Origin: Undaria pinnatifida
Taxonomy: Eukaryota > Sar > Phaeophyceae > Laminariales > Alariaceae
NCBI GenBank assembly: GCA_012845835.1
Contig: JABAKD010000004.1
Coordinates: forward strand, 8,824,232 to 8,888,231
Direction of reading: 5' to 3'
DNA: 64,000 nt
Each line of letters starts with the position of its first letter. The first letter of the stretch is position 1. Below, piece after piece: positions 1-64,000 of the stretch. Below the pieces are notes generated by a model. That model saw only the letters and a list, made by a program, of their open reading frames with translations, did not search any database and had not been told where the DNA came from. A program made the translations under genes and the position numbers.

Positions 1-9
1 TTTTTTTTC

Positions 10-96
10 GATGACACCCGGATTCGAACCAGCGAAGACCACCAGGATTATAAGCGGACAGTCCAAGTACTAGATACTAGACCACATTATGTCACA
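10..96 (-). repeat. tRNA-like repeat head (probable SINE or tRNA relic)
   Basis: Read on the minus strand the segment has an A-box-like stretch (TGGTCTAGTA), a perfect B box (GGTTCGAATCC) and 3' and 5' ends that can pair over five bases (TGACA with TGTCA). The T-stem is imperfect and I could not find a convincing anticodon arm, and 87 nt is long for a standard tRNA. A related, more decayed copy follows at 246-300. I read it as a tRNA-derived SINE head or dead tRNA, not a working tRNA gene. Confidence 0.4.
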
Positions 97-1047
97 GCAG
101 CAGTGTACCTACGAGTACTATTTAATTTTTTTACAAATATAGACCTATACCAGGTATCAATTTTTTCATGAGGATCATTTATTAGAAGACCACAAAGTCA
201 CATCGATATATAGATATATTTTTATGAGGGTCGTTTTGTTCCCCCGATGACACCGGGATTCGAACCAACGAGAAGACCTTGAGGCTTATACTTTGTAGTA
301 CATACCGGTACTTATGCACCAGGTTTGTACATACCATCAGGTACTATTAATACGCTGTTGGATCACAATGCACGCCCAGCTCAGATCCGTCCGGCTATTT
401 ATAGCCAAGCAGCGCAGCGTAGCGCCGTGCGGAGCCGTGCGGTGCGGTGGCGTGCCCTTCGCTGCGGTTCTGTGTCGTGCTGCGCTGTGTACCGGGTATA
501 GAGCATAGAGCAGTACCGGGTATAATACGTGTTGTTGTGTACCAGGTACTACTTTTCTTCTTTTTTTTTTTACATGTATTTGATCCTTCACGGCCCCCTG
601 TTTTTTCCCCCAACCAAGCAAATTACCCCCCCCCGTACTGCCGCGATCAGAACGTAACACCGGTAACAAAAGCACACAGCACAGCTGAGCACAACAGGTC
701 AATTTGCTCTGCCCAAGCACCTCAAGATTGGCATCGCCAAATCACTGTTCGCACCAAATCGTGGGCCTCTTCTTTCTGCCCCCTTTACATGTTTTTAGTT
801 GCATTCTTGCTTGCCTTGGGCGAGCGTAGCTGGCGGCGTTAGCCGCCCGCGGAACGGAGCCCTTGTACATGATACCATATCTGGCACAACAGCACTAGAC
901 TAGACTACTACTTGTACGGCAGTATCAATAGTAGAGGATGGGTTATAAACACTCAGCGGGGCGCTGGATCGACGTACGAAAACATCGCCATGTCAGATAG
1001 CCACTAAACTACTGCATTCTGCTGCTTTGTAACATCAGGTATGCCGT
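97..1047. other. intergenic, no gene seen
   Basis: AT-rich intergenic DNA with short homopolymers. At 246-300 a second tRNA-like minus-strand B box (GGTTCGAATCC) with the same flank as the 10-96 element is visible. At 400-500 there is a GC-rich patch of imperfect GTGC/GTGCGG repetition. No exon with coding character or splice sites was recognised. Confidence 0.5.
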
Positions 1048-1050
1048 TAC

Positions 1051-1081
<31 letters not shown>

Positions 1082-1140
1082 TCTCGTTAACTCTTGTCAA
1101 ACATCTATTCTAGAGTCCGTGGTCACACAGAGGTGCAGGT
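1048..1140 (+). repeat. (GTT)n-associated interspersed repeat
   Basis: A GTT microsatellite followed by a short unique part containing AGTCCGTGGTCACA. The same arrangement recurs at 2998-3090 and, inverted, inside another repeat at 46448-46600, so this is a small interspersed family with a (GTT)n end. Function unknown. Confidence 0.5.
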
Positions 1141-1264
1141 GCTGGAGCCCTATTCGTAGGAAGATCCGAAAAACCAAAAGAAATCAAAATTCGCCCTGGG
1201 AATTCTAGGCTTTGGCCGCCTGAAACATACCTGTAACCGACATAATAAAAATGAAAATACAAGT

Positions 1265-1400
1265 TTGATATCTCTGTCAGTGGCTGGTCGCCACGGTGCT
1301 GTGGTGGCTGCCCTCGATTGCTATGATAATACGTGCTTACAGCAGAGCTTATTTTGGGGTTCGAATCCCGCGCGTGGGTCGGCCTTTCGAGTTTATTTGG
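1265..1400 (+). repeat. tRNA-like interspersed element
   Basis: Contains a clear B box (GGGTTCGAATCCC at about 1358-1370) preceded about 60-90 bases upstream by TGGCTGGTCGCC and TGGTGGCTGCCC, either of which could be a degraded A box. No complete cloverleaf is visible, so a tRNA-derived SINE fragment is the best reading. Confidence 0.35.
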
Positions 1401-3124
1401 CGACAACAGTAAAATCAGAGGAATCAACTGCTGAGCGCGTCTGTTCATTTATTTGCAGAGTGCCTATGTGATCAACAGGCGCAGTTCGATGGGAGTCGAC
1501 CAGGAAAGAAAAATGGTTGACTCTCCTATTAATAGCGCAAAACACGAAATCGCTCATACCCGTAATGGGGAGAGGGAAGAACAGCCTGGGAGGAGAGAGA
1601 AAAGTGCTCGAAAAAAAACGGTGAATTTTGGTCGGATTGCACGCCGCGTATAATGGTATCATTCTGCAGGCAGACACAACGACGTAGGCGTATGATAGAG
1701 AGCAATAATTATACGCGATGTGCTTTTGAGTCGTTGGTTGTTGGCCAATTTGGTCGGACTGCTCCTGCGACGTATTAACTCTATCTCTGGACCTCTGGCC
1801 CTGAACAAGTATTTTAAAAAGTACTGCTCAAGTGCGACGATCGATGGTTCAAAACGCCCAACAGAAAACAAAGTTACTCTATTTTACTAATAACTGCTTC
1901 TGTCAGGTTGCTGTCAGGTAGGCTGTGTTCCATGCTGCATGGCGCGCCAGCTCAGTAAGAGCAGGCAGAAAAATCGCGCGTTCTCTCTGGCCACTCGAGG
2001 CAATGAGTGAACCAATGAAAAGCAGCGAGCTGGGCAAGAGGGCTCCGGCAATGGGACGAGAGAGCCGAGAGAGGTCCAAGAGGCTGGCAACGCAGCATAA
2101 TAACCACCATTGAAAAATCATGGGATTTCTAAACACCCCATCCAGTACATAGACCTTTGATTCCACTTGCTTCCAGCAGTAGAGGTCCCTCTATAGAGCC
2201 GGTTGAGTAGTGCCGGTTTTCCATTATTGTGCCTGTTACATCGCTTGGCACAGATCGGAATAGATCGGAATAACCAGTATTGATACTACTAGTGACGGAA
2301 TGTGGAGTAGTGCCGGTTGCCGATATAATGCCGAAGTTTCTGGCTGGCGCATAGAAGCACGGCAATGGGGAGCCCAGTACCAGTATTAATATTAGTAATG
2401 ATGTTATATTGGTAAGGTCCTATGATAGGTCCCATGCATAGTCTATGATATTAATAATAGCGTCTTCTACATAGCAGCACAGCAATCAACCAATCAATAT
2501 TTCGCGAAACCACCAGTCAAAATAGTAACCGCAATCCCCACCACCCACCACCACCACCACACACTAGCATCTACCGACCACCCTCCCCCCTGCTGAACAT
2601 GCAAGCATTCGACTCACCTACAGGCCACCCGCAGCCCACCGCGCAGCAACAACAATCAAGCGGTGAGGGTCTGTCTCCGAGTACGCGCTACTCACAGCAG
2701 CGGGAGAAACCGAACGAGCAGACGAGGACACGAGTACATAGCAGAGAGAGGTTTCGAGTTTTTTACTCTTCTTGCGCGGGATGATGGGATGATGAAATCC
2801 GCTGTATGTCTCATCAGACAGTTCGCGACAAGGCGTTGACAAGGTGAAATTCTACTGTCGCCGAAACGGAACAACGGAGCGTTCCAGGCCCCCAGAGATG
2901 CCAAGAAGATGTTCCGTCCCAATGGATTTTGTTGAGTGCTTTTCTTGCGTATCATACGCACCTTAGTCTACACACATTTTGTTAATTTTTTCTCACGTTG
3001 TTGTTGTTGTTCTCACATTAACTCGCATCATCAAGTCCGTGGTCACAGGATAGGCTCCATCCAGTCACTCTAGAGCTGAGGAATACGTACGTCGTGCTGT
3101 TGTTGTCCTAGTTTATAGTCTAGA
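1401..3124. other. intergenic, no gene seen
   Basis: No coding exon, RNA gene or complete mobile element recognised. A copy of the (GTT)n repeat lies at 2998-3090, and there is a CCACC-rich microsatellite near 2535-2590. Confidence 0.4.
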
Positions 3125-5345
3125 GAATCTAGTCTGTAACCTAAAAATCTAAACCGTCATATTGTGCTCCAACCTGGATCTGCTGCACTGCTGCTCTGCT
3201 GTTGTATATGCCGCATGCCACCCCCACGACGTGGGTGAGCAGCATGGCTCTCAAGCCTCCCCCGGCTCCTCCTCCCGACCACCTGTGAAGGTTTCGTTCC
3301 CAAACGAAACATGGCCCACAAAGATCCATAATAAGGTATCCCGTTGTTCATTTTTTTTTCGCGTGTGCGTTTTACCTGCTGTACTCGATACACAACATGC
3401 ATGTACCGGTCGCCCCGGGGGCGTGTGTATAACCCACAACATTCGGCGCGAGTCGACGAGGAAAGGAGGGGTTGAAGTCTTGTCGCGATAGAAAATGAAA
3501 GGCACGCACCATGTAGTGGGGAGGGGGAGAAGAGAGCCTGCTGTAGTGACCCAGGATCTGAGTCGCGTCCAGGCTGTACAAGTAGGGAGAAAGAGAAAGA
3601 AAACGTTTGAAAATATCAGATGGGATGAGCAAAAAACACATAGATCTCCGCATCTCTTCTATCTGGTACCGGTACAGCTTTTTTTGCTGCAATGCAGCCA
3701 CACGCATTGTTCGTACCCCCTACGCCGTATGCAGCAATACCAGGCACAGTATAGCCCACCGCTATCCTTCTTCCTCCTCCTGACTCCTGCCCCACTGCCC
3801 GGCAGTCTCGTGTCGAAACGAGACCTCTCCCAGCCCCACAAAGATTCAAATATACTCAGTCCTTCACTACACGCGCCCAGATATCTGTTCAACAACAGCA
3901 AATAAAGCGGTGTGCGCCATGTGATCCTGTTGTGTACCATGTAGACTAGACCATACATTAGCCTTCCAACCTCTCCTCTCTTTCCCTCTTGGCCACCTGG
4001 CGGTCTTCCCGCTCCACAATGCCCAAAGGTGTTGCAGCGGGTCTTCCGCCGTTTTTACTCACCCAGGTAGCCGTTACACATTGTCCTATCGTCGTGCAGT
4101 CTGACTTATGCCACTGATACTATTGGTGGTATTGTTTTTGTCCCATAATACGCGCCTTGAAGTATTCCGCACATCATCTAGGTCTAGACTAAAGACTAGT
4201 CTATGTGTCTAGACTACTGCTTGCTGTTCAGTTGTTGTTGTGCATTCCGCATGCAACCCCAACCCGATGGGCAAAATACAGTACCCCCCTGCCCCCCACC
4301 CCCACCTGCTACCGCCAGGCTGCCTCCGTTCTTTTGCTCGTTCCGAGATTTTTTTTTTTTTTTTTTTAGCACACTTTCACTTTCCAGCTTCTGGACAAGC
4401 CGTGGTCACAGGTGTCATCCCTTCTCCTCCCCGGTTCTTGCCTTCAATTTTTATCGCGCATAGGGTTCAGCAATCCCACTGCTCGTCGATTGTTCATCGA
4501 AATGTTGCTAACTCACGCTCTCGCGCTTTCCGCAAGTCAATTTGTCCACAAGAAAAAGTCCCAACGAATTTATACGAGTATGCACTCGGCGGGGCTCGAA
4601 CTCACGAAACTGACCTATACCAGGCTCGAGGATAACCTGATACGCGAGATGAGACCTTCCCGCTCCACAAAGATTCATAAGTATTTGAGGTATTCCAGCC
4701 GATATTCCGACGTTTACTACCGTTCGTTGCGTTACTCCAGGTAGTACCTGGTATACGAGACGCCACACAGCGATGTTCTGTCTAAATCTACGTGTGGTGT
4801 GTCCTAACGTCCTAGTCCGCGACATATACAATACCAGGTATATGTATACTGACTGCTTGCTGTACATACGGCATGCCGCAAGTTACCCCCGCTGCATGGG
4901 CGATATACCAGCGGCCCTCCAGTCTCCTCTCTCCTCCCCATCCTGCCGCCTGGCGGTCTCGGGCCAAGGCGAAACCTTCCAGCCCCACAAAGATCCAAAG
5001 ATAATATGTATTCTATAACTAATTTTCAAGGACGTCGGGCGTGAGTTTGTATTCCTTCATTCATGTTGTTTACACTTTAGTTAACAACAGCAGTACTCTG
5101 TTGCACATTACATACTACACGCGTCGTTGGTCAGTCTAAATCGTCGTGTGTCCTAACTCCTATAATTCTGCGTCTCAGGTCTGTCTGCTGCTGTACCCAC
5201 CATGCGTTATTTCCCAGCGCCCCATGGACGTAAAGCCTTCCAGCCTCCTCTCGAAACCGTGTAGCCGCCTGGTAGCCTGACGCCGAAACGGAGGCGTCCC
5301 AGCCCTGTCCAGCCATACAAAGGCTATTTTGCACCAGCAGTATCA
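3125..5345. repeat. cluster of SINE-like repeats with CCACAAAGAT end
   Basis: At least five related copies lie head to tail here (about 3125-3340, 3660-3850, 4200-4330, 4780-5000, 5130-5335), plus a fragment near 4640-4690. Each has TCTAAA(T)CGTCGTG, then CTGCTTGCTGT, GGCATGC, a C-rich segment with CCNCCTGGCGGTCT, and an end reading CCAGCCCCACAAAGATCC or a variant. Copies differ by many substitutions, so the cluster is old. No protein is encoded. A non-autonomous retroelement is likely but no A/B box was found. Confidence 0.55.
3430..3605 (+). repeat. CGCGATAAAAATGAA interspersed repeat
   Basis: One copy of a family marked by TTCGRCGCGAGTCG, then GTCTTxTCGCGATAxAAAT, a GTACCG/GCACC step and a G-rich GGGGAGGGGG stretch. 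Other copies: 4375-4520 (inverted), 17395-17600, 22490-22700, 30225-30360 (inverted), 43735-43890. No coding capacity; ends not defined by eye. Confidence 0.45.
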
Positions 5346-5410
5346 CATAATTGGCGTCTCTGTGTTTTCGTTATTATTACTTGATATCAGAAGTACTTAG
5401 ACACGTCAGT

Positions 5411-5689
5411 GACGCGTGCTACGATAGAGGTAGCACTTTTCGTGTGAAATGTTTTCTGAATGACGGGGCTTCTTAACCCAAAATCGTCGGAGAATCGCCA
5501 TTTTTCTAGGCATGATTCTCGTTGTGTACCTATTAGTCTAATAGTCCATGGGACTTTTCATCCGGTGTACCTGGTGGTGGCAGATTTGTTTTTTTCTCAA
5601 AAAATCAGTTTTCGGGAGAGGTCTCAAGCTCCAAAATTGAGGAGTAGTGTTGGAAAAAACGTGGTGCATCTCTATGATAGGCCACGTCC
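5411..5689 (+). mobile_element. MITE, full-length copy (reference copy of main family)
   Basis: Starts with ACGCGTGCTACGATAGAGGT and ends with the near inverted complement (GGTGCATCTCTATGATAGG). Internal order: CTGAATGACGGGGCTYCTTAACCCAAAATCGTCGGA, then GATTCTCGTTGTGTACCTA, CCATGGG..TTTTCATCCGG, AAATCAGTTTT.GGGAGAGGTC, AAGCTCC.AAATTGAGGA. It has no ORF. Roughly 280 bp with inverted ends is a non-autonomous DNA transposon (MITE) layout. No target-site duplication could be fixed by eye. More than a dozen relatives occur in the window. Confidence 0.75.
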
Positions 5690-5699
5690 AGTGCTGTCA

Positions 5700-5905
5700 G
5701 TTCGATAAATTTATGGTTCGATACTCATCTTTGCAAGCTGCGTTATACGCCGGCCGGTCGTTCTTACAGATAGTCTAAAGACTAGATGTAATATTTTTCG
5801 AAGATATTTATATTATATAATTAAAAATACACTCCAGCTGTGATGAGATCGAAGATTTTGTCGAAACTCATCTTTGCAAGCTGTGTGTGATACTTACATA
5901 TATAT
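5700..5905 (+). repeat. TCATCTTTGCAAGCTG repeat
   Basis: Carries two copies of ACTCATCTTTGCAAGCTG, the second after ATACACTCCAGCTGTGA and TCGAAGATTTTGTCGAA. The same block recurs at 17945-18125, 21565-21738, 22360-22420 and inverted at 11985-12155; the 17.9 and 21.6 kb copies also share about 90 bases downstream including GGTCGGCGACTCCCCTT. Interspersed repeat of unknown class. Confidence 0.5.
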
Positions 5906-6995
5906 GATTCCCACGGATGTTGCCCAGGTGAGCATCTAGAACAAATTACTATCAAAATACGAGACGGCAGTAGCGGGAGCCCTGCAGTTCGCCGAACTCT
6001 TGGAGGAGGACGGCCCCCGGTTGGATCCAGCTATTGACGTCATGACTGGTTCCCACGATACTTTTGAGGACATGGTGAGGACCGGGGGTAGCCCAACCTT
6101 CTCGTTCCGGTTGTGCTCCCTGTTCAGCGATGCTTTTGGCCTGCCCCGAGGCGCCTACCTCGACTTCCCCCGACTGAGGGAATGGCGAGCGGCAGCCAAT
6201 CACTACCGTGAGACCTTCGCCGCTTACGGCATCCGCCCGCAGGATACTGTGCGCCTACTCCCGAATCAAAGGATCTACATCCTAGCTCATGTGTAAGAGT
6301 TCTTGGCGGACCTCGACTCCACGTGGGAGGTCCTCCTGACGTGGTGGACCCTCGGGGTCCGAAATGCGCTTTAAGAGGGGGAGGCGCTTCCTCCATCCCC
6401 GACGGCAGCGTGGACCCTCGGGCCCAAAACGTGTTTGCGGCAGGAAACGAGCTGCCTCCCTCCCCGACGGCGGCGGTGGGCCCGGCGCGGGAGAGTGACC
6501 TAGCAGCGGGCGTGACACCACCTGAAGGCGCAACTCTAGCGCCAGAAGGTGACCCGGGGGGGAGGGAGCAGACAGAGCTTGGTGGTGTTGCTTCTGTTGC
6601 CACGGGAACCTTCTGAACTGCCGAAAACTGGGAGGCGACGGCGCCCGGATACTCGCCCGCGCCCCCAACACAGCCCAGCGTCGTCTTAGCAACATCGAGA
6701 GCGACTGGGTCTATGTCCACTGGTGCAGTAGAGGGTGGGAGAAGCACAAGAGGCAGACGAGGTCGACCGCGCGGGTCCGGAAGGGGAACATGAGCGACGA
6801 GAACTGGGAGAGGAACCACCACGAACCGGGGGCGAATCCCTCGACATGGATGCGGCGAGGTTCCCCCGGCCCCTGCCGATAGGAAGGGTTGGCGGTGGAG
6901 AGAGGGAAGACGGGGACGGAGAGGGAGCAGGTCCAGCACCAGGGGACGTAACGCAACTTCGCGCTTTCATTACAGACGACCACAGCGTTACGAGC

Positions 6996-7145
6996 TGTGG
7001 GGGCTGTAGAGCAACGATTGCTCGGGGGCATCGAGTGGTGGAGTTGCCCTGTGGACGTCAACATGCAATGCATGCGCGGTGCGTGGTGAATGCGGTCAGA
7101 CGAGGTGGGGCGCAGGCGCCCCTTCTCTGCGGAACAAGAGGATGC
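6996..7145 (+). pseudogene. RING-H2-like zinc finger of the retroelement
   Basis: Within an open frame at 6735-7415 the cysteines and histidines fall as C-x2-C-x14-C-x3-H-x2-H-x2-C-x15-C-x4-C (residues 88, 91, 106, 110, 113, 116, 132, 137 from the ATG at 6735). This is the C3H2C3 order of RING-H2 fingers, except that the last pair is spaced by four residues rather than two. It precedes the RT domain in the same element. In a live element it could act as a ubiquitin ligase or nucleic-acid-binding module; here it sits in a broken element. Confidence 0.6.
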
Positions 7146-7925
7146 ACGGTCCGCCTTGGAAGACGGGAAGCAATAGAAGCGGCAGTTCAGGCCGACCCTG
7201 GACTACGCGTGACGGCAGCGGGACTCGGGGGGAGATCTGACGATGGCAAGGAAGAGCGCCGGGATGGCCTCTGCTATCCCTGGAAACAAAACACATTGGG
7301 GATTGCAGGACCGCTCGATGATGTCTCTCTTGAGGACCTCCAACAACGCTTCGTCACTCGAAGTGCAGCCAAGGCTGGCTACTGCCCAAGCCAAGCTTAT
7401 CACCCATGTGCTTGACCTCCTCAATCACGCCTGGGGAAAGCATCGCCAATCCACACAATCGGAGACGCCGCAATCACTCCTGAGGTCAATCAAGTTGTGA
7501 TACATCCTCCCAGCTCTACTGCACTCGCAGCATGGCCGAAAGAAACAGCGAGAGAAGTTTTCGTCTGCCGAGCGCGGTGACCTCACCCTTCTGCTCCCGT
7601 GGTTAATGGAGTATATCCGTCGAACATCGACGAGGCAAATCGGCCAAGCCCGCGAAGAGGCGGACGACGCTGATATGTTTAAGAGGCCATCATGAGCATG
7701 CCGCCATCGAGGGGGGTGACTGTGGCAGCAAGCAGCCTCCTCGCGGAACCGCGCGCGCCGGGGAACGAGGAAACGTGGCAGCGCGTGAAAGCATAGTTCC
7801 CGGAGGAGAACCAGGTCTGCGTCTCTGAAGCTGCAGCGGCAGCGGTGGCAGCAAGTCCCTTCGATCAGGAGGAAGGGAGTGGTCCCAACTGGCGCCGGAG
7901 GAAGAGTTCGACCCACAGGTGCCCC

Positions 7926-8735
7926 TCGATGTCATCAATTCTCGCAACGCGTTATCAGGCGCGGGAAGCGACGGTCTGCGCTTTTCGCACTTGCAGTCAA
8001 TAATCAGGACTGGTTTCGGGCGCAAAACATTCATAGCTGGCATTGAAGCCTTCTGAAGAAGAATCATCGATGATCCAAACGTCTTCCCGCCTGAGTTCTG
8101 GTAGTTCGTCTTGCAATCCAACCTCACTGCCCTGGGTAAAAAATGCCGTCCCGTGTGCGTGGGGATGATGTGGAGGCGCCTTGTTGCGGCCGGGACCATG
8201 CGGCAGTGGCAACCACGGCTGGAGGAGACCAACCACGAAGCGAGACTAATTTGGAGTCGGAGTACGAGGGGGGGTGGAACCGGTATCGCTACGCGTAAGA
8301 GTACATCATGAGGCAAAAAACCGTGTGATCCTCACCGATTGCCCCAACGCCTTCAACACAGTGAATCGGACTGATATGCTAGCGGAGGCAGCCACTTGCG
8401 TGCCGGTGCTTACACCGTTTGTGGCAAAATTTTACGGCGAGATGTCTGCGCCGGTGTTCTTTCAGATGGAATCGGGAGAAAGACGAAAGATCGACTGCTC
8501 CAGCGGGGTACAACAAGGGGATGCCATGGGGGCGGCGTTGTTCTGCATGCCACTCGTGCCGGTGCTGAAGCGGACACGGACGTCGTTCGAGCCAAGAGGT
8601 GTAGAAGCATTCACCTACCTAGATGATATTAGCATCGGATTGATGGAAATCACACCGGATACTCTGGAAGTTGTGTACCCTTTCTCCAGCGTGAGCTGTC
8701 CAACATCGGCATTGCGAGCAACGCGAGCAAAATGA
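7926..8735 (+). pseudogene. reverse transcriptase domain (LINE-type)
   Basis: The fingers region begins with VINSRNALSGAGSDGLRFSH near 7928. The palm follows at 8274-8735 with motif A (LTDCPNAFNTVNR), motif B (SGVQQGDAMGAALF) and motif C (FTYLDDISIG). The catalytic aspartates are present in motif A and in YLDD. In-frame stops upstream (near 8056 and 8101) and a frameshift after 8690 inactivate it. The GVQQGD and YLDD motifs identify a retroelement RT. Confidence 0.88.
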
Positions 8736-8933
8736 TTGCCCTGCCCCCAAAGGAGACGTACCTACGCCGGAACAAAACCGCCCTTCTTGAAGGCATTGAC
8801 GTCAGCATCGCCGAAAGTGGTGGGATTAAGGTGGGGGGGTGCCTGTCGGCACAGATGAGTACGCGAGGGAGCGCGCAATAGAGATAGTCCAAAATGGGGG
8901 AGCGGAGCAACCCGCGCGGATGTTGTCGCGCAC

Positions 8934-10538
8934 ATGCCGGACAAGCAATCAGCCAACCTGATTGCCACCGGCTCTATGGTTCAACGGACCTCCTACCTTG
9001 AACGCGTGATGGACCCAGAACTATCGCTGACTGCATACCGAAAAGCATATGGCAACGCCTTGTGGATGCTGGAGAAACTGCTCGATCTCCCGGGGGCAGC
9101 AGAAAAATCGTCGTTTTTCGCGGACGGGTGCCCGATAAACATGTTGACCCCGCAATCCCATCAACAGGCGCAGGCGAGCCTGTCCACGGGGGCCGGAGGG
9201 TTTGAGCTTTCGTGGGCTGAAGCCCGGAGGATGTCATCATCCGTTGAAAGCTTGGTGGCGACGGTGCCAGAGGTGCTTGCTGATCTGTCCGGTGCAATAG
9301 GGAACAAAGTCCGAAGGGAGCTGCCCGATTCTGGCCTCGTGCGGCGCATCTGGAACAGCGTCAGGGACCTGCGCGATGTGCATGGGGTTTCAGACGAGGC
9401 CATGGCGAACATCGCGCCGGAAAGCTGGCGGGACAGAGCCTTTAGAGCAGGAGAGCATGGTGTCTCCGGGCAATCAGTTGCAGTCGTGTCGCCTACACAC
9501 AAGACCGAAATTGTCAGCTCCAGCAAAGCGCAGCATAGACTAGGTAAACTGGTAACAATAGTACGTTATCAGAGGTACGTCTCTTCGCTGGACCAACTCC
9601 CCGAGACGAGGCCCCAGCGAGACACAGTCGACGCTCAGGGAGAGAAAGAGATGCGAGACTTGGCCAAGGCCCGGCAACGGAGTCAATCGGGATCAGGTAC
9701 TACCGCCTTCCTAAGGGCGGGGCCTGTAGACGCAGCTACAACCATCCCTGCATCAGAGTTCGTGACTGCGGGAAAGAGATTTCTGAGGATAGAGGAATTC
9801 CTGGTGGCGAGGTGCCTATGCTGCGGTGAAGCGGAGGTTAATACGCGGCATGCACGATTGAGTCACCGATCGGGTGCGCAGGTGAACCAGCACCAACCCC
9901 TTGTGCACGCGCTCTCCCGCACCCTTGAGATCATGTCCATCCGCCACCAGGTGGAAAGCGGAGCCCCGTTCCACCCATACAGGGATTTGCAAATGGATAT
10001 CGTGATTGAGGCAAGTGGACTACAAGATGCTACGGCATCGGAGTACCACGCGACAAATCGATACTCCTCGACGTCACGTATGCGAACCCACAAGCGGGAG
10101 TCCACGTGCGGGCAGGCAGCGCGGATCGAAACAGATCAGCGGCTTCCGCTTCCGAGGCGCGCAAGCGCAACCACTACGATGGTCCGAGACAGGTGTCCTT
10201 TGACGTGCGCAGCTACAAACTCGCCACCGTCGCGGTGGAACACTTTGGGAGCCTCGGTAAAGAAAGGAGCGGCCTGATCGATCAGGTGGCGGCAAAACAC
10301 CGTTGGATGAATGGACGCATCGTCCCTAGCGCGGAAAGGCGTGAGCGACGAACGCTTATTCCAAATCATCTCTGTGGCCACTCAGATCATTTCGCGCAGA
10401 GTTCATCGATATAGGCTATCTCTGTGTAATCGTCAGGCGCGAGGGGAAGCGAGGAAGAAGCGGGAGTACTACGGCCACTGGCCTGGGGTGGCAACGTTGA
10501 TGAGGATCATGGTAGACTCTCAGCTAAAACTTATATAG
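8934..10538 (+). pseudogene. post-RT and C-terminal region of the retroelement
   Basis: An open frame at 8934-10277 continues the polyprotein after the palm, with a thumb/connection-like region followed by CLCCGEAEVNTRHARLSH, a C-x2-C-x7-H zinc-knuckle-like motif whose expected later cysteine reads as serine. After about 10045 the conserved sequence moves to another frame (GSADRNRSAASASEARKRNH, from 10106) and after about 10300 to a third (ARKGVSDERLFQIISVATQ, to about 10538). The two shifts are recent enough that all three frames are still readable. Confidence 0.7.
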
Positions 10539-10540
10539 GG

Positions 10541-10789
10541 AAATGGAACAGTAGATACAAATGAGAAGATGTGGGGAAAGGAAATGGGGAAATGGTTGGC
10601 GGAAGACACTCACTTCTTTATGGTGCGATCACTCGACTTCATTGGTACTGCTGCTGCTTTGTGGAAGGATATTCGATTTACATCGGAACGCCATCTACGC
10701 TCTATATTGCCGGAGGGCACAACATATATTAATAATAATGTCAATAGTGGTAACACCTACCAGTACTAACTAAGCGTGCTTTACCCCAT
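10541..10789. other. retroelement 3' flank
   Basis: Sequence between the last recognisable retroelement codons and the TRIM insertion. It may be the element's 3' untranslated region. No poly-A tail, tandem 3' repeat or gene was seen. Confidence 0.35.
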
Positions 10790-11176
10790 TGTTATAAGGC
10801 TTTCTTTAGGGTAAGCCATTGGTTAACCTTTTGCAAGTGGTCAAACGGACTAGTACTCAACTAGTTCCTTGACAAGTGGCGTCTTCGACAGACCATGTTT
10901 TTTTTGGGTCGTGGGCTCGAATCCCACCATGATCCGCAATATTATTGAATATGAACGTTTTCAGACTTTCCCCATGTCGAACTCGAAAAAAACTCTCCCC
11001 GGTATCCCCGGGAAATGAAACCGTTAGGATATTGACACAGGTCCGCCCGTATATCCGGCCGACCTGCTATCCCGCCGTTGCAAGGGGGGGGGTGCTATAA
11101 GCCTTAGTTTGGGTAAGCTATTGGTTAGCCTTTTGCAAGTGGTCAAAGGGACTAATGCCCCACTAATACCTTAACA
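10790..11176 (+). mobile_element. TRIM (miniature LTR retrotransposon), copy 1
   Basis: Two direct repeats of about 85 bp, 10790-10874 and 11093-11176, both beginning TG (TGTTATAAGG / TGCTATAAGC) and ending CA (CCTTGACA / CCTTAACA). A G-rich polypurine tract (AAGGGGGGGGGG, 11082-11092) abuts the 3' repeat, as in LTR elements. The about 218-bp interior has no ORF but carries a T-arm-like hairpin (GTGGGCTCGAATCCCAC). The size and terminal repeats fit a TRIM, mobilised in trans. No clear target-site duplication remains (CCAT versus CAAA). Confidence 0.8.
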
Positions 11177-12533
11177 CAAAGGAGGCAAGTTTTTGCCATG
11201 GGACAACTTAACTGGACGAGAAATCAGGCAAAAAAAAAAACGAAAAGAATATCCATAGGGTGAGGTCTTCGCAAGGGCACGAAGAAGACGTACGTGTGCT
11301 TGCAAAATTTCACGGTCTGAATCGCAATATATATGAACATTGCAGCATGATGAGCTTCAACTTCGATTACTCATAAACCCTTCCAGAAAAAAAGTAGAAC
11401 AAAACCCCACGGAAACCCCACGAAAACACGCGTGCGTGTGCTACGACAGAGGTATAACATTTTTGGCTTAAAATATTTTCTGAACGACGGGGCTCCTCAA
11501 CCCAAAATCGTCAAAAAGTCGTTATTTTGTTTTCCAGAACTACTTTTTAGTGCAAGTATACCTGGGTCACGAGTTTGTTCATCAGATTGCACCTTCATTT
11601 TGCTAAACAAATCCATTTTGGGTGAAAGCACAGAGCTCCTCAAATGGTTAGGAGCCTCGGAAGAGAAATGGTGCACACCTTTCTTTACCGTCGCACGTGT
11701 CAAAAATGAAAACCCCATACCAGGTATCATGCACGAAATCTACCTCTTTTCTGTTCCTTCATTTATTGTTGTGTGCACGCAAACGGACTTTCTGTCCGAA
11801 TCATCGCTCGTGTGTCCAACCCCATCGAGTCATTGCCGCTTCACTCAAAACCAGTTGTTTGGCAGTTGGGTTTGGAGCTCCTCACGTGGTTATGAACCTC
11901 AGAAAAAAAATGGTGCACCTTTTCTACACCATCAACAATAAAACATTAGAAAAAAGAAAATGACGCATTAGCGGTGAGATTGAAATTCAAGTCAAAACTC
12001 CTCATCTTTGAAAGCTGCGCATAATATACATCCACGGGACAAGTATAGAATCGAAGACAATGACGTGACGCGAGTCGGTGTGGCGAAACATACGCAGCTT
12101 GCAAAGATGAGTATTGACCTGAAATTCGTCGAACTCACGGCTGACATCCTTGAAAATTAGTTATAAAAAAGCAGTGACGCCTGCTAATAAACCTAATCGA
12201 CAGACAAGAAAAAAAAGAATTGCTGATGCACGAGAGTAGAGACATGACCATGATGACGACGATGATGGTTATGATAACGATGATAACGACGACGACGAGG
12301 ATGGTGACGTTCTCACTACATCGTGTGGAGCAGTACCATTTCCTGAAACATAACCCGTGGTCACAAAAGCACGCCATAAACAAAAAAAAAACGAAAAAAA
12401 AAAGACGTACAGCGCGTGCACCGCAGCACCAATACTCAAGAGGGCGCTTCTATCGGCTGTGGTACACCATCCAGAACAACGGCGTAACAGCAGATGAAAA
12501 CCACGCGAACACGAAATAACTATTCTTCATGGC
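11177..12533. other. intergenic, repeats only
   Basis: Region downstream of the coilin stop codon. It holds a divergent MITE copy (11427-11700), a TTTGCAAGC repeat pair (11985-12155) and a GATGAC/GACGAC microsatellite near 12245-12305. No other gene recognised. The coilin 3' UTR and poly-A site must lie here on the minus strand but no signal was confidently placed. Confidence 0.45.
11427..11700 (+). mobile_element. MITE copy
   Basis: Same internal order as the 5411-5689 copy: GTGCTACGACAGAGGTATA at the left end, CTGAACGACGGGGCTCCTCAACCCAAAATCGTC, and a right end GGTGCACACCTTTCTTTACCGTCGCACG. Diverged but full length. Confidence 0.65.
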
Positions 12534-13619
12534 TTACACACAGTCTGCACTGACTGTGGAGGACGGGGCGGCCCCCGCCCCCTTCCTCCCCCCTGTCGCC
12601 GCCACCACCGCACCGTTCCCTTGCGCTCCCCCCATTAAACTCGCCAACTCTCCCACAGCCAACCCCCCCCCACGAGCACCGCCCTTCTTCCTCCCGCCAC
12701 CCTTAGGCGACGCCCTCCCTTTCCCCTTTTGCTTGTTTGAGCCAGGATGGCTATTCTTCTTGCTCGAACCAGGGTTTTGATTGATCTTGTTCGAGCTAGG
12801 AGTATGGTTTCCGCCTTTTAAGAGCGTCAGTTTTTTCACCGGGGTGTCACTCTTAGCCTCCCCCGCCCCAACATTTCCTCCGGGCTCCAGGGAATTCCAT
12901 TTCTCGAGGGCGGTTTTACGTTTCTCCAACTCTGCTATCGAGGGTCCCCGGACCAGGCGAACGCCCTTGAGGGAGCCGTACTCCAGCTCTTCTCCGATAC
13001 CGTCGTCAACAACATCGCCGGATCCACCACCTTCGCCACCCTCTCTCCCGTCCGCCACGCCCCCACCCCCTTCCCCCTGCCCCACCCCCTCTGCGGCCGC
13101 GACGGTTTCGGTTTCGGTTTTTTCTTCGGCCACAGCTTCAACTCCCCGAGCAGCAGTAGCAGCATTGGTTTCCCTCCCTTCCTTGCCAACGACGCCAACC
13201 GCACCCCCTTCCACCTCAACCCCGCCACTAACACCGTCACCACCCCCCACCCCGTTACCTCCTCGCGGGCGCGTCTCCTCTTGTAAGGAGGCGGTGGTAC
13301 CAGCAAGAGTCACCAGCCCCGCCCCGTCCACCGCCGCCGCCGCCACCTCCACCGCTTCCACTGCTGCTGTCGCCTCGCCTCCCCCCTTCGTGTCTATGCG
13401 CGGCGCCGCATCCTTTTCAGAGTCCAGCAGAACATTACCACTCGTGGAGGTAACAGTTGTGACACTCGTGTTACCGCCTCCCTGCTCCGCTACGCTCCCG
13501 CCCCCGCCCCCCTCCCCAACATCACCAGCCTCTTGACCCCGTCCGCTGCCGGTACCGAGAGCAAGCAGCTCGGCAGGTACGAGGCGAACCTTGTCGGAAG
13601 ATGGGCAGAAGGACACCAC
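12534..13619 (-). CDS. coilin exon 3 (second half of Tudor-like domain, disordered tail)
   Basis: Starts right after TTTCAACAG with VVSFCPSSDKVRLVPAEL, which completes the Tudor-like fold begun in exon 2 (strand with V-x-L-V-P). The remaining roughly 340 residues are Gly/Ala/Glu/Val rich with one ordered-looking segment (SIAELEKRKTALEKWNSLEP, likely helix) and a basic Lys/Gly tail (KGKGRASPKGGGRKKGGARG) before TAA. The low-complexity tail has no family counterpart that I know. Confidence 0.72.
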   Translation of the reverse strand: MVSFCPSSDKVRLVPAELLALGTGSGRGQEAGDVGEGGGGGSVAEQGGGNTSVTTVTSTSGNVLLDSEKDAAPRIDTKGGGEATAAVEAVEVAAAAVDGAGLVTLAGTTASLQEETRPRGGNGVGGGDGVSGGVEVEGGAVGVVGKEGRETNAATAARGVEAVAEEKTETETVAAAEGVGQGEGGGGVADGREGGEGGGSGDVVDDGIGEELEYGSLKGVRLVRGPSIAELEKRKTALEKWNSLEPGGNVGAGEAKSDTPVKKLTLLKGGNHTPSSNKINQNPGSSKKNSHPGSNKQKGKGRASPKGGGRKKGGARGGGLAVGELASLMGGAQGNGAVVAATGGRKGAGAAPSSTVSADCV

Positions 13620-16600
13620 CTGTTGAAACAGGTCGTTGGGGTGGGGTGGGGTGGGGTGGGGGGGAGGGGGTTGGGGGCGGGGGGGGTTGCTTTGTTTCCG
13701 TTGGTTAGACTGATTTAATGCTGGGTTGGGTTGGGCTGGGTTGGATTGGGCTGGGTTCGGTCTCGTTCAGTTCTGTTCGGTTCTATTCATTTTCGATGGC
13801 TCATTTTTCACGGTTTGCATTATTCACGTATAGTACACGTACCGGCAGGCATGTAGATATGGAGCATTGCATCCCTGAAACGAACCAACAATCAATGAAA
13901 CCGCCTCGTCAACAACCCCCACCCTAACGACGAGCTGCCAACAACGACGGAAGCAACCAAATCGCATACTGGTACCAACCAGGTTGATCTCTTCGGGGTA
14001 CGCCCGCCACGATAAAGGTGAACCACATTTTGGCAAAAACATATTCCGAACGACGGAGCTACTAACCCCAAATCCTTCGTGACGCCATTCTGGTTTTGCA
14101 GTCTGAATATTTTATACGTCTTGGCCATGGGGTTTGGTCATCGGGTTGAGTTTAGTCAACATAAGCTTTTGCCTCAGAAACAAATAAGAGCTCCTTAAGC
14201 GAGGAGCCCGAAAAGAAGAAAAAAAAAATGTGCACTTCTGCCCAATATTCATACGTAGCATGTTTCGGGACTTGACCCCTTTTGATGCCCGAGTATAGCG
14301 ACCAAAACAAAACGACGATTGCGGGAATTTCAAGGGTTTACCAATAGCGTGAGGGCGCAGCAGTACACGAGTAGGATGATGCGGCGCTAGTCCCGTGCGA
14401 GAGTCTTTGCATTGTTGGCGTCGCAGTTCGGACAACATTTTTTTTTACATCAATGCCGGCCGATGCCTTGGAGCGGCCAATCTTCGTCGCAATGTTTTCC
14501 CTCTGCAGTCTCAAAAGGGGTGAACACGGGGCAAAATAAACTAACTAGTAAATACGATCACAGCTAAGCAGCTTACTGCGATCATAGCATGGGCGACACG
14601 ACCCAACGCGGCGCGCTGGGATGGGAGTATTCAACAGAATAGGGCATATTATTCACACTTCCGGCAATTCACGACTCATAGATGATCTAGATAATCACCA
14701 AGACATCCTATAGCTGCCGTTCTGAGAAGTTCTGCAAGGACCTGTGTATGTTGAGCACAGATCCAACCCAGGAAGCAGCATGTGTCAGACCACGCAGATC
14801 GTACGGGCTCCGCCCGGCAACATGAGCTAGACCACACAAATCTTCCCTGGCAGGTCTAGATAATCAGGCGGGGATCGGTGATCTGCCCGACGCGTGCATG
14901 TGTTTACACTTGTAAAGGGGTGACGAGCTATCTGAGGGGGCAAGAGCAAAACCACGGGCAAGCGCGAAATGATACCATGGTACAAAACAACAACACACAT
15001 TCCGAGCTCCTGACGCATGTCACAAGGCAAGGGCACGCAAGGGCACGGTAGGGGGGGAGGAGGGGTGTACTCCGTTTGTGCATGGCCGTAGTCGTACGAC
15101 CGACGCGTGCTACGATTGAGGTGCACCACTTTTCTTTCTAACACGCCATTTTTTTTTCATGATTCTCGTTGTGTACCTAGGCGATGGGGGTTTTCGCGCG
15201 GTAGCGGTTTTATTTTTCTCCAAATCGGTTTTCGGGAGGGGTCTTAAGTTTCCGACGATTTTGGGTTAAGGAGCCCCCCGTCATTCAGAAACAATTGCAG
15301 ACGAAAATCGCTACCTCTCTCCTAGCATGCGTCGACAATAGACCCTCGCATCCCTACTATGCCGGGACGGAGCACGTCGGGTTTTCACCAACCAACCAGG
15401 CATTGCTTGCACCAAGCGCGAAGCGCCGTGGGGTGTTCGGCGAGTCGCGTGAAGGGTAAACTGCATCCTTCCAAGAACCGTCCGTAAGACGGACTTCGGC
15501 ACCTCGTGCCTACCTTCTTGCTTATGGATGACACCTCCAATGAGTTACTTCGTGTTCTGGTGTGGCCACTCCAGAGACAGGGTGGCCACAGCAGGGGGGT
15601 CACTTTTGGGACCTGTCGTTGGAGTGCTTCGGGGGTTACTCGCTGCCTCCGGGGTCACTCGCGCGAGTAACCGACCCCCCCGGGACCGACCCCCCCATTC
15701 TTTCGCGGTCTTTAGCTTTAGCTCTCGTGTTGTTGTTTTCATTCTGCGATAATAATCCGCTACGGAACGTTAAGCTACGCTTCGCCAAAAACATCGCCTG
15801 GAGTATTTTCGTCAGCGAGGTACAGAGTCAACCGTCCGAGTGGATCGATACCGATAGTGAAAATAGAGGGTACCTCCCTTACCGCAGCCTTGGCCACGAT
15901 GTAGGGGCGAGGAGTGGCACTTAGTCACCCTGACATTTTTTTTGTGTCGAAACCTCTCAGCCGTAATGCTACCTATCCACCATCTTCGAATCCGACATCT
16001 GTTTCGTTTTTTCGTTAGAAGGCTATCCCATGGGACTGTGTTTCGGCCTCACGATAGTGCGATTCTTTTCCCGAAGTCGATTGTTGCGTGTGGGCGTATG
16101 GAGCCCCTCAACAAGGGGCGCGTGTTACGGCTGAAAAAAAACGCGAACGGCGCACGTTCGCACGAAATCGGCTAATAGTGCGAACAGCGCCCGCGAACGG
16201 CGCCCACGAACGGCAACCGCAAAATTTGAACGGGCATCAATGCAGGGGACGGAGCACTATCACCCCCTTCCGGGCCAAGAACGTTAAAAAAAGGGTTTCC
16301 AGTATGTACGGACGCCTTTCCCACCGGGGCCTACTTTTCAAGTCCGGAAACGGCGATAATTCTGCGAACAGCGCGTGGATTCGCGAACGCCAAGATACGT
16401 GTAACGCGGAACACGCATCCTCGCCATCAAGCAAGGAGCCTCAGAATATCACGGACGGCGCCAATTTACAGCCTACGGACTGCGGAACTCAAGCACAGCA
16501 GTCAACACACATTATTGTGATGTTGCGTGCTAGGGTTGAAATGGTTGAAACGGGGTGCTCAATAGACATTATAATTGGTCAACACCTCTGCCCTCATCCC

Positions 16601-19600
16601 GTCCGGACCGGATCCAATTGGGCACCCTGCTCCCACTTAGTAGGTGCACAAGCACAGGGCTGGGGTTGGGGTTAGGGTTAGTGGGATATCGTATGGACTG
16701 CAGTTAAGAGTTGCAGTCCATGGGCTAGAGCTAGTTGCTCTCAATATTTAGGTGCTAGAGCAGTATTCCTGCCATCGCAGCACGCCTCAATGAGGGAAAA
16801 GGGTCACAGCTAAACCGCGGGCAAGCGCGATGATAACACCAAAATAACGCAAAATATTTTGAAAAACTAGAAAAGTCTTACCTCCGCCACCCGGTGGGGG
16901 GAGAGCTCCGGCGTCCACGTCTCCTCGTTGAGAGACAGGATCTGGAACGCCAGCACGTCCCCTACATGAGGACGCATATCAGAGGGGAACTCCTCGTAGC
17001 ACGTGTAACTGCCGCAAAAAGAAAGGCGGGGGGGTGGGGGTGGGGGGGGGGGGGGCACAAGGGTAGGGACGTGAGCAAGTGGATAAGTTTCACGTTATGT
17101 GAGTTTTCATCCTCCTGCGAATGGGTAAAAAACGCACCACACCGGCTGTAAATATAAGCATTGTTGATACACCAATATTGGTACAAACCGGTGCTATTAT
17201 GCTAGCTCAGAGTGGTACCTGATGATTGTCCATTCTACGACTAAAAAAAAATATCCCACACGGATTCCCAGTTCCGAGCAGAATGATCCAAAAAACATGG
17301 GTGAAGTTCTAAGGGGTGTTGAAACGTAAGAAAAATCCTCACCATATGGTAGGTGCAAGTAGGGCAATCATGACAGAAAAAGGTACAACTACTGTAGCAA
17401 AATTCGATGAAAATCGACGAGCACTAACAGCTGAAAAGTGGGAATGCTGAACCCTATTCGCGATAAAAATGAAAGCACGTACGTACCGCGGGGGGAAGGG
17501 AAGACACCTCTGCGACCACGGCTTGTTTGGCTTGTCCAGCAGGTCGCTGAGGGTAAAATATCTTACGGGTTGAGAGCTGGAAACTAAAAGCGATGGTTTA
17601 AAAAAAAAAAAAACGATACCTGTCTGTTTTGACTCCAAGATAGGTATCACGCATACATCCCACATTCAAGTAAAACATACCTGGTACCTGGTACACCACA
17701 CACCATACATACGAATGGCCGAACAGACATCGTGCCTGTTTCTTGGTGAACAGACCCAGGTACACCTGTATATACGGCCATTCCGTCTGGGTTTCAATTG
17801 TTTTGAGTTGTAGTCTCAGGCTTAATCACTTGCCTACAGTGCGCCGTTTGTTTCACTGCTGAACTGCTATCAAGAGTTATGTTTAATTCTTTCGATTCTC
17901 CAGCCTCTTCCTCTACTATTTCATGTTTTCTCACTACTCAACCATTGTCTATGATATGTGATATTATAAAAAAATTAAAATGCACTCCAGCTGTGAGATT
18001 GAATATTTTGTCGAAACTTATCTTTGCAAGCTGTGTGTGATACTCCGATCGCGCGTATAACGGGTTGTGTGTCCTCATTAAGGATGTAGGTCGGCGACTC
18101 CCCTTGCAACTACAGTGTAGCTATCAGGGTCAACAGGGTGATGTTAGGCAGTCTGTGCTCGGAAACTACAAAACCTGTTTCTGAGGGGAACAAAATCTGA
18201 CAGCTGTGGAAGGAAATGCATCAGTTTATCAAGTGAATCCTGTAAGTCGAATAACCGGCAAGGGGAGGGCGGAGATTTCAAGGATGTGGGGGCCTGTGAT
18301 ATAGGTAGATACTGCATGTGAGTCATATGATACGTCACAAGGGAACAGGAACAACCACTCGGAAAAAAGACGCGATTACTGCGAAACACACTTCAGGAGA
18401 ACTCTGCTGCAGGCATGTGGTTTAGGCCAACCGTACGAAGTTCGAAGGGCTGGTGGCGTGAGCTTTTTACTTGGTCTCGGGATGTAACCTTTTTTTTTAC
18501 TCCAAGTGGAACAGGTGTACCTGTTTCGGTCATTGCCCTTCTAAGCTCATCAGAATTCCGAATATGTGCCTTGTGTCAACTTAACTCGGTTGCACGGTAC
18601 AACAGTGCTGCTGTAGCGACGGCAGCGCAAGGACAAAAGTCCAGCAACAGAGTTCACGCGGGAGGAGGAAAAAGGCCTTCCAAGGATACAGCGCCGGGCG
18701 TCCTTGGAGGTCAAGTGTGAACGCGGGGTTGACGGTGCACGCGACCGAGCTAATCGATACCATGTAGTCAACCATCATATACCCGCGTCCAAACTCCTTC
18801 AAACTCGTTTGCGAGTTATCTTTCATGTCCGGGAGAGGGTTACCGGAGCTCCTCGGGGCCGTAGAATTCTTACCATGCGAAGAAAGAAAACATGTACGAG
18901 CAACTTGCGTATAGAAATCCGTTGCGTCTCCTCTTTTTGGGATTCCAGAGATAGCTATGTTATTAATACCCAGCATCGTCCCCGTGGGCCTGTGCGATAG
19001 AAACGCCAACCAAAAGACAGCGAGAACCTTTTCGAGCTATGCAATATATTTCTTCGGTCTTGTCAATCGACTACTGATGACGCGAGCGCGCGGCCGTACA
19101 CGTAGTCCGATGTTGCCTGCGCCCACACCGTACAGCTCCTCGCGTTGTAGCATTGCCGTACGCGACAGCACTTGAAGAATTTGGCAGCTAAGAACCTCAG
19201 GCTCAAATTTTAGACGAAAAATAGAACATGGCATTTTTCGTACCGAAAAAGTGTAAAACACACCCTACCCTGCCTTGACCTAGAATGACAGTCTGGCCAG
19301 AAACACTATTAATAGCTTCTTAAGTGGACCAGTGCTACATACTGCTGTAGTATTAACAGTCCAGTTCTGCAAAAAATATGTCGTTCCCCAACCCAAGCAA
19401 GCAGTGGACGACGCTAACTCACCTGCTAAGACAAAGACAGCCTTTTCTGTTACACTTAACTTCTGTCGGACGACGATCCTCGATTACCCCAAAAAACTAC
19501 CCAAAATCATGGGAAAATGCGATTGGCCTTACTCGTTGTACCTAGGGCATGGGATTGTTCGTTGCGTTGAACTTAGCGTTAAACTTTCATACTTTCCAGG

Positions 19601-22600
19601 GCATTTCACGGGTCGGATCACTTCTCGCGGGTCGCATCGAGTCAGGGTGATTCCTACTCGCCCCGACCCGCCCCGACCCGACCCGACCCGACCCGACACA
19701 ACCCACCCCGCGATATTCCGAACACCTTCTGACCCGACCCGACTTGACCCGCAAGCTTTTGAAGCCCTCCTGACCCGACCCGAAGGCCGGATCATGCATG
19801 ACCAATCGTGCATGACCCGATCCGTGGAAAGCTATTTTTGTCTAAATCAATTTGTGGTCGAGGGGCAGAACCGCCTGAAGCAAAAAAGGGTTAGGAAAAC
19901 CATTTACGATCAGCTCGTAGATGCACCGGCTACCGTATCTTGCGTCTGAACAAAAGCTCTAACTTTTCGTCGTCGCTTTTCTGCTTCAAAGTTCCATGCT
20001 ACCGTAGAGGTGCACCATTTTGTTTTCCGAGGCTCGTAACCACTTCAGGAGAAGCTCTGCACCTCTCCCAAAATCCGATGACGCGTGCTACGAAAGAGGT
20101 ATACCTTTTTTTGGCGAAAAAAATTCTGAATGACGGGGCTCCTTCACCCAAAATCGTTGGAAACTGGCCATTTTTTTCCTTGATTCTCGTCGTGTACCTA
20201 TGGCCATGGGGTTTTTCATCCGGCATGAGTTTTTATTCTTCTCCAAAATCAGTTTTTGGGTTAAAAATGACATGTCTTAAGCTCCCAAATTGAGGAAACC
20301 TCAGAAAAAAGTGGTGCACCTCTATCGTAGCACGCTTCGCGTCCGATATGGGGGGGAAAATACCTGGTAAGTGCTACCCGATGGACAATCCCATGGCCTA
20401 CTGTAGGTCTTCAACTGCTGCACTGCTGCATACTGATTTTGTGGCAGGCGAGGCTGAGCGGCTGCTTGTGCAAAAACACAGCCCCACCGCTCTTCTTGAT
20501 CGCCTTGTTGCGCACAAGGCAGCACACACTCCCACGTACAGAAACGCACACGCATGTATACACAGAGACGCACAGAAGCACCGTCCGCCGTTGTATGCTT
20601 CGTATACCTGGTATGAGATCCGACGATGTGTGTTTTGACTTGTTGCGTTGGACGTGTTCATGTTGTGGTTCGATCCCATTGCGCTACACACCAGCCACAC
20701 ACACATAAGGAGCACCGTCGTTCTGAAAACGCTACAGCCAAAAAGTGCTGCCTCTGTGGTATTACGCGCCTGGTTTAACCTTATGGGCATAATTCGACGT
20801 ATACACATAAACAAGGGTCCGTCGGGGCCTCCATGATAGTTGCGCAAAAAGGACGTGGCTAAGAGAAGGGGAAGGTTATGGACGGTACCAAGAGGCTGAG
20901 GTGCTCCACGTATTTGAAACATATGCCATTGAAAATTGTGGGTTTTGTCGGGAGGGAGTGGTTTCACGCACAGGAATATGTGAAGGTAGGTGTTGGTGCG
21001 CTGCATAAAGGAATTGGAAAGACGAAACAAGACGCAAAGAAGGAGGTTGTGTATAGTAGAGAGAACTGCGGTGTTGTGGATAGGCGAGCCGCCGGCCACT
21101 AAGCACCCACCACCCACCCACCGACCAACACACCACCACAGCAGTATATAACAGCAGTGGAGCAGTACGTACCAACCAATCCACAACAGCAGCGCAGCAG
21201 TACGGCAGTACCCACCGCGGCACACCTGGAGTACGCCAGGGGCTGGGTGGGATTTGCACTTTCTTACGATCCTCCACCTTCCGGGGGAGAGCGCGAGCCG
21301 TCCCCAAGAGAGGCTTTTCATGCCTCCCGCTAGTTGGGACTCCTCGGAAGTTGTGTCACCGAGGACACCGAGGGCTGATGCGTGGGGCAGGCGTGGCACG
21401 GGCGTGCGGTCGCTAAGGGCTGGGTGGCGAGCGGTAGAGCGGAGAGCTGTAAGTGTACTGTTTTGAAAGTAGGGCGAATTGTCCCGCTTGCACGGGAGCG
21501 TTCACACATAATATTAGTCAGACATAATACAGAGAACCAAACGTAAGAAGTAGGGATCTTACCGGCCGCCACCACTATATTATAAAAATTAAAATACACT
21601 CCAGCTGTGAGATCGAAGATTTCGTCGAAGCTCATCTTTGCAAGCTGTGTGTGATACTCCGATCGCGCGCATTACGAGTTGTGTGTCCTCATTAAGGATA
21701 TAGGTCGGCGACTCCCCTTACAACTACAGTGTAGCTAGCACCACTATATATAGTGAAGGCAAGGGTCACGCAGTTACTAAAAACGGCGTATATAGCCTAG
21801 GGTCACGGAGCGCGCTTGTCGTGCCTAGTATGGCGTATATTATTAATAGCTCGATTCGGACATTTAATGTGCCATCGACTTATGCCACTTTAGAGGTGCA
21901 CCATGTGTGTGTTCTGAGGCTAATAACCACTTGAGGAGCTCTATATACCTCGTAGGCAAAAACTAATTTGGAAAAAAAAATGCAACTGCAAACCAACGCA
22001 CAATCGCACGGCCTGGGCATACAAAAAAAAATCAGACTGTAACAAAACAAAAACGACGAAATTCCGACGATTTTGGGTCAAGGATGGTTAAGGAGGCCCC
22101 GCCATTCCAGAAAATATTTCGGCAAAAGTGCTACCCCTGTCGTAGCGTCCATCCCCAGGTTAGGCAAACCCAGGCTGCCTTCGCGCGATTGTTGCTGTGA
22201 TTCCGTCCATGGTGTCCTCGGAAGCGAACCGAAAAACAAAATGTTCGTGGCATAAAGCCAGGCGGCATTCTCGCTCAACTGTCAATAGCCAGCCAATGGG
22301 ACTGCAAGTGGTCTCCGGAGAACAATCATTTAGGAAAATTATTCCGCATGCGTCAGCTGCGAGTTCGATCGAATTAGGGTTGATACTCATATTTGCAAGC
22401 TGCGTGATACACCGGCCCCTCTTTTTTCCAGATTTGTGTCACGCAGGAGCCAATATCAACGAAAAAAAAGAGGTGACCACTTCAGCTCTTACACTATACA
22501 AAACTCGAAGAAAATCGACGAGCATAATTGAATGAAAAGTGCGAATGCCCAACCCTGTGTGCGATAAAAATCAAGGCAAGTACTGGGCGGGGGGGGGGGC

Positions 22601-25600
22601 GAGAAGGGAAGACAACTGTGACCACTGCTTGTCCAGAAGGTCGCTTGCGGGTAAAAGCTCCTAGGAAATTGAGCTGGAGAGCAAAACTATTGATGATTAA
22701 CAACTAAAAAAACAAAATCCGAACTCTGAAAATGGTGGATAACCGGGGTTCGATGTGAAAACGATCGACGTGTGCTAGCTAGCTACGAAAGGGGTTCGCA
22801 ATGTTGGGGCAAAACCCGTTATTTCTGACGGGGCGGGCTCCTCAAGCAAGGAACTACCCAAATAGCGTTGAAAACTGTTTCGTGCTTTAAAAACTATTAG
22901 CATGTCGGACAGGTCACCGATGATCTCGATCTTTCAGGGAAGATCTGTGTGGTCTGTGTGATCTAGCTCATGTTACCGGGTGGGAGACGTACAGTCTGCA
23001 TGATCTAGCACATGCTTCCTAGATTAGATATGTACTCAATATGTATACATAGCTCCTGCACATTATCTCACATGAGATACAAAATTTGCTCTCGATGATC
23101 TAAATGGTCTATATGATCTACGTGATCTACATGATCTAGATCGTCAATGTCGGAGGTGTGAAATCATTTGTTGTATACAAACACGCTTCCTCTTCGGGAT
23201 AGATGCGGTTGCATTGAAATCTCGGGGCTGTCGAAAGTCGAACAGAGGAGAAAACACTCATGAAAAACTACAGGGAAAAAGGAGAAGCCATCATCAGAGC
23301 GCAAGTAACCGGGCGAGTAGCATCGACCATTCCGAACGGGAACGAGTTCATCGATGAAGTTTAGTAGTCTACGCCCGTCCTACAATACGTGCATAGTCCA
23401 TGGGAATGCTCATCCGGTTGCACTGCTTCGTTTTTATCAAAATCAAGTTTTGGGTGGGCTATAGAGCTCTTCAAGCAAGAAAAGAGCCGAAGAAAAACTA
23501 GGTGCACCCGCCACTACTGAAGCACGCGTCCGTCCAAAACCTCCGGATGAAAAAAGCTATCCGTGTTTTTCACGGACCCGGTCGGCTTTCGCGGTTCGGG
23601 TCGGGTCATGATGACCCAGATCTGACCTGACCCAACCCGTAATATCTGAAAACCTCCTGAACCGACCAGACCCGCCCTGCGAAACCTCCTGTCCCGGTCC
23701 GCGGGTCGGGTCATGACCCCTGAATAGCCCTGAAAAGCACAGGGACCGTTTTGGGGTATGAACATGTCTACCAAGCGGTCATTTTCGTCCAGATTGGTGC
23801 ATGATAGCACTACTTAAAATACGGCAGGACGCGACAAAAAAAACTCACCTTGTGCTTCCATCGCCAGCCCCATCGGCCGACGCGCCCTGCTTCCTGTCCA
23901 TGGAGGCGATCACGGCATAGTCCTTTTTCCAGCCCCCCTTCCCCCTCTTGCTCGCCCCTTCGCCCCCCCCTCCCCTTTTCTCCAACCCAGAAGAGCCGCC
24001 TCCAGTGCTATGTCGCTGCCCGTTCCCATTACCATAGCCTCCACCAGCAAACCCGACACCCCCCGTCATCCCGTACCCCCCGCGCCCTATGCCTCTGCCT
24101 GGTCCGAAAACGCCCGCCCGAACAGAACTCCGTCCGGTGGTGCCTATCTCACCCGCCGCCTCCGTGCGCCCTCCCCTACTAGCGTCTTCTCCACACCTCT
24201 TCTCCTCTTCTTCCGGGACGTTCCGCTTAGATCCATCCCCACCACGCCCTCCTGTTCCTGCTCCTTCTCCCGCCGGAGTCAATTCCGACGTGGCCTTGAG
24301 TTGCCCCACAATTCTTCCCAGCGGCCCGCCCCAGCATGGCCGACCCGCGGGAACGGCGACATGCCCTCGCCCCCCCGCCCCTCTACCTAAGGGTACCAAG
24401 TTCGGGGTGGTCGAATTGTTAGCGCCGCCGTGCGATGCGGATGCAGCGGGATAAATCGCCCCCCTTCCCCGACCGGCGCTGTTGCGGCTGCTGGAAACGG
24501 TCTCGGCGTGTTTTGGGGTATTCTTCGCGGAGTTTTCGTCCTCTTCTTCCCCGGAGGAGGAAGAAGAGGACGACGAGGAGGAAGATGACGACGAGGAGGA
24601 GGAAGAAGATGACGACGAGGAGGAGGAGGAAGATGACGAGGAGGAGGAAGATGACGACGAGGACGAGGAGGACGAGGCGTTGGCAGCGGCCCCACCCCCT
24701 TTCCCCTGTCCGCCGTCGTTCGAGGGGGTCGGAATCGGGTTCTTCTTTTTCTTCTTCCTCTTCGTCGACGACATTGCGACAGCTTCCTCTTCCTGTTCGT
24801 CGCCGCCCGCAGTGCCACGTTTTCGGCTCGCCTTGCTGGAAGTGGAAGCGTCGCCCTTACCCTTACCCTTACCCTTACCCTTGTCCTTTCCACCACCGCC
24901 ACCGCCGCCTGTGTTGACAGACCGGTCGCTCTTGTCCCCGATCTTGTTTAGGGGCAACGCTTGTTTCTTATGTTTCTTTATCGCAGCCGCCGGAACTTTC
25001 TCGGAAGGCGAAGAATCTTCCGAAGAAGAAGATTCTTCGTCGGAAGATGAGGACTCTTCTCCGTCGGAAGATGAGGAATCTTCTCCGTCGGAAGATGAGG
25101 AATCTTCTGACGACGAAGAACTGTCTTCTGAAGATGAGGAAGAATCGCTCTTCGCAGCAGCAGCAGCAGCAGCAGCAGCAGCCGCCGCAGCAGCAGCAGT
25201 AGCAGCCGTGGCCTTAGCAGCGGTGGCAGCGGCAGTAGCGGCAGCAGCGTCCGATTTAGCAGCCCCCGCCCCCTTCCCCTTCACCGACTGTTCGGCAATG
25301 GAAACCCCTGAAGGATTATTACCCTTGTCCCCGGCGGCAGAAACCTTGGTCTTTCTCTTCTTCTTCCTTCGATTCTTCTTTGCGGTGCGCGTTTGCGCCG
25401 GTGCGTTATTAGCAGTCTCCTTAGATGGTTTTTCACTCGCCCTGTCCCCCGGACAGGTCGATTTCGCCCCCTCTTGGGGTTTGCCCATACGAGTGGCACC
25501 AGCGGCACCAGAAGAGGAGGAGGAGGAGGAGTTCGTATTGGAGGATTCCGTAGAGGAGGAGGGGCGGGTGGGTTGGGATTTTTTGCGCCTCTTGTTGGAG

Positions 25601-26361
25601 GCGGGAGCGGCGGCCTCTGCTGACGATGATGGCCGTGGTGGTGGTGGTGGTGGTGGTGGTGGTGGTGGTGGTGGTGGTGGTGGTGATCGCTTCTTACGCT
25701 TGCTTGGCGGAACGGCGGGAGCGTCAGCATCAGCGGTGGCGGTGTCGATGGCAGCAGCGGTGGTTGTAGCAGCGGCAGTTTCAGGAGCAGTTTGCCTTGC
25801 TCGTTTCTTGCCGCCTTTCTTTCCCCTCACAGCGACACCTTCCGCGTCAGAGTCAGCACCGTGGGGCGACGTTATCGCCTCCGTCGCCTTGCTTTGCCCA
25901 TCCGCGACAGCGCTCTTCTTTCTTTGATTCCCACTGCTACTATTACTGCCGTCTCTACCCCCCTGAGTGATGATGTTGCGGTTGCTTCTGCCGTTGCTTC
26001 TAGACCGTGATGTTCGCTCCTGTCTGTCTGCTGCTGCGAGATCGCCACGGCTGCTCCCCTGGAGCTCAAGCGTCACGACATCGGTATCTCGCAGGACGTC
26101 TAAGCTCTCCGTCGGGGGCAAGACAAATCCATCTAGTGTGAGCACGAGCGAACGTCGAGACTTGTTTCTATTGGGGTCCTTGACTTGCCTCGCCAGATGG
26201 TGAGCTAGGTCGCCCACGACTTGCAGCTCCGAAGGTATCAAAATCCAACGCTGGGTGAGGTTTGGGTTAGAGCGCGGGATACACCCAGTAGCTGCTGAGA
26301 ACACCACTCGTATTCTGCGAGGGGGTGCAATGGACGACAGCAGTGGCAGTGCTCTGTCCAT
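12534..26361 (-). CDS. coilin-like Cajal-body scaffold protein (3 exons)
   Basis: Joined from exons 26361-23849, 17008-16882 and 13619-12534, giving 3,726 coding bases (1,241 residues). Both junctions are GT-AG and phase-consistent: exon 1 ends in phase 2 (AAG|GTGAGT), exon 2 starts with the missing base after GCGGCAG and ends in phase 0 (GAG|GTAAGA), exon 3 starts in phase 0 after TTTCAACAG. Protein order: coilin N-terminal domain (residues about 16-100, with RIRVVF and LDGFVLPPTESLDVLRDTD), long basic/Ser/Ala/Pro low-complexity linker, RG-rich segment (GRGRG, GRGAGGRG) and a Tudor-like domain split between exons 2 and 3. That is the known coilin layout. The family organises Cajal bodies for snRNP and snoRNP maturation. 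About twice as long as plant or animal coilins, mostly low complexity. ATG context AAAAACATGG is favourable. Expression is unproven. Confidence 0.8.
14690..14905 (-). repeat. GATC-rich interspersed repeat
   Basis: Reads on the minus strand with GATCTGTG..., GGTCTAGCTCATGTT, GCCGGGCGGAGCCCGTACGA, ATGCTGCTTCCTGGGTT and GTGCTCAACATACACAGG. The same order occurs on the plus strand at 22895-23160 and in looser form at 55570-55990. GATC and CTAGATC words are strongly over-represented. No ORF; class unknown. Confidence 0.5.
15102..15333 (+). mobile_element. MITE copy, internally rearranged
   Basis: Both termini are present (GACGCGTGCTACGATTGAGG and CTACCTCTCTCCTAGCATGCGTC), but the right half is replaced by an inverted left arm: after AGGGGTCTTAAGTTTCC the sequence reads GACGATTTTGGGTTAAGGAG and then CATTCAGAAAC, the reverse complement of the usual left arm. 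This shows that end segments of this family are exchanged or duplicated between copies. Confidence 0.65.
15335..15600 (+). repeat. poly-G-headed family P, partial copy
   Basis: Shares with 46121-46845, 48872-49190, 62405-63050 and, inverted, 60475-60605 the ordered words ACCCTCGCATCCC, GGGACGGAGCACGTCG, CACCAACCAG, TTGCTTGCACCAAGCGCGAA, GCGCCGTGAGGT, TTCGGCGAGTCGC and GGCCACTC.AGAGACAG. The G-rich head of this family is at 15040-15101, separated from the body by the MITE at 15102-15333, so the MITE seems to have inserted into this copy. Confidence 0.6.
16882..17008 (-). CDS. coilin exon 2 (first half of Tudor-like domain)
   Basis: A 127-base exon encoding YTCYEEFPSDMRPHVGDVLA and on to WTPELSPHRVAE. 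The pattern Y-E-x-(F/L)-P ... R-P-x-x-G-D-V-(I/L)-A-F-x-(I/L)-L ... W-T-P-E-L-S-x-(F/H)-R-V is the signature of the coilin C-terminal Tudor-like domain. Acceptor TTTCTTTTTGCGGCAG has a good pyrimidine tract; donor GAG|GTAAGA is consensus. Both phases fit the neighbouring exons exactly. Confidence 0.82.
19595..19840 (+). repeat. GGGTC/GACCC interspersed repeat
   Basis: Built on GACCCGACCC words, with shared framing: GGGCATTTCACGGGTCGG at one end, a GAAGCC/AACCTCCTGACCCGACCC middle and GGATCATGCATGACC or GGGTCATGACCC near the other end. Further copies at 23555-23760, 50105-50335, 54680-54885 and 57985-58145. They share order, not just composition, so this is a dispersed family rather than one expanded microsatellite. 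Confidence 0.6.
20079..20340 (+). mobile_element. MITE, well-preserved full copy
   Basis: Begins ACGCGTGCTACGAAAGAGGT and ends AGTGGTGCACCTCTATCGTAGCACGC, so the inverted ends pair over almost 20 bases. The interior contains all family blocks in order. Lies in coilin intron 1. Confidence 0.78.
21884..22155 (-). mobile_element. MITE copy, inverted orientation
   Basis: Left part reads TTTAGAGGTGCACCATGTGTGTG...GAGGAGCTC (right arm, inverted); right part reads CCGACGATTTTGGGTCAAGG...GCCATTCCAGAAAATATTTC...GTGCTACCCCTGTCGTAGCG (left arm, inverted). Diverged. Confidence 0.6.
22895..23160 (+). repeat. GATC-rich interspersed repeat, second copy
   Basis: Colinear with the minus-strand copy at 14690-14905 (AGGGAAGATCTGTGTGGTCT, CTAGCTCATGTTACCGGGTG, ATGCTTCCTAGATTAGATATGTACTCAATAT). 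Ends in a run of CTACATGATCTA-like words. Confidence 0.5.
23849..26361 (-). CDS. coilin exon 1 (N-terminal domain, linker, RG region)
   Basis: Encodes residues 1 to 837 plus two bases of a split codon. Residues 16-100 match the coilin N-terminal self-association domain. Then follow basic stretches (KRKKR-type, candidate NLS), a polyproline run (from (GGT)n at 25629-25682), polyalanine, alternating Ser/Asp/Glu blocks likely to be CK2 targets, a KGKGKGKGKG stretch made from CCCTTA repeats near 24860, a very long serine run (about 24560-24680), and RG/GGYG motifs. The open frame runs two codons past the donor GTGAGT at 23848-23843 before a TGA, which supports the splice. Repeat slippage probably explains the size. 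Confidence 0.82.
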
Positions 26362-26960
26362 GTTTTTGCGAACCAGGGGGTACGAGGGGGTAGCTCCCTA
26401 GCCCGAACCTAACCTGCAAGCTGCAAGCTCTTGTTTGCGGTCCACAGCGGTCGAGGTTTTCGATAACCTGAAAAGGCATTCATTGCATAGGTCTATATTC
26501 TTTGGTATACTACCACTATATGAAGCGTAAGATTTATTAGACCGTTTCGTTATTGAATAGACGGGCCGACGAGTCGACGAGTTCGTGAGTTGACGAAATC
26601 ATCATACAGGTTCGTTGCTGTCTGTCTTCTGCTACTGTACTCCTTGAGATAACGCCCGGGGTCCGGGTCTCTCACAGACGCATAACCAAAAGCCCCCCAC
26701 ATCCCAGGCTGTTCGGTATCCGGTATCAGATGCTACTTGATCTAAAATCCAAACGGAACCAGTTGCGCCGCAAGGGAGACCTTCGGTCCACCTCAACCCA
26801 GCTCGTACCATGTACAGTACGTGCTGGACTGCCCAACTTCGCGCATAGTGGCGCGCCATGCACATAGCAGCATCCTGGTGGTCCATGACCTGCCGACGGA
26901 ACCACCACCCATGACAGATAATGCCGGTTCTCCGGGTTTAGCAGAAGAAGAAAAGCGTCT
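26362..26960. promoter_or_regulatory. divergent intergenic region between coilin and EF-hand gene
   Basis: About 600 bp separate the coilin ATG (minus) from the first ATG of the long EF-hand-gene open frame (plus). Both upstream regions must therefore share this segment or lie inside it, unless one gene has further 5' exons. A TATA-like CTATATGA occurs near 26515, and ACGAGTCGACGAGTTCGTGAGTTGACGA (26568 on) is a short repeated ACGAGT pattern. No promoter element can be assigned with confidence. Confidence 0.4.
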
Positions 26961-27420
26961 ATGCCGAACCAGTACAGGAGACCAACGACACATGCCAGCA
27001 CCTGGTATGCGGTACAACACACGAACTCCAGCAACACCTGTGCCGTACGCGTACGGCAGACGAGCAATACATACCCTGCACGACGGCAGGCTAGGGACAC
27101 ATATGGCTTAGAGCAGGCCGCCAGCAACTTGGGGTTAGGGTTAGGGTTGGGGTTGGGGATAGGGTCGTATGCCGTACCGCAGACGACGAGCAGCACATCC
27201 TTACCGAGAAGCTCCGAGACCAGTGTCGGTACTATCAAGCAGAAGCATGGCCACCGACAACGCCAACAACCAATCTCTGGCAGAACTAGCTCGGCGGCGC
27301 AGCGGTTGAAAATAAAACGTGCCTATGGTGTACACCAGACCAGCAACACATCCTTGCCGAGCCGATCCTCGATTGGTGTCGGTGCTGGCAAGGGGAAGCA
27401 TAGTCACCACCACCACCACC

Positions 27421-27451
<31 letters not shown>

Positions 27452-29357
27452 GTCAATGTCTGGGAGAAGAAGCTGGGCGGAGCAGTTTCCGGGTGTACGG
27501 ACTCCCAGCCAACGCCATCAACAAGCCTTCGGGAGAAGCTCGGCGCAGCGATTTGAAAGGACACGCGGCGATGTCGCAAACCACAACATCAACACATCCT
27601 TCCCAAGACGATCCGAGACCGCTGTCTGTCTCGCCGAAGAAAAGCATGACCGCCAACAACAGCAGCCGCAATCAACCTCTGGCAGAACAAGCTCAGCGGT
27701 ACAATTTCTTGACGTACGAACGCCCGGCCAACGTCCACAACCAACGAGACCGGTAACGTGCGACCTGAGCGGCGAACGCGGGACCAGCGTTGGCCGACAG
27801 ACAAACGATATGGGCACAATTAGCTCGGCGAGGCAATGTCCTGGGGGACAAACTCCAGACAAACGACGACAACAAGAAAGACCTGTAACCTGGGACCTAA
27901 GGGGCGAACGCGGGGCCACTGACCAAAAGGAAAATGAGAGGGGCAGAATAATAAGCTCGGTCCAGCATTATCCAGGCACACGGACTCCCAACCAATGTTC
28001 GCGACAAGCCTTGGGCAGAATAAGATCAGCGGCTCCGCGATTTCCTGGCTTGCGAACCCCAAACACCCCGCTAATGAACGGTGGTCGTCGAGGTACCCCT
28101 AAGCGAGCGGTTAAACCCCGCCTACCATTTGCTTCTCGCGCGGGAAAAAAACCAAACCTCGGTGGAAACAAGTGGGGAGATTTAGATTCGAAGCACGATT
28201 CTGGGGGGGCGGGGCAAGCCGGACACAGGAGGCAAATCGTCGGCCGGACTAGTAGCAGGACGGGATGGCAGTCTCTGCCTTGCCTATCATCTTCGACGGC
28301 GGCTGGTGGTGTTTTTTCGTTCTATAAGTGCAGTAGTGTCGCTGACTCCGCTTTGGTAGGTTATGACTCTTCTGTTTCTGGCAGCGGAGGACCGGGGTGT
28401 TATTTTCAACGTGATCTCGGGGCCGGAGTTGAGGCAGGTTATTTTTCTTCTTCCGCTAGTCAAGGACCAGAGTTTTCTTGTTCTGCCCAAAGCGAGCTAG
28501 GGGGTGGGGATGATACGTCGTTGCAAGAACACAGCAGCATCAACAGCAACAGCTGCATCAGTAGCGGTAACGAGAACGGCTGTTACCGTGGTGGTGGTGA
28601 CGGTGGTGATGGTATTGGTGATGGTGATGGTGGTGGTGACGATGGTGGTGGTGGTGGTGGTGGTCGTGGGGGTGGTGATGGTGTTGGTGTTGGTGGTGGT
28701 GGTGGTATTGGTGGTGTCGGTGTTTTTAGTGGTGGTGGTGGTGGCGTCGATGTTTGTGTTAGTGGTGTTGACGGAGGTGTTGTTATAGGTGTTGGGAGAG
28801 GTGTTGACGACGTTGGTGGTGTTGATGTTAGTGTCAGTGGTGGTGATGGTGGTGATGTTGAAGGTGGTGGTCGTGGTGGTGTTGGTGTTGGTGATTTTGG
28901 TGTTAGTGATGTTGGTGTTGATGTTGGTGTTGATGTTGGTGCTGGTGGTGTTGGTGTTGGTGTTGGTGGTGTTGTTGTTGGTGGTGGTGGTGGTAGTGGT
29001 GGTGGTGGTGGTGGTGGTTGTGTTGGTGTTGTTGGTGTTGGCGCTGGTGGTGGCGGTGTCGGCGGTGGTGGCGCCCACTGCGGCCGCATCAGCAGCAGCA
29101 GCGGTTCCTCGACCAAAAACAAGGGCTTGATGACCTCCACAAACTTCAGTGGTGTCGACGGAAGCAGTCACAGAAGACCGAGCAAGACCTGGCCTTCTTC
29201 ACGCTCATCACGCTTTCCGCTAACGGAAGAGACACACGACGACTTTGACAGAATGTCGAGGTTAGGCCTGTGGCGGCCCCCACGGTCGTCCAGGACGGGA
29301 GACTCCCCACGGAGCAAGCTGGCGTCTGCTTCAAGAAGGCCCAAGTCTGAGCGCAAG
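26961..29357 (+). CDS. candidate first exon: repetitive disordered N-terminus
   Basis: 799 codons ending at the donor CGCAAG|GTGGGT in phase 0. Residues about 55-68 (LGLGLGLGLGIG) come from TTAGGG-like repeats; residues about 105-385 hold four or five imperfect copies of a module with SGRTSSAxQFPGxRTPxQR, some preceded by His/Gln runs; the stretch encoded at about 28590-29080 is Gly/Val/Asp-rich and derives from a (GGT/GTT) microsatellite; the last about 80 residues are Ser/Arg/Pro rich (SPRSKLASASRRPKSERK). The open length exceeds chance, but repeats inflate it, and the GGT part could be an unrecognised intron. Linking to the next exon rests on matching phase only. Confidence 0.45.
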
Positions 29358-32300
29358 GTGGGTGTCCAATGGCGTCCTTACCCACGGAAAATTCATTCCT
29401 AGACACGTGCAACGGTAAATGTACACTATTTTTTGCTGAGGAGCTCCTAACCTCTCGAGGATCTCTATCAAATACTTCACACACAAAACTTTTGTTTGAG
29501 TAAATCATAAATAGCAATCCGATGGCCTAAACCCATGACCTCGAGGCGTGAAAGAACTGTTCAGATTTTTGCAAAACAAGAATATGGCACATGCCGCCGA
29601 CGAAAGTTTGGGTTACGCCATCCCCCCTTCAGAAAAACATGCGTTACCCCCCCCCCAAAAAAAAATGCTACCTCTGGTGAAACCTCCATCCTCATCGCGG
29701 CGCGAGTCCCTACGATTAGTGATTGAACATTGACGCAAAAATGCTAACAAGTACATATATGTTAAGACCCCCACAACAACGCGATCGAAAAAGTCGGGGA
29801 TGTGCGGCCTTATCAACCGTGTCGTATGACCGCATAGTCCACACTAAGAGTAAAACACGTGCAGGACGTCTGCTAAGATAGGGTTTTTTTGCAATTATTT
29901 TTCGCGAAACAAGAGAAAAAAAAATCGAACCGTGAACGCGGCTCTTTTTTAAGCTTCCAACATCGTCGGAAGGTCAAACATCGTTGTGTTGTTTTGAAAC
30001 AAGATTCGTTTTCACACCTAAGGCCATGGAGGAGTGCCGACCGATCGATCAGTTTTTGGGCGAGGCATAACATGGAGTAAAATCTTTGGCCCACCTCCCC
30101 ATCGTAGCGTGCGTCGTCGATGCATTATAGATGTATCTATATATGCATATGCTTCGAAGTATATATTTATTTGCATCCCATTTGTTATCCTCGTGCACCA
30201 CTCTCGTGCTCCCTCTCCCAGTAGTAACTTAGATCCGGGATCACACAGCGGTTACCTTCTCCCCCCTCCGCACTACGGTAAGTGTCTTCATTTCTATCGC
30301 GAAAATAATTCAGCATGTTTTCTTCCCTCTGGTCGACTCGCGTCGACTTGAAAAATGTAGTTTTTTTTCTCCGACAAGAAGACGCGTTCCACGATAGAGG
30401 CAGCATTTTTTTTTGTATAATACATTTTTTTTCTCCCGTGAGAATGGCGGTGCCGATTTGACCCAAAAATGTCGGATTTTTTTTTCATTCATTTTTTTTA
30501 GCGATATTTTTAATCGAATGCCCCCAGTAGAACATGGGATGCTTTTGATCGGGTTGAAGTACTTCTCATTTATTCTTCCAAATCCGTTCTCTTGGGTGGG
30601 GAATGGAGCTCCTCGCAGAGAGGTAATGAACCTTAGGACACGCACAATGGCGCACTTCTACTTGTAACGATATAAAATGTACGTGTAGTTTCGTTTTCTC
30701 CGATCCACAACTGCTCTTCGTGTCGTGTATAACTTGGCCTCTTCTTCGCCACAAAAACTGCTTGTGTTTAACCAGCGAGGGACCGGCGTGAAGCGCGACT
30801 TCCTGTCGGCCCTTCGGAACCAAATGGGTGAGGATTTGCAAGAGCGGTGGATGAGGCGAAGAGCCCTGCTGAGAAACGACAAGTTCACCGCCGCCCAGCG
30901 GCGGGAGCTGAGGGAGTGGTAAGAGGGGATAAGGAAAGGCACTTTGGCACTCACTCAAGCGCAGCATCTGCGTTAAGATGACGGATAAATACTGAGAAAA
31001 AACGTTCGCAGACACTGATATTTGGCAGGGAGCGGAAAAACCGCTCTCCACTGAAGATAGTGCAGGACTCAGATTGAAGATGGGATACCCCCCCCCCCCC
31101 TCCCAACCAGCGATTTTTTTTCTTCTTTGACGAACGTTTCATGGCTGCTGGTCGACACGGGGAGGGAAGCTACGAAAAGAAGTATCTGTGTCGTGTACTT
31201 TCGTTGTTTGCAAAGGACTAGTAGTGGTACGTTCGAACGATAACATCGAGGTGGATTGGGGCACCGAATTTCAGGAGATACGACCGGGAGCCGGTTTTAA
31301 AACCGGCCATTTCGTTCAAGAAAAGTTTGGGGTGGGACTGCCGTAGAACGGTTCCTCGCCACTTGACGCGTCCTACGACATGATCTGATAGAGGTAGCAG
31401 TTTCGTGTGAAACATTTGTCTGAATGACGGGGCTCCTTGACCCGAAATCGTCGTGAATTATATTAAGGTATTAAGGTATACCTCTTTATGGCGAAAACGG
31501 TTTCTGAATCACGGGGCTCCTTAACCCAGAATCGTCGTAAATTATATTAAGGTGTACCTTTTTTTGGCGAAAACGGTTTCTGAATGACGGGGCTCCTCAA
31601 CCCGAAATCGTCGTAAATTTTATTAAGGTATTAAGGTATACCTCTTTCTGGCGAAAACGGTCTCTGAATCACTGGGCTCCTTAACCCACAATTATCGGAA
31701 TTTTGTTACATTACTCTCGTCGTGCACCTATGTGGACATGGGGATTCTTCATCCGGTTTGTACATGAAAGTTTTATATTTCTCCAAATTCGTTTTGGGGA
31801 GAGGTCTTAAGCTCCCGAAATTGAGGAACACTCAGAAAAAAAGCGGTGCGCCTCCATTGAAGCACGCGACATTTCCAATATACACAAAGTCCAGCCTGGG
31901 GGGCGGGAGACGTGTAAGGTTATAGGTGGGGACACAGAGTGCCCCCTGCAGGTCTGCCAATTGAGCAGGTCCTCGGAGAGTACTCGCTTTCTTTGCCTTC
32001 GTACGAGAGACGTTGCTTTATTCGATTCCACCAGAGCCCCGGATGGTTTCTGAGATCGGAGGCACGTGCCTCCGATCTATTCCCTAACTTTCTTGAATAT
32101 AAAACGCCGACCTTATCATACGAAACCCATCCAAATGATCTCAAATTCGGATAATTACAGGCCTTTCGAGGCCGTTTCTTAACAGACGCTTGCTACACGA
32201 TAGAGGTATATGGTATACCGCTTTTTGGCTTTTTTTCAGGTTGGCGGAGCTTCTTAGCCCAAATCTAGTCGGAACGAAATTCTTTTTTTCCGATTCGTTT

Positions 32301-35300
32301 TTTATTATTTTTTTGATACCTAGAGGTCGTGTTTTTTTCATTAGGCTGGACACTTACTTGCAATTTATTCACGTAATCATTTTTGTTTTTTTGCGTGAGG
32401 AAATTGAGCTGCCATACAGCAGTAATATGTGCTTGTTCATCGGAACACTGCAACTTTCAATATACTCAAAAATCAGTCTTTTTTTGCGTGAGGTATTATA
32501 TATTTATGGAGCCCTCCTCAAGTGGGTGATAACGAGGGCTCAAAACACAAAAAAAATAGCGTTTGGTGCGTCTTTACCGTACCGCTCTAGTAGATGACGG
32601 GTAGAGCAATTCACAAGCAGGTCTCCTCAAAAAACGAGGCATCGGCAGTATGAAGAAAGCGGACAACATACTGAAAGAAACATTTGGCAGAAGAAGTTGA
32701 TAATTGCAGAGACACGTGCAAGAACGTAGATGTGCTCCGTTTTTCTTTTCTGAGGCTCCTGACCACTGCATGTGCTTCACCCTGTACTAACTTTTCAAGT
32801 AAAATATTTTCGGACAAAAAGGAAATTGCGACCCCTGGATGAAAAAGTTCATCCCATGACCTGCGCCTAAGTGAAAAAAAAAAGGACAACAAAAAAATGT
32901 CGTAAAATAGTAAAAAAAACAAACTGCCGACATCCTTCAGTACTGCTGGGACCCTTTTTTTTTTGGGGGGGGGGGACCAATTTACTTGAAGTTAGTATAG
33001 GTATCCTCGGGATTATAGGGCTCTAAAGGAGGGGGTTAAGGGGTTAACGAGCCCCAGCGTTCAGAAAAAAAAATCGTCGAATTTAACAAGTAAGAAGTGC
33101 TACCTGCCACTGTAGCGTGCGCTTGCAGGGAGATACGTGCTGCGACATATAGGCAGCACTTCGTTTTGGCTGAAGACCTTGGCATTCGGAAGGGGGCGAG
33201 GGGGGGGGGGGGGGGGGGGGGGGGGTCCCCCTTTGTTTACCGCCAGGTTTCCGCTACTCGCACTCTGAGTGACTCTGTGCCTCACACCGACAAGCAGACT
33301 TTACGGCGAATTTGCTTGCTTGGCGCAAAAAGTTAGATAATCATGCCGTTTAGAGCATTCATATCGCGAAACAAGCGAACAACAAAACGGCACGAAAGCT
33401 AAGGCCGCGAAATTAGATAGGCATTCCACGTTTATAGAATTCACATCGCAAAAAAAAACAAGCAACAAAACGGCGCGAAAGCGAAGGCCGCGAAGGGAGC
33501 GGGGTAATCACTCGAGCGAGTGACGCCAAGCGCCACTCTCCAAAAAAATGAAAGGGCGCCAAAATGTGACCCCCCACTACCGTAGCCTTGGTCTGGAAGG
33601 TGCTCCTTAACGCCTTCTCTCTACTGGAAACCCTTCTTTGAGACAAATTTACTTGAAGTCAGTATAAGGAGAGATTTTGGGGCTCTAAGACCGGTGACGA
33701 TGGAAGGCCAAAAAATTGAAACTCCCGAAGATCCCAGCCAAACGTTTTTGCCTCTGGACGGTCGCCTATGGGCCCAATTTTGGTAGAGTTGTTTTTAAAA
33801 ACTTTCCAGAATTCCGGGAAAAAACGATTTGCCGCGGCGATCTTTGCCAACATCTGCTTGAGAAGATATCAAGCAGATCTTGGATTAGACGCGGCGTGAT
33901 TTCGTGTTTTCCACACACTTCGTTCGACGCAATCAACGACAGCGTCGTGAACTCTGAACGTGGCGAGCTCGTTAGGGGCCCCGGCCACCCCTTGGTGTAC
34001 AGCGCTCATTCTACGGCCGGCGATTTGCGGCGGGCGCCGATTATTAATAGTCTTCTGTTAAAAACACATTTGGCGGCTGGTGTGTAGAAAACTGAGACAA
34101 ACACTCTCTATCGTCTCCCAACGGGTGAAAAACATAATTTTGAAAGGATTTGACGGAAGACCACAGGACAACACCAGCAACCTCTCACGCCCCAGGGCAT
34201 GGATCGAGATGAACTCTTCAGCGCTGTCACCTACACTCATGTGCCCTTCTCCGGAGCTAAGAGTAATAACCATTGGTTGTCTCTATCTCGAGACCGAAGG
34301 TCAATCGTGTTCGTAGGACAATGTAGATCAGGGCTTGATGAAAAATAGACAAATTGACCTGTTGGACCGCATGACCAAAGAGTAAAGAGCCAGAAAAATA
34401 TATATTTTAATCGCTTTCCCCCCATAGCGACGTTACCCGGAATCTTTCAGCAAATAACCCCCAATTTTTTTTTTTTTTTTTTTTGGCCCAACTATCGGCT
34501 TTCCATTAGCATCGGTCTTAAGGGGTTATGACCCAAAATCGTCTGAATGTCGTTTCTTGCTTTTTCAGATTGGCTGCCTTATATACCTACAGTAGGTCAC
34601 GGGGTGTGATTTCCGGATGTGGGCCTCATCTGTGTCCAACACAGACACCTTATTTGCTCAAAGAGATTCGCGCTTCAGGGAAAAAAAAAAAAAAACGAAA
34701 ACGGTGCGTGTTTGCTGTGGAATGTTTCGGGAACTTTAGGAGGGGAATTGCTATTAATACGTAAATCAGTGTAGAAGGCACGCTTTCCAGGCCACAAAAT
34801 CAAGGCTGAGGCGCGGTAGTAATCTATTTCTTACCACAGAAAGTGGTGTAACTAAAGAGATCCCACGAGCGGAGGACAAGTGGAAGTCTCTTCGAGAAGC
34901 GCTGAGCGCGGGTAGAAGCGATGCACAAGGGCTTTTCTACATAAGGGGTAGGCATTTCGTTCAGGGGTCCTGGTATTCACTAAATTATTGTTACCTGGTA
35001 TGTATGTGTGTCTCCCGCTAGTTGCAGGGGTTTCCAATCTGTCCGCCTTTGCATTGCTCAAACCGTTGTCAGCTCTTCTCTTCCGCCGTCTAGGGCTTGA
35101 CAGCCTGGACAGGGACGGACGGGTCGAGAGACATATACCAAGAAACGCATGGACTGCTATAAACATATTACTAAGAAACCCAGGAAACAGCTTTGATGGT
35201 CGAAGTTGGTGCAGAACGCTCGCGTCCTTAAATAAGGAACCCAGCCCGGGGCGGTCCTCGCGATTCTTCTTGTATGAGGCGTCCTGTTCTGCATCATTCC

Positions 35301-38300
35301 GACGTTTCAGGTTTGATAGCCTGGACAGGGACGGCTCGGGAGAGATAGACTGCTCGGAGTTATCCCATCCACTCCTTTCCACCGGCATCGCGCGGAGTGC
35401 GGTCGAAGTGGAGAAATTGGTGAGCATAGCTGTAACCTCCAGTAGTTCTTACAACTTAGTAGGATCGAATTTTCGGGGAATTTTATGCTCCCGGACATGT
35501 TGCCCAAGGAGCGCGGTGGAAGTGGAACAAGTCGGTGAGCACATAGTTTCGAAACTCAGCAGTTCTTACAACTCGGTAGGATGTAGCTTTCCGGGAATTT
35601 TATTCTTCCTGAGACGTTTGATCAGGGAGAGTGCGCCGGAAGCGGAACAAGTTGGTGAGCACAGCTGAAAAAATTCCAGCAGTGCTTACAACTCAGCAGG
35701 AGGATAGAAAATTCTGGGATTTTTATTTGTCCCCCTCTAACATTTGGACGATGGAGCTCCTCAGGTGACGTGCTCCTCAGGTGACGTGCCAAGGTTGGAA
35801 AATACTATTGGTTCATCTATATCTAGACCAGCACTAACGCGTGCTACGATAGATAAAGGTATCATATTTTTCGGGAAAAAAAAAAATAATCTCGCTCCTT
35901 AGCCCGAAATCGTCGGAATTTTTTCGCTCTTTTTTTGCGAAAAACATTTGTTTCTATATCGAGTTCGCTAATTGATTCTCACCGACCTCGTAGAAGGGAT
36001 CTCCGGGGCTATTCCTCCCGCCACCCGGACCTCAGCACCTCTCAGAGGCACACTTGTACCGTAACCCTTAACAATAACGCCTCTCCAGCGCGCACGCGCG
36101 AAACGAGCAAATATGACGTCGGTGAGAGTCGAAACTCACGTGAAAACTCGAAAACACATCCTTTGTTCTGGGTATACAGCACTACCCACGGCGCGCTACT
36201 TAGTCATTTTTGGTATATATATATGTGTATATATACCTGGGGCACGGGTTTCGTTCACCCGGAATAGCGCTTTCAGTTCTCTTAAAAAAAAAAAACTGCG
36301 GCGCTCCTCGGGTGCGGGAGAGGCCCTGGAGAGCAAAAAACAAAAATGGTGGTCCACTGGCGCCGTGAGCTTGCCTGACAATCTGAGGATCCGCGCGGAT
36401 CTTTGAGGGCCCGCCCACCTGCCCGGCAGGCTGTTCGCGTTTTGCGCGTTAGGAAGCATGATAGTGCTTCCTTCCTGGCGGGATCGAGGTGCGGGGGCGT
36501 AGACCCAACCAACCCCTAACCCTAACCCGTTACCCTGACCCTGACCCTGACCCTGACCCTGGCCCTGACCCTGACCCTGACCCTGACCCTGACCCTGACC
36601 CTGACCCTGACCCTGACCCTAACCCTGACCCTGACCCTGACCCTGACCCTGACCCTGACCCTGACCCTGACCCTGACCCCGACCCTGACCCCGACCCTGA
36701 CCCTGACCCTGACCCTGACCCTGACCCTAACCCTGACCCTGACCCTGACCCTGACCCTGACCCTGACCCTGACCCTGACCCTGACCCTGACCCTGACCCT
36801 GACCCTGACCCTGACCCTGACCCTGACCCTGACCCTGACCCTGACCCTGACCCTGACCCCAACTTCGGACCCGAAACGGGCGAGAAACAGGGGGGCGAGA
36901 AAACGCGGTGACTGCGCCGCTTTTCGATTATTTTTGTTTTGTTTTGTTTTGTTTTTGTTTTGTTTTATTTTGTTTGTTATTTCGATCTGCGCATCACCAC
37001 GCATATATATAGCCTTCGTCCAACGAGAGAGCGTAAAAAACTGCCCTCCGAGATCCCCGCGGTCACAATGAACTGTTAGGTCTGCTGCCAGCCGTAGCAC
37101 GGGGCCGGTATTTCCCCGGCCAAGGGATCGAGTCATCTCACGCTGGGTTGGGGCGGCGCAGCAGATTCTAGGATTTTTCTGAGCTCTTATGAACATGAAG
37201 GGGAGCTCAACATCTCGCCCCCCGCCCGAAAAGCTGACTTCGAATGGAACAGTCGTTTTGCTCGCGCAGACCCCGACCAACAGTTTTCTCTCTGCGCAAG
37301 AGCTCTATGAGCAAGCCTTATAGTCTTTTTAGAAAAGTTGTCGCTGCTACCCGGGACCGTCCCACGCTTTCGGCTTTGGCGAGCTCTCAAAAGCCATGTT
37401 AGAAACGTTTTGCCCCCCCCCCCCAAAAAAAAAAAAGTGCACACCCCCCCCCCGGGGTAGGTGGTGGCCGCAGACGGCGAAACAGGACGGGGACAGGGTA
37501 AGCAAACAGTTTTCTACGACGTAGTACACGGGAGAAGCGTAATGAGCGCCCAAATGCTGGAGGTGTCTCTGTTTGGAGTAGGAACGGTGCTCCGTCTCGA
37601 AAGGGATGCGTAATCAATGGTCAAATGACTAAGGCAAGCAACAAGTGAGTACCCCACCCCCCTCCCCTCCCCCCCCCCCCCCCCCCAATTCGTGGGATGC
37701 CTCTGGGGTGCAGAGCTAACAACGCTTGCTATGGCGGCCCACGGCCACGCCAAGGAGGGGGTGCCGCCCTTGTTCGCTGCCGGGTTACTATTTCAAATAC
37801 GTCACCAACGCCTGATACGATAGAGGTAGCAGTACTTTTCGCCTAAATAAAGACGTGTGCTACGATACGTTTTTTCGTCCCCGAGGAGGCTCCTCGATTC
37901 GGGAGCTTAAAGAGACCTCTCCCTCAAAACTGATTTGGAAAAGAAACGAAAAACTGCTACCGGCTGAAATAAAATCCTAAGGTGGACTAACAATAGTCTA
38001 GGTACACAACGATAATCATGCCATGCCAAAAAAAAAGAAGAAAAAATGGCGTTTTTTTTCCGACGATTTTTGGGTTAAGGAGCCCCGTCATTCAGAAGCC
38101 ATTTCGCCAAAAAAAGGTACACCTCTACCGTGGCATTCATGAGTCGGTTTTCTTTTTTTTGCTGAATGACCATGCTCGTTAACCCAAAAAATCGTCATTC
38201 AGAAGCCATTTCGCCAAAAAAAAGGTATACCTCTACCGTGGCATTTATGAGTCGTTTTTTTTTTGCTGAATGACCGTGCTCGTTAACCCAAAAAATCGTC

Positions 38301-39888
38301 ATTCAGAAGGCATTTCGCCAAAAAAAGGTATACCTCTACCGTGGCATTCATGAGTCGGTTTTTTTTTTTTGCTGAATGACCGTGCTCGTTGACCCAAAAC
38401 CGTCATTCAGAAGCCATTTCGCCAAAAAAAGGTATACCTCTACCGTGGCATTCATGAGTCAACCTTTTTTTTTTTCTGAATGACCGTGCTCGTTAACCCA
38501 AAAAAGCGTCATTCAGAAGTCATTTCGCCAAAAAAAACTATACCCCTACCGTGGCATTCATGAGTCGGTTTTCTTTTTACTGAATAACCGTGCTCGTTAA
38601 CCCAAAATCGTCATTCAGAAGCCATTTCGCCAAAAAAAGGTATACCTCTACCGTAGCATTCATGAGTCGGTTTTCTTTTTGCTGAATGACCGTGCTCGTT
38701 AACCCAAAATCGTCATTCAGAAGCCATTTCGCCAAAAAAAGGTATACCTCTACCGTGGCACTCATGAGTCGGTTTTCTTTTTGCTGAATGACCGTGCTCG
38801 TTAACCCAAAATCGTCATTCAGAAGCCATTTCGCCAAAAAAAGGTATACCTCTACCGTAGCATTCATGAGTCGTTTTTTTTTGCTGAATAACCGTGCTCG
38901 TTAACCCAAAATCGTCATTCAGAAGCCATTTCGCCAAAAAAAGGTATACCTCTACCGTGGCATTCATGAGTCGAACTTTTTTTTTTCTGAATGACCGTGC
39001 TCGTTCACCCAAAAAATCGTTGGAATTAGGCCATATTGATTCGATTTTTTTTCGGCATGATTCTCATTGTGTACACCTAGCTCTAGGTCACTTGGAAGTT
39101 TTTCATCCGGTATAATAATAGCAGTCGTTTCGTTTCTAGCTCCAAAAAGAAACCAGTTTTTGGAGAGATCTCTTAAGTTCTCGAATTGAGGAACCCTCCA
39201 AAAATAAGAAGAAGAAGAAAAAGTGGCGTACCTCTATCGTAGGGTGGGTAGAAAAAGAAAAAAAGAAAAATGACAAACAAAACACGTCGGCCGATTTGTT
39301 TGGAGTCGTGCTCAGCGCAGCTAGCACATTCCGTTGCGGACTTGATATCGCAAACTATTGAGCAGTGGCACGCGAAAGATTAGCACCGAAAAAGGAGCAG
39401 GGGGGTGGGTGGGTATTTTGTCATCTTCGGGAGTGCATGTTAAGAGGAGTGGTCTCCGGGACTCCGGTACTTTAATATATATATATTTATATTTCTTTTT
39501 TCTGTCTTATTGGCTTCTCCTCCGCCTGATGGCCCCTCGTCGAGTACCGAGAGCAATCTCCCCGTGAGCCACCCTACGCCAGGCATACAGATAGTCGATT
39601 ATGCTAATCCCCCCCCCCCCCCCCCCCCGGGTTTTCAAGACCGTCGATACTCTGCTCAAACGCGATGGAGCGCAAATCTTTCTCCGACGGATGTTTCGAT
39701 TTTTTTTTTTCCTTTTTTTTTTTTTGGAAAGGTGAGGGAGGTGGACAGAGACGGCTCGGGCGAAATTGGGTTTAACGAGTTTCTGGCGATTCTGCAGCCT
39801 AACAGGAAGGACGCCGTGAAAGGTACTATCGCCAAGGTTATCGCTCTTCAAGAAGTAAAGAAGGTAGGGGCTTGTTGTTGTTGTTAAT

Positions 39889-39942
<54 letters not shown>

Positions 39943-42900
39943 GGTGTTGGTGTTTTTGTTGTTGTTGTTGTTGCTGTTGTTGTTGTTGTTGCTGTTGCTG
40001 TTGCTGTTGTTGTTGTTGCCACAAGCACAAGACACAGCGCCGCTGTGGACACACATCGATAGAAGGAGGAGTAGCACCATTTCTTGTTCTTCCGAACAAA
40101 AGAAAAAAAAAATGAAAATGACGGGGGGCACTTCTCAACCCAGTATCGTCCGAATTTCGTTCTCTTTTTTATGCAACAATTTGCTTGAACACCTACTTGT
40201 AGCAGCCCAAAGGGAATTGTTCATCAAAGGCATACATGAACTTATTTTTTTGCCCAAAATCCGCCTTTGCCTCGAAAGGGATGTTACAGAGCTCCTCAAT
40301 TGGTGTACCTCCATCCTACCATGGACCAAACATTCGGGGGGTCACGTTTGGGGTATACCTTTTTTTGGCGATATGAATCCGCACTAGTTGAATGGTCTAT
40401 CGTCAAAGAGCTGCGCTGCGCCAAAAGTAACGCCCCAAAAGTATTTTCGTCAGGGAGGTGTTAAGTAACTCGTGCTTGTGGCTTGAATACCGGGGGGGAA
40501 ATGAGGGGGGTTGCCCCGATTCCCATAGCCGAGGTAATGATGCTGGTTGTTCGGCAACATGAAGATGCTTGTTTGATTGCTTGGTTCTTGTGCTGTTTAC
40601 CACCAAAGAAAGCGGAGGAGGTTATTAGAGGTCGGGAACCGAACCAAGAATATGATGGCTTTTGTTGCTAGGTAGGGAGAATTTCGTAGGCGGCTCAGCT
40701 CACATTCTGTGGCTGAAGAATTGGCACTGATCGCATCAGCATGGCAGTGCTGGTTGATCGCGTCAGTGGCGCTGGACCAAGTGGGTACAGCACGGGACGG
40801 CGCCGGCAGGCTGTGGTAGCACACGCGGGCAGGCAGCGTGATGTTGTCTATAGCTGGCCAGCAGCTGCTGGACCAGGTATTACGTGATGTAAAAAAAAAT
40901 GTGTGATTTTCAAACGCAACAAGTAACTACCAGGTGCCCGCGTCTCACAAAATATTCCAAATAGGCCCACGGGAGCAACATGGAGGCCGTGGTCGCGGTG
41001 GAGAGGCGGTCTTTGCTCATGAAGGAAATCTTGGACGAGGCGACCGTACGGGATGCCGCCATCGACGACGGGGCCATCAAACGGTGTGACTGAAAAAACA
41101 GAGCGGGACGCAGCACGGAGGCTAATATATTTCGAGGGTGCTGCTTTTGTTGAGTGTTTTATTATTTTTTTTTTCATTCTATGAGTTTTATTCTAAAAAT
41201 ACGTGCGCTGCGATTCCGGCAAAAAAGGGGGGTGCATGTACTTCATGTGTTTTTGCAAGCTGTGCGTGATTGTTCAATTTTGCCGTGCGTGCCATGGTCG
41301 AGGGCTGAGGTATAAGAATCACGTTGTGGCCAGAATTCATTGGACTGAGGACACGCTAACGATAGGGGGTGACATACACCATCATTTTTTTTCTGGTAAT
41401 ACAACTCCTCAGTTTGGGAACTTAAGGAATCTCTCCCAAAAGCTTGATTTTTTGGAGAAAAAACAATAGAACTGCTACCCTCGGACAAAGAAATATCCCG
41501 TGGCCATATAGGTACACGACGATAAAATCATGCCAAAAAAATGGCGTATTTCCGACGGTTTTGGGATTAAGAAGCCGCGTCATTCAGAAACCGTTTTCGC
41601 CAGAAAGAGGTATACCTTAATACCTTAATACAATTTACGAAAATTCCGGGTTAAGGAGCCCCGTGATTCAGAATCCGTTTTCGCCAGAAAGAGGTATACC
41701 TTAATATGGCGCATTTACGACGATTTTGGGGTAAGGAGCCCCGTGATTCAGAAAACGTTTTCGCCAGAAAGAGGTATACCTTAATATGGCGTATTTACGA
41801 CGATTTTGGGGTAAGGAGCCTCGTCATTCAGAAAACGTTTCAGACGAAAAGGGCTACTTCTATCTTACCCTCAGCTGGCCAAAAATGGTGAAAAATGACA
41901 AAAAAATGACGTGTGCTATACGCTAAGAGGGGCGCCAGTTTTTATTTAATTTTATTTATTCATTTTTTTCTGGGGCTCCCAATTTTTTTTCGTAAAGCTG
42001 AAAAGGGGAGCAATCCGATACACAACGGACACGCGACCCATCTTGGGGAACAAATAAACAAAAAGAAAACGAAAAAACGCATATTTGTTTTCGGAAAACG
42101 ATAATGACGGTTCGGTTCCGTCGATTTGGGGTTAAGACGAGCCCCCACCATTTTCCTTAAAAAAACAAAACCAAAAAAACACCCAGAAAACGTGCTACCT
42201 CTATCGATAGAACGCCTCCATGCGTTTTCAAATTCATGTTCTTGCGTACCTAGGCCATGGGGAAATTGTTGGTCGGGTTACGCTTTAAAGGTTTTCCGAA
42301 AAAAGCAGAGGCGTTATTGTGTTGTGTAATTCCCCTGGGAGCCTATCGAGGCGAAATATATGGGATACACCTGGACATAACAGGGTTTCACATGCCTTTG
42401 AAGGTATGTGCGTATAGGAAAAAGGGGATGATGCTATTTGCCTCGCGGAATTGCACGCTATTCAGTTCGTCCGTGGCGTGTGTGGAACCAATACAAGAGC
42501 TTATCTAGTACAAGTGAGTGCCCATCGTGGAACCTGCCAAGTAGAGAGACCTGCAAAGGGTGGCCTGTGTCTGTACCAGCCCCTTAATCATACTATATTC
42601 TTAATCTTATTATATTTGTGTGTAGGTGGGGGGGGGGAGTTGAGAGCTTCTCAAGCGAGGAGGTTCAGAGAGCTAGCTACAGGTCCCCCCCCCCCCCCCC
42701 CCCCCCTTCAACCGTACGAGCCTGCTTCTTCCCGTCTGACAAAACGTGAGATAGCTCTTGTTTTGTTAGACATGCTGTCGACGGTTACAAAGGAAACCCC
42801 CATGGCTTCGAAACCAGGAAGGCGTTACAGCAGGGATCGCCCAGTAAAAGGCGGTGTGGTGTGCGAGAGCAACAGCACCGCCTTATAGAGGAAAGCCGCA

Positions 42901-43716
42901 ATATTTATTTCAGGTTATTATGAGTTCAGTCGAGCGTGCCAAGCGATTTCGGCCGCCTTGTATCGGGATACCCGCCTTATACGGGGATACCACTTTAGTG
43001 GGGGGACCCCTGCTGCAATCCTATTTGAGTAAAATCGCTCGAGAAAGGTCCCAAAGTCGACGAGTTGGTGTATTGGAGTAAGTCGTACACGGGGTTGCCT
43101 AGGTCATCATGTGGTAGAGCATGTCAAGGTGGGAGCCGTCGATGGGCCCTCGGAAGCAGTCGTAAAACAGGTAACAGGTATCGATTATCGTTCTCTCCGC
43201 CAAAGAAAGGAAGGCCACTCTGAACATGCACTCCCGAAGACAAATTATAGTGTACAGAGCCAAAGTGGGCTCAACTCGATCATATCCGAGGTTGAGACCG
43301 CCAATCATATCAATAATTCTGCTCTTCTACCATCTCCGCTGATTCCATGCAGTCATAACATCATACATACGTCAGACTTGTGCGCAGGCATAAACCAACA
43401 AATCCAACCTCTGCACCCTGCCGAAAAATAGACCAATACCTGGGAATTATATCAATAACGCTTATTTTCATGTTCAGAGAAAAAATAAACTTTTTTTGAA
43501 ACTGTACTGCGGTCTAAAAGGCTACAGATGTGTGGAGATTCAATATAATGTGTTCGTGTTTGGTTTGTTCTTGGGCGCTGCAGTGATGCGGCTGAAAAGG
43601 AAGGGGACGACCGGGCGCTGCGAGCCCTGAGGGCGAGGGAGGCGCAGCTGGAGGCAAGGAAAAACAGAAGAAACCTGTTCATTCAGGCCGTCTGCGACGC
43701 TACCGACTTCGAAAAG
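26961..43716 (+). CDS. EF-hand calcium-binding protein, at least 6 exons, 3' end not found
   Basis: Joined from 26961-29357, 30776-30918, 35311-35419, 39732-39863, 40965-41083 and 43584-43716 (3,033 bases, 1,011 residues, ending in phase 0). All five junctions are GT-AG and phase-consistent (0, 2, 0, 0, 2). The joins rebuild a continuous EF-hand: exon 2 ends AAQRRELRE + TG, exon 3 starts G + FDSLDRDGSGEIDCSEL. EF loop 1 is D-R-D-G-S-G-E-I-D-C-S-E (about 852-863), loop 2 D-R-D-G-S-G-E-I-G-F-N-E (about 888-899); both have all calcium ligands, with Glu at position 12. The spacing (EL.HPLLSTGIA ... EVEKLVREVD) is that of a paired EF-hand unit. Roughly 800 N-terminal residues are disordered and repetitive. 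No kinase, channel or other catalytic domain seen. The start codon (weak context) and first exon are the least certain; the C-terminus lies downstream. Confidence 0.68.
29358..30775 (+). other. EF-hand gene intron 1
   Basis: Contains an inverted CGCGATAAAAATGAA repeat (30225-30360) and a divergent MITE (30377-30665: GACGCGTTCCACGATAGAGG ... GGCGCACTTCTACTTG). No other exon recognised. Confidence 0.5.
30776..30918 (+). CDS. EF-hand gene exon (entering helix of EF1)
   Basis: Acceptor TGTTTAACCAG and donor GAGTG|GTAAGA. Encodes RGTGVKRDFLSALRNQMGED then a basic helical segment ending KFTAAQRRELRE and two bases of a Trp codon. This supplies the E helix of EF-hand 1 when joined to 35311. Codon usage is clearly coding-like compared with the flanking AT-rich repeat DNA. 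Confidence 0.75.
31365..31870 (+). mobile_element. MITE with tandemly repeated left arm
   Basis: After the TIR (GACGCG..CTACGA..GATAGAGGTAGCA) the left-arm block TGGCGAAAACGGTTTCTGAATCACGGGGCTCCTTAACCC-AxAATCGTCGTAAATT is repeated about four times with the joiner ATTAAGGTATACCTCTTT, at roughly 80-90 bp spacing, before a normal middle and right arm ending GGTGCGCCTCCATTGAAGCACGCG. Confidence 0.72.
32181..32585 (+). mobile_element. MITE copy, diverged
   Basis: Left end GACGCTTGCTACACGATAGAGG, block TTGGCGGAGCTTCTTAGCCCAAATCTAGTCGGAA, right end near GGTGCGTCTTTACCGTACCGC. Has an extra T-rich middle. Confidence 0.5.
35311..35419 (+). CDS. EF-hand gene exon (EF1 loop and exiting helix)
   Basis: Acceptor TCCGACGTTTCAG, donor AAATTG|GTGAGC. 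Encodes FDSLDRDGSGEIDCSEL and SHPLLSTGIARSAVEVEKL. The loop is a canonical calcium site. Immediately downstream the end of this exon with its donor is repeated twice more (see the tandem repeat at 35390-35735). Confidence 0.82.
35390..35735 (+). repeat. tandem triplication of exon end plus 5' splice site
   Basis: Three units of about 115-120 bp. Each starts AGTGCGGTCGAAGTGGA or variant, contains GTGAGCA (donor-like GT at 35420, 35535, 35655), then CAGTAGTTCTTACAACTNAGTAGGAT, TTTCGGGGAATTTTAT and ACATGTTGCCCAAGG or variant. The first unit includes the true end of the EF1 exon; the other two are copies lacking an upstream acceptor of their own. Confidence 0.8.
36511..36858 (+). repeat. interstitial telomere-like (CCCTGA)n block
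   Basis: Starts with CCCCTAACCCTAACCCG, the C-strand of TTAGGG repeats, then runs for about 54 six-base units of CCCTGA with rare CCCTAA and CCCCGA units. Open frames through it (DPDPDP, GSGSGS, VRVRVR) are artefacts of the six-base period. It lies inside an intron, far from any visible chromosome end. Confidence 0.9.
37853..39243. mobile_element. MITE pair flanking a 102-bp tandem array
   Basis: 37853-38130 is an inverted full copy (GTGCTACGATACG ... GGTACACCTCTACCGTGGCA). It is followed by units of about 102-105 bp (CATTCAGAAGCCATTTCGCC, then AAAAAAAGGTATACCTCTACC, GTGGCATTCATGAGTCG, a T run, CTGAATGACCGTGCTCGTTA, ACCCAAAATCGT), nine in total at about 38089, 38195, 38298, 38403, 38508, 38611, 38713, 38814 and 38915. 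The block ends with a plus-oriented middle and right arm (39050-39243). Each unit is two element ends joined head to head. Confidence 0.82.
39732..39863 (+). CDS. EF-hand gene exon (EF2)
   Basis: Preceded by a long T/C tract ending GGAAAG; begins VREVDRDGSGEIGFNEFLAI, followed by LQPNRKDAVKGTIAKVIALQ and EVKK before AAG|GTAGGG. Phase 0 at both ends. Canonical EF loop. A (GTT)n microsatellite of about 150 bases starts directly after the donor. An alternative donor (AAAG|GTACTA, near 39821) would shorten the exon. Confidence 0.82.
39864..40964 (+). other. EF-hand gene intron 4
   Basis: Microsatellite (39867-40018), a partial MITE (about 40110-40340: GACGGGGGGCACTTCTCAACCCAGTATCGTCCGAA) and otherwise unassigned sequence. 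No extra exon recognised. Confidence 0.45.
39867..40018 (+). repeat. (GTT)n microsatellite
   Basis: About 50 GTT triplets with scattered GCT, GGT and TTT variants, beginning a few bases after the donor of the EF2 exon. Reads poly-Gln, poly-Asn or poly-Leu in different frames; it is intronic. Confidence 0.85.
40965..41083 (+). CDS. EF-hand gene exon (charged helix)
   Basis: Acceptor TTCCAAATAG, donor AAACG|GTGTGA. Encodes AHGSNMEAVVAVERRSLLMK then EILDEATVRDAAIDDGAIKR. Acidic and basic residues alternate with a helical pattern. Starts in phase 0 and ends in phase 2, fitting both neighbours. Confidence 0.7.
41084..43583 (+). other. EF-hand gene intron 5
   Basis: Contains an inverted MITE with tandem left-arm units (41385-41870), a second truncated MITE (42110-42220), and a G run (42629-42638) followed by a 22-base C run (42685-42706). 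An open stretch at 42720-42888 lacks a good donor and was not accepted as an exon. Confidence 0.45.
41385..41870 (-). mobile_element. MITE, inverted, with tandem left-arm units
   Basis: Right arm (CAGTTTGGGAACTTAAGGAATCTCTCCC) and middle (TAGGTACACGACGATAAAATCATG) appear inverted, then three to four units of GACGATTTTGGGGTAAGGAGCCCCGTGATTCAGAAAACGTTTTCGCCAGAAAGAGGTATACCTTAATA at about 80-bp spacing. Same amplification as at 31.4 and 51.3 kb, in the other orientation. Confidence 0.72.
43584..43716 (+). CDS. EF-hand gene exon (basic coiled helix)
   Basis: Acceptor TTCTTGGGCGCTGCAG, donor GAAAAG|GTGCTG (weaker than the others). The first base completes the Arg codon split after 41083. Encodes DAAEKEGDDRALRALRAREA, QLEARKNRRNLFIQAVCDAT and DFEK, strongly helical and charged. 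If the donor is not used, the frame continues about 27 codons into a repeat and stops at 43786. Confidence 0.68.
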
Positions 43717-46120
43717 GTGCTGTTGCTGGAAAAACATAGTTCGACGCGAGCCGCAAGAGATGTGTTGAATGAAGTCTTCTCGCGATAAAAATATAGACGC
43801 GTACCGTAGCGGGGAGGGGGGAGACGATCCTGCTTGCCTAGCTGACCCCGGGTCTGAGATACGTCTAGGGAAAAGGAAGGAGAAACAAAAGCGCGAAGAT
43901 AGTACAAGGGATGCATGCATGCGCAAGAACAACGAATAACCAAAACAAAATATGGTTACAAGTAGCGTTATTAGTAGAGGTTTTGTGACCTGTCTCTGGG
44001 TCCGAAAAAAACAGCAACAACAGCGCTATAATAGCTGCTACCCCTGGCAGCGCTACGGTAGTGCTTTGCGCTCGTGCTGTCTGCTGCCTAGCTCCATGCT
44101 CCACCGCGCAGTCGTCCTTTGCTGCACGATGGCGCTCCTTCTCTCTCAGGGAACTTTCTACTCGGTCGGGGTGCCAGATGAGTCATCCCACAGTGAGTGG
44201 TAGGGTTTGCACTTTTAGGGTGAAGCGTTTTTTCTGGGGGGTTGAGTTCCTCACACGAAGAACTACCGGTCAGTCCAACAACTTTACGGGGTAGGTTTTT
44301 GTTTCGGGAACTCCGGGGCATAGACGATTGGCCGGGCTGCGTAAAAACGAACGCCTTCGAAAGAGTCACGTTCCGCACGAGATATTGAGCTCCTTGTGGA
44401 CATCCCAGGAGCTCAGAAAATTCTTTAGAATATAACTGCCGCACGGCTACCACGGTGGGATTGCTCAGATTTTGCGAAATCGAGACCCGTGATAAAAAGC
44501 CATCCTCACTCTCTAACAAACCTTGTTTGTGTCGTCGGCGTCGACGGCCGGAGTCATCCCATGGTCGGGCTTGAGCCCCCTTTAGGGGTCAGACGTTTTT
44601 CTGGCCGATTGAGCCTGTCACTCAGGTGAAGAACCGTCGGTTCTAGAGCATTGACAATTTTTTTGGTCTCCAAGGAGCATGATTTTGCTTTTTAATTTTG
44701 AGGGGCTGCAGTAGCGCATGCGTGCAAGTGACGGGCCAGGTTGCGCGAACCAAAAAGCCTCCGAGAAGTTGCCTCTCGGGTTAACCGTTGAGAGCTCCTT
44801 CCTCATTGCTGGAATCTCAGAAAACGCCTGTTGTTGTTGCACCCCAAAAGCGTGGGACATGGCTCGGCGGAAAACAATGCAATGCCTTGAACTGGTGTGA
44901 CCTAATCGAACTTGGGACATTGTATGGTAGGGCTATGAATGGGTCAGCCCGGGGGGGGGGGGGGGGCCCCATTATTCGCAGCAAATACATCATTGACGCC
45001 TACAAACAAATATCACTAGCTGTCGTATCCTTCGATAATCTCTCACAACATGCCACTCTGTCCGTGAATATAAGAAACTTTTAAAGATTAGTATTGAATA
45101 AAAATGTTGCTTATATTCCCGTACATAGTCGTGTAGTTTTTTCTTGTCTATATATCGGGTCCGGATTAGCATGCCCCCCCCCCCCCCCCCCGCCGTAGAA
45201 CTTATGCTTATCCTGCCTCTTCGCCTGAGATCCGTTCGGGTGTTTTTTTTGTCACAGTTACAATCGTGCTAGGATAAGGCTGTAAAACGAAGCATAGAAC
45301 ACTTTTTGCACACAATATTTCGGATTCCCCGATGTAAAAGCTTGTTTTTGTTTTTCTCTCTCTTTCTCTGCATCTTTTTTAGTGATGAGCCATCCCATGG
45401 TAGGTAGAGGGTCGCGGCAGAAGGTCTCTGAGGTCCTCACATGAGGTAGGAACTCAACATCTCACCCGATACCACATGATTTTTCGAAGGCATTCGAGGT
45501 CGCACAAAAACCCTCGATATCAAGCTTCTATGCCTTAGTCCAAAAGTATAAAATGTACTCGAAAAAATACCTCATTGACCCCGCCAGTTCCTCTCACTTG
45601 TCATGAGGAACTCAATCGCCCAGGCAGGGACGTTTTGGCGCAATCATACAACTGCAACCCCTACCGTGTTGCAGATCCTTCCCGTCGGGTATTGGGGGAG
45701 AAGAAGAAACCTGTTCATTCAGGTTGTTTTTTCGATACGCCCCAGGCTTTCAGAAGGGCGTTTCAGAAAAATTTTGCCGCGCGTCTCGCTTGCCGCAGTT
45801 AGTTGCGTTTTTGTTTAACTGATTTACTTTAAAAACGAAAAAAAAATGTTCTATAAAAAAGATGCTTTAAAACACGTCAGCCGCGCGAGGTACGACAAAC
45901 TTAAGGGGTCGACGTTCGTCTTTTGGCAAGCTGCGCTCGATACACCTCGGCTGGCTCGTTTTTACCGATGTATATTGTTCTTCCAATATACATATGGCTC
46001 TCCCATGGACGTTGCCGGGCTGAACACCAACACCCGACGTACTACCAATTGTAGCGCTAGTAACCCGTATGCGCACTTCTTTGTTCTGTTTCTCCCGTGT
46101 ATTTTCGAGCAAAGTGTGAG
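43717..46120. other. no gene recognised; repeats
   Basis: Contains a CGCGATAAAAATGAA repeat (43735-43890), two related blocks with GAGTCATCCCA.GGT / GTTGAGTTCCTCAC / GAGCTCCTT..GGAATCTCAGAAAA (44170-44530, 44560-44900), and short fragments of the same type at 45380-45480. A 16-base G run lies at 44951-44966 and an 18-base C run at 45174-45191. Further exons of the EF-hand gene are expected downstream of 43716 but none could be recognised. Confidence 0.4.
45702..45723 (+). repeat. 22-bp fragment identical to EF-hand gene exon sequence
   Basis: AGAAGAAACCTGTTCATTCA plus GG is identical to 43666-43687 inside the coding exon at 43584-43716 (encodes RRNLFIQ). The surrounding bases differ. A small duplicated exon fragment, or part of a wider decayed duplication, is likely. 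Confidence 0.55.
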
Positions 46121-46845
46121 AGGCGGGGGGGGGGGGGGGGGGGGGCTCAGGTTGTGCATGGCCGTAACGTAAAGCCTTATGAGCATAGGGACCCTCGCAT
46201 CCCTTATTATACTATGCCGGGACGGAGCACGTCGGGGTTTCACCAACCAGGCAGACATTGCTTGCACCAAGCGCGAAGCGCCGTGAGGTATTCGGCGAGT
46301 CGCACGAAGGGCGAACCATATCCTTCCAAGGACTGCTCGTAAGACGTACTTCGTCGCCTTGTGGGTATTTTCTTGCTTATGGATGACCGACGACCAATGA
46401 GTCGCTTTGTTTTCTGGCCTGGCCACTCGAGAGACAGCAATGGGTATGTATATGAACTGGGTCAGCTGTGATATATGTGTGTACCACCTTGGGTTGTTTG
46501 TGTTTTCCCCCTGGGGTATTCCTCAGCTCCAGAGTGACTGGAGCCTGTCCTGTGACCACGGACTTGATTATGCGAGTTAATGTGAGAACAACAACAACAA
46601 TACGTAACTGCCTCGTGGGTGCCTTGCCATATTCACACTACGAGATGCGATCATTCCGCTTGTTCATGGTCAGGGTTCCCCGCTCCGCACAATATGATCG
46701 AACTCGATAACCATCATGGTGACCGCCGAAAAAACAAGCAAACCGTACCCTGGTTGTCTAGCTCACGCAATGACTGGCATGTTTTACAGCACCGTTGCCA
46801 ACCAACGCCAACCCCAATATACATACAGTATGATGTTTTACAGCG
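46121..46845 (+). repeat. poly-G-headed family P, long copy with insertion
   Basis: Begins with a 21-base G run (46125-46145) and GCTCAGGTTGTGCATGGCCGTAA, continues with the family body to CGAGAGACAGCAATGGG (about 46446), is interrupted by an inverted (GTT)n-associated repeat (46448-46600), and resumes with TAACTGCCTCGTGGGTGC..TTACCATA..GATGCGATCATTCCGCTTGTT to about 46830. The continuation matches 62790-63045, showing that the full family unit is longer than the 250-bp core. Confidence 0.62.
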
Positions 46846-47910
46846 GGGTAAATTGGCGGGGGGGCTACTACACAGTAGTACGTGGCGAGGAGAGTCTCCT
46901 CGAGGTCACTAAGATTTAGTTTGGGTCAGGTGATTAGCTATAACCTTTTAGCCAGGAATCGAACGGGCTGTTACCGTCTCAAGACCCTGACACAAAAAGC
47001 TGACGAGATTCTTGTCCATGAAAAATGCCGTCCAACCATCCAACAAACCTCAGGAGAAGGACAGGCTTCGCAAGACGACGGCAGATGGCTACAGACGCGA
47101 GTTTGGCGGAAAACAAAGCTTGGATGGTGCCGCGTTTTCGTCGCCGTGCTCCGGGACATCTTCATTGGATACGTGGGATGGCAGTGCTGGCCTTGCGCCT
47201 TCGGAGGTTTATTGCGGAAGAATCGATAGCAGCTATAGCAGTAGACCTTACAGCAAAAGCAGCAGCCGCAGTAGTAGCGGCAGCAGCAGCAAAAGCAGGT
47301 GCAGAAGGAGAAGCAGGAGCAGAAATAGCAGAAACGGGACCAGAAACAACAACACCTACGTCGACAGCAGCAACAGCAGCAGCAGCACCAGCGGAAGTGA
47401 TTTCAGCATCAGCGACCCTGGCGCCGATGGCAGCTACGACGACAAATCGCTAGGGCCTGGAGATCACCGCCACCACCACCACCGCCACCACCAACATCAA
47501 CATCTTAAACAAAAACGCCACAAACATCACTAACACCAACACCACCAACATCGCCATCACCAGCACCAACACCACTAACACCAGCACCGCCAGCACCAGC
47601 ACCCCCCCCAACACCAGAACACCAACACCACCAACACCACCACCCCAAACGGACGGTTAGCCGTGAGACCAACCGCCAAACACGATTCCTCCTGCCCCCC
47701 CGCTGACAACCTCTACCTCTGCAGCGGCTCTAGCACGACTGGGCCGCCATCGATCGCTCCGAAACAATCGATCCAAAGTACGCCGGTAATAGCGTCAGTT
47801 ACCTCAAAGGGTACCGGTCGATTCTGGTCGCATGGGAGGTGGGGGGGAGGTCGCCGTCATCTTGAAAGATAATAGTAATAGTTTCTGCGCCTTGGGGTTT
47901 CCTTCTCGCG
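46846..47910. other. low-complexity open region, gene uncertain
   Basis: Overlapping plus-strand open frames at 47012-47533 (Ser/Arg/Asn rich) and 47025-47453 (Ala rich) run through a CAG/AGC-rich microsatellite, followed by CCACCA/ACCAACA repeats to about 47645. Non-repetitive parts (YRREFGGKQSLDGAAFSSP; MAVLALRLRRFIAEESIAAI) are readable in two frames, neither with a recognised domain or clear acceptor. It could be a tail exon of the upstream EF-hand gene or noncoding microsatellite DNA. Confidence 0.25.
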
Positions 47911-47914
47911 CAGG

Positions 47915-48585
47915 GGTCCCTCGATAAGGCGGTCTGAATAAGGAAGCATCTCCGATATAATGCGGTCTGATTAATGCGGTATCCCGATATAATGCGGTCT
48001 GATTAAGGCGATATCCCGATGAAATGCGGTCTGAGTAAGACGATATCCCCATATAAGGCCGTCTGAATAAGGCGACATCCCGATATAAGGCGGTCTGAGT
48101 AAGGCGGTATCCCGATATAATGCGGTCTGAGTAAGGCGATATCTAGATGTAATACGGTATGAGTAAGGCGATATCCCGATATAATGCGGTCTGATTAAGG
48201 CGGTATCCCGCTACAATGCGGCCTGAGTAAGGCGATATCCCGATATATAAAGCGGTCCGAATAAGGCGGTATCCCGATATTTAAGGCGGTCTGAATAAGG
48301 CGGTATACCGATATAATGCGGTCTGAGTACGGCGGTATCGCGATATAGGGCGGTCTGATTAAGGCGGTATACCGACATATTGCGGTCTGAGTAAGGCGGT
48401 ATCCCGATATAAGGCGGTCTAGTAAGGCGGTATCTCGACTTATTGCGGTCTGAGTAAGGCGATATCCCGATATAAGGCGGTCTGAGTAAGGCGGTATCCC
48501 GATATAAGGCGGTCTGAGTAAGGCGGTATCCCGGCATAATGCGGTCTGAGTAAGGCGGTATCCCGATATAATGCGGCCAAACATG
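47915..48585 (+). repeat. 31-bp minisatellite
   Basis: About 21 head-to-tail units of roughly 31 bp built on GCGGTCTGAGTAAGGCGGTA followed by TCCCGATATAA, with GATATCCCGAT variants. Flanked by ACCCTCGATAAGGCGGTCTG-like and CCCTCAATAAGGCGGTCGCA edges. Open frames across it (YRLTQTALYRDTA) are a by-product: 31 is not a multiple of three, so the peptide repeats every 93 bases. Confidence 0.88.
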
Positions 48586-48871
48586 CTTGGCGCAACTGGG
48601 GACTCGCACTCATAACCTGGACTGAAGCACGGCAGCTTCCCTCAATAAGGCGGTCGCATTGTTCTGGCAAAACCAACGCCTTGCTGGGGGCACCTCATTG
48701 CATCACAACTGCATGCACGTTTTATACGCACCATTAACTTGGAAATAGTGTTGGATTTTCTTCGCAGTTCAGGCAGGTTAATTCGGCTGCTGCCGATGCT
48801 GCTGATGATTCTGTATTCTTGCTGTTAATCCTCCGGCATGATGGTCCCGTCATCAGCCGAGGGAGCTGGGA
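48586..48871. other. no gene recognised
   Basis: Short unique stretch between the minisatellite and the next family P repeat. No coding or RNA feature seen. Confidence 0.4.
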
Positions 48872-49190
48872 GTGTGGGGGGGGGGGGGTGCTCAGTTCGT
48901 GCAAGGCCGTGTAGTCGTATGACCACAGACCCTCGCATCCCTACTATACCGGGACGGAGCACGTCGAGTTGTCACCAACCAGGCGGACCTTGCTTGCACC
49001 AAGCGCGAAGCGCCGTGAGGTGTTCGGCGAGTCGCAGGAAGGGTGAACTGCATCTATCTCCTTTCAAGAACCGGCTTGTAATACGGACTTCGGCACCTTG
49101 TGCCTACCTTTTTGCTCATGGATGACGGCGCCAAAAAGTTACTTTGTTTTCTGGTGCGGCCACTCTAGAGACAGCAATGGGGGGGGAAGC
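48872..49190 (+). repeat. poly-G-headed family P copy
   Basis: An 11-12-base G run and TGCTCAGTTCGTGCAAGGCCGTGTAG, then the body words CCCTCGCATCCCTACTATACC, GGGACGGAGCACGTCGAG, CAAGCGCGAAGCGCCGTGAG and GCGGCCACTCTAGAGACAGCAATGG. A second G-rich stretch follows at 49181-49212. Confidence 0.62.
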
Positions 49191-50104
49191 GGGGGGGGAG
49201 AGGGGGGGGGGGCTACTTATGCGTTGCATGCCTTAGTCGTTTTGGCTTTTGACCACGCATCCCTTTCCAGACGAAGCACCGTTCCTACTGCAAACCGCTT
49301 CCAATACGCATTACAATCACCACCAACCACCACAACTTCCACCGCACACTACATACACCAACACCATCACAAAACCATGGCCAACACCAGCAACAATCAT
49401 GAACAACACCACCAACACCAGCAGCACCCACCAGCACCAGTATTACCAATCGAAGCCGTTACGGCCATCCTTTCTGCTAATGTACCTGGCAACGAGCGCC
49501 CAAATGTTCGAGGCGTCTCCCCGCCCATTAGATGTTGTTGGTATTGAAGATAGTGGTGTTTTATGGTGGTGATGGTCATGGTGGTGATGATGGCGGTGGT
49601 GGCGATGTGATTGCACTCTGTCCGGAACCGTAAGCTCCGGTGGTGCTATGGTGGTGTCCTTGGTGTCCGTGGGGGGAAGTGGTAGTGGCGGTTGTGGTGA
49701 TACTTGGAGTGGTAATGGTGAAAGTATGTTGTGGTGGTTATAGTGGCAGTTGGGGTGGCGGGGGCGGGTGGTGGTGGTGGTGGTGGTGGAGGTTGTCGAG
49801 GTTTATGCTGTTTTCGTCAGCACACGGCTGTGCGAAGACCTCCCCGTCCCCGTCTCCCCAGAAACAAGAATCGAGAACCACACCATAGACGGGTTGAGGA
49901 TACGGTACTGGTCAGATGCCGAAATCCAGACCCCTAAGAAATCATTTCATGACGGAAAAAACGCGCTCTAGCGCGAGAAGATTTTCAGCCTGACAACCTG
50001 CCCTCAGCTTGTAACGCGGCTGTTGATGTAAGTGACGAGGACGGCAAATTTCAATCTATGACCAAGCCTTCGGCAGATGGGATAGCTTTTGGGGCAGTGA
50101 CGAG
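49191..50104. other. no gene recognised; microsatellite
   Basis: Holds an inverted relative of the 37550-37690 repeat (49227-49300), CCAACAC/CACCA microsatellites (49310-49440), a GGTGGT tract (49560-49800) and an open stretch at 49800-49970 that lacks a supported exon boundary pair. Confidence 0.4.
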
Positions 50105-50335
50105 GAGAGAAATTTCAGCTGGCCCTTCACGGGTCATGACCCCCCCCGCGGACCGCGCCAGGAGATCATCAAATCTTCGCGGGTCGAGTGGGGTCGGGTC
50201 AGGAGGTGTTTAAAATATTACGGCACGGGTCGGGTCGGATCGGTTCGGGAGGGTTACAAATCTCGCAGGTCGGGAGTGGTTACCCTGACTCGACCTGACA
50301 CGCCGGGTGAAATGCCCTGGGAAATTCCAACCTAT
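50105..50335 (-). repeat. GGGTC/GACCC interspersed repeat
   Basis: Family member with CGGGTCATGACCCC, TCGCGGGTCGAGTGGGGTCGGGTCAGGAGG, CGGGTCGGGTCGGATCGG and CACGCCGGGTGAAATGCCCTGGGAAA. Colinear in inverse orientation with 19595-19840. Confidence 0.6.
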
Positions 50336-50561
50336 GCCCAAGGCCACCCTAGCCTAGGGGGTTCACTTTTGGAGGCGTTTTCGCTTGTTTGGGGTGTCTC
50401 GGGGGTAGCTCGCGCTCGAGTGACCCTCCTTGTTCCATTTTCGACCTTGAGCTTTCGTGAGTTGCTCTAATTTTTCGATGCGAAAATCCGCTAATAGAAC
50501 GGCAATTTAGGCACGCCGCGCCAAAAAAAAACTCTCCTGGCAGAGATTGATTCTACGATAG

Positions 50562-50933
50562 TGTTATAAGGCTTAGTTTGGGTAAGCTACTGGTTAACCT
50601 TTTGCAAGTGGCCAAACGGACTAATCCCCCACTAATACCTTAACAAATGACGTCGTCGACAGACCGTGGGTTTTTTTGGTCGTGGGTTCAAGCCCCACGT
50701 CCACCATAATAAGCTTTTTCAGACTTTCCCCATGTCGAACTTGGAGAAAACTCTCCCCAGTATGCCCAGGAAATGAATCCGCTTGGATATTGACAGGTCC
50801 GCCGTATATCCGGCCGACCTGCTATCCCGCCGTTTCAGGGGGGAAGAGTGTTATAAGGCTTAGTTTGGGCAAGCTATTGGTTAACCTTTTGCAAGTGGTC
50901 AAACGGACTAATACCCCCACTAGTTCCTTAACA
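50562..50933 (+). mobile_element. TRIM (miniature LTR retrotransposon), copy 2
   Basis: Terminal direct repeats 50562-50645 (84 bp) and 50849-50933 (85 bp), both TGTTATAAGG...TTAACA with TG/CA ends. The polypurine tract AGGGGGGAAGAG (50837-50848) directly precedes the 3' repeat. A four-base target duplication ATAG flanks the element (50558-50561 and 50934-50937). The interior matches copy 1 (GACTTTCCCCATGTCGAACT; CCGTATATCCGGCCGACCTG; CTATCCCGCCGTT) and has no ORF. A T-arm-like hairpin GTGGGTTCAAGCCCCAC followed by GTCCACCA lies in the interior, about 40 bases after the 5' repeat. Confidence 0.88.
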
Positions 50934-51301
50934 ATAGCCCCCGGCCCCCAAACCAGCGATTTTTCTTTAACGAACGTTTCATGGCTGCTCGACACAAAAG
51001 GACGGATACAATCGTAAAACAAAGTATCCGTATGTTTTGTTGGTGTGCAAAGGCCCTATCGATCGATGACGTCGGGGTGTCGAGGGACATCGCATTTTCA
51101 GGAGATACACGGCCGGGAGCTGGTTTTGAAGCCGGCGATTTCGTTAAAGAAACGTTGTGGGTCGCCCCCAGCTACCTACCGCAGAACGACTCCTGGAAAC
51201 CAGTTTCGCTCAAAACCTCGGCGGTGGTCAACAAAGGGTGTGCCCCCTCCCCCCTACCGTCGTCTTGGTTCTCAAAACCGTTTTTTTTTCCGTGAGGTTA
51301 A

Positions 51302-52330
51302 GACGCATGTAATGTGCTACGATGCAGAGGTAGCACTTTTCGTCTGAGAATCGTTTTCTGAATGAAGGGGCTCCTTAACCCCAAATGGTCGTAAATTGTA
51401 TTAAGATATTAAGGTATACCTCTTTCTGGCGAAAACGTTTTCTGAATGACGGGGCTCCTTGACCCCAAATGGTCGTAAATTGTATTAAGGTATCAAGGTA
51501 TACCTCTTTCTGGCGACGCGCCTCCTACACCCAAAATCGTCGGAAATACGCTATATTAAGGTGTGCCTCTTTCTGGCGAAAACGTTGTCTAAATGACGGG
51601 GCTCCTTAACCCCAAATGGTCGTAAGTTGTATTAAGGTATTAAGGTATTAAGGTATACCTCTTTCTGGCGAAAACGTTTTAGGAATGACAGGCCTCCTAA
51701 ACCCAACGTCGTCGGATATACGCCATATTAAGGTATACCTCTTTCTGGCGAAAACGTTTTCTGAATGGCGGGGCTCCTTAACCCCAAATGGTCGGAAATT
51801 GTATTATGGTATTAAGGTATACCTCTTTCTGGCGAAATCGTTTTCTTAGTCACGGACCTCCTCAACCCAAAATCGTCGGAAATACGCCATATTAAGGCAT
51901 ACCTCTCTCTGGCGAAAACGTTTTCGGAATGACGGGGCTCTATGACCCTAAATGGTCGTAAATTGTATTGAGGTGTTAAGGTATACATCTTTCTGACGAA
52001 AAGTTTTCTGAATCACGGCGGCTCCTTAACTCAAAATCGCCGGTAAGGAAATACACCGTCTTTTGCACGTGATTCTAGTTGTGTGTACCTAGGCCATTGG
52101 ATTATTCCATCCTACCTGTGTACCTGGTAGCAGTTTTATTTTTCTCCAAACAAACCGGTCTTGGGGGAGAGGTCTTAACCCCTTCAGAACCCCCGAACCC
52201 CTCCCTATACTAAATCCAAGTAATGTTGTCCCCCAAAACGGGTTTCCAGTTGTAAAGGGGTTAAGCTCCCGAGTCGAGGAAAAAAATTCTCATAAAAAAG
52301 GTGGTGCACCTCTAGATCGTAGCACGCGTC
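51302..52330 (+). mobile_element. MITE with long tandem array of left-arm units
   Basis: TIR at the left (GTGCTACGATGCAGAGGTAGCA) and right (GGTGCACCTCTAGATCGTAGCACGCGT). Between about 51345 and 52050 the left arm is repeated eight or nine times: CTTTCTGGCGAAAACGTTTT, CTGAATGACGGGGCTCCTTA, ACCCCAAATGGTCG(T/G)AAATTGTATTA, AGGTATTAAGGTATACCT. Two unit variants alternate irregularly (AAATGGTCGTAAATTGTATTA and AAATCGTCGGAAATACGCCATATTA). The middle and right arm are single. Confidence 0.82.
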
Positions 52331-52790
52331 TTTAGGGCGGTCCTCCACGGAGGCGGGGGAGTCGTGCTACGGTAAGTTCCCCCCCCCAATTTTTCTTTAA
52401 CGAAATCGCCGGTTTTGAAAACAGCTCCCGGCCGTATATCCTGAAATACGGTGCCCATTTCCACCCCGACGTCATCGCTCTATAGCCCTTTGCAAACGTG
52501 AAAATGTTTGAGGATGATTTTTTTTTAGCATCCTTCCTCGTCGGCTAGCAGCCATGAACCATGACCACGAAACGTTCGTTGAAGAAAATCGCCGGTTTTT
52601 TGGGGGGGAGGGTATCGTAAAATCAGACGGGGGCGCCGCCTCAAGAAAGAAAATAGCCCAGCTCTTCTACCGTAGCTCGTGCCCCCCCCTCCCCCCTCCC
52701 CCCCTCCCCCCTCCCCCCCCTCCCTCCCTCCCCCCTCCCCCCCTCCCCCCCTCCCCCCCGTCCCCCCTCCCTAGACTAAAGGTAACTTCG

Positions 52791-53225
52791 AACGCGTGCT
52801 ACGATTGAGGTGGCACTTTTTGGCTATTGAGCCACCCCACGGCAGCGGTGCATCACCATCAGACCAGTCCCTGAGGTCCTCACACATGAGGAGCTTAATA
52901 TCTCCGAAGTCATGTAGTATCGGCGGGCGACGATAAAAAGTGCACCACATTTTTTTTCTGACGTGTCGTATATTATCAATTCGGGAGCTTAAGACCCTCT
53001 CTCCCCAAGGAAAGCAATTTTGGCCAGACAAAAAATAAAACTGCGCACTACCGGACTCGAACAGATCCCCACATGGTCTAGGTACATAGAACGAGAATCA
53101 CGGGAGGAATTAAATTGGCGTATTTTTACGAGACAAATTTGGGTTAAGGAGCCCGGTCATTCAGAAACCATTTTTCGCACGAAAAGTGCTACCCTCCCCG
53201 TCCCTCTACCCTAGCACACGCGTCA
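52791..53225 (-). mobile_element. MITE, inverted, with nested insertion
   Basis: AACGCGTGCTACGATTGAGG at 52791 and CTAGCACACGCGTCAG at 53225 form the inverted ends. 52827-52920 is foreign: it matches the GAGCCATCCCA / GAGGTCCTCACA.ATGAGG repeat seen at 45384-45480. The remainder is the inverted middle and left arm. Confidence 0.62.
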
Positions 53226-54679
53226 GTATTGGGGGGGTGGGGGGGGTACCCCAGTTTTTGCCGCCCCTGGTCTGAATCACACTCTCTCGCACGCGAGCGA
53301 CTCTGTGCACCTCTCACGCTTGAACAAAAAACACGCCACAGGCGGTTTGTTCGGCGCAAGCGTGGGTTGCTAACCTATCCCACGGGGGGGGGGCTCACAT
53401 CGAAAGATTAAAGCACCACGAAAGTCTATGACCGCATGGAACACGGGGGTCACTTGTGCGAGCGACCCCGAGCCACACGGAGGGGGGGGGGGGGGAGACC
53501 CCAAAGGGTACGCCTCCTCCTTCCGTAACGTTTCGTCGGTGTGCACCAGTTGTTTCCTGGGGCTCCTGGCCTATTGAGGGGGTCTATTTTGTGCCTCGTG
53601 AGGCAAAAGGTGATTTCGAGCGAAACTGGAAGCATAGCCCGATGAAACAAAAACATGGCCTCTTAGGTATACAAGAAAAGATTTTTCAAAAACAAGAAGG
53701 ATGAAACGTTCCGGGGCGAGTTTGGGCTATAACGCCTTTGCAACCGGGAAACCCTTTTGAGGGGGAAAATTTACTTGAAGTTAGTATAGGAAGGCATCAT
53801 TGGGGGCTTCTAAAAAATGGGTTTTAAGGAGCCCAAGGGGTGGGATGACTCCCATAGTATTCACAAACGAACACAGCAATAATTCACACAAGCAAGAGGG
53901 CTTCTTTTTGCTTTTTTTTTCGTTGTTTTCTTCGCGATGTATCATATACCAGGTATGTAGTATGTACACAAGCCTTTTGTTCTTTGCATCTTCCTACTAT
54001 AAATCTAGCGTAGCGTACACAACCACCCGGGATCCACTTTTTCCCCCTCCCTCTGCCCCCCAACGCCTCCATCATTTGCAAAACCGAACATATTCTTGCG
54101 GGGGGCTCGCTGTCCTGCGAAACTCGCTCAGCACTACATCCAGCCGCAACAACAACCGAAAACCAAACAATATATTTGTTGCTCCGGAGGCAACAAATAC
54201 CACAAAAAAGTGCCCCCTCCCCTCCACGATAACATGGAAACCTCATGTACATCAAAACAAATGATACCTGGCATAATGTACCTGGCATGTGTTCTACGCA
54301 CCACCAGTTCTCAACAGTTACGCACCAGTTCCATCCAATCCAGCATCGAAGCTAACATCAACTATTGCAACTGCACGCCCCGCGACCCTACCCTAACCTA
54401 CCCGCCTTGCCCTGCCTTTTCCCCGCTCAGCCCCACCCTTCATCTCGAGGGGGGGGGGGGGGGGAACCCTTGCCGAAGTCGCGCAGTGTTTACTCTTTTG
54501 CGACGTTTTAGCAGAAGGTTCCCCATCCATGCCCCCTTCCAAAACAAACCCATAACGCAAAACGATAATAACACCGCCAATTTTTATCATCGCCCGTCCT
54601 TCTCAGGAGCTAGCTATCTCCTCTACCATACGCCGCGCCGCTCTATGTTCCGGAGAAATCTGAAAAATCGCATCTAACG
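53226..54679. other. no gene recognised
   Basis: Contains G runs near 53230 and 53481, a stretch with TTTACTTGAAGTTAGTATAGGAAG (53768) shared with 32990 and 33645, an inverted repeat able to form a 10-bp hairpin (TATTTGTTGC ... GCAACAAATA, about 54172-54199), and a 16-base G run (54449-54464). Open frames here show no domain. Confidence 0.4.
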
Positions 54680-54885
54680 GCTCGAATTACTTCTCGCGGG
54701 TCGGCTCGGGTCAAGGCCACACCCGACCGGACCCATGATGCTTGAAAACCTCCTGACCCGAATCAACCCGACCCGTGATATTTCCAACACCGCCTGGCCC
54801 GACCCGACTCGATTCGCGGGATTTTTGGAAGCTCCTAGCCCGGCCCGCGAGATGGATACTGACCTGAGAAAAGCCCTGTAAAAAA
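54680..54885 (+). repeat. GGGTC/GACCC interspersed repeat
   Basis: Family member: ACTTCTCGCGGGTCGG, GACCGGACCCATGATGCTTG, AACCTCCTGACCCGAATCAA, and an end near GAGAAAAGCCCTGTAAAAAA. A C run of about 20 follows at 54893. Confidence 0.58.
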
Positions 54886-55239
54886 ATAGACGCCCCCCCC
54901 CCCCCCCCCCCCCTTCCCCCTATACCCTCCTTATGCTTCCAACTCCCTCCCCAGATTGACCTCTTTAGGGGCGAGATAAACTTCCGTAAAACCATAATAA
55001 ATAATCCCTTCTCCCAGTCCCCCAGTCCCTGGGGCCTCCAAATTTTTCGTAAGCAGTAACTGCTACTGTAAGTCCTAACAGAGCTCGTGCTCGCACGTTC
55101 GTTACCTGATGTACTGTAGAGTTGATGGATATCGCCCTACTATGCCGTTTTCTCTGCTACTACGGTAGTAGCCGTTCGTAGTAATGTCCATATATAGTGC
55201 TGGTAAAGCCGTTTTCTCTGCTGCTTCAGTGGTAGTAGC

Positions 55240-55395
55240 GTCCTTCTACAATGCTGGTCAGTGCCAGCCGGAGATATCGGCACTGAAGAGGCAGCCGGCG
55301 TTACTCCGGGCACTGCCGCTACTGCTCGGGTTGTTCCTATCTGTCTGTGCCAAGCGGTTTCACAGGCATTATAGCGGGCAGCAGGCACTACAGAG
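55240..55395 (+). repeat. outlying copy of the 57.4-kb satellite unit
   Basis: CAGCCGGAGATATCGGCACT, GGCACTGCCGCTACTGCTC, GCCAAGCGGTTTCACAGGCA and GCAGGCACTACAGAGGGA correspond in order to the units at 57440-57865. Confidence 0.5.
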
Positions 55396-55569
55396 GGACC
55401 ACTACTGGACTATAGAAGGAACACACCTATCGCAGCCTTCTGTACCGCAGACATTTCACGGTTCACACGCAGATCAGAGATCCACAAATCACCTATCTAA
55501 ATCTTTCAGAAAGATGCATCTCCGATCTACCCGATCTGCATGAATAATCAATCACCCACAGAATATAGC

Positions 55570-55990
55570 CGAGTCAAAAGAGAGTCCAACGATCAGTACC
55601 AGGTACGATCTAGCACGCGTTTCCGAACTACGTGCGAACGATCTGCACGAGTTTTTACCCACAGAATCTCGCCGAGTCAGAGAGTCCCACGATCTGTACG
55701 ATCTAGCACACGTTTCCTGCGTTGGGCATGTACCCTACAGCCCCTGCATAACACCTCATAACGGCGATCTATACTATCTGTTCAGTATGATACAGGTCAT
55801 GCTGCCAGGTGGGAGCCGTACGATTTGAACGACCTATCATAGCACATATTTCCTGGGTCGGACCTGTGCTATACACCATCTGCACAAGGTGTCGAGACGA
55901 CAGATCCGGATCTGGATGATCCCAGTATCTATGACCGGCTGATCTAGACGGTGTACATCGTGATCTGTTCGAGGCGTGAAAAAGCTACAG
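55570..55990 (+). repeat. GATC-rich repeat region
   Basis: Repeated CGATCTGTACGATCTAGCAC, ACGTTTCCTG and GGGAGCCGTACGATTTGAAC words, with two rough tandem units (55590-55760 and 55770-55990). Related to the copies at 14.7 and 22.9 kb. Confidence 0.5.
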
Positions 55991-56084
55991 GGTTTCTAGA
56001 GGGGGGGCGTTTCCGATGCTTCAGGCTGGCTTGGACCCCCGCCTGATGCCGCCACCAGCACAAAAACACTAAAAACAAGATGTA

Positions 56085-57420
56085 ACAAAAAGGCGAGACG
56101 GATATCAAGCCCCGAGGGAAAAGATCTGTGCTTAAGATGTCATACCAATAACCAGAGTACTTGAAAAAATCAAGACGGGATATATAGCCTGATGCTATCC
56201 GTGCTACCTACCGCGCTCCAAAAAGCGAAAGTGACCGCCGTTTTACCCTGAAAATATCCGTGCTATATCATGCCTACAAAAAACCAAACGACGGCTTTTG
56301 CCTGAAAGGTATTCGTCCTACGATGTCGTGTTCCTAAAAGCCAAAGAGCGTTCTAGCCTGAAAATACCCGTGCCAAAACACAATCAAAAAGCAACAACGC
56401 GGAATCTAAGGAGGTCTGGAAAAAGATCTGTGCCATCACAGCGAGACGGATCCAACTCGATCCGCCCTATCGATCCCCAAAAAGCGAACGACCGTTCGTC
56501 CAGCGTTAAAAAGATCTGTGCTATCACATCATGATTCGGGCAAAGCAAGGAGGATCTAACCAGCTAATGGCCGAAAAACATCTGTGCTATCGTGCTCCAA
56601 AAAGCAAAAGACCGGTCTAGCATGAAAACATCCATGCCATCCTAACGAGCAAGACGAATCTAAGCACCATATTATAGCTAGTAGCCGGGAAAATACCTGT
56701 GCTACCGTATCTTACTCCAAAAGAGCAAAGAGTGCTGCTTAAACCCGAAAATATCCGTGCGTATGGTACTTGAATCTTATGGTACTTGAATAAATCAAGA
56801 CGGATCCAGGCAGCCTGAGAAAGATCTGTGCTATCGTACGCCGAAAGGACGGAAACAACAGGTTTACCGTACGTAGAGCTTGGAAATATCTATTGCTATG
56901 ATATCATTCCTTACCATACTTCATGAAGCCAGATTGGTCATACCTATCGCCAGGAACCAAGACTGTGGTACCGTACTCCACAAAGCAAACGACTCGTGAA
57001 GATCCGTGACATCCCACAGAAAAAGCCACACGGGTCAAGTTAACCTGAAAAAATAACCTTCAGGATGGAAAAATATCCGCGCTAAAGCCGTACTCCAAAA
57101 CGCAAAACGACCACCTGTCTAGTCTGGAAAGATCAACTGGAAAATATCCGCGCTTTGACGCCCTATCATACGTGGGAAAGCAAAAAGAACACCAACAAAT
57201 AGCAAGCCCGGAAATTAAATTGTGCCAACGTACCCCAAAAAAGCAAAACAACCGTTATAGCTTCAACAAATCCATGCTATCATATGATACAATTTTTTTG
57301 GAAGCAAGACACGGATCTTCTACGTAGGCTGGGAAAAGTTCCGTGCTGTGGAATTCCAAAAAGCACAAAAAAAGGACCGCCAATATTATAACCTGAGAAC
57401 GTCAGCGCTATCATGCAGTA
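56085..57420 (+). repeat. degenerate satellite, CCTGAAAATATCCGTGCTA units
   Basis: About twenty imperfect units, each with GCCTGAAAA(T/C)ATCCGTGCTA, ACCGTACTCCAAAAAGC and GAAAGACCG or variants, at variable spacing of roughly 60-100 bases. A last unit reappears after other repeats at 57940-57990 and 58150-58215. No gene inside. Confidence 0.6.
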
Positions 57421-57439
57421 GTGCTCCCTCTATAGTGAC

Positions 57440-57865
57440 GGTATGTGCAGCCGGAAATACCGGCACTGTGGCGGCAACCGGCACTAAACACCGCACACTG
57501 CCACTACTGTGTTCCCACCTGCGCCAAGCAATATCACAAGAACTATAATGACAACCGACACTACCCAACCAGCACTACCGTCGAGGGAAGCCGGAAATAT
57601 CGGCACTGTTGCGGCAATCAGCACTATAGCGGCAACCGGCACTAAACTCCGCACACTGCCACTACTGTGTTCCCACCTGCGCCAGGCGACATCACAAGAA
57701 ATATAAAGGCAACCGGCACTACCCAACCGGAACTACTGTAGAGGGAAGCCGGAAATACCGGCACTATATCAACAACAGGCACTACTCCGCACACTGCCAC
57801 CGCTGTGTTCCCACCTGCGCCAAGCCACATCATGAGAACCATAACGGCAACCGGCACTACTGTAG
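57440..57865 (+). repeat. three-unit tandem repeat (135-161 bp)
   Basis: Units share AGCCGGAAATACCGGCACT, GCGGCAACCGGCACTA, CCGCACACTGCCACTACTGT and GTTCCCACCTGCGCCA; the last word falls near 57508, 57669 and 57804. Inserted within the 56-58 kb satellite. Contains many short CCGG palindromes. Confidence 0.7.
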
Positions 57866-57984
57866 AGGGATCTCCATTACTGTACTTCAAAAAGCGACAT
57901 GGGTCCAGGTAGCCTGGAAAAAGACCCCTCCCAAGTATCGTACCCCAAAAACAAAAAAATACCATACTAGCCTGAAAATAACCG

Positions 57985-58145
57985 GGCTATTTACGGGTCG
58001 GGCCGGGCCAGTGTCAAATCTGACCCGGACCGACTCGTCCCGGGAAATTTCGAACGACTACAGGACCGACCCGATTCGACCCGCGATTTTTTTAACCCCA
58101 TGACCCGGCGCGCGGGTCGGATCATGACCCGCGAAAAGCCTGCAA
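57985..58145 (+). repeat. GGGTC/GACCC interspersed repeat
   Basis: Family member: TTTACGGGTCGGGCCGG, GACCCGGACCGACTCGTCC, GGACCGACCCGATTCGACCC, GCGCGGGTCGGATCATGACC, AAAAGCCTGCAAAAA. It splits the surrounding satellite, so it inserted after the satellite formed. Confidence 0.6.
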
Positions 58146-58215
58146 AAAAACCAGTGCCATATAACATGCTTTAAAAAAAGCGAGACCATTCACGTCTCAA
58201 AAATATTCGTGTGCT

Positions 58216-60163
58216 ACACCACAGCTCATCATGCATGTCCACACGACAAAAAAGCTTCCATTACAATGCAACGGTCTACGCGGCCCAATCATGCCCGATT
58301 TACCCTTGAAACGAAAGTGCACCGCATCTGCTCTGACCAGCAAAAAAAGAAAAAGAAAAAAGGGTTCGAGTCGACCCCCCCCCCCCCCCCCCGACTCTTG
58401 AAAAAAAGCGTATCTATATATAGAAACCCCATGATTTGTATACACCAGCATATATATGTATATATAAACATACACTACCAACACAACCCTCCTCCGATAC
58501 ACATTGCCGCAAACCGAGTACGACACGCCAAACAACGACATATTTCATGATGATACTGTAGCGCTACTGCCAAGTTTGATATTTTGTAGGGGGGTGGGGG
58601 GGGGGGGTGGGGGAGGGGCAGAGTACATAGGAACCGAGATAACCTGGCATTTTTTGTGTTTACCCTCGTGATAAACGTCATAAACCCCACCGAAAAACAT
58701 GAAAACAAAATGATTTCGCCCCCCCTTCCCCCAAAAACAAAATGCGCTCTACATTAAGAAGCGACCTCGAGACACGAAAAAAAAAACGCATGGTGAGGCA
58801 TCCGACGACGTAAGCCGTTCTCGACGACCGATATCAACAGCAAAAGGGGGCGGGGGGGGAGGGGGGGGGGGAGGGGGGGGCAGGCGAAAAACACCCGAAC
58901 GAAAAACAATCAACACCAGACAACTGTCGTCATGGCCGTATACTCCAAATCGAACCAACTTAAAACCATTGAAACCACAAAAGGGACCAGAACAAAGAAA
59001 TGATAACCGGAATCAACCAAAAAACAAGACAAAAACGCTTTTCCAAAGCTGCACCGGGATTGGAAAAAAAACAAACTAGACCACAAATTACGAAGCAACA
59101 AAAAATAAATAAAACGCGCCGCAGGCCAGTTATTAAAAATGCACGGTGTCGCCAAAAACAACTTGAACTGGCCAATCCAACGCCAACATAACACACCCGG
59201 CGAAAGCGCCAAAAAACACTGGGTGTTTTTTTTCTCGGCAGGCTTTTTTTCTACCGTACCCCCCCCTCCCCTACCAGCACACTACATGGGTCAAGCGTGT
59301 TATCGTACGTACGCAGGATCCAGCGCCGAAATATCACACACAGCGAAAGCGCTCAAAACACAGATTAGAGGTCTCCTTAATATTGGCAGGCTTTTTCTAC
59401 CCTACCCTCCCTCCCTCTACTGTACCAGCATTCCACATTGGTCAAGCGTGTCATCGTACCCAGGCTTCCACTCCACCTTACCCCAGTCAACGACGCGGAG
59501 CAACGGTAAGAGCGTTTGTAGGCATCTACCCTACCCGACCCGATTCTACCACACGGGGGAGGATAAGGATATCTTTTTGCAGCCTTTTTACCCTACCCTT
59601 CAGTGCTCCAACCTAAGACACGGGTCGGGGGTGTTACAGTTCGCAGGCTACTTCCCTACCCTGCCCTGCCCGAACCACATGGGGTCAAAGGGTGATTACT
59701 GCTTTCGCGTTTCTATCTTTACCGTGCCCTACTCTATCGTCTACTCTGCCGAAGGCACACACGTTCCACACAGAGAGGCTTGGCAGCATGTCAGCCGACG
59801 CCTCCGCTCCGCTCCACTCCACTCAACTCCCGTCCCTGCTCTACCAGAGCGCCGCCAGCGTATACTGTACCACCACTACGTCACCCATCACAAGCCATAC
59901 AAAAGCAACCAGCTAGCGGGGGGAAGGGACAACAAGAACAGAGGGGGGTGCAGCCAAAATAGGGGGGGGGCGGGGGGCGGGGGACATAATCAATAACTAG
60001 AAAATAAAACCGAGAAAAAAAAAATGTGAGAAAAAACAGCAACGAAAATAAAAATGTTGAAAAAAAAAAACAGAGACCGATGTACGATGGTACGATTGCC
60101 TCCACTCCACCGAAGACGGCGATGCCGACCCCCTCCCCCCCCCCCCCCCCCCCCCCCCGTCTC
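58216..60163. other. no gene recognised
   Basis: Includes C and G runs (58376-58392, 58587-58605, 58849-58878, 60135-60158) and, at 59230-59680, three loosely related units with CTACCCTACCCTCCC, GGTCAAGCGTGTTATCGTAC. The open frame at 59139-59996 has no domain and follows these units; I do not support it as a gene. Confidence 0.4.
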
Positions 60164-60373
60164 CTAATGCTGCCTGTCCTTTGTGCGAGAAGCCCCATCC
60201 AGTTTTTTTCCTGCGGCTTTGAACACACCTCTCCCAAACGAGATTTTCAACATTTTAGCCACGGTCAACAAATCGTCTTCAAACGAAACGAGGCCATCTG
60301 GTCGCACGGGGACAGTAGACTCGCATTCCCGCGTATCAAAAACGCCCACGTCTACACGTCCCAAGTAAACCAC
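60164..60373 (-). CDS. candidate exon, unidentified protein
   Basis: After the possible acceptor ATCCCGACCATGCAG the frame reads VVYLGRVDVGVFDTRECEST, VPVRPDGLVSFEDDLLTVAK, MLKISFGRGVFKAAGKKLDG and ends at TAG (60164). Composition is protein-like (alternating hydrophobics, few repeats) and unlike its surroundings. A donor (GGGAGAG|GTGTGT near 60228) could end the exon earlier. Could be the end of a minus-strand gene upstream, possibly that of the FNIP exon, but no phase test was possible. Family not recognised. Confidence 0.35.
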   Translation of the reverse strand: MVYLGRVDVGVFDTRECESTVPVRPDGLVSFEDDLLTVAKMLKISFGRGVFKAAGKKLDGASRTKDRQH

Positions 60374-61086
60374 CTGCATGGTCGGGATTTCTTGCTGTTG
60401 TGCTTCTTGCGCATTGCCTCCTCCTCCCCCCCAAAAAAAACATGCCAAATACATCCACACGTGTGAGACCCCTCTTCCCTTCCTCTTGTTGGCCTGGTTG
60501 GTGGAAACCCGACGTGTTCCGTCTCGACGATTGTGGGGATGCAAGCGTCTACGGCCATACGAACCGGCTAAGCATGAAATGAGCCCCCCTTCTTATGTTC
60601 CCTCCCTTTCTCTTCTCTTTTTATTTTTTGCGCCCCTGAGGTGCTAGCGCATGCCAATATCGTCGGACGCCATATAAGGCAACTCCGCCGCCTCCGCCGT
60701 CGCCTTTCGCGACTCCCGTCCGTTCCCCGCAAACAAACAAGGCGCAAGGCTCGCCGCGCGAGGCGCGCGCGACAGGTAAGACCGTTCGGACCAACCACCA
60801 ACCAATAATACAACCAACCAAACGAATCAATCCATCAACCAACCCAATCAATCAATCAGCTCTTCAACACATCATCCCATCACCAATCAGCGCTTCAACA
60901 GACTAATCAGCCGATTTACTAGCCAAAACAAGAACCACTCAACAGGCCAACCGATCAGCAAAAATTGACCGGCCTACCACCAACCCAAGATTCGACACCG
61001 AAACCGAAGAAATTAAACCACGGCCTCGTCCGCTTCATTCAGCCAATCACAAGCCGACATTCTAGCGACACGATTGCCGTCAACGA
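60374..61086. other. no gene recognised; inverted family P fragment
   Basis: 60475-60605 is an inverted family P fragment (GGCCTGGTTGGTGGAAACCC, GACGTGTTCCGTCTCGACGA, CATACGAACCGGCTAAGCAT, GAAATGAGCCCCCC). A GC-rich patch at 60680-60775 ends in CGCGACAG|GTAAGA, donor-like on the plus strand, but no exon could be supported. 60785-60960 is (CAAC/CAAT)-rich simple sequence. Confidence 0.4.
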
Positions 61087-61600
61087 CGTCAGGGCCAACA
61101 CCAACGCAGGTCAACGTCAATGTCACCCCCAAGTTCAACGTTAAGGTCAACGTCAACGCCGTCAAGGGAGACGTCAGGAACCGTTTATGTTAACGCAAGT
61201 CAACGTCAAAGCCAACGCCAACGTCAACGGGACTCACCAAAAACAACACAAGGCAAGGTTCACTTCAACACCAGTATTATTGCCAACATTAACGCAGGTC
61301 AACGTCAACATCAACGTCAAGACCGTCAAGTGAAACAGCAACGCCGACATCAACGCAGGTCAACGTCAATATCAACACAGGTCAACGTCAGGAACAACGT
61401 CCGTCCCGGTCAACACCGTCACACCCGTCACCCCTCACCATCAACCCTAGCGCCACCACCTCCAGAATATCCCATGTCCCGGCCACTCCAAGGTCAACGC
61501 ACGTCAACGCCGCCGTCAAGGAGGTCGACCCCAAGGTCAACCCCAAGCGCACCGTCAAGGTCGACATCAAGCTCAACAAGGTCAGCCCTATCACCACCGT
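61087..61600 (+). repeat. GTCAACGTCAAC-type minisatellite
   Basis: Degenerate repeats of GGTCAACGTCAA with CAACGCC and CAAGGTC variants. Its right half underlies the C-terminal tail of the minus-strand FNIP-repeat ORF. Confidence 0.7.
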
Positions 61601-62331
61601 CGCCAACACCATCCCCCCCAACGTCCCAAAGTTCCTCCTCAAATCCAAAGACGTCCACGTCACCTCCGAACCCCTCCTCCGACTGCCCCATCTCCAGTAG
61701 CTCATCCTCGTCATCCCAGCTGGACCCCACGCCACTAACCTCCACCGCGGCAGTGGCAGGCTGAAGGTCCTCATTAACATCCTCTCCAACATCAGAGTCC
61801 TCAGTGTCGCTAACGCCCCACACACCGGGCATCATACTGTCTTCTCTCGAGAACGAGGTACGCCTCGTAGGCAGCAGCACTCCAATAATGCAATCTTCGG
61901 GGAGTTCAGCATCCACGTGAACGGCCCAATCCTCCCCCATCATCCCCCCTCCCTCATCCCCCCTTCCCAGCACCGCCTCCCCCCCCCGCATAAGAAGCCG
62001 CGCAGCCGGCACCGTAAGCTGCCTCAGCCCAGCAGGCCACGAGCACTCCACCAAGCTCTTGTCATACTCGGAACCTAACTCCACCTTCTCTAGATGCGGA
62101 GGCCAGCGAACAGCTGCAAGCGACTGCCGGAAACGGTTGCCAAACCGAATCACCGTCAATCCCGGAGGCCATACTACCGCGCCCACGGGCTGATCGAAGT
62201 CCCCCAAGAGCGACAGATGCTTTAGGCTGCGCGGCCAGGCGACAGTCTCCACCCTTTGCTGCAGCTCTCCATGGAATTCTAGCTTTTCCAGCCTGGGCGG
62301 CCACCTCACGTTCGAAATGTCCCGATTAAAC
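61494..62331 (-). CDS. FNIP-repeat (leucine-rich-like) protein, 3' exon
   Basis: Starts after the acceptor GTCTCTCGTTTAG with G + FNRDISNVRWPPRLEKLEFH; 278 codons to TGA. About 110 residues are FNIP-type repeats of about 22-23 residues: VRWPPRLEKLEFHG, VAWPRSLKHLSLLGDFDQPV, VVWPPGLTVIRFGNRFRQSL, VRWPPHLEKVELGSEYDKSL and CSWPAGLRQLTV. Trp-Pro followed by Leu two to three residues on and the F-x-Q-(P/S)-(V/L) step are diagnostic. FNIP repeats form solenoids for protein binding; they are common in Dictyostelium and large DNA viruses, and I recall them in brown algae. After the repeats comes a very acidic Asp/Glu/Gly/Val tail, its last part encoded by a minisatellite. Earlier exons lie to the right or beyond the window. 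A splice before the TGA is possible. Confidence 0.72.
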
Positions 62332-62341
62332 CTAAACGAGA

Positions 62342-62404
62342 GACAGACGGGCGTGAGACGGGCGTGAGACGGGCGTGTCACACGGGCGTGTGGGGTGCGG
62401 GCGT
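62342..62404 (+). repeat. GGGCGTGAGAC short tandem repeat
   Basis: Four to five units of about 11-12 bases (ACGGGCGTGAG) directly upstream (minus sense) of the FNIP exon acceptor. In the transcript it is the C-rich CTCACGCCCGT repeat and could serve as part of the pyrimidine tract. Confidence 0.7.
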
Positions 62405-63050
62405 GTTTACGGTCGCAGGCGAAAGGGGGGGTACTCATTTCATGCATACCCGTAGTCTTGATTGAGACAATAGACCCTCGCGTCCTTAAAATACCGGGAC
62501 GGAGCACCGTCGGGCTTTCCACCGACCAGGTCAGACATCGCGTGCACCACGCGCGACGCGCTAAGGGGGGGGAGGGGGGGGGTACTCGATATTCATGCAT
62601 GGCTGTAGTCGTATGGCCATATACCCTCGCATTCCTGCAATGCCGGGACGGAGCATGTCGGTTTTTCACCGACCAGGCAGACATTGCTTGCACCAAGCGC
62701 AAAGCGCCGTGAGGTGGACTTGAATATGGATGACAGCTTCAATGAGCCAACTAAATTTCTGGTATGGCCACTGCCAGAGACAGCAATGGGAGTACTCTAT
62801 GTAACTGCCTCGTGGGTGCGTTACCATAACCATTAGGTGATACGATCATTCCCCTTGTTCGGAGTAAACGTTCCCCAACTCGCACAAATACTCTAACTCG
62901 ACCGCCAGCTGTGATCGACCCCCCCCGCCCCCCCCCCCGAAAACAAAAACAAAAACGGTACTCCGATGGTCTAGCTCAGGTAGTGAGCGGCATGGCTTAC
63001 AGTGTCGTTGCCAACGGACGCCAACCCAGTCTATATATAATATAGGCCAG
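62405..63050 (+). repeat. two nested family P copies
   Basis: A truncated copy (about 62425-62565, GGGGGGGTACTCATTTCATG ... CCTCGCGTCCTTAAAATACC) is followed by a nearly complete one (62566-63050) starting with a G-rich head and including the rarely preserved distal part (AACTGCCTCGTGGGTGCGTT; CTAGCTCAGGTAGTGAGCGG; GTCGTTGCCAACGGACGCCA). This is the best copy for defining the family. Confidence 0.62.
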
Positions 63051-64000
63051 GGGGAGGGGGGGGTCATTTAATTACCACAAACGAAAAAATAACGAAGACA
63101 GCAGCCACCACCAACGCCACCCCCCCCCCCCTCCCCAGTCAACTTCGACATCAAAGACCGTCACAACCCCTCCCCTCCGCACCGCCAACATCACCTACAA
63201 CCCCCCCCAATACCGCCATCATCGATGCCTAACTAGACCATCACAATCCCTTTCCCCACCCCCAATGCCCCTCCTGCCGGCTGGAATAAGGTGGGATAAC
63301 GAAGGTGGGATAACGTAGTCGAACAAGTATGCAAGGACCTAGGAGAACCACCCAGAAGAGAAACTGCGGAATTGACAAAGTTCGCAAGGACCTAAGAGGA
63401 AGCAAAGAAGAGATACTGTCCATAGATTTTGTTTTGTTGAAAGGACCTCTGGAAGGAAACGCAGAAGAGATACTGTCCATAGAAAAAATTGAGGGGTGCA
63501 ACAGAAAAAACAAATAAAGGATACCAGTAGAAAATATATAAGGCACAGGCTAGCGCTAAGACAGAAGGTGAAAATAAAACAAAGGATAGTAAATATAGAA
63601 GGGCAGGGTGGCGCTAACAAGACAAAAGGTGAATTAGGAAGAACGTTTAGAGATAAACGGGGGGTTAAAAGAAGGGAGAGGAACGAAAACGTGTGCAAAA
63701 AAAACGTGATATCATGAAAAAGCTTCAACATCGACCACCAAAAAACGTTAACAAAAACCGTAGAAGAACACCAAGAAAAAAAAAACTACGCACAAAGGTT
63801 TCCACTCACCATATGTTGCTGCTGTTGTTGTTATTCTCAATAATATTCTTGACAACATTTTGTTTGTTCATGTTTATCCTGGCAACATCCATGAGTCACA
63901 GGTCATAGGAGTCATATGTATTCAAAGAACAGCACATCTGTAAAAAACGAGCGGCCGGTTTACCACGCAGCTTGCACAATATGAGCATCGACCCTACACA
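63051..64000. other. no gene recognised
   Basis: AT-rich. Contains CACCAACGCC/C-run simple sequence (63080-63210), the duplicated GGTGGGATAACG (63289-63318), two copies of GAAGAGATACTGTCCATAGA (63405-63424 and 63464-63483) about 60 bases apart, and an A-rich stretch. No exon recognised, although upstream exons of the FNIP gene are expected in this direction. Confidence 0.4.

Follow-up and report, generated by a model that had tools for sequence, protein, structure and literature searches.

A probable coilin gene interrupted by two long introns in the brown alga Undaria pinnatifida

Introduction

Cajal bodies are nuclear compartments scaffolded by the protein coilin. The coilins of plants (Arabidopsis) and animals (p80-coilin) carry a Coilin_N domain and a Tudor_Coilin domain at opposite ends of the protein, with a low-complexity, basic or serine-rich middle and an RG-rich stretch that precedes the Tudor-like domain. 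Human coilin is 576 residues long, according to the passage of PMC9530788 that gives its size. Beyond animals and plants, the fission yeast orthologue Mug174 was found by localisation; the sections of PMC11347179 that introduce it call it weakly homologous, describe N- and C-terminal similarity around a disordered middle, and provide functional data. The same 2024 paper, in its remarks on orthologues, states that unicellular organisms had yielded no reported coilin orthologue before Mug174 (PMC11347179). Cajal bodies are listed for 'all eukaryotes' in PMC9530788, and the relevant passage there compares coilin among five animals only. In the open-access literature we found no paper that combines coilin with Ectocarpus or coilin with the last eukaryotic common ancestor, and by title none of the matches listed dealt with a brown-algal coilin. 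An entry for such a protein may well already exist in protein databases.

Here we describe a locus in Undaria pinnatifida, by taxonomy a stramenopile, that is very probably a nuclear gene for an ordinary Cajal-body coilin. It lies within a window of 64 kb, the whole stretch of DNA that was analysed, which has a G+C content of 50.8%. The gene is a further member of the known coilin family and not a new kind of system. The predicted protein resembles those of plants and animals in the placement of the two domains, the composition of the middle and the position of the RG-rich stretch, in agreement with the domain layout given in the pertinent parts of PMC10542627 and PMC10747631. It differs from them in its length (1241 residues, versus 576 in human coilin), which includes a very long low-complexity linker, in a low-complexity stretch that follows what was matched of the Tudor-like domain, the closing part of which was not recovered, and in two long introns carrying dispersed repeats. 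Like Mug174, it represents a coilin beyond animals and plants with similarity at both termini and a middle that may be disordered; unlike Mug174 as presented in those sections of PMC11347179, it passes both Pfam cut-offs and is predicted from sequence.

Results

Three predicted minus-strand exons join into a continuous 1241-residue frame

Joining the minus-strand segments 26361-23849, 17008-16882 and 13619-12534 yields 3726 bases that encode 1241 residues followed by TAA, with no internal stop. An earlier note on this DNA had proposed three such segments with consensus splice sites and fitting phases. Each segment was found where it had been placed, GT...AG borders are present at both introns, the joined frame stays open, and the motifs that had been cited (LDGFVLPPTES and ...TPELSPHRVAE) occur in the joined translation.

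Exon 1 (23849..26361, minus strand) begins with the ATG at 26361 in the context AACATGG, encodes the N-terminal domain and the long low-complexity linker, and ends before a GTGAGT donor after 23849; its assignment is supported by the open frame and by a Coilin_N score of 44.5 bits for the full exon 1 translation. Intron 1 (17009..23848, minus strand) is 6840 bp long, runs from GTGAGT to GGCAG and is in phase 2. Exon 2 (16882..17008, minus strand) encodes the first half of the Tudor-like domain, which is cut after ...HRVAE by intron 2 (13620..16881, minus strand; 3262 bp, GTAAGA...AACAG, phase 0). Exon 3 (12534..13619, minus strand) continues the Tudor-like domain in its first 17 residues (13619-13569) and then encodes a low-complexity stretch, the C-terminal tail and the TAA stop. 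Translation of the introns as coding read-through was ruled out by stops directly beyond exons 1 and 2: unspliced reading past exon 1 terminates directly after the codon that straddles the exon 1 end, and reading past exon 2 terminates after four residues (VRLF). Both introns, enlarged partly by dispersed repeats, would be removed by ordinary GT-AG splicing.

An 826-residue stop-to-stop frame on the plus strand (26922-29402) is arranged head to head with this gene, at a distance of about 560 bp from the coilin ATG. It includes blocks that are loosely repeated and a long stretch rich in glycine and valine, and it has no Pfam match.

The N-terminal region matches the Coilin_N profile

Whether the first 100 residues match a coilin profile had been set beforehand as the test by which the coilin reading could be refuted. 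These residues alone matched Pfam Coilin_N (PF15862) at 41.9 bits, compared to a curated cut-off of 32.9 bits, with an E value of 1.2e-10 over residues 16-97, the core of the domain (26071..26316, minus strand). The match is independent of the low-complexity tail, because it was obtained with residues 1-100 on their own. A piece comprising residues 1-168 scored 50 bits over residues 16-151, and residues 1-100 in reversed order, used as a control, gave no Pfam match. A search of the 511,146,479-base assembly (68 contigs) for Coilin_N returned one match, this locus, among 44 scored candidates. Prediction of residues 1-114 by single-sequence AlphaFold2 with no relatives gave a mean pLDDT of 40.6 and a pTM of 0.30, which is uninformative either way. 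By the profile evidence, the predicted protein possesses the N-terminal coilin domain, which by family is the self-association domain.

Other searches gave little. NCBIfam returned one match (E 0.16), far below its cut-off, and the sequence search of solved structures returned one non-credible match per domain (E 0.87 and 0.1). No relatives were found among the viral and prokaryote contigs searched, as expected for a eukaryotic gene.

A low-complexity linker with modest RG enrichment

A low-complexity linker some 700 residues long separates the two domains. Residues 111-838 consist to 57% of G, S, A and K and contain four clusters of at least four K/R, and S/D/E runs in the middle of the protein reach up to 41 residues. 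An RG-rich linker had been claimed and is present, with an enrichment that is modest: residues 621-838 contain 10 RG dipeptides against a shuffle mean of 5.65, a count reached by 51 of 2000 shuffles. RG counts elsewhere are as expected (3 in residues 101-620 and 5 in residues 839-1241). The RG-rich segment itself (residues 630-797; 23971..24474, minus strand) precedes the Tudor-like domain and may correspond to the RG box found in animal coilin.

The Tudor-like domain is split between exons 2 and 3

The halves of a Tudor-like domain had been assigned to separate exons, and profile scores support this arrangement. Exon 2 alone matched Pfam Tudor_Coilin (PF23086, cut-off 27 bits) at 31.5 bits over profile positions 12-42 of 105, and exon 3 alone gave no match, whereas exons 2 and 3 joined (71 residues) scored 46.3 bits over positions 12-60 of 105; the domain is thus recognised as Tudor_Coilin and its halves belong together. 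The match crosses the exon 2-3 junction, aligning 50 residues with 49 profile positions. When 451 residues comprising the exon 1 end, exon 2 and the whole of exon 3 were searched, the score was 42 bits.

The specificity of the exon 2-3 join was evaluated with alternative acceptors. There are 244 AGs between 16870 and 12535, exon 3 included, and 111 of them, counting the proposed one, leave at least 30 open codons. Scores were obtained, in each case after joining to exon 2, for the proposed acceptor and for nine chosen by hand from the remaining 110, at sites distributed along this stretch. The proposed exon 3 acceptor gave 45.9 bits, as compared to 29.5, 29.8, 30.5, 31.3, 31.5, 31.6, 32.6, 32.8 and 33.7 bits for the nine others, a difference of 12 bits or more in every case. 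An exon 3 beginning at another acceptor was rejected on these nine hand-picked alternatives, none of which exceeded 33.7 bits.

No counterpart of Tudor_Coilin profile positions 61-105 was accepted by HMMER. The segment EELEYGSLKGVRLVRGPS, further downstream in exon 3, by eye resembles what we take to be the closing strand of plant coilins. As a candidate closing strand it was not supported: it gave no match alone, and placed beside the domain it scored 46.0 bits versus 45.0-45.7 for five other exon 3 pieces. A large insert within the Tudor-like domain is possible, with the closing part not recovered. As judged by the profile, the predicted protein has a coilin-type C-terminal Tudor-like domain, over profile positions 12-60 only. 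The three predicted segments stand out from chance, in that each terminal domain passes its Pfam cut-off on its own and the exon 2-3 join outscores the nine alternatives.

One gene or two

The exon 1-2 splice is based on phase, consensus sites and the immediate stop on read-through. With the exons joined as predicted, the Tudor_Coilin match begins inside exon 2 without reaching exon 1, and the junction therefore lacks direct profile support; the prediction of both domains in one protein comes from a joined frame that is open and in phase, with a profile that does not bridge exons 1 and 2. When the linker was omitted, adding the exon 1 end (GWKKDYAVIASM) moved the start of the match out to profile position 3, and the score rose from 46.3 to 49.4 bits, a weak and uncontrolled effect.

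The 6840-bp length of intron 1, together with a profile match that does not start until residue 10 of exon 2, would be compatible with two adjacent genes: one for a Coilin_N protein ending in or after exon 1, and another, made up of exons 2-3, for a short Tudor_Coilin protein. We regard this arrangement as very unlikely. Exons 1 and 2 have compatible phases, and their join leaves the frame open; the exon 2 frame is open for just 29 codons upstream and contains no methionine there; and exon 2 itself encodes a single methionine, residue 11, which sits at the border of the matched core. The weak, uncontrolled extension of the match by the exon 1 end points in the same direction, and known coilins have both domains.

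A coilin gene with an extra or shifted exon between exons 1 and 2, such that the true protein differs from the exon 1 end to the Tudor-like core, is unlikely. It would be consistent with the low complexity of this region, which is without profile signal, and with the spacing from ...DYAVIASM to MRPHVGD, which in the model exceeds the spacing expected from the profile. However, none of the same-strand frames of at least 100 residues in intron 1 (7 of 7) had a Pfam match above cut-off, a scan that a short low-complexity exon would escape. The evidence favors a single coilin gene: Coilin_N and Tudor_Coilin are both above cut-off, on one strand, in coilin order and within one open 1241-residue frame.

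Repeats are concentrated in the introns

The introns had been described as repeat-filled. Repeats are indeed present in both but cover only part of each: 1716 of the 6840 bases of intron 1 and 660 of the 3262 bases of intron 2 resemble sequence elsewhere in the window, counting copies within the same intron or in the other one. The corresponding counts for the exons are 0 of 127 in exon 2, 0 of 1086 in exon 3 and 144 of 2513 in exon 1, the last all within exon 1 itself, which contains triplet and other short tandem runs. Since copies are located in the introns and none in exons 2 and 3, the proposed exon borders also separate repeat-bearing from repeat-free DNA. The 80-84 bp repeat family of the window has copies at 20080-20165 in intron 1 and at 15249-15333 in intron 2, and intron 2 also holds a copy of a longer dispersed repeat (15334-15580). 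A Pfam scan of 20 of the 21 intron-contained frames of at least 100 residues (all except 21152-21466, plus strand) gave none above cut-off; domains hidden within the introns were rejected, with three sub-threshold matches (13.7-14.6 bits) taken as chance.

The intron repeats, and the tandem runs inside exon 1, could be read as signs of a decayed pseudogene or of faulty assembly in repeat-rich sequence. This is extremely improbable given 1241 stop-free codons, consensus splice sites, two domains that exceed their curated cut-offs and a single Coilin_N locus in the assembly.

Related tandem units of 80-102 bp form arrays at 31419-31692, 38086-39014, 41633-41840 and 51352-52043, and resemble the single copies in both coilin introns. 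The window also contains a 32-bp tandem array (47924-48576) and a hexamer array of CCCTGA (TCAGGG) at 36514-36859, with 57.5 copies, 95% matches and a telomere-like look. A reverse transcriptase fragment at 8250-8735 on the plus strand (RVT_1, 29.9 bits; cut-off 29.6) is probably part of a LINE-type element; the preceding frame (6732-7415) has a RING-like match below cut-off (17.7 versus 27.3 bits), and the frame that follows (8859-10277) has none. On the minus strand, 61494-62738 is an FNIP-repeat/LRR-like open frame (29.6 bits; cut-off 21) of a type that we presume to resemble brown-algal genes. Searches of the window for tRNAs (ARAGORN, bacterial code) and for Rfam RNAs found none.

Discussion

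The domain content of the predicted Undaria protein is that of a coilin, and a role as a Cajal-body scaffold, which follows from the family, is most likely. On the basis of what is established for coilins, the N-terminal domain would self-associate or oligomerise, the linker would bind RNA and RG-binding partner proteins, and the Tudor-like domain would contact snRNPs, such that the protein may scaffold Cajal bodies in which snRNPs mature. The assembly also contains at least 11 U2 snRNA matches, with 46 candidates scored out of 7231, and spliceosomal snRNP clients therefore exist.

The Undaria gene does not contradict what the 2024 paper says, in the part concerned, about unicellular organisms (PMC11347179), because a brown alga is multicellular. 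If the DNA is that of a brown alga, the locus adds a clear two-domain coilin from the stramenopiles. Coilin would then trace back to the ancestor that SAR, plants and opisthokonts share, as by inference would Cajal bodies scaffolded by it, and would not be a trait of animals and plants that otherwise occurs in scattered relatives; we lean toward this view. Coilin is divergent, and a clear case at such a distance from the animal, plant and fungal lineages would help to trace the Cajal-body scaffold back to early eukaryotes. It also offers a specific algal gene for tagging.
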